A stretch of 64,000 bases of DNA. Source: Peredibacter starrii (lineage in GTDB: Bacteria > Bdellovibrionota > Bacteriovoracia > Bacteriovoracales > Bacteriovoracaceae). Position 1 is the first letter of the stretch. Every line of letters begins with the position of its first letter. The notes under the pieces are model-generated. The model was not told the origin of the DNA, made no database searches, and saw only the letters and a list, made by a program, of their open reading frames with translations. The stretch covers positions 1,054,001 through 1,118,000 of the forward strand of contig NZ_CP139487.1 of the NCBI RefSeq assembly GCF_034259205.1, written 5' to 3'. A program made the translations under genes and the position numbers. Of the stretch, positions 1 through 64,000 are shown piece after piece.

Positions 1-2
1 GC

Positions 3-1010
3 TGGGAAAACCGTGATTTTAAGAATGAAGCACAAAAGTTAAAGGCCTGGGCGGTTTTTGAAACGAACTTCGGTTCTCTTGAAAAACTCCACGCTTCATT
101 CAAGCACTATATTGAGTATCCGGCCGATTGGTCGACCATCATTAAATATTCAGAGAGTGATAGTTATAGTTTTGAGTCTTCGCCAATTGATGTGGGGAGA
201 AAGATTCACGACGAACTTTTGATGATGAGTACTTCGGTGGTGTTCACGTCTGCGACCCTTGGAAACGCTTCAGGTGATTCTGGTGTTCAGGGTGTGGAGT
301 GGATGACGGGTTATACTTACTTAGCTCCTGAAAAACGTTTTAAAACCGGTCTCTATCTAGAGGCGGTGTACGATTATAAGAACAATTCAAAAGTGTATCT
401 GTGCCCGGATACCCGCAATATTTCGGACCCGCTCTTTGTGCCGGAACTTTTAGCGCAAGTGAACCCACTCATCACAAAACTCGGTGGTAAGACACTTCTT
501 CTTTTCTCTTCACGTCTTCGCTTTGAAGCGGCCAGTGAAATTATTCTTCGTGAATTTGAAGGCAAGATTCCGGTCTTCGTTCAAGGTCTTGGTAAAAACG
601 TGGTGGAAGAATTTAAAAAAGAGGAAGGCGCCATTTTGATCGGAATGGAGAGTTTCGGAGAGGGAATTGATATTCCGGGTGAGAAACTTTCATTCATCGT
701 GGTCGATAAAATTCCAGATGTTCGTCAGGATCTGGTGATTCAGAAACGTCGCGACTTTTTTGAATTCAAATTCGGAAACGAATTCAATGATTACTTCCTT
801 GCTCATCGTACTCGTTCACTACATCAAAAATTTGGACGTCTACTGCGCTCAGAAAAAGATCATGGGGCCATTTTGTTGGTGGATAACCGAGTGAAGAAAT
901 GGAAGGGCAATACGCTTAAGACTTTCCAGAAACTGATGGAGCCTTACCAGATTGTTTCAGTGCCGTTGAAAGACGCCACCGAGCAAATCGCCGACTATTT
1001 CAAAGTTTAG
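3..1010 (+). CDS. DinG/YoaA-family ATP-dependent DNA helicase, C-terminal part (5' truncated by window)
   Basis: The reading frame is open from the left edge, so this is the C-terminal third of a larger protein. It holds the second helicase lobe of the XPD/DinG superfamily 2 group: SATLG (motif III-like), LLLFSSR (motif IV), GMESFGEGIDIPG (motif V) and HQKFGRLLRSEKD (motif VI, the Q-x2-GR-x2-R arginine fingers). Members unwind 5'-tailed DNA, D-loops or R-loops with ATP, many using a 4Fe-4S domain that would lie upstream of the window. The stop overlaps the convergent gene by 4 nt. An internal GTG at 192 could be mistaken for a start, but coding sequence clearly continues upstream of it. The family is sure; DinG versus YoaA cannot be decided. 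Confidence 0.88.
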   Translation, partial: WENRDFKNEAQKLKAWAVFETNFGSLEKLHASFKHYIEYPADWSTIIKYSESDSYSFESSPIDVGRKIHDELLMMSTSVVFTSATLGNASGDSGVQGVEWMTGYTYLAPEKRFKTGLYLEAVYDYKNNSKVYLCPDTRNISDPLFVPELLAQVNPLITKLGGKTLLLFSSRLRFEAASEIILREFEGKIPVFVQGLGKNVVEEFKKEEGAILIGMESFGEGIDIPGEKLSFIVVDKIPDVRQDLVIQKRRDFFEFKFGNEFNDYFLAHRTRSLHQKFGRLLRSEKDHGAILLVDNRVKKWKGNTLKTFQKLMEPYQIVSVPLKDATEQIADYFKV

Positions 1011-1708
1011 ATATTCTTCTTTAAGTGTTTAATTACAATTCGCTGGTCCCCATGAGTAAGCTCATAGGGGATAGCGTAGTGCTTACTTAAATAAATGTTC
1101 ACGGGCTGTTCCGCGCCGGCATTTGATGTATCAAATTCATAGAGACACAAATGACTGGCGGATAGTGAATTATTATTCAATTTGTAATCTTGCATCTCGC
1201 GAGTCTTAAATTCCGCAAAAATGACTTTTTCTACCGGGGGGGCCTTATAGGTCCAGTCGTTATCGGAGCTAATAAGTGTAATGGGTGTCCTTCCCGTAAC
1301 ATCAAATTTCTTTGATAACGTAAATAATCCACTGGTGCTAACAGCGGGAGCAGTTAAATAGTGCTTGGCCCCGATGGTGCGGCCGAATTCCTGGGTCATC
1401 TGGGAATTTTGAAAAGTGTAGCTGAGTTCAAGGTTAGACAGGTCTACCTTATAAACTTCCTGTGCGTACTTATTACCAATCGATTTTTCAATTCTCACAA
1501 AATAAGGGACATAGTGCTGATTCATTTCGTACCGCACTAATATTTTGAGAAATTCACCGGTTTCAATTCGAGAAAGGACCTCGGCCGAGATTTGATAATT
1601 CTGTTGTTCAGGATAAAAAAGTAATTTGAAATTTTCTTGAGAGTAGTTTGTTCCATTCTGATAATACAGATAGGAGCCTTCCATTAAAATTTCAGTTAAT
1701 TGTGACAT
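1007..1708 (-). CDS. Hypothetical protein, 233 aa
   Basis: I do not recognise this protein. It has no signal peptide or membrane segment and is rich in Tyr, Asn, Thr and aliphatic residues in alternating patterns that suggest mostly beta structure. The start ATG at 1708 is followed by a soluble-looking N-terminus. It is transcribed away from nqr, with about 120 bp between the two starts, and ends 4 nt inside the helicase gene. The intergenic region carries a short perfect inverted repeat close to its start codon. No function is proposed. Confidence 0.6.
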   Translation of the reverse strand: MSQLTEILMEGSYLYYQNGTNYSQENFKLLFYPEQQNYQISAEVLSRIETGEFLKILVRYEMNQHYVPYFVRIEKSIGNKYAQEVYKVDLSNLELSYTFQNSQMTQEFGRTIGAKHYLTAPAVSTSGLFTLSKKFDVTGRTPITLISSDNDWTYKAPPVEKVIFAEFKTREMQDYKLNNNSLSASHLCLYEFDTSNAGAEQPVNIYLSKHYAIPYELTHGDQRIVIKHLKKNI

Positions 1709-1721
1709 AGTTTAATTTAAT

Positions 1722-1734
1722 CACGCACTGCGTG
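1722..1734. promoter_or_regulatory. 13-bp perfect inverted repeat, possible operator
   Basis: CACGCA-C-TGCGTG is a perfect palindrome around one central base. It lies 14 bp upstream of the leftward gene at 1708 and about 28 bp upstream of the predicted nqr -35 box. The position suits a repressor or activator site, but no regulator can be named. Confidence 0.3.
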
Positions 1735-1761
1735 TTTGTTGCAACTTATTCCTACTTTCAT

Positions 1762-1790
1762 TTGAGCATAGAAATAGAGAATGGTAAGAT
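1762..1790 (+). promoter_or_regulatory. Predicted sigma-70-type promoter of the nqr operon
   Basis: TTGAGC (1762-1767), a 17-bp spacer and TAAGAT (1785-1790) lie 38 bp upstream of nqrA. The nuo operon has the same layout (TTGAGT-17-TAAATT), which supports both. The nqrA ribosome-binding site AAGGA is at 1819-1823. Confidence 0.5.
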
Positions 1791-1828
1791 TAAAATTCGA
1801 TAATCTCTAGAATTTACGAAGGATTTCC

Positions 1829-3175
1829 ATGATCAAAACATCGAAAGGTTTGGACATTCCTATATCAGGAGCTCCAGCACAACAAATCTCGGCATCGAAA
1901 ACGGTCCGAACAGTGGCCCTCCTTGGTGAGGATTACAACGGGATGAAACCTACCATGTTGGTACAGGTGGGGGACAAGGTCCTTAAAGGTCAGCCGTTAT
2001 TTGAAGATAAAAAAACACCTGGAGTGTTTTTTACTGCTCCGGTTGCAGGCACTGTAAGAGAAATTAATCGAGGCGATAAACGTGTATTTCAATCTATTGT
2101 GATTGAGGTTCATGGCTTTGATCAAGTTCAGCTTAAGAGCTATAAGCACTCGGGTATTAATTCTTATTCGGCCGAGGATGTACGTAAGCTTTTGATTGAA
2201 TCAGGATTTTGGACATTCCTTAGAACAAGACCGTTCTCGAAAACTCCTGCTGTCGATTCAACTCCATCATCAATTTTTGTCAACGTCATGGATACAAATC
2301 CACTCGCTCCTGACACTGAAGTTATTGTTCGTGAACGCATGGAAGATTTTAAGGCCGGTGTCGAAGTTTTATCCCGTTTGGGCGTAAAAGTATTCGTTGT
2401 GACCCATCCTTCAAGCTCAGTAAACCTGACTGGTCTATCAAACGTAGTTCATGAAAAGTTCCAAGGTGCTCACCCTGCCGGTAACGTAGGAACTCATATT
2501 CACCACCTTGATCCGGTTTCGGCCACTAAGACCGTATGGCATGTAAATTATCAGGACACGATGGCGATAGGTCACCTTTTCACAACTGGGATCATCTCAA
2601 ATGAAAAGGTAATTTCAATTGCCGGACCGATGGCAAAATCTCCGCGCCTGATTAAGACCTTGAGAGGGGCGAGCATTTCTGATTTAACTCAAGACGAAGT
2701 AAAAGAGAATTCAGGGGTTCGTTTTGTATCTGGTTCAGTGTTAGGTGGACGCACGGCCAGCGGAGCTGTGAATTACCTTGGTCAATTCCATCAACAAGTC
2801 TCTCTTATTAAAGAGGGCCATTACCGTGAGTTCATGGGGTGGCAATCACCGGGCCTTAATAAATACTCTCTGAAAAACGTCTTCCTATCGAAGATCTTTC
2901 CAGGAAAGAAATTTAACTTTGATACAAATACTAACGGTTCACATCGTTCAATTGTTCCCATCGGATCATTTGAGCAAGTCATGCCGTTTGATATTCTTCC
3001 AACACAACTTCTTCGCTACCTCATGGTTCAACATTCAGACATGGCCATCAATTTAGGTGCGCTTGAACTGGATGAAGAAGATCTTGCACTTTGTACATTT
3101 GTTGACCCTTGTAAAAATGAATATGGCCCCGTTCTTCGTGCTAACTTGATGAAGATCGAGAAGGAAGGCATCTAA
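1829..3175 (+). CDS. nqrA: Na+-translocating NADH:quinone oxidoreductase subunit A
   Basis: NqrA is the cytoplasmic subunit of the six-subunit sodium-pumping NADH dehydrogenase and is implicated in ubiquinone binding. The 448-residue length and the N-terminus ([10 protein letters not shown]) are typical of the family. The N-terminal part resembles the biotinyl-lipoyl-like/RnfC-type fold, with [16 protein letters not shown] followed by FTAPVAGTV. It is first in the operon, has an AAGGA ribosome-binding site 5 bp before the ATG, and its stop overlaps the nqrB start by one base (TAATG). Confidence 0.96.
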
Positions 3176-4374
3176 TGAAATTCCTTGAACACTTTTTAGA
3201 AAGTAAAAAACCTCTGTTTGAAAAAGGTGGAAAGCTGGAAAAGTTTTATCCCCTTTATGAAGCACTAGATACTTTCGTATACACTCCGGACAGTGTCACT
3301 AAAACCACTGCTCACGTACGTGACGGACTTGATCTGAAGCGTACGATGTTCACAGTGGTGATCGCACTTATCCCTTGTATCCTGATGGCACTCTACAATA
3401 CTGGCTATCAAGCTCACCTGGTACTTGAAACAGGTAAGTATGTGGCGACAGGGTGGAGACACGATATCTTCACTTCTCTGGGACTTGTCCATGATCCGGC
3501 CAGTGTTGTGGCCAATATGGTTTATGGTCTTCTTTTCCTTCTACCTATTTTTTTAGTGTGTAATATCACCGGCGGTATCGTCGAAGTGGTGTTCGCCTCG
3601 ATCAGAAAGCATGAAGTGAATGAAGGATTTCTAGTCACCGGTTGGCTGATTCCTCTCATCGTTCCACCTACAATGCCCCTTTGGCAGATCGCCATCGGTA
3701 CTGCTTTCGGAGTTATCTTCGGTAAAGAAGTATTTGGCGGAACTGGTAAGAACATTTTCAACCCGGCCCTTATGGCCCGTGCCTTTTTGTTCTTTGCTTA
3801 CCCGGCGCAAATTTCAGGAGATCAACCATGGGTCGCGGTCGATGGTTTCTCTGGAGCAACTGCCCTTTCACAAGTGGCCTCTGGGGGGATTGAAAATCTA
3901 AAAATATCTTGGATGGACGCATTTCTTGGTCTTCAAGCTGGATCAATGGGTGAGACCTCGGAGCTTGCCTGCTTAATCGGCGCTGTGATTCTCATTGGAA
4001 CTGGGATTGGTTCATGGAGAATTATGCTGGCCTGCTTGATCGGTTTCATCGGTATGACTTCGATCTTCAATGCGATTGGTTCAACTACAAATCCAATGTT
4101 CAATGTTCCTGTGGCCTGGCAACTAGTGCTTGGTTCGTTCGCTTTCGGTGCCGTATTCATGGCAACAGATCCTGTGTCTGCTTCAATGACAAATACAGGG
4201 AAGTGGATTTACGGAATTCTGATCGGGATGTTGGGAGTTCTGATTCGTGTGGCGAATCCGGCCTATCCGGAAGGATGGATGCTTGCGATTCTTTTCATGA
4301 ACGCATTCTCTCCGACGATCGATTTCTTTGTTATGAAAGCAAATATTAAAAGAAGGATGGCACGCAATGTCTGA
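3175..4374 (+). CDS. nqrB: Na+-translocating NADH:quinone oxidoreductase subunit B
   Basis: This 399-residue multi-pass membrane protein carries a covalent FMN and is central to the Na+ channel. The flavinylation motif is visible as [11 protein letters not shown] (about residues 222-232), where the Thr receives FMN from ApbE. Several hydrophobic helices occur from residue 60 to the C-terminus. It overlaps nqrA by 1 nt and nqrC by 8 nt, so translation is probably coupled. Length and motifs match the family, and nothing appears degenerate. Confidence 0.96.
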
Positions 4375-5137
4375 ATCTCCTAAACGTACCCTTCTTGTTG
4401 CAACAGTTCTATGTGGAGTTTGCTCGGTTCTAGTTGCAGGAGCGTACGTGGCGCTTAAGCCAAAACAAGATTTTAACCGTGATATTGATTTCAAAAAGAA
4501 TATCCTGATGTCGGCCGGGCTTCTTGGTCAGGGCACAGACGTCAATGAAACTTTCAAGCAAGTTGAGCCCATCGTGGTCGACCTTGAGACCGGTAAAATG
4601 GCCGAAGGAATTGATCCTAAGTCCTTTGATCAGTCCAAGGCAGATAAAGATCCTCAATATAATGAGAACCTTTCTCAGTCGGAAGATAAGGCCGGAATCA
4701 AGCGCATCTCTCGTTTACAGAAAGTCTATCTGGTAAAAAAAGATGGAGCGATCGATCAGATTGTTCTGCATATTTACGGAAAGGGACTTTGGTCAACGAT
4801 GAAAGGTTTCTTGTCTCTGGATAAGGACACAACGACTGTTCGTGGATTCAATTTCTATTCACATGCTGAAACTCCGGGATTAGGCGGTGAAGTTGATAAT
4901 CCAAAATGGATTTCTCAGTGGCCCGGTAAGAAAGTTTTCTCTGATAACTTCGAAGCGGCAGTGGACGTAGTCAAAGGCAATGTTGATCCGAATTCTCCGG
5001 GGGCCGAGCATAAAATTGATGGTCTTTCTGGTGCTACCCTGACTTCAGTGGGTGTTGAGAATACTTTCACATTTTGGCTGTCTGACAAAGGTTACGCAAA
5101 ATTCCTAACGAACGTTAGAAATGGAGAAATCCAATGA
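4367..5137 (+). CDS. nqrC: Na+-translocating NADH:quinone oxidoreductase subunit C
   Basis: NqrC is anchored by one N-terminal helix (about residues 7-27) and exposes an FMN-binding domain in the periplasm. The covalent FMN site is [12 protein letters not shown] near residue 220 (S-G-A-T-x-T-S). [14 protein letters not shown] is the conserved FMN-domain segment upstream of it. It overlaps nqrB by 8 nt and nqrD by 4 nt. Length (256 aa) is standard. Confidence 0.96.
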
Positions 5138-5751
5138 AAACAAAAGAACTCTTATTTGATCCTGTCGTAAAGAACAACCCGATCGCACTTCAGATCCTGG
5201 GAATTTGTTCGGCCCTTGCCGTAACATCACAGCTTAAGCAGGCCGTGATCATGGGCGTGGCAGTTATGATCGTAACTGGTGTATCAAGCGCCATGGTGGC
5301 GATGATCAGAAACACGATTCCTAACTCGATCCGAATTATTGTTCAGATGACGGTCGCCGCTTCAGCGGTAATCATCGCTGACCAGGTGTTGAAGGCGTAT
5401 TTCTTTGATGTCTCTAAGCAAATGTCGGTTTACATCGGTCTCATCATTACAAACTGTATTGTGATGGGTCGTATGGAAGGCTTCGCCATGAAAAACGGCC
5501 CTTGGGCAAGTTTTCTGGACGGCGTAGGTAACGGATTCGGTTATGCCGTTCTCCTTCTTTGCGTGGGCGTGTTTCGTGAGCTTTTTGGTTCAGGCAAACT
5601 GTTTGGCATTTCGATTCTCCCGCTGACAACTGAGGGCGGATGGTATCAGTCGAATGGTCTTCTACTTTTACCTCCGAGCGCGTTCTTTATTATCGGGATT
5701 CTGATCTGGATTCTAAGAACCTTCAGACCTGAACAAGTTGAAAAAGAGTAG
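5134..5751 (+). CDS. nqrD: Na+-translocating NADH:quinone oxidoreductase subunit D
   Basis: A 205-residue six-helix membrane protein homologous to RnfE. With NqrE it forms the inverted-repeat pair that holds the intramembrane Fe-S cluster. It contains the conserved [13 protein letters not shown] segment, whose Cys is a cluster ligand in the family. The start ATG overlaps the nqrC stop (ATGA). It is followed by nqrE after 7 bp. Confidence 0.96.
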
Positions 5752-5758
5752 GTGACCC

Positions 5759-6370
5759 ATGTTTGAAGAATATTTAAGCTTATTTGTTAAGTCTGTTTTT
5801 ATTGAGAATATGGCCTTGGCCTTTTTCCTTGGGATGTGTACCTTTCTGGCACTTTCAAAGAAAGTTGAAACGGCCCTAGGTCTGGGTATTGCGGTCATTT
5901 TCGTACAGGCAGTAACAGTTCCTGCAAACAACCTGGTGTATAACTATCTTCTTCGTGAAGGTGCTCTTGCCTGGGCCGGTTTTCCTGAAGTGGACCTTTC
6001 TTTCCTTGGTCTTATTTCATACATCGGTGTCGTGGCGGCGATCGTTCAGATTCTAGAAATGGTTTTGGATAAATATGTTCCGTCGCTTTACAACGCTCTT
6101 GGAATTTTCCTTCCATTGATTACCGTGAACTGTGCCATCTTAGGTGGATCACTATTCATGGTTGAGCGTGACTACAATTTTGGTCATTCAGTTGTGTATG
6201 GAGTTGGTTCCGGTGCCGGCTGGGCGCTTGCGATTGTGGCCCTGGCAGGCATTCGTGAAAAAATGGCCTACTCTGATGTTCCTGCAGGATTACGTGGTCT
6301 TGGGATTACATTTATCACTGTAGGTCTGATGGCGATTGTGTTTATGGCTTTCGCTGGCATTCAACTCTAA
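5759..6370 (+). CDS. nqrE: Na+-translocating NADH:quinone oxidoreductase subunit E
   Basis: The 203-residue membrane partner of NqrD, homologous to RnfA, with about six hydrophobic helices and the conserved [12 protein letters not shown] segment that supplies the second Cys of the intramembrane cluster. NqrE differs from RnfA in lying directly between nqrD and nqrF, as seen here. Intact by length and motif. Confidence 0.96.
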
Positions 6371-6385
6371 GGCAAGGTTAAGACA

Positions 6386-7612
6386 ATGAATGAAATTTTA
6401 TTAGCAGTGACCATGTTTACCGGAGTGATTCTTCTTCTTGTTGTAATCATTCTTGTGGCACGTTCAAAACTAGTTTCAACCGGTAATATCAAAATCAATA
6501 TCAATGATGAGAAAGATGTGAGCCTTCCGGGCGGAGGTAAACTCCTGACGGCACTTGCCTCTGAAAAAATCTTCTTATCTTCTGCTTGTGGCGGAGGTGG
6601 GACCTGCGGCCAGTGTAAAGTGATTGTGAATGCAGGTGGGGGAGATATTCTTCCTACTGAGCTATCTCACATCAATAAACGTCAGGCCAAAGAAGGAATG
6701 CGTCTGGCGTGTCAGGTGACATGTAAGCAAGATCTTAAAATCCATGTACCGGAAGAAGTTTTCGGAGTTAAAAAGTGGAAGTGTAAAGTTCGTTCTAACG
6801 ATAACGTTGCCACTTTCATTAAAGAGCTTGTTTTGGAACTTCCTGCCGGCGAATCTGTTCCTTTCAGAGCTGGTGGATTCATTCAAATCGAACGTCCGGC
6901 GGGTCTTGATATCGATTTTAAAAATTTTGATATCCAGCCAGAATATCGAGAAGACTGGGATAAGTTTAATCTTTGGCAATATCACTCAAAAGTGGAAGAT
7001 GAAACAATTCGTGCTTACTCGATGGCCAACTATCCTGAAGAGCATGGAATCATCATGCTGAACGTTCGTATCGCGACTCCGCATCCAAAGGCCCCGGCCG
7101 GAACACCTCCTGGGAAAATGTCATCGTACATCTTCAATCTGAAAGCAGGAGATGAAGTGACAATTTCTGGTCCATTCGGAGAGTTCTTCGCGCGCGAAAC
7201 GAAGAAAGAAATGATCTTCGTAGGTGGTGGTGCAGGTATGGCGCCGATGCGTTCTCATATCTTTGATCAATTCCGTCGCATCAAAACTGATCGTAAAGCG
7301 TCTTTCTGGTACGGTGCTCGTTCTGTTCGTGAGATGTTCTACGTTGAAGATTTCGATGCCATTCAAAAAGAAAATCCAAACTTCAAATGGCATGTGGCAC
7401 TTTCAGAGCCACAACCAAATGACAACTGGACCGGTTACACAGGGTTTATTCATAATGTCCTTTTTGAGCAGTACCTGAAAAATCATCCTGCTCCGGAAGA
7501 TTGTGAATACTATCTTTGTGGACCTCCGATCATGAACCAGTCTGTGATCAACATGCTCCTTTCACTGGGTGTAGAGCGTGAAGATATTATGCTGGATGAT
7601 TTCGGGGGCTAG
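6386..7612 (+). CDS. nqrF: Na+-translocating NADH:quinone oxidoreductase subunit F
   Basis: NqrF is the electron entry point: it oxidises NADH and passes electrons through FAD and a 2Fe-2S cluster. The order is one N-terminal membrane helix (about 3-25), a plant-type ferredoxin domain with cluster ligands C68, C74, C77 and C109, an FAD-binding barrel with RAYSMANYP, and an NAD-binding domain with [12 protein letters not shown] and the C-terminal YYLCGPP. The length of 408 aa is standard. The apbE gene starts inside its 3' end. Confidence 0.96.
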
Positions 7613-8624
7613 TATAAAGCTGACTCTTCTTCTGGTAGGCTGCCTCTTTTTCGGGGGCTGCCTACTTCAGAATACTCCTTCTTCTCTTCAGGAAATCCGT
7701 GGCGAAATTTTCGGATCCTACTTCCACATAAAGTATCATGGTGATTTGAAGCGAGAGGTCCTGGAAAAAGACCTCAACATTTTTTTCGAAGAATTCAATC
7801 AAGAATTCTCGACCTATCGAAATAATTCCGTCATTAGTACTTTCAATCGAATTCCGGTCAACACCAAGTTTTTGGTGTCGCCTCGCTTTATTGAAATGCT
7901 GAAGCTGGCCCGGAAGTTTCACGATGAGACTGGAGGCGCATTTGATCCTACTTTAGGGCCCTTGATTAAGGCCTGGGGATTCGGGGGAGGCTCTAAGGGG
8001 AAAGAACCTGATCAGGCGACGATCAATAAAATCATGGCCGATATCGGCTTTAAATATCTTCATTGGGACGAGACCAAACTGCAGGTTTGGAAAACAAAGA
8101 ACGTAAATCTCGATATCAACGCGTTTGCTCCCGGATGGGCCGCGGATTTAATCGGCGAGTTTTTCGAAAACCGAGGCGTCCAAAATTATATGGTAGATAT
8201 CAGTGGGGAAATTTTGTTTAAAGGTACCAAGCCCCAAGGTGAGAATTGGGTGGCAGGGATTGAGAGACCTTCTCCTCAGCATGCTGAGGCCGTTCAAATG
8301 GCCTTTAAGATCAAAGACCAGGCCATTGCGACTTCAGGGAATTATCGACAGTTCTATGATCATAATGGTGAAAGACGTTCTCATATCATTGATCCTAAAA
8401 CGGGAAGACCCGTTCACCATTCCATTGCTTCGGCCTCGGTCCTGGCCAGCACGGCCGCCGCTGCGGATGCCTGGGGGACGGCCATGATGGTATTGGGTAA
8501 AGAAGGGATTGAAATAGCTGAGAAGCGTGGTTATAAGGTCTATTTACTAGAAGCACATTCAAAGACTTATGCAGAATTTATGTCGAATGGAATGCAAGCT
8601 TATCTAGAGGCCTATCGACTCTGA
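7578..8624 (+). CDS. apbE: FAD:protein FMN transferase, ApbE family lipoprotein
   Basis: ApbE attaches FMN from FAD to a Thr in NqrB and NqrC, so it is the maturation enzyme of the operon. Family features include the [12 protein letters not shown] block, the [12 protein letters not shown] region, [11 protein letters not shown] and [12 protein letters not shown]. The N-terminus has a lipoprotein-type signal with Cys residues in LLLVGC and FFGGC. The frame starts at a GTG at 7578 inside nqrF; an ATG at 7596 is an equally possible start. Either way the gene overlaps nqrF, which suggests coupling. Confidence 0.93.
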
Positions 8625-8664
8625 TTCTGATACAATTTTTTCGGGTTAGGCCCACGGAGATTTG

Positions 8665-8865
8665 ATGGAAACTTTAATTTTTACGCTGGGAATTTTTTTA
8701 ACTGCAATCCTGGTTATGTCAGTTGGGATTCTCTTTAAACGTAAACCTATCCAGGGTTCTTGTGGTGGGATTGCAAATCTTATGGGAAGCTGCGACATTT
8801 GTGAAAAACGATCAGATTGCTTCGACAAACTAAAGGCGTCAGATTGCGCTACTGACTGCCACTAA
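8665..8865 (+). CDS. nqrM: Na+-NQR maturation factor NqrM
   Basis: NqrM is a small membrane protein that helps deliver iron for the intramembrane cluster of NqrD/NqrE. The 66-residue product has one N-terminal helix (about 3-22) and then the family hallmark KRKPIQGSCGGI, followed by the Cys-rich tail GSCDICEKRSDC. The ATG at 8665 is chosen over a TTG just before it because CACGGAG lies 6-7 bp upstream. With apbE directly before it, the operon carries both known dedicated NQR maturation genes. Confidence 0.93.
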   Translation: METLIFTLGIFLTAILVMSVGILFKRKPIQGSCGGIANLMGSCDICEKRSDCFDKLKASDCATDCH

Positions 8866-8879
8866 TTAATTTCCTATTG

Positions 8880-8911
8880 CCTCCGTGGTCTCTCAAAAAG
8901 ATGCATGGAGG
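8880..8911 (+). promoter_or_regulatory. Hairpin that would pair with the ribosome-binding site of the next gene
   Basis: CCTCCGTG (8880-8887) can pair over 8 bp, with one G-U pair, with CATGGAGG (8904-8911), which contains the GGAGG Shine-Dalgarno sequence of the small gene starting at 8917. Such a structure would lower translation until opened. This is a prediction from complementarity only. Confidence 0.35.
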
Positions 8912-8916
8912 TACCT

Positions 8917-9249
8917 ATGCCTAATATCGAAAATCCAGAAAAAGAAAAAGATTCTTTGAATTCTCTTAACTATAACGATCGATTAGATGGTTATGGCTTT
9001 GGCGAATCAGAGTCCCAAGACGCTGATCAGGATTATGAGCGGGACCCTCATTTTACGCATCATTGCATTGATCTTGGTGAAGGTTATCGAAAGCATAAAA
9101 ACGAGCCTTTCACCAAAGACGAAAGTGGGCTTCGTAATCAATATGGGCCAGTTGATCAGTATAGTTTTAGGGACGTTTACCTGCCTGACAGAACTGAGAA
9201 AATTCATCCCTGGATCCGAATTAAAAATTACTTAACTCGAAAGAAATAA
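8917..9249 (+). CDS. Hypothetical small hydrophilic protein, 110 aa
   Basis: Not recognised. It is highly charged and polar, with an acidic first half, several His residues in the middle (DPHFTHHCIDLGEGY) and a basic C-terminus ending in RKK; there is no signal or membrane segment. The ATG at 8917 is preferred over an in-frame ATG at 8905 because GGAGG sits 5 bp upstream of it. It lies between nqrM and nuo, in the same orientation, with a hairpin directly after it. Confidence 0.6.
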   Translation: MPNIENPEKEKDSLNSLNYNDRLDGYGFGESESQDADQDYERDPHFTHHCIDLGEGYRKHKNEPFTKDESGLRNQYGPVDQYSFRDVYLPDRTEKIHPWIRIKNYLTRKK

Positions 9250-9264
9250 ATTCTGGATGGAAGT

Positions 9265-9290
9265 AGATTGTTTGGTAGTTCAAACAATCT
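9265..9290 (+). terminator. Strong hairpin after the nqr region, probable terminator
   Basis: AGATTGTTTG and CAAACAATCT form a perfect 10-bp stem with a 6-nt loop, 16 bp past the preceding stop and just upstream of the nuo promoter. The downstream sequence is only moderately T-rich, so termination may be partial. Confidence 0.5.
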
Positions 9291-9309
9291 TCTGCAATCT
9301 TAATGTTCA

Positions 9310-9338
9310 TTGAGTTTGTATCCTGCGGGTGCTAAATT
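9310..9338 (+). promoter_or_regulatory. Predicted sigma-70-type promoter of the nuo operon
   Basis: TTGAGT (9310-9315), a 17-bp spacer and TAAATT (9333-9338) lie 31 bp before nuoA. A TTG start at 9310 would place the coding region over this promoter, which supports the downstream ATG at 9370 as the real nuoA start. Confidence 0.55.
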
Positions 9339-9369
9339 ATGGCCATTCATTTTTTCCCACAGGGTGCTT

Positions 9370-9759
9370 ATGTCTCTTCCAATCGAAGGTTCGTTGAATT
9401 ATTTGGCCGTATTGATCTTGATGATCATCGCGGTTGTGTTGTCAGTAGTAATTATCGGTTTGAACAAATTGACCGGTAGAAAGCCATCAGAAATCACGCG
9501 TAAAAAGTACGACACGTACGAGTGTGGTGTGGGGTATGAAGGGAGTGCTCACCAGCAGTTCTCTGTTCGTTACTACCTCATTGGTATCATCTTCCTCCTG
9601 TTCGATGTTGAAGTTGTATTCATGTATCCATGGACCCTTGCTTATCAAACTTATTTAAAATCTGGCCCAGTTATCCTGTTGGAAATGGGACTTTTCTTCG
9701 CGCTTCTCCTAGGCGGGTATTTCTACCTTCGTCTACGTGGCGCCTTGAACTGGGATTAG
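9370..9759 (+). CDS. nuoA: NADH:quinone oxidoreductase (complex I) subunit A
   Basis: NuoA is a three-helix membrane subunit beside the quinone channel. The 129-residue product has helices at about 10-32, 72-92 and 100-120 and the conserved loop [11 protein letters not shown] followed by [18 protein letters not shown]. The ATG at 9370 has CACAGGG 5 bp upstream. It is the first gene of a 14-gene operon in canonical order. Confidence 0.96.
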
Positions 9760-9769
9760 GAGCATATTT

Positions 9770-10375
9770 ATGTCAAAAGACGGAAGTTCATTTTTCTTTC
9801 CAACGCTTCTTAGTGAAGCAGCCAAGTGGGCCCAAAAGAACTCACTATGGCCAATGACCTTTGGTACCTCTTGTTGTGGTATCGAAATGATGACGACGAT
9901 TGGTACGACTTACGACCTTTCTCGTTTCGGTGCAGAGGTTGTGCGTTTCTCTCCTCGTCAGGCAGACATGCTGATCGTGGCAGGAACAATCACAACTAAA
10001 ATGGCGCCGGTTCTTCGTACGATCTACGATCAAATGCTTGAGCCTAAATGGGTTATCGCAATGGGTGCTTGTTCATCTTCAGGCGGTATCTTTGATACTT
10101 ATTCAGTTCTTCAAGGGATTGATGAAATCATGCCAGTGGATGTTTATGTTCCGGGCTGTCCTCCAATTCCAGAAGGTCTTATTCACGCAGTAATGCACCT
10201 TCAGGGAATCATCGATAACGGTCTTGAAAGAAGACCGGCAGAGCGTCCGACTTTCGACGATGCGATGAATGCTATGACCTTCCGTAAAGGTGTTGGTTAT
10301 GACATCAAAGCAAACTTCGTTATGTCTCAGGACTACATCGATGAGCAGAAGAAAATGAAACAGGAGCAAAAGTAA
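9770..10375 (+). CDS. nuoB: Complex I subunit B, binds cluster N2
   Basis: NuoB holds the terminal 4Fe-4S cluster N2 that reduces quinone. All four ligands are present: tandem C35-C36 in TSCCGIEM, C101 in GACSSSGG and C130 in [10 protein letters not shown]. The length of 201 aa is normal. This intact copy is the reference for the degenerate NuoB-like gene at 43.5 kb. The stop overlaps the nuoC start. Confidence 0.97.
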
Positions 10376-10968
10376 TGAGAACAAACTCTAATGCTCTTGG
10401 TGCTGCATTCATTGAAACTCAAGCAAAAGTACTTGCTCACCTGACTGAGAAATACGCTGCTAACAGAAAAGTTGAAGCGGACAAAGTAGGGGAGCCGGTT
10501 ATTTGGGCAAGAGGTCCTGAGGACGCGAAGAAATTAGTTCGCGCATTCATGGCAGATCCTAATACAAAAATTGATTTTCTTTCAGACCTTACAGCTTACG
10601 ACAATAAAGACGGTGAAGATGGTGATGAGCGTTTCGTGCTTGTTTACCAACTTTATTCACTAGAACTTCACACTCGTATCCGCGTGAAGTGTCTTCTTGG
10701 CGAAATTCAACCGGCAGAAACTCTGGTTGATATTTGGGAAGGTGCTAACTGGCTTGAGAGAGAAGTTTACGACATGTTCGGAATCAAGTTCAACGGTCAC
10801 CCGAATCTACGCCGTATCATGATGGATGAGCGTTTTTCTGGTCACCCTCTTCGTAAAGAGTATCCGATTAAGCAACGTGAAGGTTTCAGCGATAACATCG
10901 CTTTCCACCTGGGTGCAAATCCATTGGAAGTTTCTACTCACGTTCAAATCAGTGAGGAATCAAAATGA
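10375..10968 (+). CDS. nuoC: Complex I subunit C
   Basis: NuoC is a peripheral arm subunit packed against NuoD. The family signature is near the C-terminus: [19 protein letters not shown] followed by GHPLRKEYP. It is separate from NuoD here, unlike the enterobacterial fusion. It overlaps nuoB by 1 nt (TAATG) and nuoD by 4 nt (ATGA). Confidence 0.96.
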
Positions 10969-12167
10969 GTGATTTACTAGCTACAGAACAGAACGATCTG
11001 TATAACCCGAACGTTCTTATTAATATTGGTCCTGCTCACCCTGCAACTCACGGAACACTTCGTGTTATGTGTCGTATTAACGGTGAGACAATTGAAGATG
11101 CTAACTGTGAAATCGGTTACCTTCACCGTGGTATTGAAAAACTAGGTGAAGAGAAAACGTATCACCAGTGGATGGTTTATACTGACCGTCTTAACTACTG
11201 TTCAGCTCTTAACAACAACATCACTTATGCGATGACTGTTGAGAACCTTTTCAACATTTCAGTTACTGAACGTACGATGTGGATCCGTGTAATGTGCATG
11301 GAGCTTTCTCGTATTATCGACCACATCGTTTGTATCGCTGCAAACGCCCTGGATCTTGGTGCGATGACTGTGTTCTTCCACCTTATTCACTGGCGTGAAG
11401 AAGCCTACACAATGATTGAGTCAATGTGCGGTATGCGTCTGACGACTACTTATGCCCGTATCGGTGGTATGAGCTACGATCTTCCAGACAACTTCACTGA
11501 AAGACTTTGGAAATTCTGTGAAGACATTCCAAAGACGCTTGATGAAGTTGAAGGTCTTCTAAATGCTAACCGTATCTGGATCGACCGTACTAAAGATGTT
11601 GGCGTCATCAATAAAGTTGATGCTCTAAGATTGAACGTAACTGGTCCAACTCTTCGTGCTGCTGGTATCGACCACGATTTACGTCGTGACCGTCCTTACT
11701 ATGTATATCCAGAACTGGATTTCGATGTTGTTATCGGGTCTAAGGGTGACGTTTACGAGCGTTACCTGGTTCGTATGGAAGAAATCAGACAATCAGTTCG
11801 CATCCTTAAGCAATGTAATAAACGCATTCCAGCTGGTCCACTATGGGTAGACGACAAGCGCGTTCGTATCCCGGACAAGATGGATGTTTATACGAAGATG
11901 GAAGTACTAATCCACCACTTTAAGATTTTCATGGAAGGTATCGATGTACCGAAAGGTGAAGCATACACGGCCACAGAAGGTCCGAATGGTGAAGTTGGTT
12001 TCTACATCGTAAGCCGTGGCGGTCCTAAAGCTTGGCGTATGCGTGTGAAATCTCCATCGTTCATTCAGTTCCAGGCCTTTGAGAACACAATCAAAGGTGG
12101 ACGTATCCCGGATGCGATTGCTCACCTTGGTTCGGTGAACATCATCGCCGGCGAATTAGATCGTTAA
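10965..12167 (+). CDS. nuoD: Complex I subunit D (49-kDa homologue)
   Basis: NuoD forms the quinone pocket with NuoB and NuoH. The quinone-binding His is H29 in HPATHG and the Tyr is Y78 in TDRLNY, both at the spacing seen in the bovine subunit (H59/Y108). [22 protein letters not shown] and the C-terminal ELDR are family features. The length of 400 aa is normal. It is the reference for the degenerate NuoCD-like gene at 43.9 kb. Confidence 0.97.
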
Positions 12168-12182
12168 GAGAGAGACACACAT

Positions 12183-12710
12183 ATGGCACTATCAGAAAAA
12201 ATTAAAAACACGATCAACGGGATTCGACACCAGTTCCCGACTGAACAGGCCCTTCTTCTTCCAACACTTCACGAAGTACAAAACGAGAAGGGATGGGTAT
12301 CAATGGATAGCATGAGAGATATCGGGGAATTCCTGAATCTTCCTCTATCTAAAGTAAGAGAAGTGGCGAGCTTCTATACTATGTATAAGCTTGAGCCGCA
12401 GGGGAAAGTGGACGTACAAATCTGTACGAACATTTCTTGCTGGTTAAACGGTGCTGATAAGCTCGTTTCATGCGCTTCTAAAAAGCTTGGCATCCACGCT
12501 GGCGAAACAACTGCAGACGGTAAATTCACTCTTTCTCAAGTTGAGTGTCTTGCTGCTTGTGGAACAGCTCCGGCAATGATGATCAACGAAGACTACCACG
12601 AAAACCTTACTGAAGAGTCTCTCATTAAGATCCTTGATCAGGCCAAGTCTGACCTGGATGCAGGTAAAGTTGTTGGTAAAGACACACGTAAAGATGGAGT
12701 TTGGCCATGA
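12183..12710 (+). CDS. nuoE: Complex I subunit E, 2Fe-2S (N1a)
   Basis: A thioredoxin-like ferredoxin of the NADH module with cluster ligands in CTNISC (C-x4-C) and CLAACG (C-x3-C). An N-terminal helical bundle precedes it. The 175-residue length is typical. Its stop TGA lies inside the ATGATG start region of nuoF. Confidence 0.96.
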   Translation: MALSEKIKNTINGIRHQFPTEQALLLPTLHEVQNEKGWVSMDSMRDIGEFLNLPLSKVREVASFYTMYKLEPQGKVDVQICTNISCWLNGADKLVSCASKKLGIHAGETTADGKFTLSQVECLAACGTAPAMMINEDYHENLTEESLIKILDQAKSDLDAGKVVGKDTRKDGVWP

Positions 12711-14047
12711 TGTACAATAACGAACATTTCGAGCCGGTAATCACGCCAAACGTTGATAAGCCTAATTGCGAAACAATCGAATTCTATATTCAACACGAGA
12801 ACGGTTATAAGGCGCTTGAAAAAGCACTTAAAATGAAGCCGGCAGAAGTAGTAGACGAAGTTAAGAAGTCTAACCTTCGTGGTCGTGGCGGTGCGGGATT
12901 CCCAACTGGTATGAAGTGGTCTTTCATGCCTGCTAATCCAGTTGATGCTAACGGAAATCCAAAGCCGAAATACTTAGTATGTAACGCCGATGAAGGTGAG
13001 CCAGGTACTTTTAAAGACCGTCTTATCTTCACAAAAACTCCTCATAGAATGATTGAAGGTATGATCATCGCTGGTCACGCCATCTCTTCTAACAAGGGTT
13101 TCATTTATATCCGTGGAGAGTGGTTCAAAGAAGCTCGTCTTATGCAAAAAGCGATCGACGATGCTTACGCTAAGGGCTTCCTTGGTAAGAACATTCTTGG
13201 CTCGGGCTTCAATTATGATCTTGTGATCTATAAGGGTGCCGGCGCTTATATTTGCGGTGAAGAGACAGCTCTTCTAAACTCACTTGAAGGTAAGCGTGGT
13301 GAACCACGTCTTAAGCCTCCGTTCCCGGCGCAAGTTGGTGCTTACGGCATGCCTTCATGTGTAAACAACGTTGAAACTTTCGCAGCTGTTCCATACATCA
13401 TTGAGAAGGGCTGGGAAAAATACGCGAAGATGGGTACTGAGCGTTCAGGTGGTACACGTATGATCGGTGTTTCTGGTCACGTGAACAAGCCGGGCGTTTA
13501 TGAGCTTCCAATGAACCTTTCAATCAATGACATCATCGAAATCGCTGGTGGCATGAAGGGCGGGAAACTTAAAGCAGTAATCCCTGGTGGTGCTTCTGCT
13601 CCAATGCTTCGTGCAGACGAGTGTAACGTTCTTACTGATTACGATTCACTTGCGAAGGCCGGAACAATGGCCGGTTCAGGTGGTCTGATCGTTATGAACG
13701 ATACTGTGAACATCGTTGAAGCAACTTATACACTTTTAAAATTCTATGAACACGAATCGTGCGGTCAGTGTTCTCAGTGCCGTGAAGGTTCACACTGGTT
13801 GGCCCGTATGTTCAAACGAATCCTTGATGGCGGTGGTACTCAAGACGATCTTGATTACATTGCTAAAATCTGTGGAAACATGGCCGGTCAAACGATCTGT
13901 GCTTTCGCCGACGCTGTAACAGGTCCTGCTCTTTCATCTGTTCGTAAATTCCGTGAAGAATTCGAAGAGATGGTCATGAAGGGCGGTCTTAAAGGAATCG
14001 GTAGAACTGAATCCGTATCTCATAAAATGGTTGGTGCCCATGTCTAA
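12707..14047 (+). CDS. nuoF: Complex I subunit F, NADH/FMN binding, cluster N3
   Basis: NuoF oxidises NADH at FMN. The glycine-rich NADH/FMN site is NLRGRGGAGFPTGMKW, then CNADEGEPGTFKDR and GAYICGEETAL; the N3 cluster motif is ESCGQCSQCREG with a fourth Cys in GQTICAF. The ATG at 12707 is chosen over a TTG at 12701 because it overlaps the nuoE stop and has GGAG 7 bp upstream. It overlaps nuoG by 8 nt. Confidence 0.96.
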   Translation: MMYNNEHFEPVITPNVDKPNCETIEFYIQHENGYKALEKALKMKPAEVVDEVKKSNLRGRGGAGFPTGMKWSFMPANPVDANGNPKPKYLVCNADEGEPGTFKDRLIFTKTPHRMIEGMIIAGHAISSNKGFIYIRGEWFKEARLMQKAIDDAYAKGFLGKNILGSGFNYDLVIYKGAGAYICGEETALLNSLEGKRGEPRLKPPFPAQVGAYGMPSCVNNVETFAAVPYIIEKGWEKYAKMGTERSGGTRMIGVSGHVNKPGVYELPMNLSINDIIEIAGGMKGGKLKAVIPGGASAPMLRADECNVLTDYDSLAKAGTMAGSGGLIVMNDTVNIVEATYTLLKFYEHESCGQCSQCREGSHWLARMFKRILDGGGTQDDLDYIAKICGNMAGQTICAFADAVTGPALSSVRKFREEFEEMVMKGGLKGIGRTESVSHKMVGAHV

Positions 14048-15584
14048 TACAACTGAAATTGAAATCAAAAAACAGAAGATGGATCTGAACTACGCTTCTG
14101 ACAAGAAGCCGGTTCACTCTGATCCGTCTCCAGATGCTAAGCCTCTTCCAAAAGTAACTATCGATGGCAAACAGTATGAGTTCAAGCCAGGCGATACTAT
14201 TATGGAAGTAACTGAACGCTATAAAATTAACGAAGACATCCCTCGTTACTGCTACCACCCAGGTATGCCGGTTGCGGGTACATGTCGTATGTGTACAGTA
14301 GAAGTTGAAAAAGCTCCGAAGCTTATGACTTCTTGTTCAACTCCTGCCGCTGACGGCATGGTTGTTCACACTCGTTCTGAGAAAGTAATGAAGTCACGCA
14401 CAGGTGTGATGGACATGCTTCTTACGAATCACCCGCTTGATTGTCCGGTTTGTGATAAAGCAGGTGAGTGTAGCCTTCAGGACTACAACTTCGAGTACGG
14501 TCCATCGAAGTCAAACTTTAAAGAAGAAAAGCGCGTTTACGACAACGCTACAACGAAGAAACTTTCAGACAAAATCACGCTTAACATGAACCGTTGTGTT
14601 CACTGTGAGCGTTGTGTTCGTTTCACTGATGATGTGACGAAAACAAACGATCTGGTAATGGTTAACCGCGGCTGGCACAAAGAGCTTGAAGCAACAGATC
14701 CTGAAAAAGGTCTGACTAACGATTACCAAGGCTGTCTAACTGACTTCTGTCCGGTGGGCGCTCTTACAATGAATGATTTCCGCTTCCAGAAGCGTGCTTG
14801 GTTCCTTGATAAGAAAGCATCTATCTGTGACCGTTGTTCTAAGGGCTGTAACATTGAAGTTCATTCAGATAAAGACATCGTTTATCGTTACGTTCCAATT
14901 CACAATGAAATGGTTAACGGTCACTGGATGTGTGATGAAGGTCGTGTTTCATACAATGATCTTATGAACCCAATGAGAGTGATTTCTCCACTTCTTAACC
15001 ACAATAACTCTCTGACTTCTACTTCACTTGAAACTCTTCTTGGCGAAGTTAAGAAAGCAGTAGCAGCAGCTGGTTCAGTTCAAGTGGTTGTTGGTACAGA
15101 TGCTACTCGTGAAGAAGCTGCTCTTCTTAAAGAGAAGATGCCAGTTGTGTTCAACAAGTCTGTAGCGGTTGCTTACCACTCTGGATTTGTAACAACTTCA
15201 TCTGAAGATAAGAAAATCGATAACCTCCTTCGTATGGCGGACAAAACTCCAAATACGAAAGGTGTAGAAGAGCAAGGTCTTGCTCCTCTTGTTGGCGGTG
15301 AAGCTAACGCTGACCTTGTGATCCTTTTCAGAAACGGCCGCGCTGGTGTGCCTAAAATGAAAGCTGATCAGAAGCTAGTTCTATGGGGAGTTTGGAGCTT
15401 TGAAGATATCAAAGCACTTCCTTCTAAGAACATCGTTGGTGTGATCCCAGGTCTAGCTACGATTGAGAAGTCCGGCAGCTTTAAAAATGCTGACGGCATT
15501 GTACAGAAGTTCCACCCTGCTATCACCCACCGTGGTGGAGCTGTTTCAGCTCACCAAGTTGTTGGTGCATTGAAATCTAACTAA
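14040..15584 (+). CDS. nuoG: Complex I subunit G, short form with N7-type cluster motif
   Basis: NuoG carries several Fe-S clusters. Seen in order: a 2Fe-2S ferredoxin domain (CYHPGMPVAGTCRMC), the His/Cys N5 segment (HPLDCPVCDKAGECSLQDY), a 4Fe-4S set (RCVHCERCVRF with DFCPVGAL), then C-x2-C-x3-C-x27-C starting at CDRCSKGC, the spacing of cluster N7. The molybdopterin-oxidoreductase-like domain is much reduced: about 514 aa against 700-900 in many species. The start ATG at 14040 overlaps nuoF by 8 nt; the upstream TTG is less likely. Confidence 0.94.
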   Translation: MSNTTEIEIKKQKMDLNYASDKKPVHSDPSPDAKPLPKVTIDGKQYEFKPGDTIMEVTERYKINEDIPRYCYHPGMPVAGTCRMCTVEVEKAPKLMTSCSTPAADGMVVHTRSEKVMKSRTGVMDMLLTNHPLDCPVCDKAGECSLQDYNFEYGPSKSNFKEEKRVYDNATTKKLSDKITLNMNRCVHCERCVRFTDDVTKTNDLVMVNRGWHKELEATDPEKGLTNDYQGCLTDFCPVGALTMNDFRFQKRAWFLDKKASICDRCSKGCNIEVHSDKDIVYRYVPIHNEMVNGHWMCDEGRVSYNDLMNPMRVISPLLNHNNSLTSTSLETLLGEVKKAVAAAGSVQVVVGTDATREEAALLKEKMPVVFNKSVAVAYHSGFVTTSSEDKKIDNLLRMADKTPNTKGVEEQGLAPLVGGEANADLVILFRNGRAGVPKMKADQKLVLWGVWSFEDIKALPSKNIVGVIPGLATIEKSGSFKNADGIVQKFHPAITHRGGAVSAHQVVGALKSN

Positions 15585-15595
15585 GAGTTGGTGAT

Positions 15596-16663
15596 ATGGA
15601 ATATTTTGATTTTATTCAGCTGATTGCAAAAATTCTTTTCGTAGTTGCCGTGTGCTTGTCGGTAGTACCAGTAATGGTATGGTTTGAGCGCCGTGGTTCT
15701 GCATGGATGCAAGGTCGAGTAGGCCCTAACCGTGTTGGACCGTTTGGTCTTCTTCAACCGCTTGCTGACGTGTTCAAGTTCTTCTGTAAAGAAGACTTCA
15801 CTCCAGGTAACGCTAATAAATTTTACTACTACCTCGCTCCAATGGTTGCGTTGATTGCACCTCTATGTGCACTTGCAGTCATCCCATTCGGTAGCAAGGC
15901 CATCATTATGGGTCAGGAAGTTAACCTTCAAATTGGTAACTTCGATTCAGGTGTAATCTTCATTCTTGCTTTCGCAGGCCTTGAAGTTTACCCGCTGATT
16001 CTTGCTGGTTGGGCATCGAAGAACAAGTACTCAGTACTTGGTGCTCTTCGTGGTTCATCACAAATCGTTTCGTACGAGATCGCAATGGGTCTGGCACTTC
16101 TATCAATGATGGTGGTGTACGGATCATTTAATCCTCACGATATGGTTTCTTGGCAACAGAAGCACTACTGGGGAGCTTTAATCAACCCAATCGGTGCTCT
16201 TGTTTTCTGGATCTCGATCTTCGCAGAAACTAACCGTCTTCCTTTCGACTTACCTGAAGGTGAATCGGAAATCGTTGCTGGTTACCACCTTGAGTACGGT
16301 GCGATGAAATTCGCCCTGTTCTTCATGGCCGAGTACGTAGCGATGATTATGGCGTCTGCTCTCATCGCAACTCTGTTCTTCGGTGGATACGGAATCCTTC
16401 CGGGAATGAGCTTCGCGATCAATATGATTGTAGAACAATTCGGCTGGGGTGAAGTTGGTCTTCAAAACACGACTGCAGTGTTTGAGTTCCTGAGCTTCTT
16501 CACGAAAGTTGCTGTGTTCATGTTCATCTTCGTATGGGTACGTTGGACACTTCCACGTTTCCGTTTTGACCAGCTAATGGATTTGGGTTGGAAGATCCTT
16601 TTCCCGCTGTCACTTATTAACCTTGTGGCCGTCACTCTTGGCGTCTACTTTTTGAATCAATAG
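15596..16663 (+). CDS. nuoH: Complex I subunit H, membrane quinone-channel subunit
   Basis: A 355-residue multi-helix subunit linking quinone chemistry to the pumps. Signature segments are ERRGSAWMQGRVGPNRVGP and AETNRLPFDLPEGESEIVAG with its acidic loop. It follows nuoG after 11 bp and is intact by length. Confidence 0.97.
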   Translation: MEYFDFIQLIAKILFVVAVCLSVVPVMVWFERRGSAWMQGRVGPNRVGPFGLLQPLADVFKFFCKEDFTPGNANKFYYYLAPMVALIAPLCALAVIPFGSKAIIMGQEVNLQIGNFDSGVIFILAFAGLEVYPLILAGWASKNKYSVLGALRGSSQIVSYEIAMGLALLSMMVVYGSFNPHDMVSWQQKHYWGALINPIGALVFWISIFAETNRLPFDLPEGESEIVAGYHLEYGAMKFALFFMAEYVAMIMASALIATLFFGGYGILPGMSFAINMIVEQFGWGEVGLQNTTAVFEFLSFFTKVAVFMFIFVWVRWTLPRFRFDQLMDLGWKILFPLSLINLVAVTLGVYFLNQ

Positions 16664-16672
16664 GAGGGCTTT

Positions 16673-17194
16673 GTGGGAACTATCAATATTTCAAAGAAGT
16701 ACACCGCTAAAGAAAAAGCCTATATCCCGGCAATTCTTGTTGGTCTGAAAATCACAATGAAACACTTCATTAAGGGTTTCTTTTTCAGACATCACAATAC
16801 TGTTATGTATCCTGAAGTGAAGCGTGATTACTCTGATCGTTTCAGAGGTAAACACTTCATCTCGGTTGACGCTAATAAAACTGAAAACTGTACTGCTTGT
16901 TACCTTTGCGAAACTATCTGTCCAGCTGAGTGTATCCACATCGTGGCGGACGAGCGTGAAGAAGAGAACAACCCATACGGAGTGAAGAAAGAGAAGAAGC
17001 CAGTAAGCTTCGATATCGATGCTCTTCGTTGTTGTTTCTGTGGTTTCTGTGAAGAGGCCTGTCCAAAAGACGCGATCAAGCTTTCTGGAAACTATGAGAT
17101 GGCAGTATCTGCACGTCAGGACGCTATCTACGATCTTGATCTTCTTAAGCGTGATATGAACGGCAGAAAAGAAAAGACTGAGGTGAAGAAATGA
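16673..17194 (+). CDS. nuoI: Complex I subunit I, two 4Fe-4S clusters (N6a/N6b)
   Basis: An eight-Cys ferredoxin-like subunit. Motif 1 is C73-x2-C76-x2-C79-x3-C83-P; motif 2 is C120-x2-C123-x2-C126-x3-C130-P. The GTG start has a strong AGGAGGG site 4-5 bp upstream. The length of 173 aa is normal, and it overlaps nuoJ by 4 nt. This intact copy contrasts with the half-motif version at 45.5 kb. Confidence 0.97.
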   Translation: MGTINISKKYTAKEKAYIPAILVGLKITMKHFIKGFFFRHHNTVMYPEVKRDYSDRFRGKHFISVDANKTENCTACYLCETICPAECIHIVADEREEENNPYGVKKEKKPVSFDIDALRCCFCGFCEEACPKDAIKLSGNYEMAVSARQDAIYDLDLLKRDMNGRKEKTEVKK

Positions 17195-17715
17195 ATCCTA
17201 TCATCCTAGTGCTGGGAGTAATCTCAGCGATTCTAGCTGTTAACATGCTAATTGCTAAAAACCCGATCACATCTGCAATGAGCCTTCTTGGTATCCTTCT
17301 TATGTCGGCCGGTATCTACGCTATGATCGGCGAGCACTTCATCGCAACTATTCAGTTAGTTGTTTATGCCGGTGCGATCATGGTTCTTTTCATTTTCTCA
17401 ATCATGCTTCTTAACCTTTCTGATTCTGAAAGCGAGCTTAAGCGTAACCCTGGTATTTTCGCCGGTGCGGTTGCTCTAGGTCTTGGTCTTTTCGGTTTCA
17501 TTGGCTACGCCATCAACGAGCACTTCCTGAATCACCGTAATGATGTGATTCCTGGTCAGTTCACTCCGGACGTTATCAACCAACTTGGTGGTAACTCAAA
17601 AGTTATGGCCCACTCACTGTTCACTCAGTACTACGTTTCTTTCGAAGTGATCACTCTGGCACTTCTGGTTGCGGTAGTGGGTGCAGTAGTACTAGCAAAA
17701 AGAAAATTTGATTAG
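17191..17715 (+). CDS. nuoJ: Complex I subunit J
   Basis: A five-helix membrane subunit of 174 aa with the conserved IQLVVYAGAIMVLFIFSIML helix that contains the pi-bulge region of TM3. It overlaps nuoI by 4 nt (ATGA). Family length and order are standard. Confidence 0.96.
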   Translation: MNPIILVLGVISAILAVNMLIAKNPITSAMSLLGILLMSAGIYAMIGEHFIATIQLVVYAGAIMVLFIFSIMLLNLSDSESELKRNPGIFAGAVALGLGLFGFIGYAINEHFLNHRNDVIPGQFTPDVINQLGGNSKVMAHSLFTQYYVSFEVITLALLVAVVGAVVLAKRKFD

Positions 17716-17724
17716 GAACTTAAT

Positions 17725-18027
17725 ATGACAAACGAATTATACATTCAGCTTTTGGCCGCCTTCCTATTCACAATGGGTGTGCTAGTAGTTCTTCTTCGTC
17801 GTGACACTATTATGGTGCTTATGGGGATCGAGCTTCTTCTTAACGCTGCCAACTTATCACTGGTCGCTTTCTCGAAGACGAATTCAATGATTGATGGACA
17901 GCTTCAGGTGCTTTTCGTGATCGCACTTGCGGCGGCAGAATCAGCAGTTGGTCTTTCGATTCTGGTAAACCTTTACCGTAACTTCGGATCGATCAAAACT
18001 CAAAACGCAACAACTCTTAAAGGATAA
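17725..18027 (+). CDS. nuoK: Complex I subunit K
   Basis: A 100-residue three-helix subunit homologous to MrpC. The key membrane Glu residues are visible in MGIELLLNAANL and in the third helix (AAAESAVGLSIL). It has the expected length and overlaps the nuoL start by 1 nt. Confidence 0.96.
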   Translation: MTNELYIQLLAAFLFTMGVLVVLLRRDTIMVLMGIELLLNAANLSLVAFSKTNSMIDGQLQVLFVIALAAAESAVGLSILVNLYRNFGSIKTQNATTLKG

Positions 18028-20009
18028 TGAACGTGGAAACGATGAACTCCCTGCTACCACTTCTTATTTTAATCTCGCCTTTGATCGGTTTCATGATCAA
18101 TGGTGTGGTTCTCCCGCTAAAGCTTAAGGGCTTTGCTAAGACTGATCCAAATGTTGCCGGTGGTTTCGCCACTTTCTTCATTTTCTTGTCTTTCGTGATG
18201 GGCTGTATCGCTTTCTCACAACTGACTGGATCAACTTCTGAAAATCCTGCTGTTTATACTTACGTGTTCCAGTGGTTTGATTTCGGTGGTCTGAATATCC
18301 CTTTCGAACTTCGTATCGATAAGCTTTCAGGAATTCTGGTTCTGATCATCTCAGGTGTAGGAACTTTGATTCACCTTTACTCAACAAGCTATATGCACGA
18401 TGAAGAGTGTGTTGGTCGTTACTTCTCGTACCTGAACCTCTTCTGTTTCTGTATGTTACTTCTCGTTATGGGTAACAACCTTCCACTTCTTTTCTTCGGA
18501 TGGGAAGGTGTAGGTCTTTGTTCATATCTTCTGATCGGTTTCTGGTACACAGATACTGAAAAAGCGAACGCAGGTAAAAAAGCTTTCGTAGTTAACCGTG
18601 TAGGGGACCTTGGTTTCCTAATCGGTATGTTCCTTCTTTTCCGCGAACTAGGAACTCTATCTCTGACTGAAATCAATACGATGCTTGCTGATCCAACAGT
18701 TGTTGCTCGTATCATGCCTTCAGTGACTCTTATCTGTTTGGCCCTTTTCGTAGGTGCTACAGGTAAATCAGCCCAGATTCCTCTATATGTTTGGCTTCCA
18801 GATGCGATGAGCGGTCCGACTCCGGTTTCTGCTCTCATCCACGCTGCTACCATGGTAACTGCTGGCGTTTATATGATCGCTCGTCTGAACCCTCTGTTCG
18901 AGCTTTCTCCGGTTGCTCTTGAAGTCATCGCGCACGTTGGTGCTTTCACAGCGCTGTTCGCTGGCTCAATTGCCATCGCTCAGACCGACATCAAGAAGGT
19001 TCTTGCTTACTCAACTGTTTCTCAACTTGGTTTCATGTTCCTTGCTTGTGGTGTTGGTGCTTACCAAACTGCAGTATTCCACCTAATGACTCACGCTTTC
19101 TTTAAAGCGCTTCTGTTCCTAGGTTCTGGTTCAGTGATCCACGCTTGTTCTGGTGAACAAGATATGACGAAGATGGGCGGACTTAAGAAGTACTTACCTC
19201 ATACGCATTTCACAATGCTTATCGGGTCACTTGCTATCTCTGGTATTCCGTTCTTCTCAGGTTTCTTCTCAAAAGACGAAATCCTTTATTCTTCAATCGC
19301 ACTTCCTGGCGGCGTTTCGTACCTATTCCTTGTAGGTGTTCTAACAGCTGCTCTAACTGCGATTTATACAGGTCGTATGATGTCTCTTACTTTCTACAGT
19401 GAAGAGAGAATGTCTCATGATGTGAAACATCACCTTCATGAGTCACCAGCACTTATGACTTTCCCACTTTACGTTCTTGCCTTCCTTGCGGCGTTTGGTG
19501 GATTCCTTGGTGTTCCTCACTTACTAGGTGACTACCTTGGACACATGCCTCACTTCCTATCTCACTGGTTAGCTCCAGTGGTTCCAGCGAAGCACCTTCC
19601 TCTGGTTGGTGTGAAAATGCCTCTTCACGAGGGTGTAGTTATGGCCGGATCTTCAGTGATCGCCATCGCTTCATTCTTCGGTGGGGTAGCGCTGTTTAAA
19701 AAGATCACATTCATTTCTGATCTCGTAAGCGGTCTTGCTCCGGTTCAGAAACTTCTTTCTAACAAGTACTACATTGATGAGCTTTACGGCGTAATCGTTG
19801 TAAACCCAGTTAAGAAGATCTCAGCTTTCGCGGCCGGAATTGTTGATAAGTATGTTGTTGATGGTGCCGTTAACGGTCTAGGTCGCGGAGTTCGTGCAGT
19901 TGGCTCGACTCTTCGTGCGGTTCAGACTGGTGACCTTCAGACATACGGACTGATGATGCTAGGAGGAGTACTCCTGGTAGCGCTCTTCATTTTTAAAGTA
20001 CTGGTTTAA
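18027..20009 (+). CDS. nuoL: Complex I antiporter-like subunit L
   Basis: The distal Mrp-type pump subunit, 660 aa, with about 16 helices including the C-terminal lateral helix. Signature stretches are GWEGVGLCSYLLIGFWY (catalytic Glu), LPDAMSGPTPVSALIHAATM (key Lys/His region) and the FFSGFFSKDEI loop. The start ATG overlaps nuoK; in-frame alternatives a few codons downstream exist. Confidence 0.96.
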   Translation: MNVETMNSLLPLLILISPLIGFMINGVVLPLKLKGFAKTDPNVAGGFATFFIFLSFVMGCIAFSQLTGSTSENPAVYTYVFQWFDFGGLNIPFELRIDKLSGILVLIISGVGTLIHLYSTSYMHDEECVGRYFSYLNLFCFCMLLLVMGNNLPLLFFGWEGVGLCSYLLIGFWYTDTEKANAGKKAFVVNRVGDLGFLIGMFLLFRELGTLSLTEINTMLADPTVVARIMPSVTLICLALFVGATGKSAQIPLYVWLPDAMSGPTPVSALIHAATMVTAGVYMIARLNPLFELSPVALEVIAHVGAFTALFAGSIAIAQTDIKKVLAYSTVSQLGFMFLACGVGAYQTAVFHLMTHAFFKALLFLGSGSVIHACSGEQDMTKMGGLKKYLPHTHFTMLIGSLAISGIPFFSGFFSKDEILYSSIALPGGVSYLFLVGVLTAALTAIYTGRMMSLTFYSEERMSHDVKHHLHESPALMTFPLYVLAFLAAFGGFLGVPHLLGDYLGHMPHFLSHWLAPVVPAKHLPLVGVKMPLHEGVVMAGSSVIAIASFFGGVALFKKITFISDLVSGLAPVQKLLSNKYYIDELYGVIVVNPVKKISAFAAGIVDKYVVDGAVNGLGRGVRAVGSTLRAVQTGDLQTYGLMMLGGVLLVALFIFKVLV

Positions 20010-20020
20010 GGAATATTGAC

Positions 20021-21574
20021 ATGGAAAATTCTTGCTTACTTTCATGGATCATTTTTACGCCGCTTCTCTTCGCGTTCCTGGTAATGATTTTACCAAAGAG
20101 CATGGAGCATCTTTTTCGTAAGATCGCTTTAGTTCAAACGCTAGTAAGTGCGCTTATTGCTACTTATCTCTACTCTCGTTTCGATGGTGGAGTTGCTGGA
20201 GCTCAACTGACTCACCTGGTGCCTTGGCTTCCGGAGTGGGGGATTAACTATCTCGTTTCAATCGACGGTATCAGCCTTCCACTTGTAATGCTTACTGCAT
20301 TCGTTGGTCCGGTTGCTATCCTAGGAACTTGGCCTGATCTTTCTCACGGTGCTCAGCTTAAGAAAGAGAAGTTCTTCGTTATGTGTATCATGGCCCTTCA
20401 AACGGGTATGTACGGAACGTTCCTTTCAGCTGACCTCTTCTTGTTCTACTTCTTCTGGGAAGTGGTTCTAATCCCGATGTTCTTCATGATCGGTATTTGG
20501 GGTGGTAAAGATCGTATCTACGCAACTGTGAAGTTCTTCCTTTATACAATGGTGGGCTCACTTCTTATGCTTGTGGCGATCTTCTGGTTGATTAAGACGT
20601 CTGCTGAAGGCAATGGAACTCCATCTGCTGCTTACGAGACTCTTTCTGGCCTTAGTTTTGCTTTTGACGGTTCTTCTTTTGGTGCTGCACTTACTTCACC
20701 ACAAAGCTTACTGTTCCTTGCGTTCGCTCTTGCCTTCGTGATCAAGGTTCCAATGGTTCCTTTCCACACTTGGCTTCCGGATGCTCACGTACAAGCTCCA
20801 ACTGTTGGTTCAGTGTTCCTGGCCGCAGTTCTTCTTAAAATGGGTACATACGGTCTAATGCGTATCGCGATTCCGTTTTTTCCTCAAGCTGCCCACTACT
20901 TCTCGAGTGTGTTTATCGCTCTTGGTGTAATCGGCATCATCTATGGTGCTTTCTGTGCTCTCGCTCAGACAGACTTCAAGAAACTGGTTGCTTACTCTTC
21001 AGTTTCTCACATGGGTTACATCGTAGTTGGTCTTTTCTCTTTCCAGAAAATTGCAATTGCTGGTTCTCTTTACCAAATGATCAACCACGGTATTTCTGCC
21101 GGCGGTCTGTTCATGGTAGTAGGGTTCCTTTATGAAAGACTTCATACTCGTAACCTTGAAGACTTCGGTGGACTTGCGAAAGTTGTTCCTCTGATGGCGA
21201 TTGGTTTCATGATCATGACTCTTTCTTCAGTAGCACTTCCTGGTTCGAACGGTTTCGTTGGGGAGTTCCCAATTCTTCTTGGTGCTTTCCAGGTTCACCC
21301 GTTCTTCGTTCTATTCGCTGGAACTGGTGTAATTCTTGGTGCGGTTTACGCACTTAAGGCCTACCAGATGGTTATGCTTGGACCAAAAACTCGTACGGAT
21401 CTTGAACACCTTCACGATCTTAACTGCAGAGAAATTATCGCCATGGGCGTTCTGACAGTGTTCGTTTTCGGAATTGGTTTCTTCCCGAAAACTTTCTTCT
21501 GGAAATCAGACGCTGCCCTTGATGTTTACTCGAATACTCTTATTCAGAAAGTAGGTACATATGCTACTAAATGA
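20021..21574 (+). CDS. nuoM: Complex I antiporter-like subunit M
   Basis: The middle Mrp-type pump subunit, 517 aa, about 14 helices. FYFFWEVVLIPMFFMIGIWG holds the conserved Glu, and PFHTWLPDAHVQAPTVGSV is the broken-helix signature. It overlaps nuoN by 14 nt. Confidence 0.96.
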   Translation: MENSCLLSWIIFTPLLFAFLVMILPKSMEHLFRKIALVQTLVSALIATYLYSRFDGGVAGAQLTHLVPWLPEWGINYLVSIDGISLPLVMLTAFVGPVAILGTWPDLSHGAQLKKEKFFVMCIMALQTGMYGTFLSADLFLFYFFWEVVLIPMFFMIGIWGGKDRIYATVKFFLYTMVGSLLMLVAIFWLIKTSAEGNGTPSAAYETLSGLSFAFDGSSFGAALTSPQSLLFLAFALAFVIKVPMVPFHTWLPDAHVQAPTVGSVFLAAVLLKMGTYGLMRIAIPFFPQAAHYFSSVFIALGVIGIIYGAFCALAQTDFKKLVAYSSVSHMGYIVVGLFSFQKIAIAGSLYQMINHGISAGGLFMVVGFLYERLHTRNLEDFGGLAKVVPLMAIGFMIMTLSSVALPGSNGFVGEFPILLGAFQVHPFFVLFAGTGVILGAVYALKAYQMVMLGPKTRTDLEHLHDLNCREIIAMGVLTVFVFGIGFFPKTFFWKSDAALDVYSNTLIQKVGTYATK

Positions 21575-23039
21575 AGTTTTTCCTCTAAATCCACTTAGTG
21601 GTGTTGAGCTATTAAGCCTAACTCCGCTTTTCATCCTGGCAGTTGGCGCGATTTTGTCGCTAATTGTTGGTACCCATAAAGAGAAAGGTCACACTTTCGC
21701 TTTTGGTGTGGCGTTTGTATCTCTGGTTTCTTGCTTGTTCGTATACGCTTCGACAGCAACGATCTCAGACATTTCAATCCTTGGTGAAACTCTGATCTTT
21801 AACCCGTTCACAAAAACGATTGCAGCGATGGCCACTGGCTTTGCTTTGATCGCGGTTGTTCTGACTTACGGACAAGATAAGAAAGAAGGTCTTCTTTCTG
21901 AGATCTACGCTCTTATCCAGTTCTCGACAGCGGGTATGATCCTGATGATGTCGACTCAGCACCTTCTGTTCTTGTTCATCGCCCTTGAGATCATGTCTCT
22001 AGCGATCTACATCATGGTGGCAATGAGACGTTCAAGCCGCTTCTCAGCTGAAGCTGGTCTTAAATACTTCATCCTTGGTGGTCTAGCTTCTGCTTTCCTT
22101 CTTTATGGATCATCTCTTATCTTCGGAGCAACTGGTTCTTTCCAACTTGGTACGATCAACACGTTCCTTCTAGCTCATAACGAGCCATCGTTCATTTTCT
22201 ACGTTGGTCTTGGAATGGTACTAGTGGCGATGCTTTTCAAAGTTGGTGCGGTTCCTTTCCACGGATGGGTTCCTGACGTTTATCAAGGTGCTGCTACAAA
22301 CGTAACGGGCTTCATGGGTGCTGCAGTTAAGTTCACAGCTTTCATGGCCCTTGCTCGTATCTGCCAAAACCTAGTGTTCGTTGACAACATCGTGGCGCTA
22401 AAGTGGTTTGAAACAACAATCTACGTAATCGCCGCTGCTTCAATGATCTACGGTAACTTTGTTGCGATTTCTCAGAATGAAATTAAACGTATGCTTTCTT
22501 TCTCTACAATCGCTCACACTGGTTACCTTCTTCTTGGTCTATACGCGATGAAACTTGGTGAAGAGTCTGCTCAGTCGGTTCTTCTTTACTTGTTCTTCTA
22601 CGCTGTGGCGAACCTTGGTGCTTTCGCGGTTATTTCTCAATTCGAAGAGAAGAACCAGAAAGACCTTACTTTCGATCAGATTTCAGGCATGGGGGCAAAG
22701 CACCCGGTTCTAGGAACATTCTTCACGTTGTTCCTTCTTTCTATGGCCGGTATCCCACTTACTTCAGGTTTCATCGCGAAATACGGTCTATTCAGTTCAG
22801 CGGTTTACGCCGGAGAAATTCCTCTGGTTGTGATCGCGGTTCTAACGTCGGTAGTTTCGGTTTACTACTACCTACGCGTGATCGTTTATATGTTCATGAA
22901 AGATACAACTTCTGAAGCTGCTACTTACCAGGGTCTTAAAGGCGCTGGTTTGGCCGCTTTCTTATCAGCTGCTGCGACACTACAGTTCGGTCTTTTCCCA
23001 AGAGCGATTATTAGTTTCGTAAAAATGATTTCTAAGTAA
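21561..23039 (+). CDS. nuoN: Complex I antiporter-like subunit N
   Basis: The proximal Mrp-type pump subunit, 492 aa, about 14 helices. ALEIMSLAIYIMVAMRR and PFHGWVPDVYQGAATNVTGF are the family signatures. The N-terminus starts inside nuoM, and the gene is followed after 9 bp by the last small gene of the operon. Confidence 0.96.
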   Translation: MLLNEVFPLNPLSGVELLSLTPLFILAVGAILSLIVGTHKEKGHTFAFGVAFVSLVSCLFVYASTATISDISILGETLIFNPFTKTIAAMATGFALIAVVLTYGQDKKEGLLSEIYALIQFSTAGMILMMSTQHLLFLFIALEIMSLAIYIMVAMRRSSRFSAEAGLKYFILGGLASAFLLYGSSLIFGATGSFQLGTINTFLLAHNEPSFIFYVGLGMVLVAMLFKVGAVPFHGWVPDVYQGAATNVTGFMGAAVKFTAFMALARICQNLVFVDNIVALKWFETTIYVIAAASMIYGNFVAISQNEIKRMLSFSTIAHTGYLLLGLYAMKLGEESAQSVLLYLFFYAVANLGAFAVISQFEEKNQKDLTFDQISGMGAKHPVLGTFFTLFLLSMAGIPLTSGFIAKYGLFSSAVYAGEIPLVVIAVLTSVVSVYYYLRVIVYMFMKDTTSEAATYQGLKGAGLAAFLSAAATLQFGLFPRAIISFVKMISK

Positions 23040-23048
23040 GAGGACGAT

Positions 23049-23312
23049 ATGATTGCTAGAAAAATTACTTATCGTGGAAATTTTAATAACGAAAGCCTAG
23101 GGGATATCTTCAATATCACCCGCAATAACGAGATCACAGGTCTTGTTAAAAAGGTAAGCGATCAGGAAGTGGAACTAAGCCTAGAAGGCGATTCTGCTCA
23201 GATCAAACTTATTCAGCACCAGATTGAGCGTAAGGTTAAGTCGGCCATTAAAGACAAGTCGATTGAACCAATGCCTTATCAGTACTATGTAGGTGTTACT
23301 CTTCTCGCTTAA
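23049..23312 (+). CDS. Acylphosphatase-like protein lacking both catalytic residues
   Basis: An 87-residue protein whose length and pattern follow the acylphosphatase fold: a Gly after the first strand (YRG), a helix, then TGLVKKVSDQEVELSLEGD in the place of the family's GWVRN-x-DG-x-V-E-x-x-x-EG. The catalytic Arg of the VQGVGFR loop falls on Gly/Asp (loop NFNNESLGD), and the catalytic Asn of GWVRN falls on Lys. It is therefore unlikely to hydrolyse acyl phosphates. It sits 9 bp behind nuoN and before the terminator, so it is the last gene of the nuo operon. Assignment is by hand alignment and is moderate. Confidence 0.55.
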   Translation: MIARKITYRGNFNNESLGDIFNITRNNEITGLVKKVSDQEVELSLEGDSAQIKLIQHQIERKVKSAIKDKSIEPMPYQYYVGVTLLA

Positions 23313-23320
23313 CTATCCGG

Positions 23321-23348
23321 AAGGCCCCAGCAATGGGGCCTTTTTTTA
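23321..23348 (+). terminator. Intrinsic terminator of the nuo operon
   Basis: AAGGCCCC, a 6-nt loop, GGGGCC and seven T residues, 8 bp after the last stop codon of the operon. Confidence 0.85.
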
Positions 23349-23356
23349 TTTGAATT

Positions 23357-23386
23357 AGAAAATTGGCCCCGTTTGGGGCCTTTTGT
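23357..23386. terminator. Second hairpin, usable as terminator in both directions
   Basis: GGCCCC-GTTT-GGGGCC has T-rich sequence after it on the + strand (TTTTGTTTT) and AATTTTC on the - strand, where it lies just past the stop of the porin-like gene. It probably serves the leftward gene. Confidence 0.65.
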
Positions 23387-23387
23387 T

Positions 23388-24449
23388 TTAGAAGTGTGCG
23401 ATGGCACCGATGGTGAACATTGAAGCATCACTTACCGTGCTGCCAGAATCTTTTACGAAGGCCTTATCATCTGCATGATTGCCTCGGTATTCAAGGTAAA
23501 GATTTAAGTTCTTATCAATGGCAATTTTGTCTGTAAGCGTGATTGAATTCACGCGATTGGCAGTTTTAAAATCGGCCGCACCGTTGATGGCATTAATATT
23601 ATCTGCACCTGTTACATGTTCATATCTCGCGGCAAAATTATGAATGCCCATTGTGTAGCCGAGGGTTCCTGAAATCGACTGAGTGTAGAGAAGAGCAGAG
23701 TCTTTAGTGTCCGATGTACGATTCTCAAAAGTAGCCACGAAATTAAAATTCTCCCAAAACTTATATGAGAACCAAACACTTGCTCCTGTGTTATCCACTT
23801 TTTCAGTCGCATTCGTATCTCGAGAAGTGATGTAACCCGCAAACCAAGTAAAGTCTTGAACAGTTCCCGTTAATGAAATCTCAGTCGCCTTTGAAGTGCT
23901 GTTGTCATCTCCGAAAGAGCTGTTAGCAAAACGGTTGTAAGAAGATAAATTTACCGTTAGGTATTTGTGCGCGAAATATCTCGCTCTCAAACCATCTGCA
24001 TAACCTGGATAAAGAGTTTGTCGTGAGATGGTATAGTTGTAAGTTAGATTGTTTGTTCTGAATGGTGATTCATAACCCATTGTCGTAAGAAAACGACCAA
24101 ATCCAATGTCCAATTTAGGAGATAGTTTATAAAAAACTTCGAGTTGATAAAGCACACCAAGATTGGCAGTGTTTTGATTTCCATTCGTATCATAGGTCGT
24201 TGGTAGATAAAAAAGTCGGCTGAAGAAAGATAGTTTTTCGACATCTTTTTTCAGAAGTAATTGGGCGTAGTTGAAACGATATTGATTATCTTTTCCCCCT
24301 CCTGCTGCAGGGATTGCCTCGTCTCCTGTTGAGACTAAGTTGTAATCAAATGCGGCCTCACCACTTACCTTGAGGCCTTCAACTTCATATGCATAAGCAT
24401 TAGAAAAAATTAATCCAGCCAGCAACAGTGATTTCTTTTTAAAGTTCAA
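23388..24449 (-). CDS. Outer-membrane beta-barrel protein, porin-like
   Basis: A 353-residue exported protein with a signal peptide (about 1-20, ending NAYA). The mature part shows alternating hydrophobic/polar strands typical of a porin barrel, with segments such as FSRLFYLP, FGRFLTTMGYESPF and YLEYRGNH, and ends in a C-terminal Phe (GAIAHF), the barrel assembly signal. It resembles the OmpL/BBP2 type of putative porin, but I cannot assign a substrate. The gene is monocistronic, with terminator hairpins after it. Confidence 0.8.
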   Translation of the reverse strand: MNFKKKSLLLAGLIFSNAYAYEVEGLKVSGEAAFDYNLVSTGDEAIPAAGGGKDNQYRFNYAQLLLKKDVEKLSFFSRLFYLPTTYDTNGNQNTANLGVLYQLEVFYKLSPKLDIGFGRFLTTMGYESPFRTNNLTYNYTISRQTLYPGYADGLRARYFAHKYLTVNLSSYNRFANSSFGDDNSTSKATEISLTGTVQDFTWFAGYITSRDTNATEKVDNTGASVWFSYKFWENFNFVATFENRTSDTKDSALLYTQSISGTLGYTMGIHNFAARYEHVTGADNINAINGAADFKTANRVNSITLTDKIAIDKNLNLYLEYRGNHADDKAFVKDSGSTVSDASMFTIGAIAHF

Positions 24450-24662
24450 AAGTAATTCCTTTTTTGAGTGATTTTGAGATTCTCATCGCGCAGGGATAGG
24501 GTTTGGTAGTAGGCAAAAATTAACCGATTAACTTCAAACAAACGTTTGGTTTCTGCACTGGCCCCTAGAGGCCAACCTTAATTTTTAATTTTTCTTAAGG
24601 ATTCCTGATGTGAATTTTTTTTGTTCCGATATGATGATCGAAGAAAACGTGAGGTATTCAAC

Positions 24663-26210
24663 ATGGATGTTTTTTCGAAAGTAAAATGGCTTAATGCCTG
24701 TTCCATCGGTTTAATTATTGCTTTGTACGTGTGTCTTAGCACTTCTTTCTACTACCAGAAGCAGCTTACAAATTCGTATGAAACAAAAGAACTCTCTCTG
24801 AGATTGGCCCAAGAGTTTAAGAATGAATCTGCGGGGCTGACGAAAGCAGCACGTACATTCGTAGTAACGGGAGATTCAAAATATGAACAAGAATATTTTG
24901 ATATCATCGCCATTCGTAATGGTGAAAAGGCTCGCCCGGACGGATCTAAAATTTCTGGTACTCAGCGCATGAAAGATGCGGGTTTCACAGAAGAAGAATT
25001 CAAACTTCTCAATGAAGCACAAAAGCGCTCAAGTGATCTGGTTCAAACTGAAACAATCGCCATGAATGCAGCCAAAGGATTATTTCAGGACGCTTCTGGT
25101 AACTTTACAGTGAAGAAAGATCCTGATTTCGAGATGGCGAGAAAGCTCATGCATGATGATAAGTACCACCAGTACTTAACGTATATTGCTGAACCGGTTA
25201 AAGCTTTCGAGGAAAAACTGGATGAACGTATTGAGTCGTTAGTTTCTTCTGCTCAGGTTTATGCAAACCTTGCCCTGGGAAGTATTGCAGTCATGATCAT
25301 CGGTCTATCTCTTACAATGTATCTAGCTTCTAGAGCATTAAGAGATGGTATCAGACAACAAACTGAATCTCTGACTGAGTCTTATTCTCAAATTCGTGAA
25401 CTAATTTCCAATCTTTCAGGTGCGAGCTCTGAGCTTTCGGCAGCTTCAACTGAATCTGCGGCATCTCTGGAAGAAACTGTGGCTTCTCTGGAAGAGTTTT
25501 CAAGCATGATCAAGCTCAACGCTGAAAATGCTAAGTCTGCTTCTGAATTGTCTAATATCTCTAAGACCGCAGCTGAAGAGGGTAGTCAGGAAATCAAAAT
25601 TCTGATGAATTCAATGGACGAAATTGTGACTTCATCAAAAAAGATGGAGGAAATTATTTCGGTCATCAACGATATCGCTTTCCAAACCAATCTACTTGCT
25701 CTGAACGCAGCTGTTGAGGCCGCTCGTGCTGGTGAACAAGGTAAAGGTTTTGCGGTTGTGGCAGATGCAGTAAGAAGTCTTGCTCAAAGAAGTGCGACTT
25801 CAGCGAAAGAAATTTCGGATCTCATCTCGGCCTCTGTGACTCAAATTGAGCAAGGTCAAAATGTTGCTCAATCAAGTTCAACTGTCTTAAAGAAAATCGT
25901 GGATTCAGTAAATAAGGTTGCGAGCCTTAACGATGAAATTGCGACGGCGAGTGTGGAGCAAAGTAATGGTGTGAGCCAAATTTCTCAGGCCATGAACCAG
26001 CTGGATCACGTGACTCAAAGTAACGCTGCTTCTTCTTCAACGATTTCTTCTGCGGCGGCGGAGTTGGATGAATCTACAGAAAATTTAACGGCAACGATCA
26101 CGAGTCTTGCGAATCTAACAGGACTGAAAACAGCGGGAGTCGAAAATCATCGCGCTCCGAGAACAGGTAAGCGTGGTCATTCTGATCACTTGGCATCGCA
26201 GGCCGGTTAA
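24663..26210 (+). CDS. Methyl-accepting chemotaxis protein
   Basis: A 515-residue receptor. TM1 is at about 7-30, a periplasmic helical domain follows to about 195 (with [18 protein letters not shown], as in four-helix-bundle sensors), and TM2 is at about 198-220. The cytoplasmic coiled coil carries the invariant hairpin tip [20 protein letters not shown]. The ATG at 24663 is preferred over an upstream frame start because GTGAGGT lies about 8 bp before it. It signals to CheA/CheW; no che genes are in the window. Confidence 0.94.
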
Positions 26211-26226
26211 TCAAAATCAAACATAA

Positions 26227-26251
26227 GGAGAGGTTCGCCTCTCCTTTTTTT
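26227..26251 (+). terminator. Intrinsic terminator of the chemotaxis receptor gene
   Basis: GGAGAGG-TTCG-CCTCTCC followed by seven T residues: a 7-bp stem with a stable UUCG-type tetraloop, 16 bp past the stop codon. It touches the end of the convergent gene. Confidence 0.88.
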
Positions 26252-26876
26252 ATTTCAAAATAATCATTGTTCCCGCGAACAAAAAAAACATCGCAAACAC
26301 GAAATTAATCCCACGTTCCGCTGTGAGATATCCCATCCTCACATTCTTCGTACTAAAAAGAACACTCACCACCATAAACCACAGAACAGTGAGGACACTC
26401 ATATTCACACCGCACGCAATAAGAGTTGGTAGATTAGTTTCGGGTGGAATAATGGAAGTGAATAATCCTAAGGTGAAGAGAGTTGCTTTGGGATTAAGAA
26501 TGTTAGTAAGAAAACCCTGACGAAGACCCGTCATCAATGTCTGCTCTTGAACTTTCTTTTCCGCGACCACTTCATGCACTGCCTTGGGGTTTCGGATTGC
26601 CCACAACGTAGAAAGACCCAGCCAGATTAAGTACAAGGCCCCGAGAATTTTTACGAACTCAAAAATCTGCGGAAATTTGTGAATGAGAATCGCGACTCCG
26701 CCCACGGCATAACTTACATGAAGAGCAATCCCCATTCCAAAACCGACCGCCGTGGCAAATCCCATATTGCGACCAAACTGGAGAGCATTGCGGACGGTAA
26801 GAACAAAATCAGGGCCGGGAGAAACGAGGGCCAGAAAGTGTAGGGAAGAGACAGCTAATAGGAGCTTTAGATCCAT
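26250..26876 (-). CDS. LysE/RhtB-family amino-acid exporter
   Basis: A 208-residue membrane protein with about six helices. The family N-terminal motif is SPGPDFVLTVRNAL, with GFGMGIALH and FLTNILNPKATLF further on. Members export homoserine, threonine, leucine or similar amino acids; the substrate cannot be told from sequence. It overlaps the response regulator gene by one base at its start, so it is the last gene of the leftward signalling operon. Confidence 0.88.
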   Translation of the reverse strand: MDLKLLLAVSSLHFLALVSPGPDFVLTVRNALQFGRNMGFATAVGFGMGIALHVSYAVGGVAILIHKFPQIFEFVKILGALYLIWLGLSTLWAIRNPKAVHEVVAEKKVQEQTLMTGLRQGFLTNILNPKATLFTLGLFTSIIPPETNLPTLIACGVNMSVLTVLWFMVVSVLFSTKNVRMGYLTAERGINFVFAMFFLFAGTMIILK

Positions 26877-27295
26877 TAATCTGTCTCAACCTCAGGATTA
26901 ATTTTGAGAATGTCAGACACTTGTTGAATAAGGTGCTGGCGAGTAAAGGGCTTCACAATAATGTGTTTCACATTTAGTTGAATCGCCGCCAGTACGTCTT
27001 CTTGTTGCAGATAACCAGAAATCAAAATGATTTTGAGCTTATTGTATTTCACTGAGTTTCTTAATTGCTCGATGAACTCAATACCTAATTTACCTGGCAT
27101 CACGTGATCCATGATGACCAGATCAAATTCCTGGTTCAGAAACTTCTGCATGGCCTGAGCGGCATTAGGTGCGGCAACAACTGAATGAAAAGGAAATGCG
27201 GACTCCAAAAAGATTTTGATGAGTTCGCAGATTTTTTCTTCATCATCAATCACCAGGATATTCATTTCCTGTGGTCTTTTTGTGTTTGCACTCAT
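26876..27295 (-). CDS. Single-domain response regulator (receiver only)
   Basis: A 139-residue stand-alone REC domain. The acidic pocket is DDEE (17-20), the phosphoacceptor is D63 in VIMDHVMPG, and the conserved Lys is in HIIVKPF near the C-terminus. No output domain follows. It overlaps the hybrid kinase gene by 4 nt, so phosphotransfer from that kinase is the obvious hypothesis. It may act through protein-protein contacts, as CheY-like proteins do. Confidence 0.93.
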   Translation of the reverse strand: MSANTKRPQEMNILVIDDEEKICELIKIFLESAFPFHSVVAAPNAAQAMQKFLNQEFDLVIMDHVMPGKLGIEFIEQLRNSVKYNKLKIILISGYLQQEDVLAAIQLNVKHIIVKPFTRQHLIQQVSDILKINPEVETD

Positions 27296-28830
27296 TCTTT
27301 GCTCTCCTTGGGCTTCAAGGATAAAGCAATGGTCTTCATCACGTCATCGCGACTAAATGGTTTGATAATGAGACCACCGATATCGAGGTCCTTCTTATCT
27401 TTATTGAACTGTTCAATAAACTTTGAGCTCGTCATGTAAAGAATCGGGCCCTGGTAACCAATTTCACGGGCCTTATACGAAAACTCACTACCAGTCATGA
27501 TAGGCATGTGGAAGTCAGTCACGATGAGGTCAATGTCGGCCTTCTGTAAGAAGGATAGGGCATCATGGGGATCAGATGATCCAATGAAAACATATCCAGC
27601 ATCAGCAATAAAAGTATTAAGCACGTTCAGAATCTGAACTTCATTATCCAACACCAGGATACGTTTCTGATCTTTCTTACCGGTGAGTGACTTATCATTT
27701 CTCGTGTAACTGTAGGCCTCAATCAGAGGAAGTCTGATTCTGAAGTGACAGCCTTTCTGTGAATCCATGAGTTCCAGACGCCCACGGTGAGACTCAATGA
27801 TTTTGGCACAAATCGAAAGTCCCAGACCTGTTCCTTTACCAACATCTTTGGTCGATTGAAACGGCTTGAAAAGATTCTGCTTAATGGCCTCTGGCATGCC
27901 CGGGCCATTATCAACAATGTCTAGGTAAGTTTGTTGATCCGTATCTGACTTAGAAAGAGTGATCTTGATAATTCCGTTAGGGACTCCCGTTTCTGAGATG
28001 GCATCAATCGAGTTCTTAATGAGGTTAATAACCACTTGCTCAAGCTTAATTCGGTTAACGAGAACCACTGGATGCTCACGGTAATCTCTTTCGATTGAAA
28101 CATTGGCCTTCTTTGCAGTAGGGCCGATCCATTCAATTGAGGCCTCCACTATATTGGCCAAATCACAATATTCTTTTTGTTCTTCACTCTGGTGAAGAAA
28201 GTCTTTCATGTTTTTGATGATCTGATTCACGCGTTCAAGTGAATCAAGGACCGTCTGGTTCGCACTCTTTAAACGATCCACTTTTGTCGCTAGATTAGCA
28301 GAACCCAGGTAGTCCTTAATGATTTCAGAGTGGCCGGCGGCAATCGTAAGTGGGTTATTGATTTCGTGGGAAATATTGGCGGTCAATTCCCCAAGAGTCG
28401 TAAGTTTGTCGGCCTGAAGAATCTGGCTATGAGTTTTTTTAAGTTCCTCTAATTGATCACGATACTTGCTGTGAAGATTGGTTTCCACTGTCTTATCGTG
28501 GAAAATCACAGCAAAATTCGCTCCCTTGTCCGATTGCACTGGTACCAGCTTCAAAATAATGAAGTACTCAGTCTCAGGGTCATGGGGGAGGGTCATTTTG
28601 ATTTCCGGAGAAATCAAAACATCAAAACTCAAAAGAGCCTTTGATAGCCAGTCCTCAATATCAAAACCCACTGAATCACAAAGTTGGATCAGGTGATTCT
28701 TTTGCTTTAATACGCGAGGAGGAAGCTTAAAAAAGATGCTCGCCTGGTTATTAAAATAAACCAGCTCTTGCTTTTGGTTCATCACCACTACAGGGTCAAA
28801 TAAATGATCAAAGGCCAAAAAATCGTTCAT
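27292..28830 (-). CDS. Hybrid sensor histidine kinase (PAS-HisKA-HATPase-REC)
   Basis: A soluble 512-residue kinase. A PAS-like domain occupies about 6-115. The dimerisation helix has H155 in ANISHEINNP, the HATPase domain has the N box near N272 and the G boxes DNGPGMP (308-313) and GKGTGLGLS (331-339). A C-terminal receiver (about 388-505) has phosphoacceptor D439 in VTDFHMP. No membrane segments are seen, so the signal is cytoplasmic or comes through a partner. It overlaps genes on both sides by 4 nt. Confidence 0.94.
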   Translation of the reverse strand: MNDFLAFDHLFDPVVVMNQKQELVYFNNQASIFFKLPPRVLKQKNHLIQLCDSVGFDIEDWLSKALLSFDVLISPEIKMTLPHDPETEYFIILKLVPVQSDKGANFAVIFHDKTVETNLHSKYRDQLEELKKTHSQILQADKLTTLGELTANISHEINNPLTIAAGHSEIIKDYLGSANLATKVDRLKSANQTVLDSLERVNQIIKNMKDFLHQSEEQKEYCDLANIVEASIEWIGPTAKKANVSIERDYREHPVVLVNRIKLEQVVINLIKNSIDAISETGVPNGIIKITLSKSDTDQQTYLDIVDNGPGMPEAIKQNLFKPFQSTKDVGKGTGLGLSICAKIIESHRGRLELMDSQKGCHFRIRLPLIEAYSYTRNDKSLTGKKDQKRILVLDNEVQILNVLNTFIADAGYVFIGSSDPHDALSFLQKADIDLIVTDFHMPIMTGSEFSYKAREIGYQGPILYMTSSKFIEQFNKDKKDLDIGGLIIKPFSRDDVMKTIALSLKPKESKE

Positions 28831-29294
28831 ACTTTCCCTAGAAAACTAAAGTACTGGGCCTCGATGGCATCAAAGTCCATCTCATCACCACACTTCGGGC
28901 ACTCCATTTTTGGGGCCTTGCGATTTTTCACCTGATCTGCTTTCAGATGAACTTTATTTTCTTTGTCACACTTCTCACAGAAGTAAGGAGCGTAGAAAGA
29001 GTTAATGGAAGCTCCCTTACGGAAGAAACCATGGACCATATTGATTTGTTCAATGATGATCTGTGGACAATTGTTATAGATGATATGGGTCGACTCAGGA
29101 ATTTTCTCAATGAACTTGATCCACTCGCGGATTCCGCAAGAGTTGATCATTGAGACCTTATCGAAATCAAACGAAATGGTTTTTTGCTCAAGACCAATAA
29201 GCTCTTTAAAGTCTGCATCTTCATCAATTGAACCAATCAATTCGACGTTCAATTCATCTTGTAAGATCTGCTTATTTATCGTTAGTCTTTTCAC
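28827..29294 (-). CDS. STAS-like anti-anti-sigma protein with C-terminal zinc ribbon
   Basis: Residues 1-95 follow a STAS pattern: alternating strands, a central SFDFDKVSMINSCGIREW in which S52 sits where SpoIIAA/RsbV proteins are phosphorylated, then helix and strand. Residues 105-136 hold C106-x2-C109 and C132-x2-C135, a zinc ribbon. The GTG at 29294 is chosen as start: AAGAGG lies 6 bp before it, whereas the longer frame runs deep into the upstream gene. The position directly after a HATPase switch kinase and a SpoIIE phosphatase gene supports partner switching. Confidence 0.72.
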   Translation of the reverse strand: MKRLTINKQILQDELNVELIGSIDEDADFKELIGLEQKTISFDFDKVSMINSCGIREWIKFIEKIPESTHIIYNNCPQIIIEQINMVHGFFRKGASINSFYAPYFCEKCDKENKVHLKADQVKNRKAPKMECPKCGDEMDFDAIEAQYFSFLGKV

Positions 29295-30204
29295 CGGGTA
29301 CCTCTTGAAAGAAATGAAATGAACGAATACGTTGCTTATAGTTTTTGTAACGTTTGTTTTTATCAATAATGCACAAAACTTCTGTGCGGAAATTCTCGCG
29401 GTAGTTAATGATGAACTGATTACTATGAAGGAAGGTCAAGTACAGACCCAGACCTGCTCCATCTTTCTTCTCCATCACGGTCTTTTCATTGAAGCTTCGT
29501 TTTAAGCTTGCAATTAGAAGCTCGTAAGAGAGTCCACCAAATGAGTCTTGCACTGAAAGGGCAACACCCATGTCATTCATACCCAAAGTTACCTGCACCA
29601 GATCCGAACCCTTCAGGAACACCGGGCTTCTGCGGTCAACGCTATCAAGGCCCTGTTCTTGTCGTTTTTTATTCGGTCCCTTATACAGAGAGTTCGAGAT
29701 CAGTTCGTTTGCCATCACCTGAATGTATTCAATCGGTGAAGAGAAATAATCTTGGAAATCAAAGTTCCCGAGAGCATCCTGGATCATTTCATTAGTATGT
29801 TTTGAGTCTGACAAAGAAATGATCTTGATGTCAGAATCATCACCCATATAGGGTTTTAGACCCCAGATCTTTTTCTCAAATGTTTTTTTGAAACTACACA
29901 TGATCTCTGTGCCATAGATTTGTTCGTTCAAACCTACCAGGTGATAAAGTTCATGCTGTTCCACCAGTTTCATATTGTCTTCATCTGTGCCACTGGAGAG
30001 GACATAGAGGAATTGTTTCTTGATGGCCTTAAATTCTGCCATTCTTTCTTTAAAGGTCTCAACGTCGCAAACAACGAAGTGATCTTCTTTATATTCATTC
30101 AGATCAGGAGCATCGTGAACAATGAAATGAGTTGAGTTAGCTGAACTTTTCAGTTGTTCGAAAACCTTCGGGTCTTTGGCGTAAACTGCAACATGCGCAT
30201 TCAT
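29272..30204 (-). CDS. Receiver-like domain fused to RsbW-type HATPase (switch kinase)
   Basis: A 310-residue protein. Residues 1-110 look like a pseudo-receiver (strand/helix pattern with D47 in FVVCDVETF). Residues 125-300 form a GHKL ATPase without a phosphoacceptor His: N box with E167 and N171 (ANELISNSLYKG), G1-like DSFGGLSYE and G2 KDGAGLGLYLTF. This is the layout of RsbW/SpoIIAB anti-sigma kinases, which phosphorylate a STAS partner on Ser. It overlaps the phosphatase gene by 4 nt. Confidence 0.8.
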   Translation of the reverse strand: MNAHVAVYAKDPKVFEQLKSSANSTHFIVHDAPDLNEYKEDHFVVCDVETFKERMAEFKAIKKQFLYVLSSGTDEDNMKLVEQHELYHLVGLNEQIYGTEIMCSFKKTFEKKIWGLKPYMGDDSDIKIISLSDSKHTNEMIQDALGNFDFQDYFSSPIEYIQVMANELISNSLYKGPNKKRQEQGLDSVDRRSPVFLKGSDLVQVTLGMNDMGVALSVQDSFGGLSYELLIASLKRSFNEKTVMEKKDGAGLGLYLTFLHSNQFIINYRENFRTEVLCIIDKNKRYKNYKQRIRSFHFFQEVPGEKTNDK

Positions 30205-31757
30205 GAGATTACCTTCATTGATACGGCCGTTAAATCGTCATCTTTTGGTTTGTCTGAAATAAAGACCTGAAAATCTCCCATCACTCCCTTGATAATCTCT
30301 TCCGGTGATCCTAGTCCATGCTGGACTAAAGACTTGATCAGACGTCTTTCACCGTAACGGGTGCCTTCAGCGTTCTCTGCTTCTGTTAAGCCGTCTGTAT
30401 AGAAAAAGATAGTATCATGGGTCTTGAGATTCAAAGTCTCACAATCAAATTTTGAGTCTAGCTTTTGTCCTAATCTTGGACCATTTGCCTCGATAAGTGG
30501 CTGAAAGTTGTCCTTTCCGAGCTCTGCCTGACCCCCGTTAAAGAGGAGTGGAGGAGTATGAGAGGCGTTTGAAAACTTAAACTCGTGGGTCTTCCGGTTG
30601 AAACTGGCAACAAAACATGTCACCTGAATCTCTTTACCGGCCCCGCAAACCGCCTGATTCATGAAGCGCAGAATTTCATTTGGCTCTGAGAGAATCTGTG
30701 GTCGAGTTTCCTGAATAAATCCGAGCAAGGTTTTGCAGCAGTTGATCGTTGCCGTTAAAAGGGCCGCGGGGACGCCATGTCCAGTCGCATCCGCAATAAA
30801 GAACACTCGCCAGTCTCCTTGATCATAAAATCCCCACCAGTCACCACCACACTCAGTGGCCGGTTCAAAGTGACCGTGAGTTGAGAGGACATTATCTGAA
30901 AGCGAGTCAGTTGGAAAAAATGATGATTGAACTAATTGCGCTACTTGAACTTCATTTTCTAAACGGGCCTTCTCTTTCATCTCTTCCATGAATACGACAA
31001 TCTTATCGGCCATATCATTTACTGAATCTGAAAGTGCGCCAACTTCATCACTACCTTTAATCGACACGCGCTTGGTGAAATTACCCTTGGCAATTTCCTG
31101 GGTCATTCCAAAAAGAGTTTCCAATTGAGCGGTAAGTGGTTTCGCCAGGAAAACAGATAAGAGCATGGCCATACCAAGGATGAACACACCATAGAGCATG
31201 GATTTATTAATCAAGTATTGTGTGACTGAGAAGGCCTTCTCTTGCGAGAGCATCACGACATAGATGTAGTTAAGCTGAGGATTGTAGTCATAGGCGTAAA
31301 GATACTTCACTCCATCGAGTTTAATTTCTTTTACGGCCTGATTAATGGACTGTTTTGTGATGTCGGTCAAAAGTTCGGCTTCAAGAGGAGAGACTTGCGA
31401 TAGCTTTCCATTTTTCCACTGGAGGAAGCTCGTTTGTTCAGGAATTACAATTTTTACATCGTAAGTCGATTCTTTCTCGAGTTGTTCTTTTAAAAGAGGG
31501 ACGGGATCAGCGTCATTGAAAACTAAATTTGAATTTTTGATTTTGAATGTTCCATCTCCCAGTTTCTGAGAGAGGATAATCTGCTCTGAAGACGCTTCTG
31601 AGAGGAGTGTTTCAAAGATGTAGGCGGATTTATCTTCCTTGAAAGTCTTCAATGCAATTCCGACAAACACGATCAGTGAAGCCGCAATGAGCACAATCAT
31701 TACTGTCAGAAGCTTTAATTTCAGAGGGAAGCGAACTTGCCTCATGGTAGACGCCAT
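30201..31757 (-). CDS. Membrane-bound SpoIIE/RsbU-type PP2C phosphatase with HAMP domain
   Basis: A 518-residue protein. TM1 is at about 15-38, an extracytoplasmic sensor spans 39-182, TM2 is at about 186-206, a HAMP linker is at 207-262 (GNFTKRVSIKGSDEVG), then a coiled coil leads to the PP2C domain. Metal ligands appear as GGDWWGFY (D306) and IADATGHGVPAAL (D323), with FFYTDGLTEAEN near the C-terminus. Such enzymes dephosphorylate STAS proteins. ATG 31757 has AAGGA 6 bp upstream. It is the first gene of the leftward operon; a TATAAT lies about 40 bp before it. Confidence 0.92.
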   Translation of the reverse strand: MASTMRQVRFPLKLKLLTVMIVLIAASLIVFVGIALKTFKEDKSAYIFETLLSEASSEQIILSQKLGDGTFKIKNSNLVFNDADPVPLLKEQLEKESTYDVKIVIPEQTSFLQWKNGKLSQVSPLEAELLTDITKQSINQAVKEIKLDGVKYLYAYDYNPQLNYIYVVMLSQEKAFSVTQYLINKSMLYGVFILGMAMLLSVFLAKPLTAQLETLFGMTQEIAKGNFTKRVSIKGSDEVGALSDSVNDMADKIVVFMEEMKEKARLENEVQVAQLVQSSFFPTDSLSDNVLSTHGHFEPATECGGDWWGFYDQGDWRVFFIADATGHGVPAALLTATINCCKTLLGFIQETRPQILSEPNEILRFMNQAVCGAGKEIQVTCFVASFNRKTHEFKFSNASHTPPLLFNGGQAELGKDNFQPLIEANGPRLGQKLDSKFDCETLNLKTHDTIFFYTDGLTEAENAEGTRYGERRLIKSLVQHGLGSPEEIIKGVMGDFQVFISDKPKDDDLTAVSMKVIS

Positions 31758-31853
31758 CAAAAATCCTTTTTTATGGTATCTCCATTATAACTAAGGTTGA
31801 GGGTAATTTAAGCCTACCCTTTTTACCTAGTTGCGGTCTGTTACACTATTAAC

Positions 31854-34805
31854 ATGATGTCCCGACGTATTGACCAGATTCTCGTTGCCCTAGGGGCGAT
31901 GTTGATACTGATCAGTTCTTATCAATTATTCTTTCAGAAGTCTGAGAGCGAGGAAGGCCTTGCTTTGGGAAGACTTACGTCTACGATGTCGGTCGTTAAG
32001 ACCAAGCGCGCACTTTCTCTTGATTGGCGAGATGCTAATTCTGGAAATGAACTTACCGAGAATCAATTAATCTACACCGACAATAATTCCAGTGCTGAAG
32101 TCGAGTTCACCCAAGGGAGTTCACTTGCCATTGGTGAAAATTCTCTCGTAAAACTAAAAACTGCCGGAAAAGAGCAGTCGATGGATTTAGAGAAGGGATT
32201 TATCCGTGCGAAGATCGATGAGGATCAACCGATTATCGTTCAGATGAATGGTGAGAATTATCTCGTGAGTGGTAAGGACGCCGACATTCAAATCAATCTC
32301 CAGGATGAAAAAGGGGAGATTGGTGTGTTAAAGGGTGAAGTCAAAGTTGAAGGTGCGGGGATGAATACCAACCTCAACACTGAAACCGCCCTAAGCATCG
32401 ATGGTGAAAGGGTCTCAAAGAAAGCGATTTATTTTAGGACTACCGCACCCGGGCAGGGAGAAGTTCAATACTCAGTTCTTAATCCAACTTCGGTGCGCTT
32501 TAACTGGGAACCTCAGGAAGAAGCGAAGGTCTTAGTTTCTAAAAGCCAGACTTTAAAAAATGCTCAGGAGTTCTCGGGCCTCAGTGGAATTCAAGGTGAA
32601 CTCTCGCCGGGACTTTATTACTTCCGCGTGGAAAGTGAGAAAGGACTTTCCCTCATTACTCCGTTCAGAATCATTCAAGAAACACAACCAAAGCTTCTTC
32701 GACCGCTTAATGGTGAAGAGGTAAGTGTCCTCGATAACTCGGTTCTTCTTCAGTGGAAAAACGACGAGCGTCTTAACTTTGAACTTCAATGGAAAATGGG
32801 TGAAGAAGTTAAGTCTCAAAAAGTTTCTTCAGGCAGTGCTCTCATCAGAGCTAGTCACTCTGGAGCCTTAGAGTGGAGAGTTAAAATTGATAGCGATAAA
32901 CGCCCGGAAGCCCTGTGGAGTGATTGGCAGAAAGTTCAGGTTAATCTTATTCCTCTGCCGGCAGTTCCTACAGATCTCGCTCCTCATGAAGTTGAGTTTC
33001 AGACCTATGATAAGCCGAACGAAAAAATCGATCTTTCATGGAAATCTTCTCTTCCGGTTGAATTAGAAATTTTGGATCCCTCTGGTAAGACCTTTACCAA
33101 AAACATCGCAGAAAATAATTTTGAATGGGTCGCCAACTCAGGTGGTATTTATAAATGGCGTCTTCGCTCAATGGATAATCATTTAAGGGCGAGTGATTGG
33201 AGTGAATGGAAGACTTTTGTTCTGGAAGATCTTTCTCAGGTAAAAAACACTGAAGGCATTCAACGCATTCAACTTAAAAAACCAGATCAATCTGTGACCT
33301 TCTCGTGGAAAACGGCAGAGGGGAGCACCAGCGTGTTTGAACTCGCGAAGGACGCTCAATTCAAACAAATTGTTAAACGTATTGAGGCGAATCAAGACAC
33401 TGCGAAAATTTCAATTCCCGAAGTCGGTGCTTACTACTGGAGAAGTCGTGAGATTCTGGCCGACGGAACTCTCAACGTGAGTGAACCGAAACGCGTGATC
33501 ATCGAGCCAGTACCTGCTCCTACGAAACCTGAGAAACTACCAGATCTTGAAGTTCCTCTGGAAGAACTCCCAACCACATCTTCTTTTAGTTTTTGGGACC
33601 TCATTATCCCGTCTGCCCATGCAGATGAACTAAAAGGGATGGCAAAAATTGAACTTCCAACTAAGGAAGAAGCTAAGAGCTTTATCATCAGAATCTATAA
33701 AGATGAGTCGCTTTCTGAGCTTGTGTATGAAGCTAAATCAACAGACAAGACCTTTATCTGGAAAGCGGCCACTCCGGGAACTTACTACTGGCAGTACGCT
33801 ATTGTAGATTTTTGGGAACGACAAAGTTTATTCAGTGATCCGGCTGTCCTCACCATTACCGGTGAGCTTGTTGCTGATCCTGTTCAACCAAAACTTGTTT
33901 CACCGATTCGTGCTCAGGAAGTGAAACCTGAGGATTTGATCCTCAGGTGGCGTGACTCTGAAGAGAATGATCATTACCGGGTTGAAGTTTCTCGAGATAA
34001 TAAATTTGAAAAACTTCTCGTTAAGAAAGAGACCAAAAAGTCTGAAATAAATCTTTCGGATTATAATTTGTCTCCTCAGCTTTTTTATTGGCGCGTAACT
34101 GCGTTCAATAAAAAGAAAAAAGAAATCATGAGTAACACTGGTCGCTTCATTGTTCGTGAAGAAGAGAATATTCCTGAAATGAAAGCTTCTCCAGTCACAA
34201 CTCCAGTGGAATGGACTAAGAAGTGGAAGACGCGTTTAAGTCTTGCCTGGAATCCTTCAATGGATAGCTACAAATTTTCTCAGAACGGAGAAGACGGAAA
34301 AATTGATGGTAATGCCCTTATGGGTGTCACTCTCAGTGGTTCGAAATTTTTTGAGAGAGGAGTTTTGTCCGGAGAAGTTCTCAGACAGACCGGTAAAGTT
34401 TTTGAGGGCGAGAGCTACCTCTTTCAACGCCTTCTTTTTGATTACGTGTATACCTGGAATCTTTCCCGCAATCACCGCTTCGGCATTGGCCTTGCTCTTG
34501 GCCAGAGTAGTGGACAGGCCTATGAAATACAGGACGATGGAGTAAAAGCAAAATCAGTTTCAGGACTTTCTTATGGAGTTTCTATTCGGGATTTTGTAAG
34601 TTTCTCAGAAAAATGGGAAATGCAATCTAAACTCTTTTATCTCACTGGAGAGATCACTCAACTGGAAGTTGGCGCTGATTTCCTACGTCACATGAAGAAT
34701 TATTATGTCTTAGGTGGGGTAGGATATGCTTCGAGAAGTTACTCAATTAGCTCTGGCGAGCAGACTTCACTAAAAGTTTCTTTGGGGCTCGGAAAAGAGT
34801 TTTAA
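31854..34805 (+). CDS. FecR-domain protein with Fn3-like repeats and C-terminal beta-barrel
   Basis: A 983-residue envelope protein. Order: a membrane anchor or uncleaved signal (about 7-27), a FecR-type domain (about 40-170; GSSLAIGENSLVKL and later GVLKGEVKVEG), then several fibronectin-III-like repeats marked by strands such as YYFRVESEKG, YYWRSREI, YYWQYAIV and FYWRVTAF. Residues from about 786 to the end look like an outer-membrane barrel of 8-10 strands ending in Phe (LGKEF). A hydrophobic patch ending IPSAHADE (about 575-590) resembles a signal-peptide end in mid-protein. The 3' end overlaps the convergent gene by 59 nt. Function unknown. Confidence 0.75.
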   Translation: MMSRRIDQILVALGAMLILISSYQLFFQKSESEEGLALGRLTSTMSVVKTKRALSLDWRDANSGNELTENQLIYTDNNSSAEVEFTQGSSLAIGENSLVKLKTAGKEQSMDLEKGFIRAKIDEDQPIIVQMNGENYLVSGKDADIQINLQDEKGEIGVLKGEVKVEGAGMNTNLNTETALSIDGERVSKKAIYFRTTAPGQGEVQYSVLNPTSVRFNWEPQEEAKVLVSKSQTLKNAQEFSGLSGIQGELSPGLYYFRVESEKGLSLITPFRIIQETQPKLLRPLNGEEVSVLDNSVLLQWKNDERLNFELQWKMGEEVKSQKVSSGSALIRASHSGALEWRVKIDSDKRPEALWSDWQKVQVNLIPLPAVPTDLAPHEVEFQTYDKPNEKIDLSWKSSLPVELEILDPSGKTFTKNIAENNFEWVANSGGIYKWRLRSMDNHLRASDWSEWKTFVLEDLSQVKNTEGIQRIQLKKPDQSVTFSWKTAEGSTSVFELAKDAQFKQIVKRIEANQDTAKISIPEVGAYYWRSREILADGTLNVSEPKRVIIEPVPAPTKPEKLPDLEVPLEELPTTSSFSFWDLIIPSAHADELKGMAKIELPTKEEAKSFIIRIYKDESLSELVYEAKSTDKTFIWKAATPGTYYWQYAIVDFWERQSLFSDPAVLTITGELVADPVQPKLVSPIRAQEVKPEDLILRWRDSEENDHYRVEVSRDNKFEKLLVKKETKKSEINLSDYNLSPQLFYWRVTAFNKKKKEIMSNTGRFIVREEENIPEMKASPVTTPVEWTKKWKTRLSLAWNPSMDSYKFSQNGEDGKIDGNALMGVTLSGSKFFERGVLSGEVLRQTGKVFEGESYLFQRLLFDYVYTWNLSRNHRFGIGLALGQSSGQAYEIQDDGVKAKSVSGLSYGVSIRDFVSFSEKWEMQSKLFYLTGEITQLEVGADFLRHMKNYYVLGGVGYASRSYSISSGEQTSLKVSLGLGKEF

Positions 34806-35808
34806 TCAAAGCACCCATCATAAGCGCCATCACAAAACCTGAAAGCATCTGAAAAGTTTCGTTCTTATTTTCTTTTGCCACACCGATTGTGCCGCAGCTG
34901 ATATCAGAGGAGAGTTTTCTTCCACTTGAAGTAAAGTTACCAATACCTGTTCCATCATTAATGTCAGCGACGCCGATTTGAATTCTAAAAATTCCCCCTG
35001 CACCGTTACCATTTTGGCTAGTTGAAGTTCGGGGTTGGGGACTTGTTCCGCCATTGCCACCAGTAACGTCAAAGATGCCTTTATTCACAATATTTGTGTC
35101 AGAGTGAATCCAGATAATTCCACCTGAACCTCCACCGCCTGGGCCACCTTTATTAGTAGCATTACCACCATTTCCACCACGAGCAGAAATTCGTACACCT
35201 TTTTTAATTGTGATGGTTCCTGTCGCATGAATGTAGAGACCGCCGCCTCCGCCGCCGCCAGCGCCTACTTCAAAGGGGGTACTGAAGGCACCGGCACCAC
35301 CACCAAATCCACCACGGATCGTTCCTGGAAAAGCAAATGCATTCCCTCCAACACCTGTTGCAGTCGTTGCCGCTGCACAAGTTGAACCACTTTGACCTTG
35401 TTCATAGAGTCCACCACCGCCGCCACCGTTACCGCATAGGGGATCATCACTCACAGGAGTTAATCCATTTCCATTTGCTCCGTCTCCGCCATTGTCTGGG
35501 AAGCCGATTGTAGTACCACCACCATTTTCCGCTCCCGGACCTCCAACTCCTCCTGAAGAAGTTGCAACGGCAATATTACCGCCGGCAAGTCCATCAAGGA
35601 TAATGTCTGCGTTGATTTCTACATCACCGTTAACATCAATTTCTAAGGCAGGACCACTTAATCCACGGAGATCAATGGGCGTATCTATTACGAGATGAGT
35701 ACATGCAGGAATAGAGGATGGATCATCAACATCTGTTGAAACACAGTCAGGCGGGGCTGCAAGCAATGCTTGGGATGATAGGGCCAGGACAAATAAAAAA
35801 AGCCTCAT
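34747..35808 (-). CDS. Exported glycine-rich protein with C-terminal membrane tail
   Basis: A 353-residue protein with a signal peptide (about 1-18, ending LLAA) and a long Gly-rich middle (runs of 5-8 Gly, GGGGSGGIIWIH) that alternates with short beta strands, as in predicted beta-helix surface proteins. The C-terminus has SCGTIG, a hydrophobic helix (about 322-342) and basic residues, a three-part tail reminiscent of sorting signals. The start ATG lies within a terminator-like hairpin, and no other start is available nearby. No enzymatic motif is seen. Its last 59 nt overlap the convergent FecR gene. Confidence 0.75.
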   Translation of the reverse strand: MRLFLFVLALSSQALLAAPPDCVSTDVDDPSSIPACTHLVIDTPIDLRGLSGPALEIDVNGDVEINADIILDGLAGGNIAVATSSGGVGGPGAENGGGTTIGFPDNGGDGANGNGLTPVSDDPLCGNGGGGGGLYEQGQSGSTCAAATTATGVGGNAFAFPGTIRGGFGGGAGAFSTPFEVGAGGGGGGGLYIHATGTITIKKGVRISARGGNGGNATNKGGPGGGGSGGIIWIHSDTNIVNKGIFDVTGGNGGTSPQPRTSTSQNGNGAGGIFRIQIGVADINDGTGIGNFTSSGRKLSSDISCGTIGVAKENKNETFQMLSGFVMALMMGALIKTLFRAPKKLLVKSARQS

Positions 35809-35837
35809 AAGAGCATGGTAACTTGCTCTTATGAGGC
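35790..35837 (-). terminator. Intrinsic terminator of the collagen-like gene, overlapping the next start codon
   Basis: On the - strand a perfect 14-bp stem (GCCTCATAAGAGCA/TGCTCTTATGAGGC) with an 8-nt loop is followed by TTTTTTTATTT. It begins about 10 bp after the stop of the collagen-like gene. The 3' arm contains the ATG of the glycine-rich gene, and the T tract is its codons 3-6. Confidence 0.8.
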
Positions 35838-35847
35838 GTGCAAACGG

Positions 35848-37557
35848 TTATTGTTTCTTGATAATTTTGATCTGGGTATAAACTTCCGGAGATCCAAAGC
35901 TGGCCGCAATACCGAAGGCAAAGTTCGTTTTATCGCTGGCACAACGGTGTTGAATCTCAAAAGTACTTGCCTGAGTCACAATGATTTCACCTGTAATCAC
36001 CGAACTTGAAACCGATGGTGAAGTAGGGTGCGACACCACAGTACTTCCGTATAAAACGTCAGAGTTTGTTTCAATCACTTTCAACTTCGCTTGGTGCTGA
36101 GAAATTGCATAACCTGGAACTGAAGCTTCAATGAAGTATGTTCCTGGTTGAAGCACGAAACGGTTATTACTAAGTGAGATGAATTGGTTATCACCGCCAA
36201 GAGTATTGAGAGTTCTTGTTACCCAACCTTGAGCTGAGGCATATGAACCACCATGAGTACCAGATGGTTTTTCGTCACGAAGGTAAGCGATTTGGCTCAT
36301 GCCTGCTTCACCTTTGTCACCTTTCTCACCTTTAGCACCGGCCGGACCAGCAGGACCTTGTGGGCCTGCTTCACCTTGAAGACCTTGTGGACCTTGAGCA
36401 CCCGGTAGACCAGGAAGACCCATTGGACCTTGCGGACCTTGGGCACCAGTTGCACCGGTATCACCTTTAGGGCCTTGAGCACCAGCTACACCTTGATCAC
36501 CTTTTGGACCTTGTGGACCAGCAGCACCTGCTGCACCCGGAGCTCCATCAGCACCTGCGGGACCCATTGGCCCTTGCGGACCAACAGCACCAACTGGACC
36601 TGCAGGACCTTGTGGCCCAGCTGCGCCAGCATCACCTTTTGGACCAACAGGACCAACTGCACCGGTTAGACCTTGAGTACCTTGGGGACCGGCAGGACCT
36701 TGTGGACCAGTATCACCTTTGGGACCTTGCGGACCAACTGCACCCGGAGCTCCAGCAGGACCTTGCGGACCAATTGCTCCTGCAACACCAGCAGGACCTT
36801 GAGGGCCAATCGCACCCGCTACACCAGCATCACCTTTTTCACCTTTATCGCCTTTGTCTCCCTTGTCACCTTTATCACCCTTCGCACCAGCAGGACCTGC
36901 TGGACCCATCGGGCCCGCTTCACCTTGAGGACCCATTGGACCTTGTTCACCAGCACCACCGCTTGGAAGATCTAAATCAGCAATGTCTGCTGGAACCCAA
37001 GCTTCACCATTGAACATTAAAACTTGTCCCTCGGTGGCCTGGATATAAGGGAAGACAAGACCGTAAGCAACTTCATCAGCGCGAACAACTTTCAATTCAG
37101 CTTGAAGAGTTGCGCGATCACTTGAAGCATTATTAAGACGAAGTTCTACTTTGCTGTTCACGTAGACGTCGTCCTTTGACCGAGATCCATCAGAACAACT
37201 TTGTAGATAATAGACTTTGTTAACGAGGACGCTATTTCCGCGAGGAGAGTAGTTACAAATCATATTGTTATCGAAAACAATCTGACCGGAAGTTGCACTC
37301 ACTTTCCCATATCCACTCGTTAGATAGATATAAGAAGGAACTTCTAAAATACCTTTGAAGCTAACGACCTTAGGTGAAAACTTAAGTGAGGGAACTGTTT
37401 CACGGCCTGCACTTAGTTTAAGTGTCTTGGATTTGTTACCTAAGAGTTTTTTAATGATGCTTTCCCAAACATCATTACCGTTACCTGCATAGGCCGGAGC
37501 CGTTGCGAGCATCGCTGTAAAAGGTAGAACCCAAAAGTTTTTTAACTTACGTGCCAT
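35848..37557 (-). CDS. Collagen-like triple-helix surface protein with C1q/TNF-like C-terminal domain
   Basis: A 569-residue exported protein: signal peptide (about 1-24, ending PAYA), an N-terminal beta-rich domain (to about 200), a collagen region of roughly 70 G-x-y triplets (about 200-418) rich in GPQGPAG and [11 protein letters not shown], and a C-terminal domain of about 140 residues with strand pattern and aromatic spacing like C1q/TNF jelly rolls ([17 protein letters not shown]). Charged GDKGEKGD blocks replace hydroxyproline for stability in bacterial collagens. The ATG at 37557 is chosen because AGAAGG lies 5 bp upstream and a signal peptide starts there. It is likely a trimeric stalk or adhesin. 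Confidence 0.88.
36300..36960 (-). repeat. Collagen-type 9-bp codon repeats
   Basis: About 70 Gly-x-y codon triplets, dominated by GGT-CCT-CAA- and GGT-CCA-type units, make an imperfect minisatellite. It is coding (Gly-x-y) on the - strand. Apparent long frames on the + strand here are antisense shadows of the repeat. Confidence 0.9.
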
Positions 37558-37821
37558 TTGAACCTTCTGGTTTGTTTGAAACCATTTTAAAGTCTTTTCT
37601 GAGTAATCTGGTCTAAAAACAAAGTTTCGAAGGGTTATCGGCGAAAGCATTATTCCACTTGATAAGAAAAGTTGGGTTTTCCTCGAAAAATGGGCTCAAA
37701 AGGAGAGTGTTAAAACAGGCTTAATAAAGATAGCCAATAGTTTTTGGAAGGCCTGGAATAGCTAAGTTATTGAACATCATTAAATGTTGAGTTGAACCCG
37801 AAGGTCTTTATAATCTCCTTC

Positions 37822-38478
37822 ATGCAACAATACGCTACAGCTACAAATCGTGACGAAATTATCAAACTTGTACAGAAGAAATTTGAAGCTTTTGCCACTG
37901 TCTCTGTTTGGCAGAAAGATCCAAAGTCAGAACAAAGAACGTTCTTATGTGAAGGGAAGTTTTCATCAATTGATACTTATGAAGGTATCTTCATGGTGGA
38001 TCTAGACCCTGCTCAGATGAAGAACTTCAAAAAAGATCTGGATACTTACTTTCTTTTCGAGGCCCAGGGTCTAGTGTTTAAAACAAGACCATCTCCCTAT
38101 ATGGAAATTAAAAGTGCTGTGGTGGCCTTTAGTTTTCCTCAATCTGTGAAGCTGAAAGAACTTCGCTCTCATCCAAGAATTTATTTTTCTGATGATGATA
38201 AGAGAACTGTGTCTGTGCGCTTTCGCGACAAGAACGGTGCCGGGAAAATTGCAGTGTTTTGTCCCATCTACAATATTTCGAAGAGTGGAATTTGTATCAT
38301 CGTCACCAAGGAAACTCTTAGTAATGCCAAGTTAAATGAGGCCATCGAGATTCAAGGCCTGAGCTTTTTTGAGGAACTCTCAGATGAGATCAAGGCCGTG
38401 GTTAAAAATGCCAGGGTCTTTAAGAAAGGCTTCGCCACTGATGATAGCTATGCGCTTGGACTCGAATTTCAATTTTAA
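37822..38478 (+). CDS. PilZ-domain protein, putative c-di-GMP receptor
   Basis: Residues from about 105 carry the PilZ signature: RSHPR (R-x3-R) and NISKSG (N-x-S-x2-G), separated by a barrel strand, with ALGLEF closing the domain. PilZ domains bind cyclic di-GMP through these motifs. The N-terminal 100 residues resemble YcgR-like N domains (GEGKFSSIDTYEG-type strands) but are not certain. The ATG at 37822 lacks a clear ribosome-binding site; a TTG at 37792 is an alternative. The 3' end overlaps the convergent gene by 4 nt. Confidence 0.78.
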   Translation: MQQYATATNRDEIIKLVQKKFEAFATVSVWQKDPKSEQRTFLCEGKFSSIDTYEGIFMVDLDPAQMKNFKKDLDTYFLFEAQGLVFKTRPSPYMEIKSAVVAFSFPQSVKLKELRSHPRIYFSDDDKRTVSVRFRDKNGAGKIAVFCPIYNISKSGICIIVTKETLSNAKLNEAIEIQGLSFFEELSDEIKAVVKNARVFKKGFATDDSYALGLEFQF

Positions 38479-39908
38479 TTACATGGTTTACTGAATAAAT
38501 CACCCGTGCCCGGTGATCCACCTTGGTCACAAATAACCTGAAGGCCCGGATTGCTTGCGTTCCAGATAAATGTGTAGGAAGTCACTGCCGATACGTCCCA
38601 GTTGGTTGCATTGATTGATGTGAGATTGGTCGTTCCTACAAACATGCCATCCATCCATTCTATATTGCTCGTATTAAAGTGTGATAAGTTGAGAGTCGTC
38701 AAACTCGTGGCACTTTGAAACATACTGATCATGTCGGTGACTGATGAGGTGTTGAAACTTGAGAGATTAAGTGTCGCTAGATTGCTTGTAAGTCGGAACA
38801 TGGAATTCATACTTGTGACATTAGAAGTGTTGAAGCTTGAAAGATCTAAGCTCGAGACACTAGAGCCCCAGAACATTCCGTGCATGGAGGTTACAGCAGA
38901 GGTATTAAAGTTTGAAAGGTCTAAGGACGTGGCAGCATTATAGTTAAACATATAATCCATGTCCGTTACTGCTGCCGTATTAAAGTTTGAAACATCAAGA
39001 GAAGTAAGCTGATGAGTTTCGGAGAACATTTCGGACATATCTGTCACGGCCGCGGTATCAAAGGATGAAAGATCTACATGGGTAAGATTGGTATTGAATG
39101 AAAACATAGAGCTCATGTTGGTCACTTCAGAAGTATCACCACCTGCAAAAGAAACGAGGTTGTCGCAGCCAGCGAACGCGTTTTCAAGATTTTTCCATCC
39201 CAGGCCCCCGAGTTCCACGACCTCGATAATGTTGCTGCTACTACTGTCATAGTCAAAGAACCAGGCCTCGGCGAGTCCAGTGATGACCACCGTATAAATG
39301 CCGGCATTAACATAGTTGTGAGTTTTGTCCGGATCAGCATCAGAAGTGATTGTGCTAGTCGGTGTTCCATCACCCCAATCAACTACCATGTTGTAATTAT
39401 AACCAGCTCTCAGTGGGAGAGTGATGGTTTCGTTGGGACCTGTTGTTTCCCATCTGGAAGTGAATGGTAGAGGAGGTTTTACTTCAAGTTTAAAAATTTC
39501 TTCGTCGGTAGTGCTCTCAGCAGTCGCCGTGATTTTAATTTCGTAGTTTCCGCTCTGACTTCCATTAGGGGTCCAAGTTAAAACACCGGTTGAAGTATTG
39601 AACGAAAGACCGGGAATTAATGTACAGTCATTGGTGTTTGCCACGGCCGCATCAACAGTCATGTCGTAGAAGCAAGTATAAGTGATGGGGTTTCCATCTC
39701 CGTCCACATCGCCGTTGGTACTGTTGTCATTCACATCGATCGTGATGGATCTACCTTCATAGACAATCTTATCTGAAATGTTGGCGATGCTTGGCGCACC
39801 CACTGATACTGGGCCGTTATTTGTGAAATTATCAAAGGACGCTTTAATGTGGTTATTACAACCAGTGGTTGTTAACAGGATAGAAATGAATAAAAGAAAC
39901 CTAAGCAC
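38475..39908 (-). CDS. BspA-like lipoprotein with 7 DUF285-type repeats
   Basis: A 477-residue lipoprotein (lipobox ending TTTGC, Cys17). An Ig-like domain with putative calcium-site residues (about 35-145; NGDVDGDGNP) is followed by a PKD-like segment (VDWGDGTP, about 175-215), then seven 23-26-residue repeats of the type FNTAAVTDMxxMF-x-LTSLDLS (about 254-435). It ends in a conserved cap with two Cys (CDQGGSPGTG...C). Repeats of this type occur in surface proteins that bind host proteins or other cells. It is a tandem paralogue of the next gene. Confidence 0.85.
   Translation of the reverse strand: MLRFLLFISILLTTTGCNNHIKASFDNFTNNGPVSVGAPSIANISDKIVYEGRSITIDVNDNSTNGDVDGDGNPITYTCFYDMTVDAAVANTNDCTLIPGLSFNTSTGVLTWTPNGSQSGNYEIKITATAESTTDEEIFKLEVKPPLPFTSRWETTGPNETITLPLRAGYNYNMVVDWGDGTPTSTITSDADPDKTHNYVNAGIYTVVITGLAEAWFFDYDSSSSNIIEVVELGGLGWKNLENAFAGCDNLVSFAGGDTSEVTNMSSMFSFNTNLTHVDLSSFDTAAVTDMSEMFSETHQLTSLDVSNFNTAAVTDMDYMFNYNAATSLDLSNFNTSAVTSMHGMFWGSSVSSLDLSSFNTSNVTSMNSMFRLTSNLATLNLSSFNTSSVTDMISMFQSATSLTTLNLSHFNTSNIEWMDGMFVGTTNLTSINATNWDVSAVTSYTFIWNASNPGLQVICDQGGSPGTGDLFSKPCN
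38606..39149 (-). repeat. Seven tandem DUF285/Listeria-type 26-residue repeats (coding)
   Basis: Imperfect repeats of about 72-78 bp on the - strand, each encoding the F-[ND]-T-[AS]-x-V-T-x-M-x-x-M-F core. The paralogue next door has 13. Confidence 0.85.
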
Positions 39909-40078
39909 AACAGCTCCTGATTAAAACCTCTTAAATCTCTATCGGGTGAATAAGGAGACAATCTTAAAGATATTAAAACGGACTAGAGAAATCAGAGGGA
40001 AATGAGTGATTCGCGGGATGTCTGGAGCATCAAAATTGATGATGCCCCGATTGTGGTCAGCGAAGAATGTCCCGATAG

Positions 40079-41683
40079 TTAGTTACAAGTTTTCCCGAAT
40101 AAACTTCCTGTACCTGGTGATCCACCTTGGTTACAAGTAACTACCAGACCAACATTTCCCCCAGTCCAGATGTTAGCACTCGCTGAAACACTTGTGATGT
40201 TCCAGTTCGTGGCGTTCAATGATGTTAAGTCCATAGTAGTTCCAAACATGCGAGTCATGTCGGTGACTGAAGACGTATTGAAGTTCGAAAGATCGAGCGA
40301 AACTAAATTCAGGGCCTGATAGAACATATAAGACATATCAGTCACAGATGAAGTGTTGAAGCTTGAAAGATCAAGTGAGGACAGTGCATTCATTCCACTA
40401 AACATATAGCTCATATTAGTCACGGCAGAAGTATTAAAATTTGATAGATTGACAGTTGTTATATAAAGCATGCTTTTAAACATTTCTTGCATGTCTGTAA
40501 CCGACGAAGTGTTAAAACTGGAAAGATTTAATGTCGTCGTTTGAGAAGAGTGAAACATTCTTCCCATTTTGGTTACTGAACTCGTATTAAAGTTTGAAAG
40601 ATTAAGAGTTGGCGCGCCGTTAGTATCAAACATTCCGCTCATATCAGTCACTGCTGCTGTATTAAAGCTTGAAAGATTAAGAGTCGTTAAGCTATTAGTT
40701 CCGTAGAACATATTACTCATATTAGTAACGGCCGCAGTATTGAAGTTGGATAAATCTAACGAAGGCATTCGCCATAACCGATAGAACATTCCACTCATGT
40801 CAGTCACTGCTGCAGTATTAAAGTTTGAAAGGTCTAGTGCTGTGAATTCTTCGCAGCTACGAAACAAATTACTCATATTAGTCACGGCCGCAGTGTTGAA
40901 GTTTGAAACATCAATTGATGCTAATTGTCTCATGCCTTCAAACATTGAACTCATATTTGTCACGGCCGCAGTATTAAAGTTTGAAACATCGAGTGAAGTT
41001 ATGTCAGTAAGTTCTCCGAACATGAATTCCATGTTCGTTACCTTAGAAGTGTCAAAGCTTGAAACATCCAGGGTAGTGATGCCCGCCCAGCCAAACATAT
41101 AACTCATATCGGTTACATTAGAGGTTTTGAAGCTAGAAAGATCAGGAGAACTCAAACTCCAGTTATCCATAAACATGCCACTCATGTTAGTCACATCAGT
41201 CGTATCCCCACCTGCAAATGAAGTCAGTTGATCACAACCAGCAAAGGCCATTTCGAGATTTTTCCAACCAAGATGTCCAAAATCTACGACTTCGATGATT
41301 TTAGACATGTCAGCTGAGTAAGCGAAATACCAGGCCTCTGCAGTTCCTGTTATGGTCACGGTGTAGACACCCGCAGCTGAGTAAGAGTGAGTTTTATCTA
41401 AATCAGTATCAGAAGTAACTTCACTCACCGGACTTCCATCACCCCAATCTACTTCAAAGTTGTAGTTGAAACCTGCTCGCAGAGGCAGCGTGATAGTTTC
41501 ATTGGGAGCAAGGGTCTGCCATTTAGAAATGAATGGCGTGTGCGGTCTATTAGAACTTGGATTGGGAGCAGGAGTAGGGGTTGAACCGCTTCCGCCAGAG
41601 GAGCCACCAGTGGTGATTTTGATGTCTTTTAAGCAGCCGCTAGTTGTGATCAAAATTAAAATGAAGAATATGATTCTGATCAC
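40079..41683 (-). CDS. BspA-like lipoprotein with 13 DUF285-type repeats
   Basis: A 534-residue lipoprotein (TTSGC, Cys17) with a Ser/Gly/Pro linker, a PKD-like segment (VDWGDGSP), 13 repeats of about 25 residues from residue 156 to 490, and the same Cys-containing C-terminal cap as its neighbour (CNQGGSPGTG...C). It lacks the Ig-like domain of the paralogue. Pairs of Cys near the end probably form a disulfide that closes the solenoid. It probably acts as an outer-membrane adhesin, by analogy with BspA proteins. Confidence 0.85.
   Translation of the reverse strand: MIRIIFFILILITTSGCLKDIKITTGGSSGGSGSTPTPAPNPSSNRPHTPFISKWQTLAPNETITLPLRAGFNYNFEVDWGDGSPVSEVTSDTDLDKTHSYSAAGVYTVTITGTAEAWYFAYSADMSKIIEVVDFGHLGWKNLEMAFAGCDQLTSFAGGDTTDVTNMSGMFMDNWSLSSPDLSSFKTSNVTDMSYMFGWAGITTLDVSSFDTSKVTNMEFMFGELTDITSLDVSNFNTAAVTNMSSMFEGMRQLASIDVSNFNTAAVTNMSNLFRSCEEFTALDLSNFNTAAVTDMSGMFYRLWRMPSLDLSNFNTAAVTNMSNMFYGTNSLTTLNLSSFNTAAVTDMSGMFDTNGAPTLNLSNFNTSSVTKMGRMFHSSQTTTLNLSSFNTSSVTDMQEMFKSMLYITTVNLSNFNTSAVTNMSYMFSGMNALSSLDLSSFNTSSVTDMSYMFYQALNLVSLDLSNFNTSSVTDMTRMFGTTMDLTSLNATNWNITSVSASANIWTGGNVGLVVTCNQGGSPGTGSLFGKTCN
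40210..41218 (-). repeat. Thirteen tandem DUF285/Listeria-type repeats (coding)
   Basis: About 1 kb of imperfect 72-78-bp repeats with the FNTAAVTNMSxMF core; several neighbouring units are nearly identical at the DNA level, so slipped-strand or recombinational change in copy number is possible. Confidence 0.85.
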
Positions 41684-41896
41684 AAACGCTCCCTTGAACT
41701 GATTAGTGTTAAATTAATCGGAATAAAGGGATGAAATCTTAAGGTTGTCCTAATAAAATCAAAGAATGGGGAAGCTAAACTATAGAATTCAGTATGGTTT
41801 TAAATAAGATTTATCGAAGAAGGTACAATCTTTCCAATGGGATTCTTTCTTGTCGATCACCCTTTGAAATGTAATGATTTTAGCTGTTTGTATGAT

Positions 41897-41982
41897 TGGT
41901 GCCCAAGACGAGACTCGAACTCGTACGGTATTGCTACCGAGGGATTTTAAATCCCTTGTGTCTACCATTCCACCACCCGGGC
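41897..41982 (-). tRNA. tRNA-Leu, anticodon UAA, CCA encoded
   Basis: The acceptor arm pairs GCCCGGG with CTTGGGC (two G-U pairs). The anticodon stem AGGGA/TCCCT encloses TTTAAAA, giving anticodon TAA. A long variable arm (class II) and a standard T-arm (GAGTTCGAGTCTC) are present. Discriminator A is followed by an encoded CCA at 41899-41897. It is transcribed leftwards, toward the repeat lipoproteins. Confidence 0.95.
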
Positions 41983-42008
41983 GAGCTGAAAAGTAGAGTA
42001 ATGATGTT

Positions 42009-43499
42009 ATGCTATTGAGATTATGTCAATTGAAAAGCCTGATTCTAATTGCATTCCTGCTCATTACAGTGAGCGCATGTTCTTGGCGTAAAGAACCTAA
42101 ACCAAGTTCAACCGAGCTGGTGTCGTTTTTTTCCAATAATTGGTTTAGCGTAAATCCAAATCATTCACTTGTCGGACAGAATGGAGAACCAGTGTCCCAC
42201 ATGATGTTCGATACCACTCCTGAATTTAATCAGAGTGAGCGCACGGTGAATGTTCTCATCGCTACTCCGCAAAGATCTGAACACGCTTATCAGTATGATT
42301 TAAATTCCGGTCAGCGCTTTTACTCTCACACTTACTGTAAACAAAAAGACATTTGGCACAAGCATGAGGGATCACTTCATCGTCCGCCTTTTGCCATTGG
42401 ATATATTCCAAGAGTTCTGGATCAATTAGGGGAACCGCAAAAGATCATCGTTTTCTCTAATCGCAGTAACTATGCTTCTGCAGTCGCTTATAACTATTTC
42501 AAAACGAAAATCGTCGGTGCTTACGTCGAACAAATTTGTCCGGAAGGAAATTGCATCGGAAAGAGCAATTGGCTCTCACGACTGGTTTTTATTGGAGTTG
42601 ATGAAGAAGACACATCCCTTGCTCCCATTAATACAGTCGCCGATTTCGCCCAGGTATTTAAGTGGGAGAGTGCTAAGGCCCACTTGGAAAACCTTGATGG
42701 CCTTAACTCCATTGGTGATGAACTCTACCCATCAATTCGAATTGGAAATTTAATTGAATACAATGAGGCCTTCGATTTCTTTAAGAAACGCTCTATCTTC
42801 CTGACTGACGTTGAGCTTAAAAAAATCCAGAAAGGTTGTTACGCTCTCTATGATTCTTTGTGGGACGATGTAGGAAAAGAGCGTCCGGAAGACAAGAGCG
42901 CGATGACCAAAGAAGAAATGAAGAGCAAAGTCAAACTCATTGAAGAAATGAAGAAGAAAAAACTCCCGATCGGTTTTGCTGCTCGTTTGGGTGTCTTCAC
43001 AAAAAAGTATTACAACGAAATTTCGACTTGCGAAAAGTTTGTTTATCACGGAAATATCAACCGAGATCGTGAGAAGTTTTGGTTCCTGAGTTACATGGGG
43101 ATTTACTTCCGTCTTCACCGTGAAGGCTACTTCTATGATTGTCGAAGTAAGACCTGGAAGCGCAACACTTTGAACGCTCAGGGCGAGCTGGTTTACGATC
43201 TAAAAGCAGAAATTGGGGAATGTAAGGACGCTGACATTGATCGCGCCATGGAATATCTGCCTAATTTCCTCTCCGGCATCAAAGGGGAGAAAGAATTCTA
43301 CAAATTTCTTGAGTACGATAATTATACTTTTGGGACCCACCAGAAGCTTTATTCCTGGGTGAGAGTTAAGGCCCGTCGCTTTGATTGTGGAAAAGATCCG
43401 AACATTGAAGTCAGAAAAGAAACTCGCGTTTTTCCGGAAGAGGTTTCGTGGAAAGTCCGCTATAACAAAGATACCTACGACGATAAGATTATTTACTAA
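42009..43499 (+). CDS. Lipoprotein of unknown function heading the NuoB/CD/I-like operon
   Basis: A 496-residue lipoprotein with a signal peptide and lipobox VSAC (Cys24). The mature part is rich in aromatic and charged residues and has seven or more scattered Cys but no CxxCH heme motif, known cofactor motif or repeat. I do not recognise the family. Its stop TAA overlaps the ATG of the NuoB-like gene by one base (TAATG), and the following genes are all tightly packed, so it is probably part of the same transcriptional unit. Confidence 0.7.
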   Translation: MLLRLCQLKSLILIAFLLITVSACSWRKEPKPSSTELVSFFSNNWFSVNPNHSLVGQNGEPVSHMMFDTTPEFNQSERTVNVLIATPQRSEHAYQYDLNSGQRFYSHTYCKQKDIWHKHEGSLHRPPFAIGYIPRVLDQLGEPQKIIVFSNRSNYASAVAYNYFKTKIVGAYVEQICPEGNCIGKSNWLSRLVFIGVDEEDTSLAPINTVADFAQVFKWESAKAHLENLDGLNSIGDELYPSIRIGNLIEYNEAFDFFKKRSIFLTDVELKKIQKGCYALYDSLWDDVGKERPEDKSAMTKEEMKSKVKLIEEMKKKKLPIGFAARLGVFTKKYYNEISTCEKFVYHGNINRDREKFWFLSYMGIYFRLHREGYFYDCRSKTWKRNTLNAQGELVYDLKAEIGECKDADIDRAMEYLPNFLSGIKGEKEFYKFLEYDNYTFGTHQKLYSWVRVKARRFDCGKDPNIEVRKETRVFPEEVSWKVRYNKDTYDDKIIY

Positions 43500-43891
43500 T
43501 GAAAGAAACAGCCAAAGTTTATAAAGTCTACCAACTCTCGAATCCTCTCATGAATACTGAGTGGCCGGCAGTTTTGGGTGATAAGTTTCATAAGGCCCTG
43601 TCATTTGAATGGGCCACAACCACCGATTTTAAAGAGGCCGACATTGTGGTTTGGGACGGAGTAATCAGTCCTAAATCGGCCGCACTTTTAAGTCCTCTCA
43701 TTGAAGAGCTAAAACAAAATAAAGTTTTACTCCTGGTGGGAGAATCAATGACCTCACTTCGAAATCACCCGATGGTTAAATTAGTATCAGCCGAAGGTCT
43801 TCGTTATGTGGAATTATCCGGATGGGGCGTTTTACCCGAAGAGGTTTTGGGCGCACTCGAGGCCTGTCACCAAAAGTTGACTCATGTTTAA
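43499..43891 (+). CDS. NuoB-like protein without cluster N2 ligands
   Basis: A 130-residue protein that aligns by eye with the central part of NuoB. ADIVVWDGVISPKSAALLSPLI matches [22 protein letters not shown] of the local NuoB, then VLLLVGES matches WVIAMGAC, and GWGVLPEEVLGAL matches [13 protein letters not shown]. The N-terminal CC pair is absent, the third ligand is S83 and the fourth is W109; the only Cys is C123 in the tail. It therefore cannot bind N2. It is 70 residues shorter than NuoB and overlaps the NuoCD-like gene by 8 nt. The homology call rests on manual alignment and gene order. Confidence 0.7.
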   Translation: MKETAKVYKVYQLSNPLMNTEWPAVLGDKFHKALSFEWATTTDFKEADIVVWDGVISPKSAALLSPLIEELKQNKVLLLVGESMTSLRNHPMVKLVSAEGLRYVELSGWGVLPEEVLGALEACHQKLTHV

Positions 43892-45518
43892 TTGGAAAGA
43901 ATTCGAAAAAACTAAGCAGGTCCTTTCTCACGTTGGCGGTCGCCGTTATCGTGATGATTGGGGACAACATCATTTGACAGTGAGACCAACTGAGCTGATT
44001 GATTGGATCGAGCTGATTAAAGAAGATTTGAATTATCTCACTCTCGCAGAAATCGCGGCGGTGGAAAATAATATCGATAAAGAGTATCGCTTTGAATTGG
44101 TGTATCACTTCCTTAACATGGGAACTCACCAACGACTCAATCTTCATCTTTTGGTGAATGAAGGCGAAATCATCCCTTCGGTGAAGAACTATTATCTTCA
44201 GGCGGACTGGATGGAACGAGAACAGGCAGAAATGCTGGGTCTTACTTTTGATCGTCCGACTCCGGCCCTTCTTTTGCCGGAAGGTCAAAAAAACTTCCCG
44301 CTTCGTAAAAAGAGCGAAGTGAAAACCTGGCCGGAAGAAAGACCCCTTGAATTTCCAAAACTACGCATGAATCCGAATAAATCGGAAGCTCCTTATCCGG
44401 AAGAAAGTTATCAGTGGAAACAGTTTGATATCTTCTCTCCAGTGAGCGCGGGTAACTTTGAATGGTCAGTCTGTTTTGATCCAGTCAAAGTCGTAGACAC
44501 TCGTCTTCGTGTGGGATTTCATCACCAGGGTCTGGAACTGTTCTTACAGAACAAAGACATTCTACAAGTGCTTCAGCTGGCAGATAAAATCAATATCAGT
44601 GCGGCCCCGAATTATTCAATCGCTTGGGCAAAGACCATTGAAGAGATGTTCCGAATTAAAATTCCAGAACGCGCTCAGGCCATTCGTATTGTGATGCTCG
44701 AGCTTGCTCGAATCGCTGATCACCTTACGGTGCTCGCGGAAATTTGCCGAAACGCCGGCCAGAGTGAATTCACTCTTTTCATCAATGCTCGAGAAAAGAT
44801 CAACGAGCTCTTTGAAAAGTTTTGTGGTCACAGACAAGGTCTTGGCATTGCTCGTATCGGGGGAGTGAAGGAAGATCTTCCTCACGGCTGGATTGTAGAG
44901 TATCAGGCAGTGGCAGAAATTCTTTCAAAGAATCTTCCTGTCATTCATAAATCGCTCATTGGTCAGAACAATTTCCGTTCTCACACCGATGGTGATCCGG
45001 TGAACGCTCAATCGGTGCTTCAATGGGGAGTTACTGGTCCCACTATGCGTGCGGCCGGATTAAACTTCGACCTTCGTAAATCGCAACCGTTTTATTTTTA
45101 TCAGGATATCGATTTTGATATTCCAGTTGGCATTCATGGGGCGATTTATGATCGCTACCTCATCCGTTACGAAGAGATTCATCAAAGTTTTCGCATTATC
45201 ACTCAGGTAATTGATAACCTTCCATTAGGTGATTTCATCAATGGTATGTATGATAAAAACTATGTTGAGTTGCTTAAGCTCTTCGAAGGTGCCGATGCTC
45301 CAACACAATGGCATTACGGCGCTTTGGAAACTTCGAATGGAGAAGCGGGCTTTTTGCTTAACTTCAATGGAACACCAAAACCTGCGCGTATAAAACTAAA
45401 GACTCCGAGCTTTGCTGTAGCACAAGCGCTACAGGTATTTGCCAAGGGACTTCGTGAAGATCAACTCGCAACTTGTTTGGCCAGCTTGAATCTTTCGCGT
45501 TGGGAAATGGATCGATAA
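43884..45518 (+). CDS. NuoC-NuoD fusion paralogue lacking the quinone-binding His and Tyr
   Basis: Residues 1-150 match NuoC: ADWMEREQAEMLGLTFDRP and FPLRKK stand for [15 protein letters not shown] and HPLRKE. Residues from about 185 match NuoD: GFHHQGLEL, AQAIRIVMLELARIADHL, GPTMRAAGLNFDLRKSQP and C-terminal EMDR. HPATHG, which carries the quinone-binding His, is replaced by SPVSAG, and the Tyr in TDRLNY is an Ile (ADKINI). There is no CxxC, so it is not a NiFe hydrogenase subunit. Length 544 aa. It overlaps the NuoB-like gene and lies 3 bp before the NuoI-like gene. Confidence 0.88.
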   Translation: MFNWKEFEKTKQVLSHVGGRRYRDDWGQHHLTVRPTELIDWIELIKEDLNYLTLAEIAAVENNIDKEYRFELVYHFLNMGTHQRLNLHLLVNEGEIIPSVKNYYLQADWMEREQAEMLGLTFDRPTPALLLPEGQKNFPLRKKSEVKTWPEERPLEFPKLRMNPNKSEAPYPEESYQWKQFDIFSPVSAGNFEWSVCFDPVKVVDTRLRVGFHHQGLELFLQNKDILQVLQLADKINISAAPNYSIAWAKTIEEMFRIKIPERAQAIRIVMLELARIADHLTVLAEICRNAGQSEFTLFINAREKINELFEKFCGHRQGLGIARIGGVKEDLPHGWIVEYQAVAEILSKNLPVIHKSLIGQNNFRSHTDGDPVNAQSVLQWGVTGPTMRAAGLNFDLRKSQPFYFYQDIDFDIPVGIHGAIYDRYLIRYEEIHQSFRIITQVIDNLPLGDFINGMYDKNYVELLKLFEGADAPTQWHYGALETSNGEAGFLLNFNGTPKPARIKLKTPSFAVAQALQVFAKGLREDQLATCLASLNLSRWEMDR

Positions 45519-45521
45519 ACT

Positions 45522-45899
45522 ATGATTCTAAATCGTAATTTTTATAGCAAAATTTCAGTTTTACGCGCGATGTGGAACAATCGCCAGGCCAAAAAATTGA
45601 CTGGAGAAAAGGTTTTTAAGGCCTTTAAACTGCATAAAACAGAGTGGCCTAATAAGCTTTATTTCTATTCGCCTCGTCTCAAAAGAATTCCTCGATTTAC
45701 TGGTAATTCCGCGCTCTTGGCCAACTGGAAAGAGTCTAAACTCTGTGAGACAATGTGCCCGACTCAAGCGATTAAAGTGACGGCATCCGCCTTCATAATT
45801 GATGATCGTGGATGTATAGCTTGCGGCCTATGTGTTGAACTAGCTCCTCCCGGAATACTAGAGATGACATCAGAACCTCCTCGTCTACATCAGTCTTGA
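45522..45899 (+). CDS. NuoI-like ferredoxin with one predicted 4Fe-4S cluster
   Basis: A 125-residue NuoI relative. The first Cys motif is reduced to C75-x3-C79-P: positions -6 and -3 are W69 and S72. The second is C98-x2-C101-x2-C104 with the fourth Cys replaced by A108. In two-cluster ferredoxins one cluster uses the first three Cys of motif 2 plus the CP Cys of motif 1, and that full set (C98, C101, C104, C79) is kept. The other cluster is lost. The N-terminal part up to residue 64 resembles the NuoI lead segment (EWPNKLYFYSPRLKR). It is followed by the desaturase after 12 bp. Confidence 0.85.
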   Translation: MILNRNFYSKISVLRAMWNNRQAKKLTGEKVFKAFKLHKTEWPNKLYFYSPRLKRIPRFTGNSALLANWKESKLCETMCPTQAIKVTASAFIIDDRGCIACGLCVELAPPGILEMTSEPPRLHQS

Positions 45900-45911
45900 T
45901 AAGGATTTGTC

Positions 45912-46994
45912 ATGATCAAATTGATTTCAACGTTAGCACTGGCATACGGTGCCTCGTTCTTCTTCATTTCAAAAACAATCGGAGTTAATGGTTTCTTCGG
46001 TGATTTAATCGCCGCTCATCCATTCATCATCCTGAGTATTTATGCCTTAGTGGTTGCTCACGTAACAATCACCGCCATGAGTTTATCGTTTCACCGCTAT
46101 CACACTCACAAAGGCGTGATCATTAATAAGTGGGTCGATATGCCCATGCAGGTTTGGTTATGGATGGTGACGTCACTCTCTAAAGTTGATTGGGTATCAG
46201 TTCATATCTGGCACCACGCTCATTCAGATCAGGAAAAAGATCCGCATAGCCCGCTTCAAAAAGGTCTGGTTCACGCTCTATTCTTAGGAGTGTTTGATTA
46301 CACTCGTGCTAAGTCCTGGCCGGAAGTTATGAAGATCAAGAAAACGATTCCAACGAATAAACTGGAAAAGTTCATGTTCAATAATTCATTCACAGGTCCC
46401 ATCATTCTGACAGGACTTATGATGGTTATGTTCGGGCCACTTTGGGGTGGACTAGTATCAATCCTTAACTTCTTAGTTTCTCCGATCTTCGCGATTGGTG
46501 GAGTAAACGCTCTTGCTCACTGGTGGGGATACAGAAACCATGTAACAACGGATAACAGCCGTAACCTTGGTTTCCTTTTACCGCTTAACTTCATCATTTG
46601 TGGTGAGCTTGATCACAATAATCACCACGCTCACATGCGTTCGTGTTCATTCCGCCACCGTTGGTTTGAATTCGACATTGGTTTCTTCTATTTGAAGATG
46701 CTGAATAAGTTTAAACTGGCCGAACTTAAAAACGTTTATTCTCCGGCAACTCTTAAAGAAGAGTTCAGCCAGAAGTTTGCTGAATTGATTGAAAAAGATC
46801 ACCGCTTCAAAAAACGTTGTGAAGAACTAGCGGCGGAATTGAATCTTAACTATCAGGATTTAAAACTTAAAATCGAGGCCTACTGGCGCGGTGAAAAAGT
46901 AAAACTTGAAAAGTCAGTACGTGTGTTTATGCGTGAAGTTCGTCGTACTTATATGGCCAACCAACGTCTTAAACTGAGCTACGCTCACGCTTAA
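45912..46994 (+). CDS. Membrane fatty-acid (acyl-CoA-type) desaturase
   Basis: An integral membrane di-iron desaturase of 360 aa. The three His boxes are HRYHTH, HIWHHAHSD and HNNHHAH, with NALAHWWGYRNH supplying the extra His. Four hydrophobic helices surround them. Family members insert a double bond (commonly delta-9) using O2 and two electrons from ferredoxin, cytochrome b5 or a flavoprotein. A C-terminal extension of about 90 mostly helical, basic residues follows the catalytic core. It is the last gene of the NuoB/CD/I-like operon. Confidence 0.92.
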   Translation: MIKLISTLALAYGASFFFISKTIGVNGFFGDLIAAHPFIILSIYALVVAHVTITAMSLSFHRYHTHKGVIINKWVDMPMQVWLWMVTSLSKVDWVSVHIWHHAHSDQEKDPHSPLQKGLVHALFLGVFDYTRAKSWPEVMKIKKTIPTNKLEKFMFNNSFTGPIILTGLMMVMFGPLWGGLVSILNFLVSPIFAIGGVNALAHWWGYRNHVTTDNSRNLGFLLPLNFIICGELDHNNHHAHMRSCSFRHRWFEFDIGFFYLKMLNKFKLAELKNVYSPATLKEEFSQKFAELIEKDHRFKKRCEELAAELNLNYQDLKLKIEAYWRGEKVKLEKSVRVFMREVRRTYMANQRLKLSYAHA

Positions 46995-47668
46995 AAAATC
47001 GTTTTCTTCTCTCTCGTCCAGTCGACCTGTTGTAATTCACGCAGGAAATCTGGACGAGAAATATAAATCCCTCCAAATTGTTCCACTACCGGCGTCACCA
47101 TTTGAGTGTCGATCCAGTTTATTCCTTTGGATTCAAGATGCGAAATAAGCGTGTAAAAACCTTGTTTAGCGGCGTTGTCCTCAATCGTGAACATAGACTC
47201 GCCTGAAATAAAATCTCCCATCACAACGCCGTATAAACCGCCCACAATGCGAGTTCCATCCCACACCTCAACTGAGTAGGCGAGGTCTTGTTGAAATAGC
47301 TTTTCATAAGCACGCGTGATTCCCGGAGTGATCCAGGTGCCGGGCTGATCTTTTCTGACCATCTTGGCACAGTTATGAATCACCTGCGTGAATGCCTGAT
47401 TAAAGGTCACGGTATAAGGAGTTTTCTTCAGAAATTTCACAAACGAGCGCGAGACGTGTAGGCGATCAAAAAACAGCACGCCTCTGGGATTAGGTGAAAA
47501 CCAGGTATTAGGAAGTTCTCGATTCAAAGGCCAGGTAGATAGTGGCCAAGGGAAAATTCCTCGGCGATAGGCCTCAATCAGCGTATCAACTTCAAGATCT
47601 CCTCCGACAGCAACAAGCCCATCTTCATTGGCCGTGTCTACCGGAGGGAAGACGATCTTTCTTTTCAT
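46991..47668 (-). CDS. aat: Leucyl/phenylalanyl-tRNA-protein transferase
   Basis: Aat adds Leu or Phe to proteins with N-terminal Arg/Lys, marking them for ClpS/ClpAP. Signature: WFSPNPRGVLFFDRLHVSR, GTWITPGI, VGGLYGVVMGDFISGESMF and WIDTQMVTPVVEQFGG. The length of 225 aa is typical. The ATG overlaps the stop of the preceding ureohydrolase gene by 4 nt (ATGA). Confidence 0.95.
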   Translation of the reverse strand: MKRKIVFPPVDTANEDGLVAVGGDLEVDTLIEAYRRGIFPWPLSTWPLNRELPNTWFSPNPRGVLFFDRLHVSRSFVKFLKKTPYTVTFNQAFTQVIHNCAKMVRKDQPGTWITPGITRAYEKLFQQDLAYSVEVWDGTRIVGGLYGVVMGDFISGESMFTIEDNAAKQGFYTLISHLESKGINWIDTQMVTPVVEQFGGIYISRPDFLRELQQVDWTREKKTIF

Positions 47669-48738
47669 TTGGCGAGTACTTCCAGAAGAACGCGGGCCAT
47701 GTCTCCGGCCACTGTGAGCGAACTTTGCTGGTCACGAGGTTCAACTCCCGCGGGCCACACAAATGGTGCCACTTCCATCAAGTCAGCTCCGGTGATTTTA
47801 AAATCATCTGAAAGAAGACGAAGAAGAGCAGCGCAATCAGTCGGTGAAAGACCTTCTTTCTCCGGAGTACCAGTTGCAGCAGCAAACTTTTCATCCAGAG
47901 CATCGATATCAAAACTCACGTAGACTTCTTCCACACCGAGTTTTTTATATTGATCACGAATCTTCTTATAAGTTTTTTCAACTCCCCATTTAATCACTTC
48001 ATGGGCCCAAAGCTGTTCAACTCCAGTGTGCTCTTTCCAATACTTCTTGGTTTTACCACTTGAGCGAATTCCCACTTGAACCACGTGATCAGGAGTCGCA
48101 AGGTGTTCCAGAATCTGATACGTCCAGGTCCCGAAACAAATATCAATGCCTAATCGGCGATCTAAAAGATCAGTGTGAGCATCAAAGTGGAGCAACGCCG
48201 CTTTCTTTAAGTTCTTACGGCTCTCGAGCCACGCTTTCACCAGAGGGTAACTGGTTGAGTGATCTCCCCCAAAACCTAGAATGCGCGCAGAAGGATGGGC
48301 CTTATATAAATCATGAAGAGCACGTTCCGCGATACTCAGAGGAGAAACCGGAAGTTTATTCGCCTTACCGTAAAGTGCTTTACGACAAAGTTTAAGCGTC
48401 TCATCGTTCAAATATTTATCGTGAAGCAGGTGAGGGATCACTCGCACGTCACCGAGGTCCAAAAAATTTTTATGCTGAGAGAGAATTTCCTGACGAAGAA
48501 CCAATGGTCCCCAGTTTGCACCTCTTTGAATTCCGCCGCCATTATCAGAAGGAATACCAATCACCCACGGACGATCCGGGGTCATCTTTTGAAAAGTTTT
48601 ACTCCACTTTGCTTTTGCCTTCTCTACGTCTTTTGTTCCGTAATAGGCCTGCATCAGTTTTTCTTTTTTCTCTTTCCCGGTGTTCACTGTGAAGACACCG
48701 TTACCCGGTAGAGTTAAAAGTTGTTCAATCTCTTTCAA
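47665..48738 (-). CDS. Ureohydrolase (arginase/agmatinase/formimidoylglutamase family)
   Basis: A binuclear manganese enzyme of about 357 aa. Metal sites are FGGDHST, FDAHTDLLD and SFDIDALDE, with ATGTPEKEGL after it. The exact substrate is unclear: it differs from the SpeB homologue at 53.5 kb by a longer N-terminus and by DE for the usual DP after the third site. TTG at 48738 is the likely start: AAAGGAG lies 7 bp upstream and TTGA overlaps the stop of the dehydrogenase gene; a GTG at 48759 is the alternative. Confidence 0.85.
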   Translation of the reverse strand: MKEIEQLLTLPGNGVFTVNTGKEKKEKLMQAYYGTKDVEKAKAKWSKTFQKMTPDRPWVIGIPSDNGGGIQRGANWGPLVLRQEILSQHKNFLDLGDVRVIPHLLHDKYLNDETLKLCRKALYGKANKLPVSPLSIAERALHDLYKAHPSARILGFGGDHSTSYPLVKAWLESRKNLKKAALLHFDAHTDLLDRRLGIDICFGTWTYQILEHLATPDHVVQVGIRSSGKTKKYWKEHTGVEQLWAHEVIKWGVEKTYKKIRDQYKKLGVEEVYVSFDIDALDEKFAAATGTPEKEGLSPTDCAALLRLLSDDFKITGADLMEVAPFVWPAGVEPRDQQSSLTVAGDMARVLLEVLAK

Positions 48739-49700
48739 ACTAGCACTCCTTTGATCCACTTATTCTGCAAGAGTTCCTTCTCATATTTTGCAAAGAATTC
48801 ATTTTCATCCAGTTCTTGAAAGTCGCGAAGGACGGACTTCTCGAACTCGAGAATTTTATCATCTAAGTTTTTTTCCACACCGGCGATATGACTGGTCTTC
48901 CACACCTGAGGAAAGCCATGCCAATCTTCACCGAAGGGTTCTTTCTCAAACACATCCAGAAAGGCAAAGGACTTGGGATGAGTGAGAAGATATTCTTTAA
49001 GGCTTTTCTCTTCCACGAGCTTCCCGCGAGCACCGTTGATAAACAGCACTTCATCTGAAAGCGAATCGAAAAACTCTTTATTAAACATGTGACGAGAATA
49101 TTGATTAAGACTTGTGGCCGTAATGATCACTCGGGCCTCTGAAAGATTTCCCTGGCGCCAATCCGGAAGAAGTTTATGCGGGCAATGCTTGATGAATGGA
49201 TCAACCACTGTGACCTTCATGCCTAAAACACTAAGTGTGTCCGCGATGACTTTTCCAATGTGACCATATCCGAAGACCCAAGCCGGAGTATCTTTTAAAA
49301 GGGTGCGGTCCCACTTTCGGTCTTTGTTCCATGAAAGATGTTGAGGCAGTTCCTGCAGCCCTTCAAATACTGCTCCAATGGAGTACTCGGCCACTGCCTG
49401 AGCGCGGATGGTATGGCCCACCACCAGCGGGATGTTTTTCCAGAGCGCATGCTCCCCAGTAAAATGATCATAGCCCGAATTAGGATGAATAATCAGAACC
49501 GTCTGTTTTAAGAGGTCCTCTGGAATGTCTGCTAGTTGGGTATGAGTATTAGTCACCAGAATGGTTTTAAGGTCCTTAAATGAGGCAAGTGTCTCATAAT
49601 TCAGGAGCGGGAACTCCTCAACCATGGCCTTTTCATCAGAAATGAATTCCTGTCTCTGATAGGGCGATATATGAGTTCTAATGACTTGGAACCTTTTCAT
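48735..49700 (-). CDS. D-isomer-specific 2-hydroxyacid dehydrogenase family protein
   Basis: A 321-residue NAD-dependent oxidoreductase. The Rossmann motif is VFGYGHIGKVIADTL with acidic VVDPF. Catalytic residues are the Arg in INGARG, the Glu in DVFEKEPFG and the His in TSHIAG. The substrate is unknown; family members act on phosphoglycerate, glyoxylate, lactate or similar. It is first of a three-gene leftward unit with the ureohydrolase and aat, overlapping the next gene by 4 nt. Confidence 0.87.
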   Translation of the reverse strand: MKRFQVIRTHISPYQRQEFISDEKAMVEEFPLLNYETLASFKDLKTILVTNTHTQLADIPEDLLKQTVLIIHPNSGYDHFTGEHALWKNIPLVVGHTIRAQAVAEYSIGAVFEGLQELPQHLSWNKDRKWDRTLLKDTPAWVFGYGHIGKVIADTLSVLGMKVTVVDPFIKHCPHKLLPDWRQGNLSEARVIITATSLNQYSRHMFNKEFFDSLSDEVLFINGARGKLVEEKSLKEYLLTHPKSFAFLDVFEKEPFGEDWHGFPQVWKTSHIAGVEKNLDDKILEFEKSVLRDFQELDENEFFAKYEKELLQNKWIKGVLV

Positions 49701-49748
49701 CTCTTCAAACTAGCTTAAATCAGGTCAAAAGTGTATAAGGGAAGCACT

Positions 49749-50534
49749 ATGATCACTATTAAATCGGCACGCGAAATTGAAGTTATGAGAGAAGCAGGAA
49801 AGATGGCGGCGAAAACGCTTCATTTCCTAGGTAAGAATCTCAAAATTGGTATGAGTACTGAAGACATTAACAAAATGTGTCATGAGTACACCATTAATCG
49901 CGGCGGCATTCCTGCGACCCTGGGCTACCACGGTTTTCCTAAGTCACTTTGTACTTCTCGTAATGAAGTGATCTGTCACGGGATTCCATCTGAAAAAGAA
50001 TTTTTGAAGAACGGCGATATTATCAATCTAGATGTGACTACCATCTGGAAGGGCTTTCACGGCGATACGAACTACACTTTCTTAGTGGGTGACGTAAAAC
50101 CAGAAGTGAAGAAACTTGTAGAGATCACTCAGCAGTGTATGATGGCCGGTATTTCGGTTTGTAAACCGGGTGCTCGCATTGGTGACATTGGCGCTGTGAT
50201 TGAAGAGATGGCCCACGATAATGGTTACTCAGTTGTTCACGAGTATTGTGGTCACGGGATTGGAAGAAAATTCCATGAAGAGCCGCAGATCGTTCACGTT
50301 GGGAAGAAAGGCACTGGCGTTGAAATGCGTCCGGGCATGACTTTCACGGTTGAACCGATGATCAACCTTGGTAAGCGCCACTGCAAACTTCTTGATGATG
50401 AGTGGACCGTTGTAACAAAAGATAAATCCTGGTCTGCTCAGTTTGAACACACCATTCTTATTACTGAGTCTGGCCACGAGATCCTGACACAATTCTCTCC
50501 GGAAGAGTGGACAGAAGCCGATGATAAAATTTAA
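49749..50534 (+). CDS. map: Methionine aminopeptidase, type I
   Basis: Removes N-terminal Met from nascent proteins. The five metal ligands appear as LDVTTIWKGFHGDTN (two Asp), HEYCGHGIGRKFHEEP (His), TFTVEPMI (Glu) and AQFEHTILIT (Glu). The ATG at 49749 is chosen over a GTG at 49731 because AAGGGA lies 6 bp before it. About 261 aa, standard type I without the N-terminal zinc finger. It overlaps the next gene by 14 nt. Confidence 0.95.
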   Translation: MITIKSAREIEVMREAGKMAAKTLHFLGKNLKIGMSTEDINKMCHEYTINRGGIPATLGYHGFPKSLCTSRNEVICHGIPSEKEFLKNGDIINLDVTTIWKGFHGDTNYTFLVGDVKPEVKKLVEITQQCMMAGISVCKPGARIGDIGAVIEEMAHDNGYSVVHEYCGHGIGRKFHEEPQIVHVGKKGTGVEMRPGMTFTVEPMINLGKRHCKLLDDEWTVVTKDKSWSAQFEHTILITESGHEILTQFSPEEWTEADDKI

Positions 50535-51333
50535 AGATCTCATTTCGGAAAATTCATCTAATAAAGTGATGGATGACGCCTCAGTGTCTTTGACTCTCGA
50601 GGCGCATACACTTTTTCTTCGCTTCGATACTAAAGATACAATTCTAAGAGCTAATTATTCAGGACCTGCGTCTCCATGGCTCGCGGCCCTCTGTAAAATC
50701 CTTATTGATAAGACTTTGACTGAGGCCCTGCATTTTAACTGGAGCACTTTTGAGTCTGCTTTCAAAGAAGATCAAACCTTCTGGGACTTCCGTCAGGAAA
50801 CGCAGGATGATTTTTTCTGTAAACCCCTCGAACTTTTGAAAGCGACCCTCGATCACTTTCGTGGCAAAGATTATCTCTATCAGGAAACGAGTCCTTTAAT
50901 CTGTCGCTGTTTTGGTATTCGTGAAGCAGATGTGCTTGAGCATCTTCAGAAAAATGAAACTCCGACATTAGAAAGCCTTTCGGGTGAAACCAAAGCAGGC
51001 ATGGGCTGTCGCTCATGTGTGCCTCAGCTTAATCGTTGGGTGGTTCTGCACGAGAGTAAAAAACATTCTCACCACTTTAAAGAGCGTCCAGTGGCAGAGT
51101 GGCTTCTTGATATCGATTACATGCTTTCGTGTTTTCCGGAATCACAAGACTGGAAAATGGAAGTAAAGAGCATGAAGGGCAAACAGGTCCAGATCTCTTT
51201 TGATAAAGAGGTCACTCAGCGCGAGGAAGAGGCAATTGCTAAGAAGCTTCAGGACTTCTTAGGTGCTTCAGTTGATGGTGACTTAGGTTTCTTCTTAAGA
51301 CGTGCACGACACTTTTCAAAAGCGCGCGGATAG
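50521..51333 (+). CDS. NifU-like protein: Cys-less IscU-like domain plus BFD-type 2Fe-2S domain
   Basis: A 270-residue protein. Residues 20-75 resemble the IscU/NifU N-domain (DTILRANYSGPASPWLAALCKILIDKTLTEA stands for the family's G-[FCG]-x-GCG...GKTL-x-EA), but the scaffold Cys positions are not kept; C58 is the only one nearby. Residues 126-175 are a BFD-type 2Fe-2S motif: C128-x-C130-x32-C163-x2-C166. Residues 190-262 form an alpha/beta tail without the CxxC of Nfu domains. The order matches NifU (IscU-BFD-Nfu) with two sites lost. It overlaps map by 14 nt. Confidence 0.68.
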   Translation: MIKFKDLISENSSNKVMDDASVSLTLEAHTLFLRFDTKDTILRANYSGPASPWLAALCKILIDKTLTEALHFNWSTFESAFKEDQTFWDFRQETQDDFFCKPLELLKATLDHFRGKDYLYQETSPLICRCFGIREADVLEHLQKNETPTLESLSGETKAGMGCRSCVPQLNRWVVLHESKKHSHHFKERPVAEWLLDIDYMLSCFPESQDWKMEVKSMKGKQVQISFDKEVTQREEEAIAKKLQDFLGASVDGDLGFFLRRARHFSKARG

Positions 51334-51878
51334 TTCTTTAGTTCCTCAAAAATCTTTTCATCTTTCCCTTTAAAGATCGTTTTCATATCTACATCTTCTT
51401 GAAGGTACTTGATCTCGATAAAGAAATTGTCCAAAGAAGGGATCTCTTCTTTCAAGCAAGTTGGAGTAGGCGAGAGCGCCTGAATTTGCGAAATGAAAGT
51501 TAAAAGAATTTCACGAGTGGCATCGACGTAATCATCCACCATTCCCAGGGCCATATCTCTTTGCATGCCACCGACTTTGCCAGAAACCACAAAAAGCTCA
51601 CGCCCTTTCAGGATGGATTGCTCCAGAAGTTTCCACGACTCCGAAAACTTCTTTCCACCGCAGATCTTCTGGTATTCTGCCGGATTAAGTTCCACATTTG
51701 GAATCTGGACCATTTCAGCAATCATGCGCTGATTAAGGTCATAGATAGGACCAGTATCCTTCGCCAAATGCAGACGACGTTCCTCTTCACCCAGGCATTT
51801 TAGGATTTGAGTGTCCCGGGCGGAGGCCCAAAGATTAAGGGACATGATCATGCTGCAAATAATGACGATACATTTCAT
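51249..51878 (-). CDS. Hypothetical exported protein, 209 aa
   Basis: A signal peptide (about 1-18, ending LWASA) precedes a mostly helical, charged protein with four Cys in pairs that could form disulfides, and a Lys/Pro-rich tail (KKKPKSPSTEAPKKS). Not recognised. Its 3' 85 nt overlap the end of the convergent NifU-like gene. That is long, but both frames have good coding character. Confidence 0.65.
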   Translation of the reverse strand: MKCIVIICSMIMSLNLWASARDTQILKCLGEEERRLHLAKDTGPIYDLNQRMIAEMVQIPNVELNPAEYQKICGGKKFSESWKLLEQSILKGRELFVVSGKVGGMQRDMALGMVDDYVDATREILLTFISQIQALSPTPTCLKEEIPSLDNFFIEIKYLQEDVDMKTIFKGKDEKIFEELKNYPRAFEKCRARLKKKPKSPSTEAPKKS

Positions 51879-51934
51879 AGGCTTATTCTACCCCTAAATT
51901 CAGAAAAGATAAGACAGAAAATACTCTTCCGATT

Positions 51935-52723
51935 ATGATGGAGAGCATGAAAGAAATGACCTTTATGGAGCATTTAGAAGAGCTTCGAACGCGGATTATC
52001 CGTGTCCTCATCATTTTGGTGGTTTCTTTTGGTATCTGTTACTACTTCTCAACTGACATCCAAGAGTTCCTTCTAGCACCTCTTCGCGCAGCGATCGGGA
52101 CGCAGGGGAAGGTCGTGTTCACAGGACTTCTTGATAAGGTCCTGGCCGAACTTCAAATTGCTTTCTGGTCATGTGTTGCTTTGGCGAGTCCGTTTTGGTT
52201 CCGCGAGGCCTGGCTCTTTATTAAACCTGGTCTTTATGAAAGCGAGGTCCGTGCGATCCGTCCTTTCATTTTTGTGGGCTTCCTCCTTTTCATCGCCGGT
52301 GTGGCCTTTGGTTACTATGTGATCTTCCCGTTCACATTTAAGACGCTTATTTCTTCTGGTGTTCAGAACGTTGAGGCGATGCTGAACCTTCAAGACTACT
52401 TACTTCTTTCTTCAAAAGTTCTGGTGTTCCTGGGGATTCTCTTCCAGATGCCCAACGTGATTATTATTCTAGGTTTTATGGGTCTTGTGACGAAGTACTC
52501 GCTTCGTAACATGCGTCGCTACCTTGCAGTTGCTTTTGCAGTTGCGGCAGCGGTGATTACGCCGACACCAGATATTCTTTCGATGATGTGTGTGTGGATT
52601 CCGATGATGATTCTTTATGAAATCGGAATTATCGCAGTGGCATGGATTGTTCACCCATATCTGCACCGTAAGTACATGTCTGATGAAACGACGTCAGAAT
52701 CAGAACCAGAAGAAGAAGCTTAG
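51935..52723 (+). CDS. tatC: Twin-arginine translocase subunit TatC
   Basis: A six-helix membrane receptor for Tat signal peptides, 262 aa. The conserved N-terminus is MTFMEHLEELRTRII with the key Glu, followed by LLAPL and the LASPFWFREAWLFIKPGLYESE periplasmic/cytoplasmic loops. Several in-frame ATGs (51935, 51938, 51947, 51956) make the start uncertain by up to 7 codons. The acidic C-terminus is short. No tatA/tatB lies nearby. Confidence 0.95.
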   Translation: MMESMKEMTFMEHLEELRTRIIRVLIILVVSFGICYYFSTDIQEFLLAPLRAAIGTQGKVVFTGLLDKVLAELQIAFWSCVALASPFWFREAWLFIKPGLYESEVRAIRPFIFVGFLLFIAGVAFGYYVIFPFTFKTLISSGVQNVEAMLNLQDYLLLSSKVLVFLGILFQMPNVIIILGFMGLVTKYSLRNMRRYLAVAFAVAAAVITPTPDILSMMCVWIPMMILYEIGIIAVAWIVHPYLHRKYMSDETTSESEPEEEA

Positions 52724-53034
52724 GCCGCTTCTTCCGACGACTCTTCTTGTACTTCTTCCTCTTCGCCACCTAAGCTCGCGATGTGATCAGATGAGAATCT
52801 CCAGTTCTCCATATCTCCACGTACGGTATAGCCGCGAAGGATGGCCTGGAATTCGTGAATCATATACTCAATTTCCTGACCCCCAAACTCTGAGCCGTCC
52901 GTCTTCATAAGGTAACCAGTGAGACAAATTTCGCGTCCATAAACTCCGTACTGGCATTGACCGAGATCCACACCAAAACGATTCAAGACACGACGTACTT
53001 CTTTACTACCTTCGAGACGACTCATCTTTTGCAT
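52720..53034 (-). CDS. Hypothetical protein with acidic C-terminal tail, 104 aa
   Basis: A compact alpha/beta domain (about 1-85; SKEVRRVLNRFG and GVYGREICLTGYLMKTDG recall BON-like or similar small domains, weakly) followed by a tail of Glu and Ser (EEEEVQEESSEE). AAGGA lies 8 bp before the ATG. Its stop overlaps tatC by 4 nt. Function unknown. Confidence 0.6.
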   Translation of the reverse strand: MQKMSRLEGSKEVRRVLNRFGVDLGQCQYGVYGREICLTGYLMKTDGSEFGGQEIEYMIHEFQAILRGYTVRGDMENWRFSSDHIASLGGEEEEVQEESSEEAA

Positions 53035-53319
53035 AAGGGGATTCCTTTTTTGAATTCACTTATACTAAGACCAAACAGGTTTTCAGTGCTTTAACTTTGA
53101 TAATACAAGGGGTTAGGAATTGTGTCTTTGGAGGCAGGAAGCGGTCAGCGCAAGAAAAGTTGGGCACTCAACCTGGCACCTTTTGGACATTGATTTCAAT
53201 TGCGCAAAACTGTTAGACTACTTTTACATAACCAGGTGGGAAAGTGCTGTGAACACTTCCCCTAAAACCTCGTTAGTTCATTCTAAGTATTACAGCGAGC
53301 TGTAATAATAGAATCAACA

Positions 53320-53429
53320 GAGTCAGTATCGTGGGCACGACCGCGCCTAATTATGTCTTCCATAACATATACCTTTTGTTAGAAGGCGCCCTTCATTGGG
53401 CGTCATGGAAGTTTTTTGAGTACTGACTC
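53320..53429. ncRNA. Candidate structured non-coding RNA (branched fold), strand undecided
   Basis: GAGTCAGTA (53320-53328) pairs perfectly with TACTGACTC (53421-53429). Inside are TCGT-GGGC-ACGA (53329-53340), the stem CTTCCAT (53357-53363)/ATGGAAG (53405-53411), and within it TAAC/GTTA and GCGCCC-TTCATT-GGGCGT. The nested pairs make a multi-branched fold of 110 nt. It lacks the SRP, tmRNA, RNase P and GEMM riboswitch hallmarks I looked for. Confidence 0.45.
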
Positions 53430-53502
53430 TCGAGATGCAAAAAAATGGGAAAGTTTCAGACTGCTAAGCCTGAGAATTTAATGAGCTTGAATGTGCGGAG
53501 TT

Positions 53503-53541
53503 AAAAAAATTACTTCCGCCAGCGGCGGCCAGCGGAAGTAA
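53503..53541 (-). terminator. Intrinsic terminator of speE-speB
   Basis: On the - strand ACTTCCGC and GCGGAAGT form an 8-bp stem (G/C-rich loop) followed by AATTTTTTTAAC, 10 bp after the speB stop. Confidence 0.82.
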
Positions 53542-53551
53542 AAGAAAAGAA

Positions 53552-54454
53552 TTACTTATTCATCGCGAGCATAATCTCGCGAGTAACTTTCGAAGCAAAA
53601 CAAGAAGAGTTGTTAGTAGCGTCCAGCATTGGAGCTAGCTCAACGATATCTGCGCCTACGAAGTTTTTACGGTTAAGGATCTTAAGGATCTTCATGAAGC
53701 CGTGGAAATCTTCACCACCGGCCTCAGGCGTACCTGTACCAGGGAAGAAACCAGGATCAAAGAAATCCAGATCAAGAGTTAAGTAGATCGGACGAGAATC
53801 ATCGATTCCTTCCAACCACTCACAACACTCTTTAAGAGATGAAGCAAGCGTCTTGTTCTCTTTCATCCAGTTGAACTCTTGGCGAGGTCCAGAACGGATT
53901 CCGTATTGGATCAAGCGGTTCTTAGGAGTGAAGTGATCTAGCACGCGACGGATAATCGAAGCGTGAGAATACTTCTCTTCAAGGTAACCATCACGAAGGT
54001 CTGTGTGAGCATCTAGGTGAAGAAGAACGAGATCAGGGTAGTTCTTCATATAAGTTACGATTGGGCCGTAAGAGATTGAGTGCTCACCACCAAGAGTAAC
54101 GAATTTGATCTCGTCTTTTTTAAGATCAAGGTCCTTCGTCATTTCCATGAAGAATTCATTCGTAAGGTGCCACTTCGACGGATAAGTCGGAAGGTCACCC
54201 ATCGTGATGATGTTGTAGTCTTGAGTGTCTTTATCCAGGTACGGAGAGTAGTCCTCTAGACCATATGAAGCTTCACGAATGGCACTTGGAGCGAAACGAG
54301 CGCCTGGACGGAAAGATGTTGTACCGTCAAAGCAGAAGCCGATGATGTGAGTTGAGTGCGAGAAGATCGCCTCAGCGTACTGAGTACCGATGAACGGCTT
54401 TTGCGGCTCTAATCCTTCAACTTCTTTAATTAAACGAGGTTCTTTATTTGTCAT
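53552..54454 (-). CDS. speB: Agmatinase-type ureohydrolase
   Basis: A 300-residue binuclear manganese ureohydrolase: LGGEHSIS, LHLDAHTDLRDGY, SHASIIRRV and LDLDFFDPGFFPGTGTPE are the metal and substrate motifs. It follows speE by 1 bp in the same direction, which supports agmatinase (agmatine to putrescine plus urea) feeding spermidine synthesis rather than arginase. AGGAGT lies before the ATG. No arginine decarboxylase gene is in the window. Confidence 0.88.
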   Translation of the reverse strand: MTNKEPRLIKEVEGLEPQKPFIGTQYAEAIFSHSTHIIGFCFDGTTSFRPGARFAPSAIREASYGLEDYSPYLDKDTQDYNIITMGDLPTYPSKWHLTNEFFMEMTKDLDLKKDEIKFVTLGGEHSISYGPIVTYMKNYPDLVLLHLDAHTDLRDGYLEEKYSHASIIRRVLDHFTPKNRLIQYGIRSGPRQEFNWMKENKTLASSLKECCEWLEGIDDSRPIYLTLDLDFFDPGFFPGTGTPEAGGEDFHGFMKILKILNRKNFVGADIVELAPMLDATNNSSCFASKVTREIMLAMNK

Positions 54455-54455
54455 A

Positions 54456-55310
54456 TTACTCCTGACCGATCATTTGCTTGTGGAAGTTAGAGATGGCAAA
54501 TGTTCCTTTGTGCCAGTCCATGTTGTACCACTTGAGTGATCTCTGAAGAGAGTGCATGTGGCCCATCTTAGCTGGGTTAAGATCTGTCGCACGGTATTTC
54601 TTAGAAGAGAAACCGAACGTCCAGTAAACACCAGGGTAAATAAGCATCGGAGCATTGAACGAGCTCACGATTGGGAACACTTTTCTCATGTTGTTGTAGA
54701 TGTTCTTGATACCAAACTCATCCAGGAATGGATTTTCAGTTTGGTTCATCATGATACCGTCTTCTGTAAGAGCGTTATACACGTCAGCGTAGAACTCATC
54801 AGTGAAAAGACCTGAAGCGAAATCAACCGGGTCAGTTGAATCAACTACGATGATATCGTATTCAGCTTTAGCGCGCTTAATGAAAGCGAAACCATCTTCT
54901 GGTAGAACACGAACGCGCTTATCAGATAGACCTGAAGTACAATCCGGGAAATAAATTTTAGAAACTTCGATCACGCGCTCATCGATCTCAACCAGATCAA
55001 TGCGCTCGATATCCGGGTGCTTTACGAATTCACGAACTACACCGCCGTCACCGCCACCGATGATCAGAACTTTTTTACAGTTGCGGCTTACCATATATGG
55101 GATGTGAGAAACTACTTCGTGGTAAACGAACTCGTCCTTGTCAGACACCATGGTCTTGCCATCAAGAAGAAGCAGTTTTCCAACTGAGTCAGTTTCAACA
55201 ACATCAATCTTCTGAAACTTTGATTGCTCAGAGTGAAGGTATTCTTTGATTTTAAAACCCATTGAGAAAGTCTTATGGAAAAACTCCTCAACCATCCAGT
55301 TGCCGCTCAT
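54456..55310 (-). CDS. speE: Spermidine synthase (polyamine aminopropyltransferase)
   Basis: A 284-residue methyltransferase-fold enzyme that transfers aminopropyl from decarboxylated SAM to putrescine. GGGDGGVVREFVKH is the nucleotide loop, LVEIDERVIEV follows, and DSTDPVDFASGLFTDEFY is the catalytic Asp gate. The length is standard. It is upstream of speB in a two-gene polyamine operon. Confidence 0.94.
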   Translation of the reverse strand: MSGNWMVEEFFHKTFSMGFKIKEYLHSEQSKFQKIDVVETDSVGKLLLLDGKTMVSDKDEFVYHEVVSHIPYMVSRNCKKVLIIGGGDGGVVREFVKHPDIERIDLVEIDERVIEVSKIYFPDCTSGLSDKRVRVLPEDGFAFIKRAKAEYDIIVVDSTDPVDFASGLFTDEFYADVYNALTEDGIMMNQTENPFLDEFGIKNIYNNMRKVFPIVSSFNAPMLIYPGVYWTFGFSSKKYRATDLNPAKMGHMHSLQRSLKWYNMDWHKGTFAISNFHKQMIGQE

Positions 55311-55516
55311 GTTCGCTCCTCTATGAAATAAGGGGGATTTTTAACCCAAAAACTACTGATTTCAAAGCATATTTCGAGGTTTGGATAACCGTACAAATTG
55401 GTCTCCGGAGGGCATCCAAGTGAATTCAAACTTTTGCACGACGCCATGAAAATCAAAACTCAAACTTTCGAGGAAAATGATCTATGATAGGGGGGTTATT
55501 TCAATAAAGGATACCC

Positions 55517-56506
55517 ATGATTTTAGTAACTGGTGCCGCCGGTTTTATCGGTAGCGTGATTGTAAAAGAATTAAATGCTCTTGGAATCGAAGACCTGCTT
55601 CTTTGTGACCATTTCGAGACAGGCGATAAGTGGAAAAACCTCCGTGGCCTTAAATACGATTCATTTGTTCAGGTAGAAGACCTGTTCGACCACCCCATCT
55701 GGAAAAAGCAGGGCGGACTTAAAGCGATTTATCACATGGGTGCATGTTCAGCGACGACTGAACTGGATATGGATTTCTTGTATAAGAACAACACTGAATA
55801 CACTAACAAGCTTCTGGCCTTGGCCACGACGAAAAATATCCCAATCGTTTACGCTTCAAGTGCCGCTACATACGGCGCCGGTGAGCAAGGCTATTCGGAT
55901 GATCATAAAGGGATCGCAAAACTCGTTCCGCTTAATAAGTATGGCTACTCAAAGCAGCTGTCTGACGAGTGGATTCTAAAACAAACGAAAAAACCAAAAG
56001 TTTGGTTCGGAGTTAAGTTCTTCAACGTATTTGGCCCGAATGAGTACCACAAAGGCAAAATGAGCTCAGTGGTGTTCCAGTCTTTCAATCAAATTAAAGA
56101 AGTGGGCGAAGTAAAACTCTTCAAATCTCACCGTCCTGACTACAAAGATGGCGAGCAGCTTCGTGACTTCGTTTATGTAAAAGACGTGGTTCGTGCCATG
56201 ATCGCTTTAATCGATGCTGGTAAAAAGAAGCCGTCAATTTCCGGGATTTATAACCTTGGAACAGGCGAGGCGAGAAGTTTCCATGATCTGGTGAAAGCAA
56301 CTTACGCTGCCATGGACATTAAACCAAAAATTACCTTCATCGATATGCCAGTTGAACTAAGAAACCAGTATCAGTACTACACGCAGGCGGACATGGGTAA
56401 ATTAAAGAAGGCCCTGCCGAAATTTAAATTCATGAAACTGGAAGAAGCTGTCGATGATTATGTACGTAATCACTTGGCACAAGAAAATCCTTATTTGAGT
56501 GTTTAA
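55517..56506 (+). CDS. hldD: ADP-L-glycero-D-manno-heptose 6-epimerase
   Basis: An extended SDR enzyme making the heptose precursor of the LPS inner core. The NADP-binding motif is VTGAAGFIGSVIV; MGACSATTELD and ASSAATYGAGEQG are HldD signatures, and YGYSKQLSDEW holds the catalytic Y-x3-K. The 329-aa length is typical. It indicates heptose-containing LPS. Its stop overlaps the FliG-like gene by 1 nt. Confidence 0.93.
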   Translation: MILVTGAAGFIGSVIVKELNALGIEDLLLCDHFETGDKWKNLRGLKYDSFVQVEDLFDHPIWKKQGGLKAIYHMGACSATTELDMDFLYKNNTEYTNKLLALATTKNIPIVYASSAATYGAGEQGYSDDHKGIAKLVPLNKYGYSKQLSDEWILKQTKKPKVWFGVKFFNVFGPNEYHKGKMSSVVFQSFNQIKEVGEVKLFKSHRPDYKDGEQLRDFVYVKDVVRAMIALIDAGKKKPSISGIYNLGTGEARSFHDLVKATYAAMDIKPKITFIDMPVELRNQYQYYTQADMGKLKKALPKFKFMKLEEAVDDYVRNHLAQENPYLSV

Positions 56507-56937
56507 TGAATAAAAAAATTGATGGTCTGAAACAAGCAATCGAAATGCTCCAGGGTCTAGACCTTGCGGCCCAACAGTCTCTCATCGCAGAGATTGCCCG
56601 TAAGGATCCTGAGATGGCCATCAAGTTAAAACAAAACCTCGTGACCTTTGATGATCTGAAATACCTAACGGTTGCCATGATGAAACGCCTTCTTCAAGAC
56701 ATCGATCTGGATGTTCTAGGGCTGGCTCTTCGCGGGGCCAGTAAGGAAGTGACTGATCATCTCCTCAACATGTTCTCGACCAATATGAAACGTGATGTGG
56801 AAGATTACTTAAAGGGAAAACCTCGTCCGCTTTCAGAAGTTCTGGAAGCTCAGAAGAAGATCATGGATGTGGTTATTCGTTTAAGAGATAAGGGCGAGAT
56901 CGTACTTTCAAAAGACAAGTCAGAGAGATACGTGTGA
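56506..56937 (+). CDS. Stand-alone FliG C-terminal-domain-like protein
   Basis: A 143-residue protein matching the last third of FliG. IARKDPEMAIKLKQNLVTFDDLKYL corresponds to the family's RKDPELA..FEDL hinge, then LQDIDLDVLGLALRGASKEVTDHLL and PRPLSEVLEAQKKIMDVVIRLRDKGEI follow the torque domain. Of the charged torque residues of E. coli FliG, the K264 position is Arg, R281 appears as Asn, D288 is kept and D289 is Tyr, by hand alignment. The FliF- and FliM-binding N/M domains are missing. It is co-transcribed with hldD; its role is unknown. Confidence 0.75.
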   Translation: MNKKIDGLKQAIEMLQGLDLAAQQSLIAEIARKDPEMAIKLKQNLVTFDDLKYLTVAMMKRLLQDIDLDVLGLALRGASKEVTDHLLNMFSTNMKRDVEDYLKGKPRPLSEVLEAQKKIMDVVIRLRDKGEIVLSKDKSERYV

Positions 56938-56972
56938 GCCCAAAGGCCCACACGTAGGTCTTATTATTTTTC
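56929..56972 (+). terminator. Intrinsic terminator overlapping the FliG-like stop codon
   Basis: TACGTGTG and CACACGTA (8 bp), extended by GCC-CAAA-GGC, then TCTTATTATTTTTC. The stem includes the stop codon. It lies between convergent genes. Confidence 0.75.
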
Positions 56973-57581
56973 TTCAACTACATAGCTATCAAGTTTAAAT
57001 CCGAGGATCTTCTTTTGAGACACTTTATACTCTCTAAGTGTCTCAAGTGGCTTCACATCGTAAACCACGTTCTCACCGTCATATGACTTCTGACGGGCCT
57101 TGATTTCAAATGTCTCTGCCTCTGAATCTCCAAGTGATGGAAGGTCCTTGAAGCGGATTTTCATTTCATCGTTTTCTCGAGTCACCGCCGTCCCGTATTG
57201 AGCACAGTAAGTTTCTGGAACCGGACAAGTGCGAGGGATTGAAATCCGCTCTTCTCTCCATTCTTCATGGTAGCGAACGCAGCGACCATTATTAGGATCG
57301 GTCTGAACACAGCGACGAACACGCACGCGGTTATAACGAACATCTTCACCGCAATAAGTAGAGGACTGACGAACTACATAACGTGTCTCGTAGCGCTCAC
57401 AAACTGAGTTGGCCATGGGCACTTTAAATGTGATCACCACTGTCTCTGGTGTTTTATTGGTGCGAACAACAACTGCTGCATCGGAATTAACTGATACCTT
57501 TTCAGAAAGTAGTTCGACTCTTTCTTGGGCATAAGTTGATAGGGAAGTAGTGAGAGCAAGAAGAACAAAGAGGACTTTCAT
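56964..57581 (-). CDS. Hypothetical exported Cys-containing protein, 205 aa
   Basis: A signal peptide (about 1-18, ending TYAQ) precedes a beta-rich protein with six or more Cys in its middle (CERYETRYVV, TYCGEDV, RRCVQTD, GRCVRYHEEW, TCPVPETYC), probably disulfide-bonded in the periplasm. Not recognised; no catalytic motif seen. It is monocistronic and convergent with the FliG-like gene. Confidence 0.65.
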   Translation of the reverse strand: MKVLFVLLALTTSLSTYAQERVELLSEKVSVNSDAAVVVRTNKTPETVVITFKVPMANSVCERYETRYVVRQSSTYCGEDVRYNRVRVRRCVQTDPNNGRCVRYHEEWREERISIPRTCPVPETYCAQYGTAVTRENDEMKIRFKDLPSLGDSEAETFEIKARQKSYDGENVVYDVKPLETLREYKVSQKKILGFKLDSYVVEEK

Positions 57582-57961
57582 ATAGAAGACTCCTTATATT
57601 GGTGCGAACTTCATACCAAATTCCCGAGTGAAACAGGGGATTAATGTATAACTTACAATGTTTGGCATGAGTGGTCTTATTGACCCCAAGCACGGAGCTA
57701 ATTTGGCCTCATTGATGACTAAAATGCCCTGGATGCTGTAGGCCCAAGTTTTTCCCAAGCTCGTAACTAATCAAAATCTCATTTTCTTAAGTTGGCACGA
57801 ATCCTGCTCTATGGTTCCCGAGAGAACGGTGGGTTTACTCAAGGATGAGTACCTGTAAGAAACGGAAGTCCCCCCGGTCTCGCCATGGAATGGCCTTCGA
57901 TTTTAAAGGAATTAAGATCGAATTAACATCAAGGATGAGAATCACTTTTAAGGAGAGCTTT
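57582..57961. other. 380-bp intergenic region between divergent genes
   Basis: It contains the sigma-54-type promoter at 57792-57808 and a 5' leader of about 140 nt for the DksA-like gene. The leader has a weak hairpin (GTTC/GAAC near 57814). A frame from 57845 is open but lacks a good ribosome-binding site. Nothing else is recognised; enhancer sites for a sigma-54 activator would be expected near 57600-57750. Confidence 0.6.
57792..57808 (+). promoter_or_regulatory. Sigma-54 (RpoN) -24/-12 promoter
   Basis: TTGGCACG-AATC-CTGCT matches the consensus YTGGCACG-N4-TTGCW with one change, and has the invariant GG-N10-GC spacing. Predicted transcription start is about 57819, giving a leader of roughly 140 nt before the DksA-like gene. 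Confidence 0.72.
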
Positions 57962-58438
57962 ATGGAAAAAGCAACAATCGAACACTTCAAGAACCTCTTC
58001 ATGGAAATCCTTTCTGAAGAAGAAATCTTTGAAGGCAAACTCTCGCCGGTGAGCCTTGAAGGTGATGAAGTAGACATTGTTTCTGTTGAGAAAGAAAACC
58101 AAATGGATTTCCGCCTCAAAGCAAGAAATGCTGTGTATCTAAAGAAAGTACGCAAGTCTCTTCAGAAAATTGAAGATGGAACTTTTGGCGAGTGCGAAGA
58201 GTGCGGCGCCGAAATTACTCATAACCGTCTACTAGCTCGTCCGACTGCTGACCTTTGCATTCACTGTAAAGAAGCTGAGGAAAAAGAAGAGAATCAACTG
58301 GTTCACCGTAACCGTGATTCATTGAAGAACGGCCGTGTTCTTCCAATCGAGCACCTTGAGCGCGGTTATAACAAAGATGAAACATCGACTTCTGATTTCC
58401 ACGTCACACACATGGATTATCAGGACATCGTGAACTAA
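57962..58438 (+). CDS. DksA/TraR-family zinc-finger protein
   Basis: A 158-residue protein with an N-terminal coiled-coil region (about 1-75) and the family zinc finger: C-E-E-C-G ... LC-x2-C (C-x2-C-x17-C-x2-C) within FGECEECGAEI...DLCIHCKEAEE. DksA-type proteins enter the RNA polymerase secondary channel and act with ppGpp. ATG 57962 is preferred over an upstream frame start because AAGGAGAG lies 7 bp before it. The acidic tip motif of DksA is not obvious, so it may be a paralogue with a different role. Confidence 0.87.
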   Translation: MEKATIEHFKNLFMEILSEEEIFEGKLSPVSLEGDEVDIVSVEKENQMDFRLKARNAVYLKKVRKSLQKIEDGTFGECEECGAEITHNRLLARPTADLCIHCKEAEEKEENQLVHRNRDSLKNGRVLPIEHLERGYNKDETSTSDFHVTHMDYQDIVN

Positions 58439-58465
58439 GTAATTGGGGATTTTGTTTTGTTGAAA

Positions 58466-58496
58466 AAGGCCTTCGAATGAAGGCCTTTTTTTTATT
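58466..58496. terminator. Bidirectional terminator between dksA-like gene and htpG
   Basis: AAGGCCTTC-GAAT-GAAGGCCTT with a T tract (nine T) on the + strand and TTTTTCAAC on the - strand; lies between two convergent stop codons. Confidence 0.88.
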
Positions 58497-58500
58497 TTGA

Positions 58501-60378
58501 TTAAACGATGAACTGAGAAAGTTCCTGAACTAAAGACTGAGAACGAGAAACAAACTTCTCTTTGTCCTCAGAAGTCAGACCTTCTGATGAAAGACTAGCA
58601 AGATCCTGAACGTGATGAACGATCTTCTCAGCTAGTTCTTTCTTCTCACCCTTTTCCCAAATCTTAAGTGCGTTCTTAATCAGGGTATTGCGAGGGTTTA
58701 CCACCAAGGTCTTCTTCACTGGCATGCTGAACGCGCTGTTACCCATCGACTTAGTCATCTGCTGGAAGCGCTTCATTTGCTCATCAACTTTGAAGTAGGC
58801 CGATGAAGAAGCGTTTTTAAGGCTCTTCACGTCCACATCCAACGTCATTTCTTTTTCTTTATTGTCGCCAACCAGAACTTGCTTAAAGAAGTCCTTGATC
58901 TTGATGTCATCAGCATGGGTGTCAGTTGCTTCAAGAAGGTTTTCGATCTCAGAATCAATTGAAGCGAACTTGAAAGTCTGCTCGCCGACTTTCTTCATCT
59001 CACAGTGCTGCATGAAGTGCGGATCAATGTATTGATCTGTCTCAAGGACCTGAATGCCTTCGGCCTGAAGTTGTTTACGAAGAGACTCATCACTTAGGTT
59101 CTTCTCAAAGTAAACGTACTTATCTTTAAGCTTCTCTTTGTACGCTTCCGGAACTGATGCCTGATAGTCTTCAAGTGTCACAAGTTTTCCGTCTGTGTTT
59201 TTAAACAGCACGAATTTTCTCATCACTTCATCAAACTTCTCATCCTGCATACAACCGTATTTTACAAAAAGACCGATATCTTCCCAGGCCTTCTCATAAC
59301 GTTCACGATCAGAGTTAAAGAGCTTCTTAAGTGACTCAGAAACTTTCTTGATGATGTAGTTCGAGATCTTCTTGATGTTCGGATCACCTTGAAGTGATGA
59401 ACGCGAAACGTTTAGCGGAATATCCACTGAATCAATGGCACCTTTTAAAAGCCCCAAGAAATCAGGCACAATGTTTTTCACGCTGTCTGAAACGAATACT
59501 TGTTTCGAGTAAAGCTGAATACCATTTTCCTGAATCGGCTTACTTTGATTCAGCTTGGGGAAGAACAACACACCTTGAAGTGTGAACGGGTGATCAACAT
59601 TTAAGTGTAACCAGAATAGCGGCTCTGGATCCATTGGGAACATCTTACGGTAGAACTCTTTGTAGTCCTCATCCTTAAGTGTGGTCGGATCTTTTTTCCA
59701 AAGGGGAGTTGTCTCGTTAATGATTTCTTCTGTTGCTTCTTTATTTGATAGATCCATAAGACCAATCGGATAAGGCATGAATGAACAGTAACGAGTCAGT
59801 GTTTCATTGAATTTCCATTTATCCAAGAAATCCAATGAGTCTTCTGCGATATGAAGCGTGATAGTAGTTCCCACTTCTGATTTCGTTGACTCAGAGAACT
59901 CATATTCAGTATCTCCGAGACAAGTCCATTTAGTTGGTTTTGAACCCGGCTGCATAGAAAGAGATTCAACTTCAACTTTTGCGGCAACCATGAAGGCCGA
60001 GTAGAAACCCAGACCGAACTTACCAATGATTTCGTCCTTGGCAGTGTTGTTGCCCATGGTTTTCATTTTCTGAACGAATTCTTCCGCGCCAGAGAAGGCG
60101 AGTTGAGCGATGTATTTTTCAACTTCACTTTCATTCATCCCAAGACCGTTATCTGAAATGGTAATGGTCTTGGCTTCTTTATTGAGAAGAATTGAAACTT
60201 TACCGGCCGGTGTCTCATGACCCTCTGAACGGGCCAGGGTCGATCTTTTGGTGATCGCGTCACAAGCGTTAGAAACTAGCTCACGAATAAAAATATCGTG
60301 CTCTGAGTAAAGCCACTTCTTGATAATGGGGAAAATGTCATTTGTTTTTACTGAAATCGAGCCTTTACGGGTTGTCAT
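58501..60378 (-). CDS. htpG: Molecular chaperone HtpG (Hsp90)
   Basis: A 625-residue Hsp90. The N-terminal GHKL ATPase has ELVSNACDAI, DNGLGM and GKFGLGFYSAF; the middle domain has PLWLHLN-type PEPLFWLHLNVDHPF and NVSRSSLQGD; a C-terminal dimerisation domain follows. ATG 60378 is used rather than an upstream frame start at 60438: GGAGAGAG lies before it and MTTRKGSIS is the normal HtpG start. Length is normal. No sigma-32-type promoter is evident upstream. Confidence 0.95.
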   Translation of the reverse strand: MTTRKGSISVKTNDIFPIIKKWLYSEHDIFIRELVSNACDAITKRSTLARSEGHETPAGKVSILLNKEAKTITISDNGLGMNESEVEKYIAQLAFSGAEEFVQKMKTMGNNTAKDEIIGKFGLGFYSAFMVAAKVEVESLSMQPGSKPTKWTCLGDTEYEFSESTKSEVGTTITLHIAEDSLDFLDKWKFNETLTRYCSFMPYPIGLMDLSNKEATEEIINETTPLWKKDPTTLKDEDYKEFYRKMFPMDPEPLFWLHLNVDHPFTLQGVLFFPKLNQSKPIQENGIQLYSKQVFVSDSVKNIVPDFLGLLKGAIDSVDIPLNVSRSSLQGDPNIKKISNYIIKKVSESLKKLFNSDRERYEKAWEDIGLFVKYGCMQDEKFDEVMRKFVLFKNTDGKLVTLEDYQASVPEAYKEKLKDKYVYFEKNLSDESLRKQLQAEGIQVLETDQYIDPHFMQHCEMKKVGEQTFKFASIDSEIENLLEATDTHADDIKIKDFFKQVLVGDNKEKEMTLDVDVKSLKNASSSAYFKVDEQMKRFQQMTKSMGNSAFSMPVKKTLVVNPRNTLIKNALKIWEKGEKKELAEKIVHHVQDLASLSSEGLTSEDKEKFVSRSQSLVQELSQFIV

Positions 60379-60483
60379 ACTCTCTCCAATAGTGGTGTCA
60401 TATTGTCGTCTATTCAATAGGTTTAAGAAGTCATACAAAATATGGGTTCATACAGATTAACGTCAAGGGTTTGAAACGAAATT

Positions 60484-61005
60484 ATGTCGAACGAAATCAT
60501 GCCACTTAATATTCTCGCTACCGGTGGCACCATCGAGAAAATTTACGACGAGTTTGAAGGCTCTCTTCAAAATCGCGATACGATTGTAAAAAATAAAATT
60601 CTTCAGAAGCTGCGCCTGCCTTATACCGACATTACGGTGAAACAGATCATGTCGAAAGACTCACTGTATATGGATGAGAACGATCGCGCGTTTATCCTGA
60701 ATTCCATCAAGGCCCACGAGAAGGGTGGCCATCCAATCGTGATTCTTCACGGTACGGACACGATGGATCTTACATCTCGTTACTGCTTTGAACATTACCC
60801 AGAGGTGACGGTTCCGGTGGTTTTCACTGGTGCCATGAAGCCCCTTGGATTTGATGATTCAGACGCCGCTCAGAATGTAATCGAGGCGATTTTCGCCGCT
60901 CGTATTTTGCAGCCAGGTTACTACGTCACATTTCATGGAAAACTCTTTATCGTCCCTAAATTTAGAAAAGATAAAAGTCGCGGAACTTTTGAGGAGATTG
61001 AATGA
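60484..61005 (+). CDS. Short asparaginase-domain protein (N-terminal domain only)
   Basis: A 173-residue protein with the type I/II L-asparaginase N-domain: ILATGGTIEK (first catalytic Thr), ILHGTDTMDLT (Thr-Asp pair) and FTGAMKPLGFDDSDA. The C-terminal domain of the usual 320-350-aa enzyme, which completes the dimer site, is absent, and the end looks natural because the next gene overlaps by 4 nt. It may be an intact small family rather than a broken gene. Activity is uncertain. Confidence 0.82.
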   Translation: MSNEIMPLNILATGGTIEKIYDEFEGSLQNRDTIVKNKILQKLRLPYTDITVKQIMSKDSLYMDENDRAFILNSIKAHEKGGHPIVILHGTDTMDLTSRYCFEHYPEVTVPVVFTGAMKPLGFDDSDAAQNVIEAIFAARILQPGYYVTFHGKLFIVPKFRKDKSRGTFEEIE

Positions 61006-61826
61006 AAACATTATTGTTTGCTCTGACACTTCTTTCAGCTAACGCTTTTGCATGGGGACCAACTGGCCACCGAGTGGTGGGACAGGTCGCAGAAAGACAT
61101 CTTACGGTAGATGTTCACTACAAGATTTTTCAACTCTTGGGTGGGCAGTCACTTGCTCGAGTAGCGAACTGGCCGGATGAAATTAAGTCTGAACCACAGA
61201 CTTATTCTCATACCTACAACTGGCACTACACGGATTGGGCAGATGAAATGCACAATCACGATGAGACAAACTCATCAGGAAAACTCATCACTTCACTTCG
61301 TGAGCAAATTGCCGTTCTAAAAGATCCGGCCGCTGCTCAGGAGAAAAAAGTCTTCGCGATTAAATTCATCACTCACTTAATGGGTGATCTTCACCAGCCA
61401 CTTCACGTGGGCAATGGTGTCGATCGTGGGGGTAACTACTGTAAGGTGGTTTTCCAAGGTCAATCAATGAACCTTCACGCTCTTTGGGATGAAGGGATGA
61501 TTGATTTCACAAAACTTAGTTTCACTGAAATGGCGCAATTTGTTTCTCAAGGCCGTTCACTGGACAATATCGCCGCTTGGAAAAAAGGCGATCTTCTGGA
61601 TTGGGCACAAGAATCTAAAACACTTCGTAACGAAATTTATCCGGATGAAGTGAACCGTTCTTCTGAACCAGGGGCCATGAAGTCCTATTGTAAAAAAGAG
61701 GCGACAGCTGAAGAGATTCCAAAGATCGGTTACGAGTATTCGTACAAGTTCGTGCCGGTGATGGAACAGCGTCTGTTTCAAGCAGGTATTCGCCTGGCGG
61801 CCGTTCTCAATGAGGCGCTTAAGTAG
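61002..61826 (+). CDS. S1/P1-type zinc nuclease, secreted
   Basis: A 274-residue phospholipase C/P1 nuclease-fold enzyme. The signal peptide ends in NAFA, leaving Trp18 as the mature N-terminus; in this family the N-terminal Trp binds zinc. WGPTGHR (W1, H6), NWPDEIK (Asp), HTYNWHY, THLMGDLHQPLHVG and NLHALWDEGMID carry the remaining zinc ligands. It degrades single-stranded DNA and RNA in the periplasm or outside the cell, which would suit a predator or scavenger. It overlaps the asparaginase-domain gene by 4 nt. Confidence 0.92.
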   Translation: MKTLLFALTLLSANAFAWGPTGHRVVGQVAERHLTVDVHYKIFQLLGGQSLARVANWPDEIKSEPQTYSHTYNWHYTDWADEMHNHDETNSSGKLITSLREQIAVLKDPAAAQEKKVFAIKFITHLMGDLHQPLHVGNGVDRGGNYCKVVFQGQSMNLHALWDEGMIDFTKLSFTEMAQFVSQGRSLDNIAAWKKGDLLDWAQESKTLRNEIYPDEVNRSSEPGAMKSYCKKEATAEEIPKIGYEYSYKFVPVMEQRLFQAGIRLAAVLNEALK

Positions 61827-61886
61827 CCTAAAACAAGGCCTGCCCGCAAAAGCTGGCAATTTTAAATTCCGACCATCCTTTTCAAG

Positions 61887-61917
61887 AACTCTAACCCCTC
61901 TAAAAGAGGGGAGAGTT
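61887..61917. terminator. Long hairpin without a clear T tract after the nuclease gene
   Basis: AACTCT/AGAGTT and CCCCTCT/AGAGGGG stack into a 13-bp stem with a 2-nt internal AA asymmetry. No run of T follows on either strand, so it may be a weak or factor-assisted terminator, or an RNA-stabilising 3' structure. Confidence 0.4.
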
Positions 61918-62009
61918 CCTGAAGATTCCCCCGGCAATCCTTTCTCCCCCGATAATAATTTTAAGAATTTAAGAAAATAGGTCCGATAGAACTATTGAGG
62001 TCTATGACC

Positions 62010-64000
62010 ATGGATAAATTTAATTTCGGGAAGAAAATTTTAAGTCAGTTGATTGCGATGTCTTTATTGCTCGCAAGTTGTACGCCTGCAGATATGCCAA
62101 CCTCAACTCGCTCAAATCAAATCGGCGAAACTTCAGGTGGTGTCTCTGGCGGTTCATGTACGGGAAACTGTGCGGGAACAACAACTGGTAGTACAACCTC
62201 AGGTGAAACTTCTCTTCCTCCGAAAGTTGAAATCCGTCACTTAATCGAACCAAATCTTTCGACAGACACAAGCTACTCAACTGGCACTGGTTTATCAGGT
62301 GGTGGTAGTTATGTGCGTAAGCTTTCTATTCCAAAAAACTTCGCTGGTCGTTTGTATGTAGCAGGTATCAATATCGGCACACTTTCTGATCGTCACGTAA
62401 GAGTGCGTTTCAAATTTGGTGTGGGCCGTGAGCCAGTTACGATTAGTGGTACTGTCACACAGGCACCTGGTATTACTCCGCAGACTTCTGTGAGTGTAAT
62501 CGTGCTTGATTTACGTTCAGAACCTTTCCGCAATATTCGTCTTCCATATGATCTCTTCGACTATAACGAATATAATTTCGCCAATGGTGATACACCTGTT
62601 CAGGACAATCGAGATACAGGTCTTTATTGTCGTGGTCTTCGCGTTGAAGATGATCCGACTTTTCAGGGTGTGGGCGCGTGTGACGGTATTCAATCTAACT
62701 CAAGCCAACCTGATGAAGAGTGTCTTTATTCTTATGCAAAAATCCTGGACCAAGGTCTGGTAAAACAATCTGGTTCGGTAAAAGTTCCTATCACTCCATC
62801 ACTTCCTCAGGTGAAGAGTGTGACTGGTAGTGCTTATTACCAGGATTACATGAGTCAGAAAATTCTTAAGCCACTTCCAGATACAATGCCAACAACTGCC
62901 ACAAACATTGCTGGTACTTATAAATTCAGTGAAGCGGCCGTTCCTGTGAATTCTTCAGACTCATCGGCGATTACATTTACTTATCCAACAAGCATCTGGG
63001 ACCCAGTAACAATTCTTGGAAGCCAGTATTATTATCGTGGTCCTTATCGTTTGGTTAACTCTGGTGAATGGCAGTTTAAGTTCGCCAAGCTGGATGGCCC
63101 GAAACGTCTCTTCAAAGAGAACTCTTGGGTGGATTATCCGATCTATATGACAAGTCCTCTTCCGGACGATAGTCAGACAGCTCCGGTTCAGAACAAGATT
63201 TATTACAACTCATATATGTTCCCGCTAGCGACGAAACTTGATTTGACAGCAAATGTGGCCCACCTTGCTTCAAATGATGTGGAAGGTATTCGTACTGAAC
63301 AGGGTCTTTCGGTTGCCGGTAAAACATTATGGATGGATGGTTCGAACGCTCGTGCTCAAAGCCGTAACACTGATCTCGAGCACATCGGTTCATGTAACGT
63401 TTCTTCTACAATTGAAATTATCGCGAAAGATGACAACGCTAACGACTACATCATCGCAGTTGCAAATGATGTAAAACTTCAACTGGTTCGTCCGACTCAA
63501 TATCGTACTGATACTGGTAACGAAGTTCTTTATACAAACTTCAAGAGCTGTTCTTCAAACGCTGGTTGTGGAAGCTCTGAATGTTGTTTTAACAATCGTT
63601 GTTGGGACCAGTCACTTGTTTCTCAATGTTTTGATTCTTCAAGCACACAAGGCAACCGACCAATTGGCGACAGTTGTTCAACAGATCTTGAATGTTCAAG
63701 CTTATGTTGTAACCGTACTTCAGGTCAGTGTGCTCCTCACAATACGATCATCACACCGGCCGTTCTGTGCAGTAAACCAATCGGGGATTATTGTATAGCG
63801 AAGGAATGGTGTCAGAAATCTCCGGTCGTTAAGTGTCTGGTGGTGAAAACCGGTACAGATACTTCAGGTAATGTAACTTGCCGTCAGCACTGTTATAACA
63901 CCATGGAGTACGGTGATTGTAAGAACGGAACTTGTACGCCGCCAGTTCAGGAAACGATCCCAACATTTGATCCAAATGCTGAGGATGCCTGTGATAACGC
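62010..64000 (+). CDS. Large Cys-rich lipoprotein, 3' truncated by window
   Basis: The frame is open from 62004/62010 to the right edge (over 660 codons). ATG 62010 has GAGG 9 bp upstream. A lipoprotein signal ends LLLASC (Cys about 24), followed by a Ser/Thr/Gly linker. The middle is beta-rich. From about residue 515 the protein becomes strongly Cys-rich, with repeats of the type C-x4-5-GC-x3-CCFNNRC and C-x4-EC-x3-CCN...QC, likely a set of disulfide-knotted modules. Not recognised as a named family; a surface adhesin or matrix protein is plausible. Confidence 0.75.
   Translation, partial: MDKFNFGKKILSQLIAMSLLLASCTPADMPTSTRSNQIGETSGGVSGGSCTGNCAGTTTGSTTSGETSLPPKVEIRHLIEPNLSTDTSYSTGTGLSGGGSYVRKLSIPKNFAGRLYVAGINIGTLSDRHVRVRFKFGVGREPVTISGTVTQAPGITPQTSVSVIVLDLRSEPFRNIRLPYDLFDYNEYNFANGDTPVQDNRDTGLYCRGLRVEDDPTFQGVGACDGIQSNSSQPDEECLYSYAKILDQGLVKQSGSVKVPITPSLPQVKSVTGSAYYQDYMSQKILKPLPDTMPTTATNIAGTYKFSEAAVPVNSSDSSAITFTYPTSIWDPVTILGSQYYYRGPYRLVNSGEWQFKFAKLDGPKRLFKENSWVDYPIYMTSPLPDDSQTAPVQNKIYYNSYMFPLATKLDLTANVAHLASNDVEGIRTEQGLSVAGKTLWMDGSNARAQSRNTDLEHIGSCNVSSTIEIIAKDDNANDYIIAVANDVKLQLVRPTQYRTDTGNEVLYTNFKSCSSNAGCGSSECCFNNRCWDQSLVSQCFDSSSTQGNRPIGDSCSTDLECSSLCCNRTSGQCAPHNTIITPAVLCSKPIGDYCIAKEWCQKSPVVKCLVVKTGTDTSGNVTCRQHCYNTMEYGDCKNGTCTPPVQETIPTFDPNAEDACDN

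Follow-up and report, generated by a model that had tools for sequence, protein, structure and literature searches.

A degenerate complex I-like gene cluster of Peredibacter starrii as a candidate minimal version of a non-respiratory second complex I in Bacteriovoracaceae

Few enzymes have been studied as much as complex I, the evolution of which is commonly described as a joining of modules. The 11-subunit ferredoxin-type complex I of cyanobacteria and chloroplasts (NDH-1) and of Campylobacter contains B, C, D and I without the NADH module, and it keeps the N2, N6a and N6b clusters, the quinone site and the pumps. The nearest precedent for the locus described here is provided by the energy-converting-hydrogenase-related (Ehr) complexes, in which members of the superfamily have lost the catalytic metal site. 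Full-text searches of the open literature turned up no account of a system like this one.

The window analyzed is a stretch of 64,000 nucleotides from Peredibacter starrii (contig NZ_CP139487.1 of assembly GCF_034259205.1, positions 1,054,001-1,118,000). It contains five genes coding for a lipoprotein (LIPO), NuoB-, NuoCD- and NuoI-like proteins and a desaturase (DES), which either overlap (by 1 and 8 nt) or are separated by 3 and 12 nt (Table 1). The coordinates, overlaps and gaps noted in the initial annotation were all reproduced. A full nuo operon is located 19 kb upstream of these genes. It is intact, as had been claimed, but the host genome (4.15 Mb, one contig) contains two other complex I sets besides the cluster and not one. 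The second true set consists of B-C-D-I at 3.27 Mb (L053, C1:3268600-3271400) and A-H-J-K-L-M-N at 0.28 Mb (L180, C1:279900-287600) and has no E, F or G; a lipoprotein operon (X_p5-X_p9) upstream of its B gene is partly conserved across the family. Both true sets retain the cysteines of N2 and N6 as well as the quinone pair. Across the family, the C and D genes of the full nuo operon are fused in some genomes and split in others (L151 G120, L158 G161, L159 G290). The cluster is also adjoined by a divergent gene (40079-41683, minus strand) coding for a lipoprotein-like protein with a PKD domain and DUF285 (Mycoplasma-type 'DMSxMF') repeats.

Table 1. Positions of the cluster genes and neighboring features in the window.
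Feature	Position	Strand	Basis
LIPO, 496-aa lipoprotein with predicted inorganic-pyrophosphatase fold	42009-43499	+	ORF call, model, structure search
Predicted NuoB remnant, 130 aa	43499-43891	+	profile alignment, model
NuoC-NuoD fusion, 544 aa	43884-45518	+	domain matches, tree
Predicted NuoI remnant, 125 aa	45522-45899	+	domain match, Cys ligands
DES, 360-aa membrane fatty-acid desaturase, facultative neighbor	45912-46994	+	three His boxes, DesA-like match
Flank: aat-like (46991-47668) and arginase-like (47665-48759)	46991-48759	-	names read from translations
nuo A-N operon, intact, separate, C and D unfused	9310-23039	+	

The B, CD and I genes of the cluster are homologous to those of the C/D-fused complex I (NDH-1) of Bdellovibrionota, and the relatives L040, L143 and L133 keep an intact set at the locus. 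The cluster, however, has no E, F or G gene in or beside it, and it lacks N2, N6a, the quinone His/Tyr pair and a linked membrane arm. A ferredoxin-type set is present in the same genome (L053 plus L180) but is distinct from the cluster on the tree. The candidate of a [NiFe] hydrogenase large subunit was ruled out, as no CxxC motif was found anywhere in the NuoCD fusion. In contrast to the group 4 [NiFe] hydrogenases and Ehr complexes, the fusion groups with NuoCD and is devoid of CxxC pairs; the sites for pumping, quinone and Fe-S clusters are disappearing as well.

Matches to the Complex1_30kDa (1.4e-19) and Complex1_49kDa (3.1e-56) domains identified the NuoCD-like protein as a true NuoC-NuoD fusion, and the NuoI remnant gave one Fer4 match. 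The NuoB remnant gave zero family-level domain matches. Its profile aligned with NuoB over 120 columns (96.5%, E 9e-10), and NuoB chains ranked first (Foldseek best 5.6e-5; Z 12) in the search with its predicted model (pLDDT 83). It should be noted that the alignment used for this model included real NuoBs and that the profile match is the more independent evidence.

The functional sites were read from an alignment with the two true complex I sets of the host. All four N2 cysteine ligands are gone from the NuoB remnant, the single Cys of which is located elsewhere. The HPxxHG motif of the fusion has become SPVSAG (44436-44453), namely, Ser and Ala stand for both histidines, and the quinone-site residues His59 and Tyr108 (bovine numbering) are replaced by Ala and Ile. 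This His/Tyr pair is retained in the intact relatives L040, L133 and L143. The NuoI remnant keeps the N6b ligands Cys79, Cys98, Cys101 and Cys104 (codon starts 45756, 45813, 45822 and 45831) together with Cys75, and N6a is lost, so the protein has the ligands of N6b only and not those of both clusters as the NuoI of complex I does. The absence of N2, the quinone pair and N6a and the presence of the N6b ligands confirm what had been noticed earlier, i.e., lost catalytic residues and one remaining Fe-S site. Judging from these sites, the gene products are likely to work unlike any complex I.

In the tree, the CD proteins of the clusters group with the intact NuoCD of two genera of the family and with the NuoCD native to other Bdellovibrionota; both other NuoD types, among them the NuoD of the nearby operon, fall elsewhere. 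The root was drawn for display only and the order of the long branches is unreliable. This grouping ruled out a duplication of the nearby nuo operon as the source of the cluster. Thus, the proposal that B, C, D and I are copies standing beside an intact nuo operon holds for the homology and for the missing NADH and pump genes, but not for the nearby operon as the original. Very likely, the cluster is instead what remains at this locus of the C/D-fused complex I native to Bdellovibrionota. Outside the family, some Bdellovibrionota (L038, L039, L045) have a second NuoB-like gene after the NuoI gene of the native nuoB-CD-E-F-G-I.

The family presents a graded series of such loci. Two genera have the lipoprotein gene and an intact nuoB-CD-E-F-G-I at the locus and a second membrane arm elsewhere. 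Remnants of F or G persist in other members, and most genera have B-CD-I only, the E-F-G genes and the quinone residues being lost and the cysteines of N2, N6a and N6b (four for N2, eight in NuoI) being retained. In the residue table, only intact operons have both residues of the quinone pair; the mildest substitutions at His59 were seen in G156 (HQRYD) and G262 (HKRYD). In G059, G078, G117, G153, G246, G088 and G103, N2 was lost while the rest of the complex was kept, and some of these genomes also have no detectable I gene.

LIPO followed by NuoB- and NuoCD-like genes occurs across the family. Since the aat and arginase genes of the aat-arg-dh flank mostly follow downstream, the clusters appear to sit at one ancestral locus. 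The fusion was found in 17 of the 18 sampled genomes of the window's genus, and the order LIPO-B-CD-I surrounds it in those inspected; the gene set is therefore not a product of chance. The search in relatives recovered the gene set throughout the genus and in the larger part of the family, and the gene order suggested earlier is conserved as far as B-CD-I is concerned, while the desaturase is optional. The CD of the host genome (G000) is 21-37% identical to that of other genera, compared with 70-77% for the D of the true complex in the same genome pairs.

A degenerate membrane arm was found at a second locus. In the genera with the intact peripheral set, a second A-H-J-K-L-M-N set lies between the first membrane arm, which it follows directly, and a TPR gene. 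In most other genera, the slot between nuoN1 and the TPR gene contains 5-7 hydrophobic ORFs in the order A-H-J-(K)-L-M-N, with similar predicted helix counts and shrinking sizes. The profiles matched the expected subunit in g16 (A 92, H 100, J 93, K 98 and N 99%), g9 (H 96%), g14 (H 81%) and g12/15 (N 98 and M 71%). Only these four sets were confident in profile matching; most of the degenerate slot ORFs showed no detectable similarity to Nuo subunits and were identified by the slot they occupy and by their order, length and hydrophobicity. The slot ORFs of the intermediates G156, G126 and G258 are 20-44% identical. The TM5 Glu and TM7 Lys of the antiporter-like subunits of the relatives are substituted at many sites, which were located by motif and for which the alignment of the most diverged rows is uncertain. 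M and N are missing from the set of g22. The slot is empty in nine genomes of the window's genus as well as in G016, which rules out a membrane arm at the usual place in this genus, and a search for another NuoH in the host genome found only the two true ones. The initial annotation had regarded a quinone module as what was copied; its subunits are indeed there, but the second arm of the relatives suggests that a whole complex I was converted.

Outside the clade of the window's genus, both the cluster and the slot ORFs are present in 49 genomes, neither in 6, the slot ORFs only in 3 and the cluster only in none (Fisher p 2e-6, with the relatedness of genomes ignored); some slots in this count run into contig ends, and one of the slot-only genomes has a completeness of 66%. 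Meanwhile, nuoN1 is absent in G132, G266, G032, G126, G258, G129, G199 and G223, all of which keep the cluster and the degenerate arm (in G266 and G032, a contig end truncates the slot). The single NuoD-like gene of G132 and G266 is the one of the cluster. These distributions point to a near-parallel retention and loss of the peripheral cluster and the degenerate arm, and the eight genomes without nuoN1 argue for an assembly independent of true complex I. One locus, L269 (G264), has five hydrophobic slot ORFs, yet no LIPO and no NuoD-like gene were found in that genome, to be explained either by a gap in the assembly or by extreme divergence. The 3' end of the slot is occupied in nearly all genomes examined by a gene for a long TPR protein with one predicted membrane helix (L180:9681-12905 and orthologs), a possible further partner of the degenerate complex.

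LIPO has a lipobox Cys24 with Ser at +2, and Ser or Ala is found at this position across the alignment. In E. coli, Ser or Ala at +2 suggests the outer membrane, and the same location is suggested for LIPO. The alignment of 55 sequences contains eight further invariant Cys, which probably form disulfides. The AF2 model (pLDDT 91, pTM 0.86) matched 6n1c (Foldseek E 7.8e-9; Z 19 over about 180 residues), i.e., LIPO shares its fold with the Family I soluble inorganic pyrophosphatases. Unlike these enzymes, LIPO is exported and lipidated, has the eight extra Cys and an extra helical part, and lacks the catalytic Asp triad (DxDPxD), the aligned loop being LGEPQK; weak Pfam pyrophosphatase matches were obtained for 6 of the 55 members. 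As modeled, LIPO is an inorganic-pyrophosphatase fold that appears catalytically dead.

LIPO was found in 82 of approximately 97 sampled genomes of the family, with one weak match outside, and a collection scan with an 11-sequence LIPO query gave 27 loci labeled Bacteriovorax, Halobacteriovorax, relatives or broader. Because LIPO persists in three genomes (G150, G248 and G234) without recognizable Nuo genes behind it, its association with the complex may in part be a matter of position. In the window's genus, there is no evident physical bridge between LIPO in the periplasm and the B, CD and I proteins in the cytoplasm. LIPO is the best genetic clue to an envelope role.

For the evaluation of selection, omega was estimated for eight genome pairs. 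The usable values were 0.05-0.18 for B, 0.03-0.10 for CD, 0.03-0.18 for I and 0.04-0.07 for LIPO, and they are rough, dS being saturated or not estimable in many comparisons and several estimates having failed. The degenerate membrane ORFs gave 0.04-0.46. All usable values of the cluster genes are far from the relaxed selection near 1 and indicate that the cluster is not decaying; together with the open frames and the conservation in relatives, they agree with the earlier view of a new role rather than decay. Pseudogene decay was ruled out by omega and the intact frames. On the whole, the sequences show descent from complex I, loss of the NADH module, the quinone residues and, in part, the pump residues, and remains kept by purifying selection.

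The losses seen in the majority of genera, the accelerated divergence and the complete loss of the complex remains in some genomes of the family would fit a duplicate on its way out. This reading is hardly credible in view of the low omega, the frames that stay open throughout the genus and in most other members of the family, the tight overlaps and the kept N6b ligands. Most members also have a true complex I, and the cluster could be imagined as an auxiliary or regulatory peripheral arm docking to the membrane arm of that enzyme; the eight genomes that keep a degenerate arm without nuoN1, and the two with a single NuoD-like gene, make this very improbable.

The initial annotation had assigned the cluster to the service of the desaturase. 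DES gave a DesA-like match of 198 bits against an equivalog cut-off of 400 (NCBIfam), so it is a related protein and not that equivalog, and it has the His boxes HRYHTH (46092), HIWHH (46203) and HNNHH (46614). If the NuoI remnant fed the di-iron centre of DES while the B and CD proteins docked, one would understand why DES directly follows the I gene in 15 of the 17 cluster-bearing genomes of the genus, why N6b is kept and why N2 is absent in every DES-linked lineage where B is readable; with the membrane arm gone in the genus and in g3, DES could replace the membrane partner. However, G236 and G226 of the same genus have LIPO-B-CD-I with the N6b cysteines and no DES ortholog in their assemblies, which are 93% and 86% complete with the locus itself intact. 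Most other genera have the cluster without DES, and of the 20 DES orthologs (>50% identity) in 95 family genomes, 13 are linked, 5 are unlinked and 2 (G302, G297) are outside that tally. The unlinked genes (G103, G088, G240, G274, G158) are located away from the cluster or in a genome without it, and in G088 and G103 the cluster has no detectable I gene. A desaturase found elsewhere without these genes as the rule would have spoken against the proposal, and this is partly the case. The role of serving the desaturase is weakened as the rationale of the cluster, and an electron platform for DES is improbable. On the tree, the window's genus, g3 and g22 form one clade in which DES is present. Its acquisition therefore probably preceded the loss of the membrane arm, and G236 and G226 probably lost DES again later; DES appears to be a late, optional addition, a neighbor or client. 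A redox enzyme in which N6a-N6b-N2 conducts electrons to a non-quinone acceptor in most of the family, the window's form being its one-cluster derivative, deserves more weight, though it is still rather unlikely. The cysteines kept in most clusters without the quinone residues and the strong selection on B and I agree with it, whereas the lineages that lost N2 while the rest stayed, some with no detectable I gene, do not. It would sharpen rather than exclude the explanation preferred here.

We consider it best, with a probability of roughly 0.75, that Bacteriovoracaceae made a second, non-respiratory complex I from the native C/D-fused complex I of Bdellovibrionota and that the cluster in the window is its most reduced form. 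The descent and the non-respiratory upkeep of the cluster are the firmest part of this explanation and are highly likely on the sequence evidence, which supports a non-respiratory scaffold. It is also somewhat better than an even chance that the whole complex I, both arms included, became a non-respiratory envelope complex kept even where real complex I is missing, with the trio of the window and its one Fe-S centre as the last stage. In most family members, there would be one membrane-bound complex with an Fe-S wire (N6a-N6b-N2) and another acceptor, and in the window's genus the B, CD and I proteins would make up a small platform in the cytoplasm that holds one [4Fe-4S] centre. For the function, our best guess is a scaffold that has kept a residual Fe-S centre. 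That the platform serves the envelope by sensing single electrons or passing them on is a doubtful guess. LIPO would be its constant genetic partner through a shared process and not through direct contact, and DES an optional client or neighbor.

The clusters represent a natural series within one family, in which the NADH module, the quinone site, the pump residues and the Fe-S clusters were lost in different lineages while the assembly appears to have been kept by selection. They also show that the automatic annotation of NuoD-like proteins as respiratory can mislead, since profiles still match the fusion as an NADH-quinone oxidoreductase. The series makes testable what the complex I scaffold does without respiration. 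The group of the hosts is known for bacterial predators, and a link of the complex to the envelope or to predation is therefore worth testing.

Follow-up and report, generated by a model that had tools for sequence, protein, structure and literature searches.

A NuoCD-like fusion without the quinone-site residues of complex I, retained in a gene cluster of Peredibacter starrii and its relatives

Core residues of complex I are usually treated as indispensable. A 4.15-Mb single-contig genome of Peredibacter starrii, from which a stretch of 64,000 nucleotides was analysed here (the window), encodes a fused NuoC- and NuoD-like protein for which a preliminary description, made from the letters, proposed that the quinone-site His and Tyr are replaced. 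This raises the question of what such a protein is, where it comes from and what it may still do. The fusion gene stands third in a compact cluster, ordered lipoprotein, NuoB-like protein, fusion, NuoI-like ferredoxin and DesA-type desaturase, which contains neither genes for NuoE, NuoF or NuoG nor any for a membrane subunit. As had been pointed out, NuoC and NuoD remain separate in the true complex I of the same window. The features are listed below, with the evidence for each in brackets.

1829..8624, plus strand: nqrA-F and apbE-like genes, Na+-NQR, an alternative NADH entry (context)
9310..23039, plus strand: nuoA-nuoN of the local true complex I, nuoC and nuoD unfused, of a different lineage (context)
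42009..43499, plus strand: lipoprotein, 496 aa, first in the cluster, 1 nt overlap with the next gene (fold, motif)
43499..43891, plus strand: NuoB-like protein, 130 aa, with none of the four N2 cysteines, 8 nt overlap with the fusion (hhalign)
43884..45518, plus strand: NuoCD-like fusion, 544 aa, ATG start, quinone-site residues lost (intact ORF; Pfam, alignments, AlphaFold model)
44436..44453, plus strand: codons 185-190 of the fusion, SPVSAG in place of HPATHG/HPSAHG in the beta1-beta2 quinone loop (alignments)
44595..44597, plus strand: codon 238 of the fusion, Ile in the quinone-binding Tyr column (alignments)
45522..45899, plus strand: NuoI-like ferredoxin, 125 aa, one [4Fe-4S] cluster expected (hhalign, alignment)
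45912..46994, plus strand: DesA-family fatty acid desaturase, 12 nt downstream (gene order)

Pfam, NCBIfam and fold comparison all place a NuoC (30 kDa) and a NuoD (49 kDa) domain in the fusion. Complex1_30kDa covers residues 31-146 (1.4e-19) and Complex1_49kDa residues 294-544 (3.1e-56); the NCBIfam match, at 249 bits, lies below the equivalog cut-off of 360. AlphaFold gives a confident model (pLDDT 90.5), which superposes on E. coli NuoCD (7z7r_C) with E 2e-40 and a TM of 0.87 by query length. By sequence, the fusion has solved-structure relatives in complex I NuoCD, NuoD and NuoC, with weaker matches to related hydrogenase-type subunits. E. coli NuoCD (7z7r_C, 7awt_D) thus shares the whole-length fold and the fused C and D domains; in contrast, it has both quinone His and the Tyr, and its partners are an N2-carrying NuoB and a membrane arm.

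The His and Tyr columns were placed by three separate alignments, one to the structural chain 7awt_D and two with MAFFT, of 20 relatives and of 151 sequences. Against 7awt_D, S185 and A189 face the two His of HPSAHG and I238 faces the Tyr of TDRIEY, and the alignment is ungapped in these stretches. In the 151-sequence alignment, H25, H29, Y78 and D130 of the local NuoD correspond to S185, A189, I238 and N290, so that the conserved helix Asp of NuoD (local ALDLGA) is an Asn in the fusion. H29 in the local HPATHG and Y78 in TDRLNY were seen as described earlier, H25 being the first His of the loop motif; we take the second of the two His to be the equivalent of bovine H59. Neither the structural-chain nor the MAFFT alignments restored a His in the loop or a Tyr in the Y108 column. 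The described SPVSAG and Ile recurred at the same columns in all three, and a misalignment of these columns was therefore rejected. The segment GPTMRAAGLNFDLRKSQPFYFY and the C-terminal DR are retained, again as the preliminary description had it.

The loss extends throughout the genus. Both His and the Tyr are present in 64 of 64 NuoDs that have no linked lipoprotein and cover these columns (fragments L138 and L107_o2141 end short of them), versus 0 of 24 window-genus sequences, a contrast that is not due to chance; the 64 true NuoDs were filtered on the second His, which took out only two fragments ending short of the loop, a class member (L085) was excluded by name and one duplicate was removed. 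Within the genus, the second His column is occupied by A, M, L, R, D, S, Q, C, F or K.

The neighbours are reduced as well. The NuoB-like protein has no complex I family match in Pfam or NCBIfam, and its kinship was revealed by profile comparison alone, a five-member profile aligning with the NuoB profile at 96.7% probability (hhalign, E 4e-10). The ferredoxin profile aligns with that of NuoI at 98.7% (E 2e-16). It retains four of the eight cluster cysteines, one from the first motif (in CP) and the three of CxxCxxC from the second; the retained cluster is presumably the one next to N2, with N2 and the outer cluster gone (by the N2/N6a/N6b assignments). In three relatives (L060 9938-10249, L051 8298-8609 and L081 8744-9058), the NuoI-like gene gives way to one for a protein of some 103 aa that has two CxxC pairs and resembles a zinc ribbon or rubredoxin.

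The upstream lipoprotein carries a lipobox Cys and eight more invariant Cys. Its model (pLDDT 86.6) shows an inorganic pyrophosphatase fold over residues 63-267, on which all Foldseek matches listed agree, and it aligns with 2prd over 173 of the 174 residues of 2prd (VIA Z 17.6). The catalytic DxDPxD is lost, with LGEPQK opposite the DGDPLD of the genome's own pyrophosphatase, and the protein is therefore probably non-catalytic and, by its signal, periplasmic. A free-standing lipoprotein relative from outside the class (L210) retains DGDPVD. The lipoprotein is specific to the class, being found in 110 of 129 class genomes versus 1 of 239 other genomes of the phylum that were searched, and it stays even where the Nuo-like genes are gone. 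Its link with the Nuo-like genes consists of conserved gene order only; its signal would place it in the periplasm, and the module would be cytoplasmic, so that any direct link between them has to be viewed with caution. Upstream on the minus strand lie two adjacent lipoproteins built of repeated MFxxxxxLxxLDLSxFNT-type units (38475-41683), presumably BspA-like, and a long collagen-like Gly-x-y repeat protein (35848-37650).

The preliminary description had left two possibilities, a different origin from the local NuoD or an independent fusion event. A maximum-likelihood tree was built from 94 NuoD parts, with the trait columns left out; it omits five very degraded fusions (G048, G059, G060, G061, G022) and 13 of the 24 window-genus sequences. 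The window fusion falls in a single clade (100/100) that unites all 64 class fusions and has the fused NuoCDs from five genomes of Bdellovibrionaceae as its sister group (94/95). The local 14-gene NuoD falls in its own separate clade (100/100), and the NuoD2 of a second complex I of the genome elsewhere again. Derivation from the local NuoD was rejected on this placement, and the fusion is thus neither a copy of the local NuoD nor a new fusion. Of the two possibilities, the different origin stands and the new fusion falls, as the tree indicates that the fusion event predates the decay.

Common descent with complex I NuoCD is further supported by comparison with Bdellovibrionaceae (L086-L089, L105), which have the same fusion and form the clade nearest to the class fusions. 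Their loci share the order CD-E-F-G-I with intact members of the class, with B before CD in L087, L088 and L105, and the CD proteins of those intact members are 55-57% identical to theirs. In contrast to the window fusion, Bdellovibrionaceae NuoCD keeps HPxxHG, TDRLNY and NuoEFG, and no lipoprotein gene lies upstream. Fused NuoCD also occurs in 14-gene nuo operons of the local type (L196, L198 and L201); the fusion alone is therefore not diagnostic, and fusion or splitting must have changed more than once in the phylum.

The class Bacteriovoracia, which includes Halobacteriovorax (with Halobacteriovorax marinus, L085, as a member), was represented by 129 genomes that all share one family code; a match of some kind to the fusion, counting true NuoD, occurs in 124 of these. 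The lipoprotein/fusion locus was examined in 89 genomes. A CD-like ORF is present in 83 and absent in 6, one of which (G109) lacks it because the contig ends there; one of the 83 (G042) belongs to the local-type clade and was left out of the fusion counts. That genome carries a NuoB-CD-NuoI cluster without EFG and with all Q-site residues (L197), within the local-type NuoD clade.

Seven genomes are intact (G004, G008, G009, G010, G013, G065, G070). In these, HPATHG, TDRLNY and the Asp are present and NuoE and NuoF follow CD, as do NuoG and NuoI where the stretch extends far enough. All three intact loci checked (L065, L177, L183) have a separate second membrane arm besides that of the EFG-less complex, complete in L065 and truncated in L177 and L183, where the contig or the stretch ends. 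G057 has HPATQG, no EFG beside CD and a second membrane arm that is present but strongly diverged. G120-122 have HPITKG, with the Tyr and all NuoB and NuoI cysteines kept and EFG gone. Halobacteriovorax (G043, G044) keeps the NuoB and NuoI cysteines, with HPxxKG and a Phe for the Tyr, while G112 and G113 retain degraded NuoF and NuoG. In G043 and G024 the NuoH locus that was checked contains the other membrane set alone. In the window genus, the Q-site residues, the NuoB and NuoI cysteines and EFG are all lost or reduced.

The tree agrees with such a series: within the class-fusion clade the intact members are the earliest to diverge, followed by G057, next by G120-122 and finally by the remainder, although several rows are on long branches and the order among degraded groups is not fixed by the tree. 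Loss of the second His maps to a single change (64 rows), with G058 scored as lost despite a single aligned His because its loop, STWTKSTHLS, looks misaligned. The Tyr changed at least six times, the N2 cysteines seven times, EFG three times and the two-cluster NuoI five times. Co-loss statistics among N2, the NuoI clusters, EFG and DesA had too few independent pairs. At the far end, at least five genomes keep the lipoprotein where the NuoCD-like protein is gone or shrunk; in G018, G107, G110 and G111 (L066, L069, L070, L073) the lipoprotein stands alone at the same place, and in G022 (L067) CD measures 402 aa. The module is therefore dispensable in some lineages.

What could have relieved an ancestral complex I of its task? 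NqrA was found in 77 of the 129 class genomes, and NQR has been noted in Bacteriovorax marinus (PMC4014512). None of the seven intact genomes has NQR or a second 14-gene Nuo. Among the 75 genomes whose fusion lacks the second His, NQR occurs in 49, and NQR and/or a 14-gene Nuo in 72, the 14-gene Nuo of G093, G100 and G103 being supported by partial evidence only; the three that have neither (G084, G112, G122) are incomplete assemblies, as is G103. The intact form and these substitutes are thus exclusive in their distribution. The contrast gives a Fisher p of 3e-8, which rests on one tree change and is therefore not independent evidence of cause. The distribution fits displacement of the ancestral enzyme by NQR and/or a 14-gene Nuo.

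The fusion-clade tree, the intact early branches and the NQR/Nuo distribution together argue that the fusion represents the ancestral complex I of the clade, displaced and eroded. We consider it likely that what is now retained is a non-quinone module of B, CD and ferredoxin with one predicted [4Fe-4S] cluster. On this reading, the fusion would be a vertically inherited NuoCD, from the respiratory complex I that was ancestral to Bacteriovoracia. Na+-NQR and/or another 14-gene Nuo would have taken over NADH oxidation, and the displaced enzyme would then have lost its quinone site, membrane arm and NADH module. The NuoB-like protein, the fusion and the one-cluster ferredoxin may form a cytoplasmic trimer built like the Q-module of complex I. 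Such a trimer would neither reduce quinone nor pump. It may serve as a scaffold holding the single [4Fe-4S] cluster for redox sensing, regulation or local electron delivery.

The desaturase at the end of the cluster offers a more specific proposal, that the scaffolded one-cluster ferredoxin of the window genus passes electrons to the adjacent DesA for lipid desaturation. Ferredoxin-dependent DesA desaturases are established, and the gene adjoins the module in 20 of the 24 window-genus genomes, three being cut by the stretch end and one (G091) having no desaturase there. DesA also lies beside the module in G019, G024, G115, G117, G123, G124 and G125, and all six aligned ferredoxins carry the same four cysteines. 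However, most lineages with the module have no desaturase there, a different desaturase is found in G018 where the Nuo-like genes are absent, no electron source for the ferredoxin was identified and the co-occurrence comparison had too few independent pairs. We therefore regard this proposal as rather unlikely. In the G018 locus (L066 6704-9331), the other desaturase, presumably delta-9-like, directly follows the lipoprotein. A broader version appears similarly doubtful, in which a quinone-free, pump-free pseudoenzyme scaffold with one [4Fe-4S] cluster would feed, or sense for, a different process of the cell envelope (the neighbouring desaturase in the window genus) and be co-expressed with the non-catalytic pyrophosphatase-fold lipoprotein.

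Stepwise loss of residues, cysteines and genes, complete in some genomes, is also what would be seen if the genes were functionless and decaying neutrally. Against this, nearly all of the 83 genomes have an open CD-like frame of about 470-590 aa. The fusion is under purifying selection: dN/dS is 0.079, 0.064 and 0.063 in three window-genus pairs, and most intact pairs give 0.05-0.09, synonymous sites being near saturation in the wider pairs. Residues 376-450 have a mean conservation of 0.90 across the 24 species of the genus. A pseudogene was rejected on the dN/dS values and open frames, and a neutral remnant is improbable.

Where this constraint acts can be read from the 43 columns that are identical in all 64 true NuoDs. 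The window genus keeps 27 (a kept column being one retained in at least 23 of 24 sequences), loses 12 and is intermediate at four; 41 of the 43 persist in every one of the seven intact class members. The lost columns, in local NuoD numbering, are G22, P23, H25, H29, R75, Y78, A133, N202, R208, D262, G352 and G396. Most of these belong to GPxHPxxH, DRxxY, LGA and the NxxxxxR segment; the set further includes a D that follows a conserved G and the G that precedes the C-terminal ExDR. Retained columns lie in the structural core and in the segment at residues 376-450. A kept core with lost quinone motifs suggests that selection still maintains the fold, and may maintain an interface, but has released the quinone site.

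An oxidoreductase acting on quinone or another small molecule through a rebuilt active site, perhaps borrowing the membrane arm of another complex I, might be considered as the fold is intact, the C-terminal DR is retained along with some of the conserved Arg/Asp core, and two complete membrane arms are encoded elsewhere in the genome. The genome does have a second complex I, without NuoEFG, at two chromosomal places (A, H, J, K, L, M and N in L043, 3940-11608; B, C, D and I in L042, 6598-9353). Like the window module it has no NADH module; in contrast, it has a membrane arm, an intact NuoB and intact Q-site residues. However, the two full membrane arms lie with, or equal in number, other NuoB/C/D/I sets, so that each has its own B, C, D and I, although, judged by sequence, one of them may still pair physically with the module. 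Furthermore, His, His, Tyr and Asp are all lost from the fusion, its variable second His column gives no fixed new set in the genus, and the adjacent NuoB-like protein is devoid of N2 ligands. There is thus little chance that a rebuilt enzyme operates here. Another locus of the genome (L044, 1434-6866) encodes a DabA-like protein with two NuoL-type membrane proteins next in line; we take the DabA/DabB-like pair to be a DAB-like inorganic carbon system, here in a class with predatory members.

Finally, although group 4 hydrogenases have fused CD-like large subunits and HycE (7z0s_E) shares the fused C and D-like domains and overall fold (TM 0.85), a [NiFe]-hydrogenase-type large subunit (group 4 or Ehr-like) not descended from complex I is highly improbable and was rejected, since the fusion has four isolated cysteines and no CxxC, hence neither of the two Ni-Fe ligand CxxC motifs, an alignment of 20 close relatives has no Ni-Fe ligand cysteines, no hydrogenase gene set lies beside it, NuoD models far outscore hydrogenase models and the tree nests it with complex I NuoCD.

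We return to the displaced and eroded complex I as the reading that we favour. The module is a descendant of complex I that no longer has the defining features of complex I. Its catalytic residues are lost yet selection is maintained, and it therefore probably does a different job now. Judged from the sequences, it is most likely a scaffold carrying one [4Fe-4S] cluster. Among open-licence texts, our literature search found no account of a module of this kind. One survey of complex I variants in prokaryotes recognises a class of incomplete complex I, and the parts of it considered here mention neither loss of the Q-site nor the Bacteriovoracia clade (PMC12361115).

A single class thus holds a graded series, under constraint at all stages, that leads from the intact enzyme to a module without the quinone site, N2, one NuoI cluster, the NADH module and the membrane arm. 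The annotation 'NADH-quinone oxidoreductase subunit C/D' can consequently mislead on function in this class, Halobacteriovorax included. The order of loss, in which the second His of the quinone loop goes first and the rest later, amounts to a natural experiment in how individual residues of complex I are tied to particular functions, and the 27 retained invariant columns indicate what the fold needs without catalysis.
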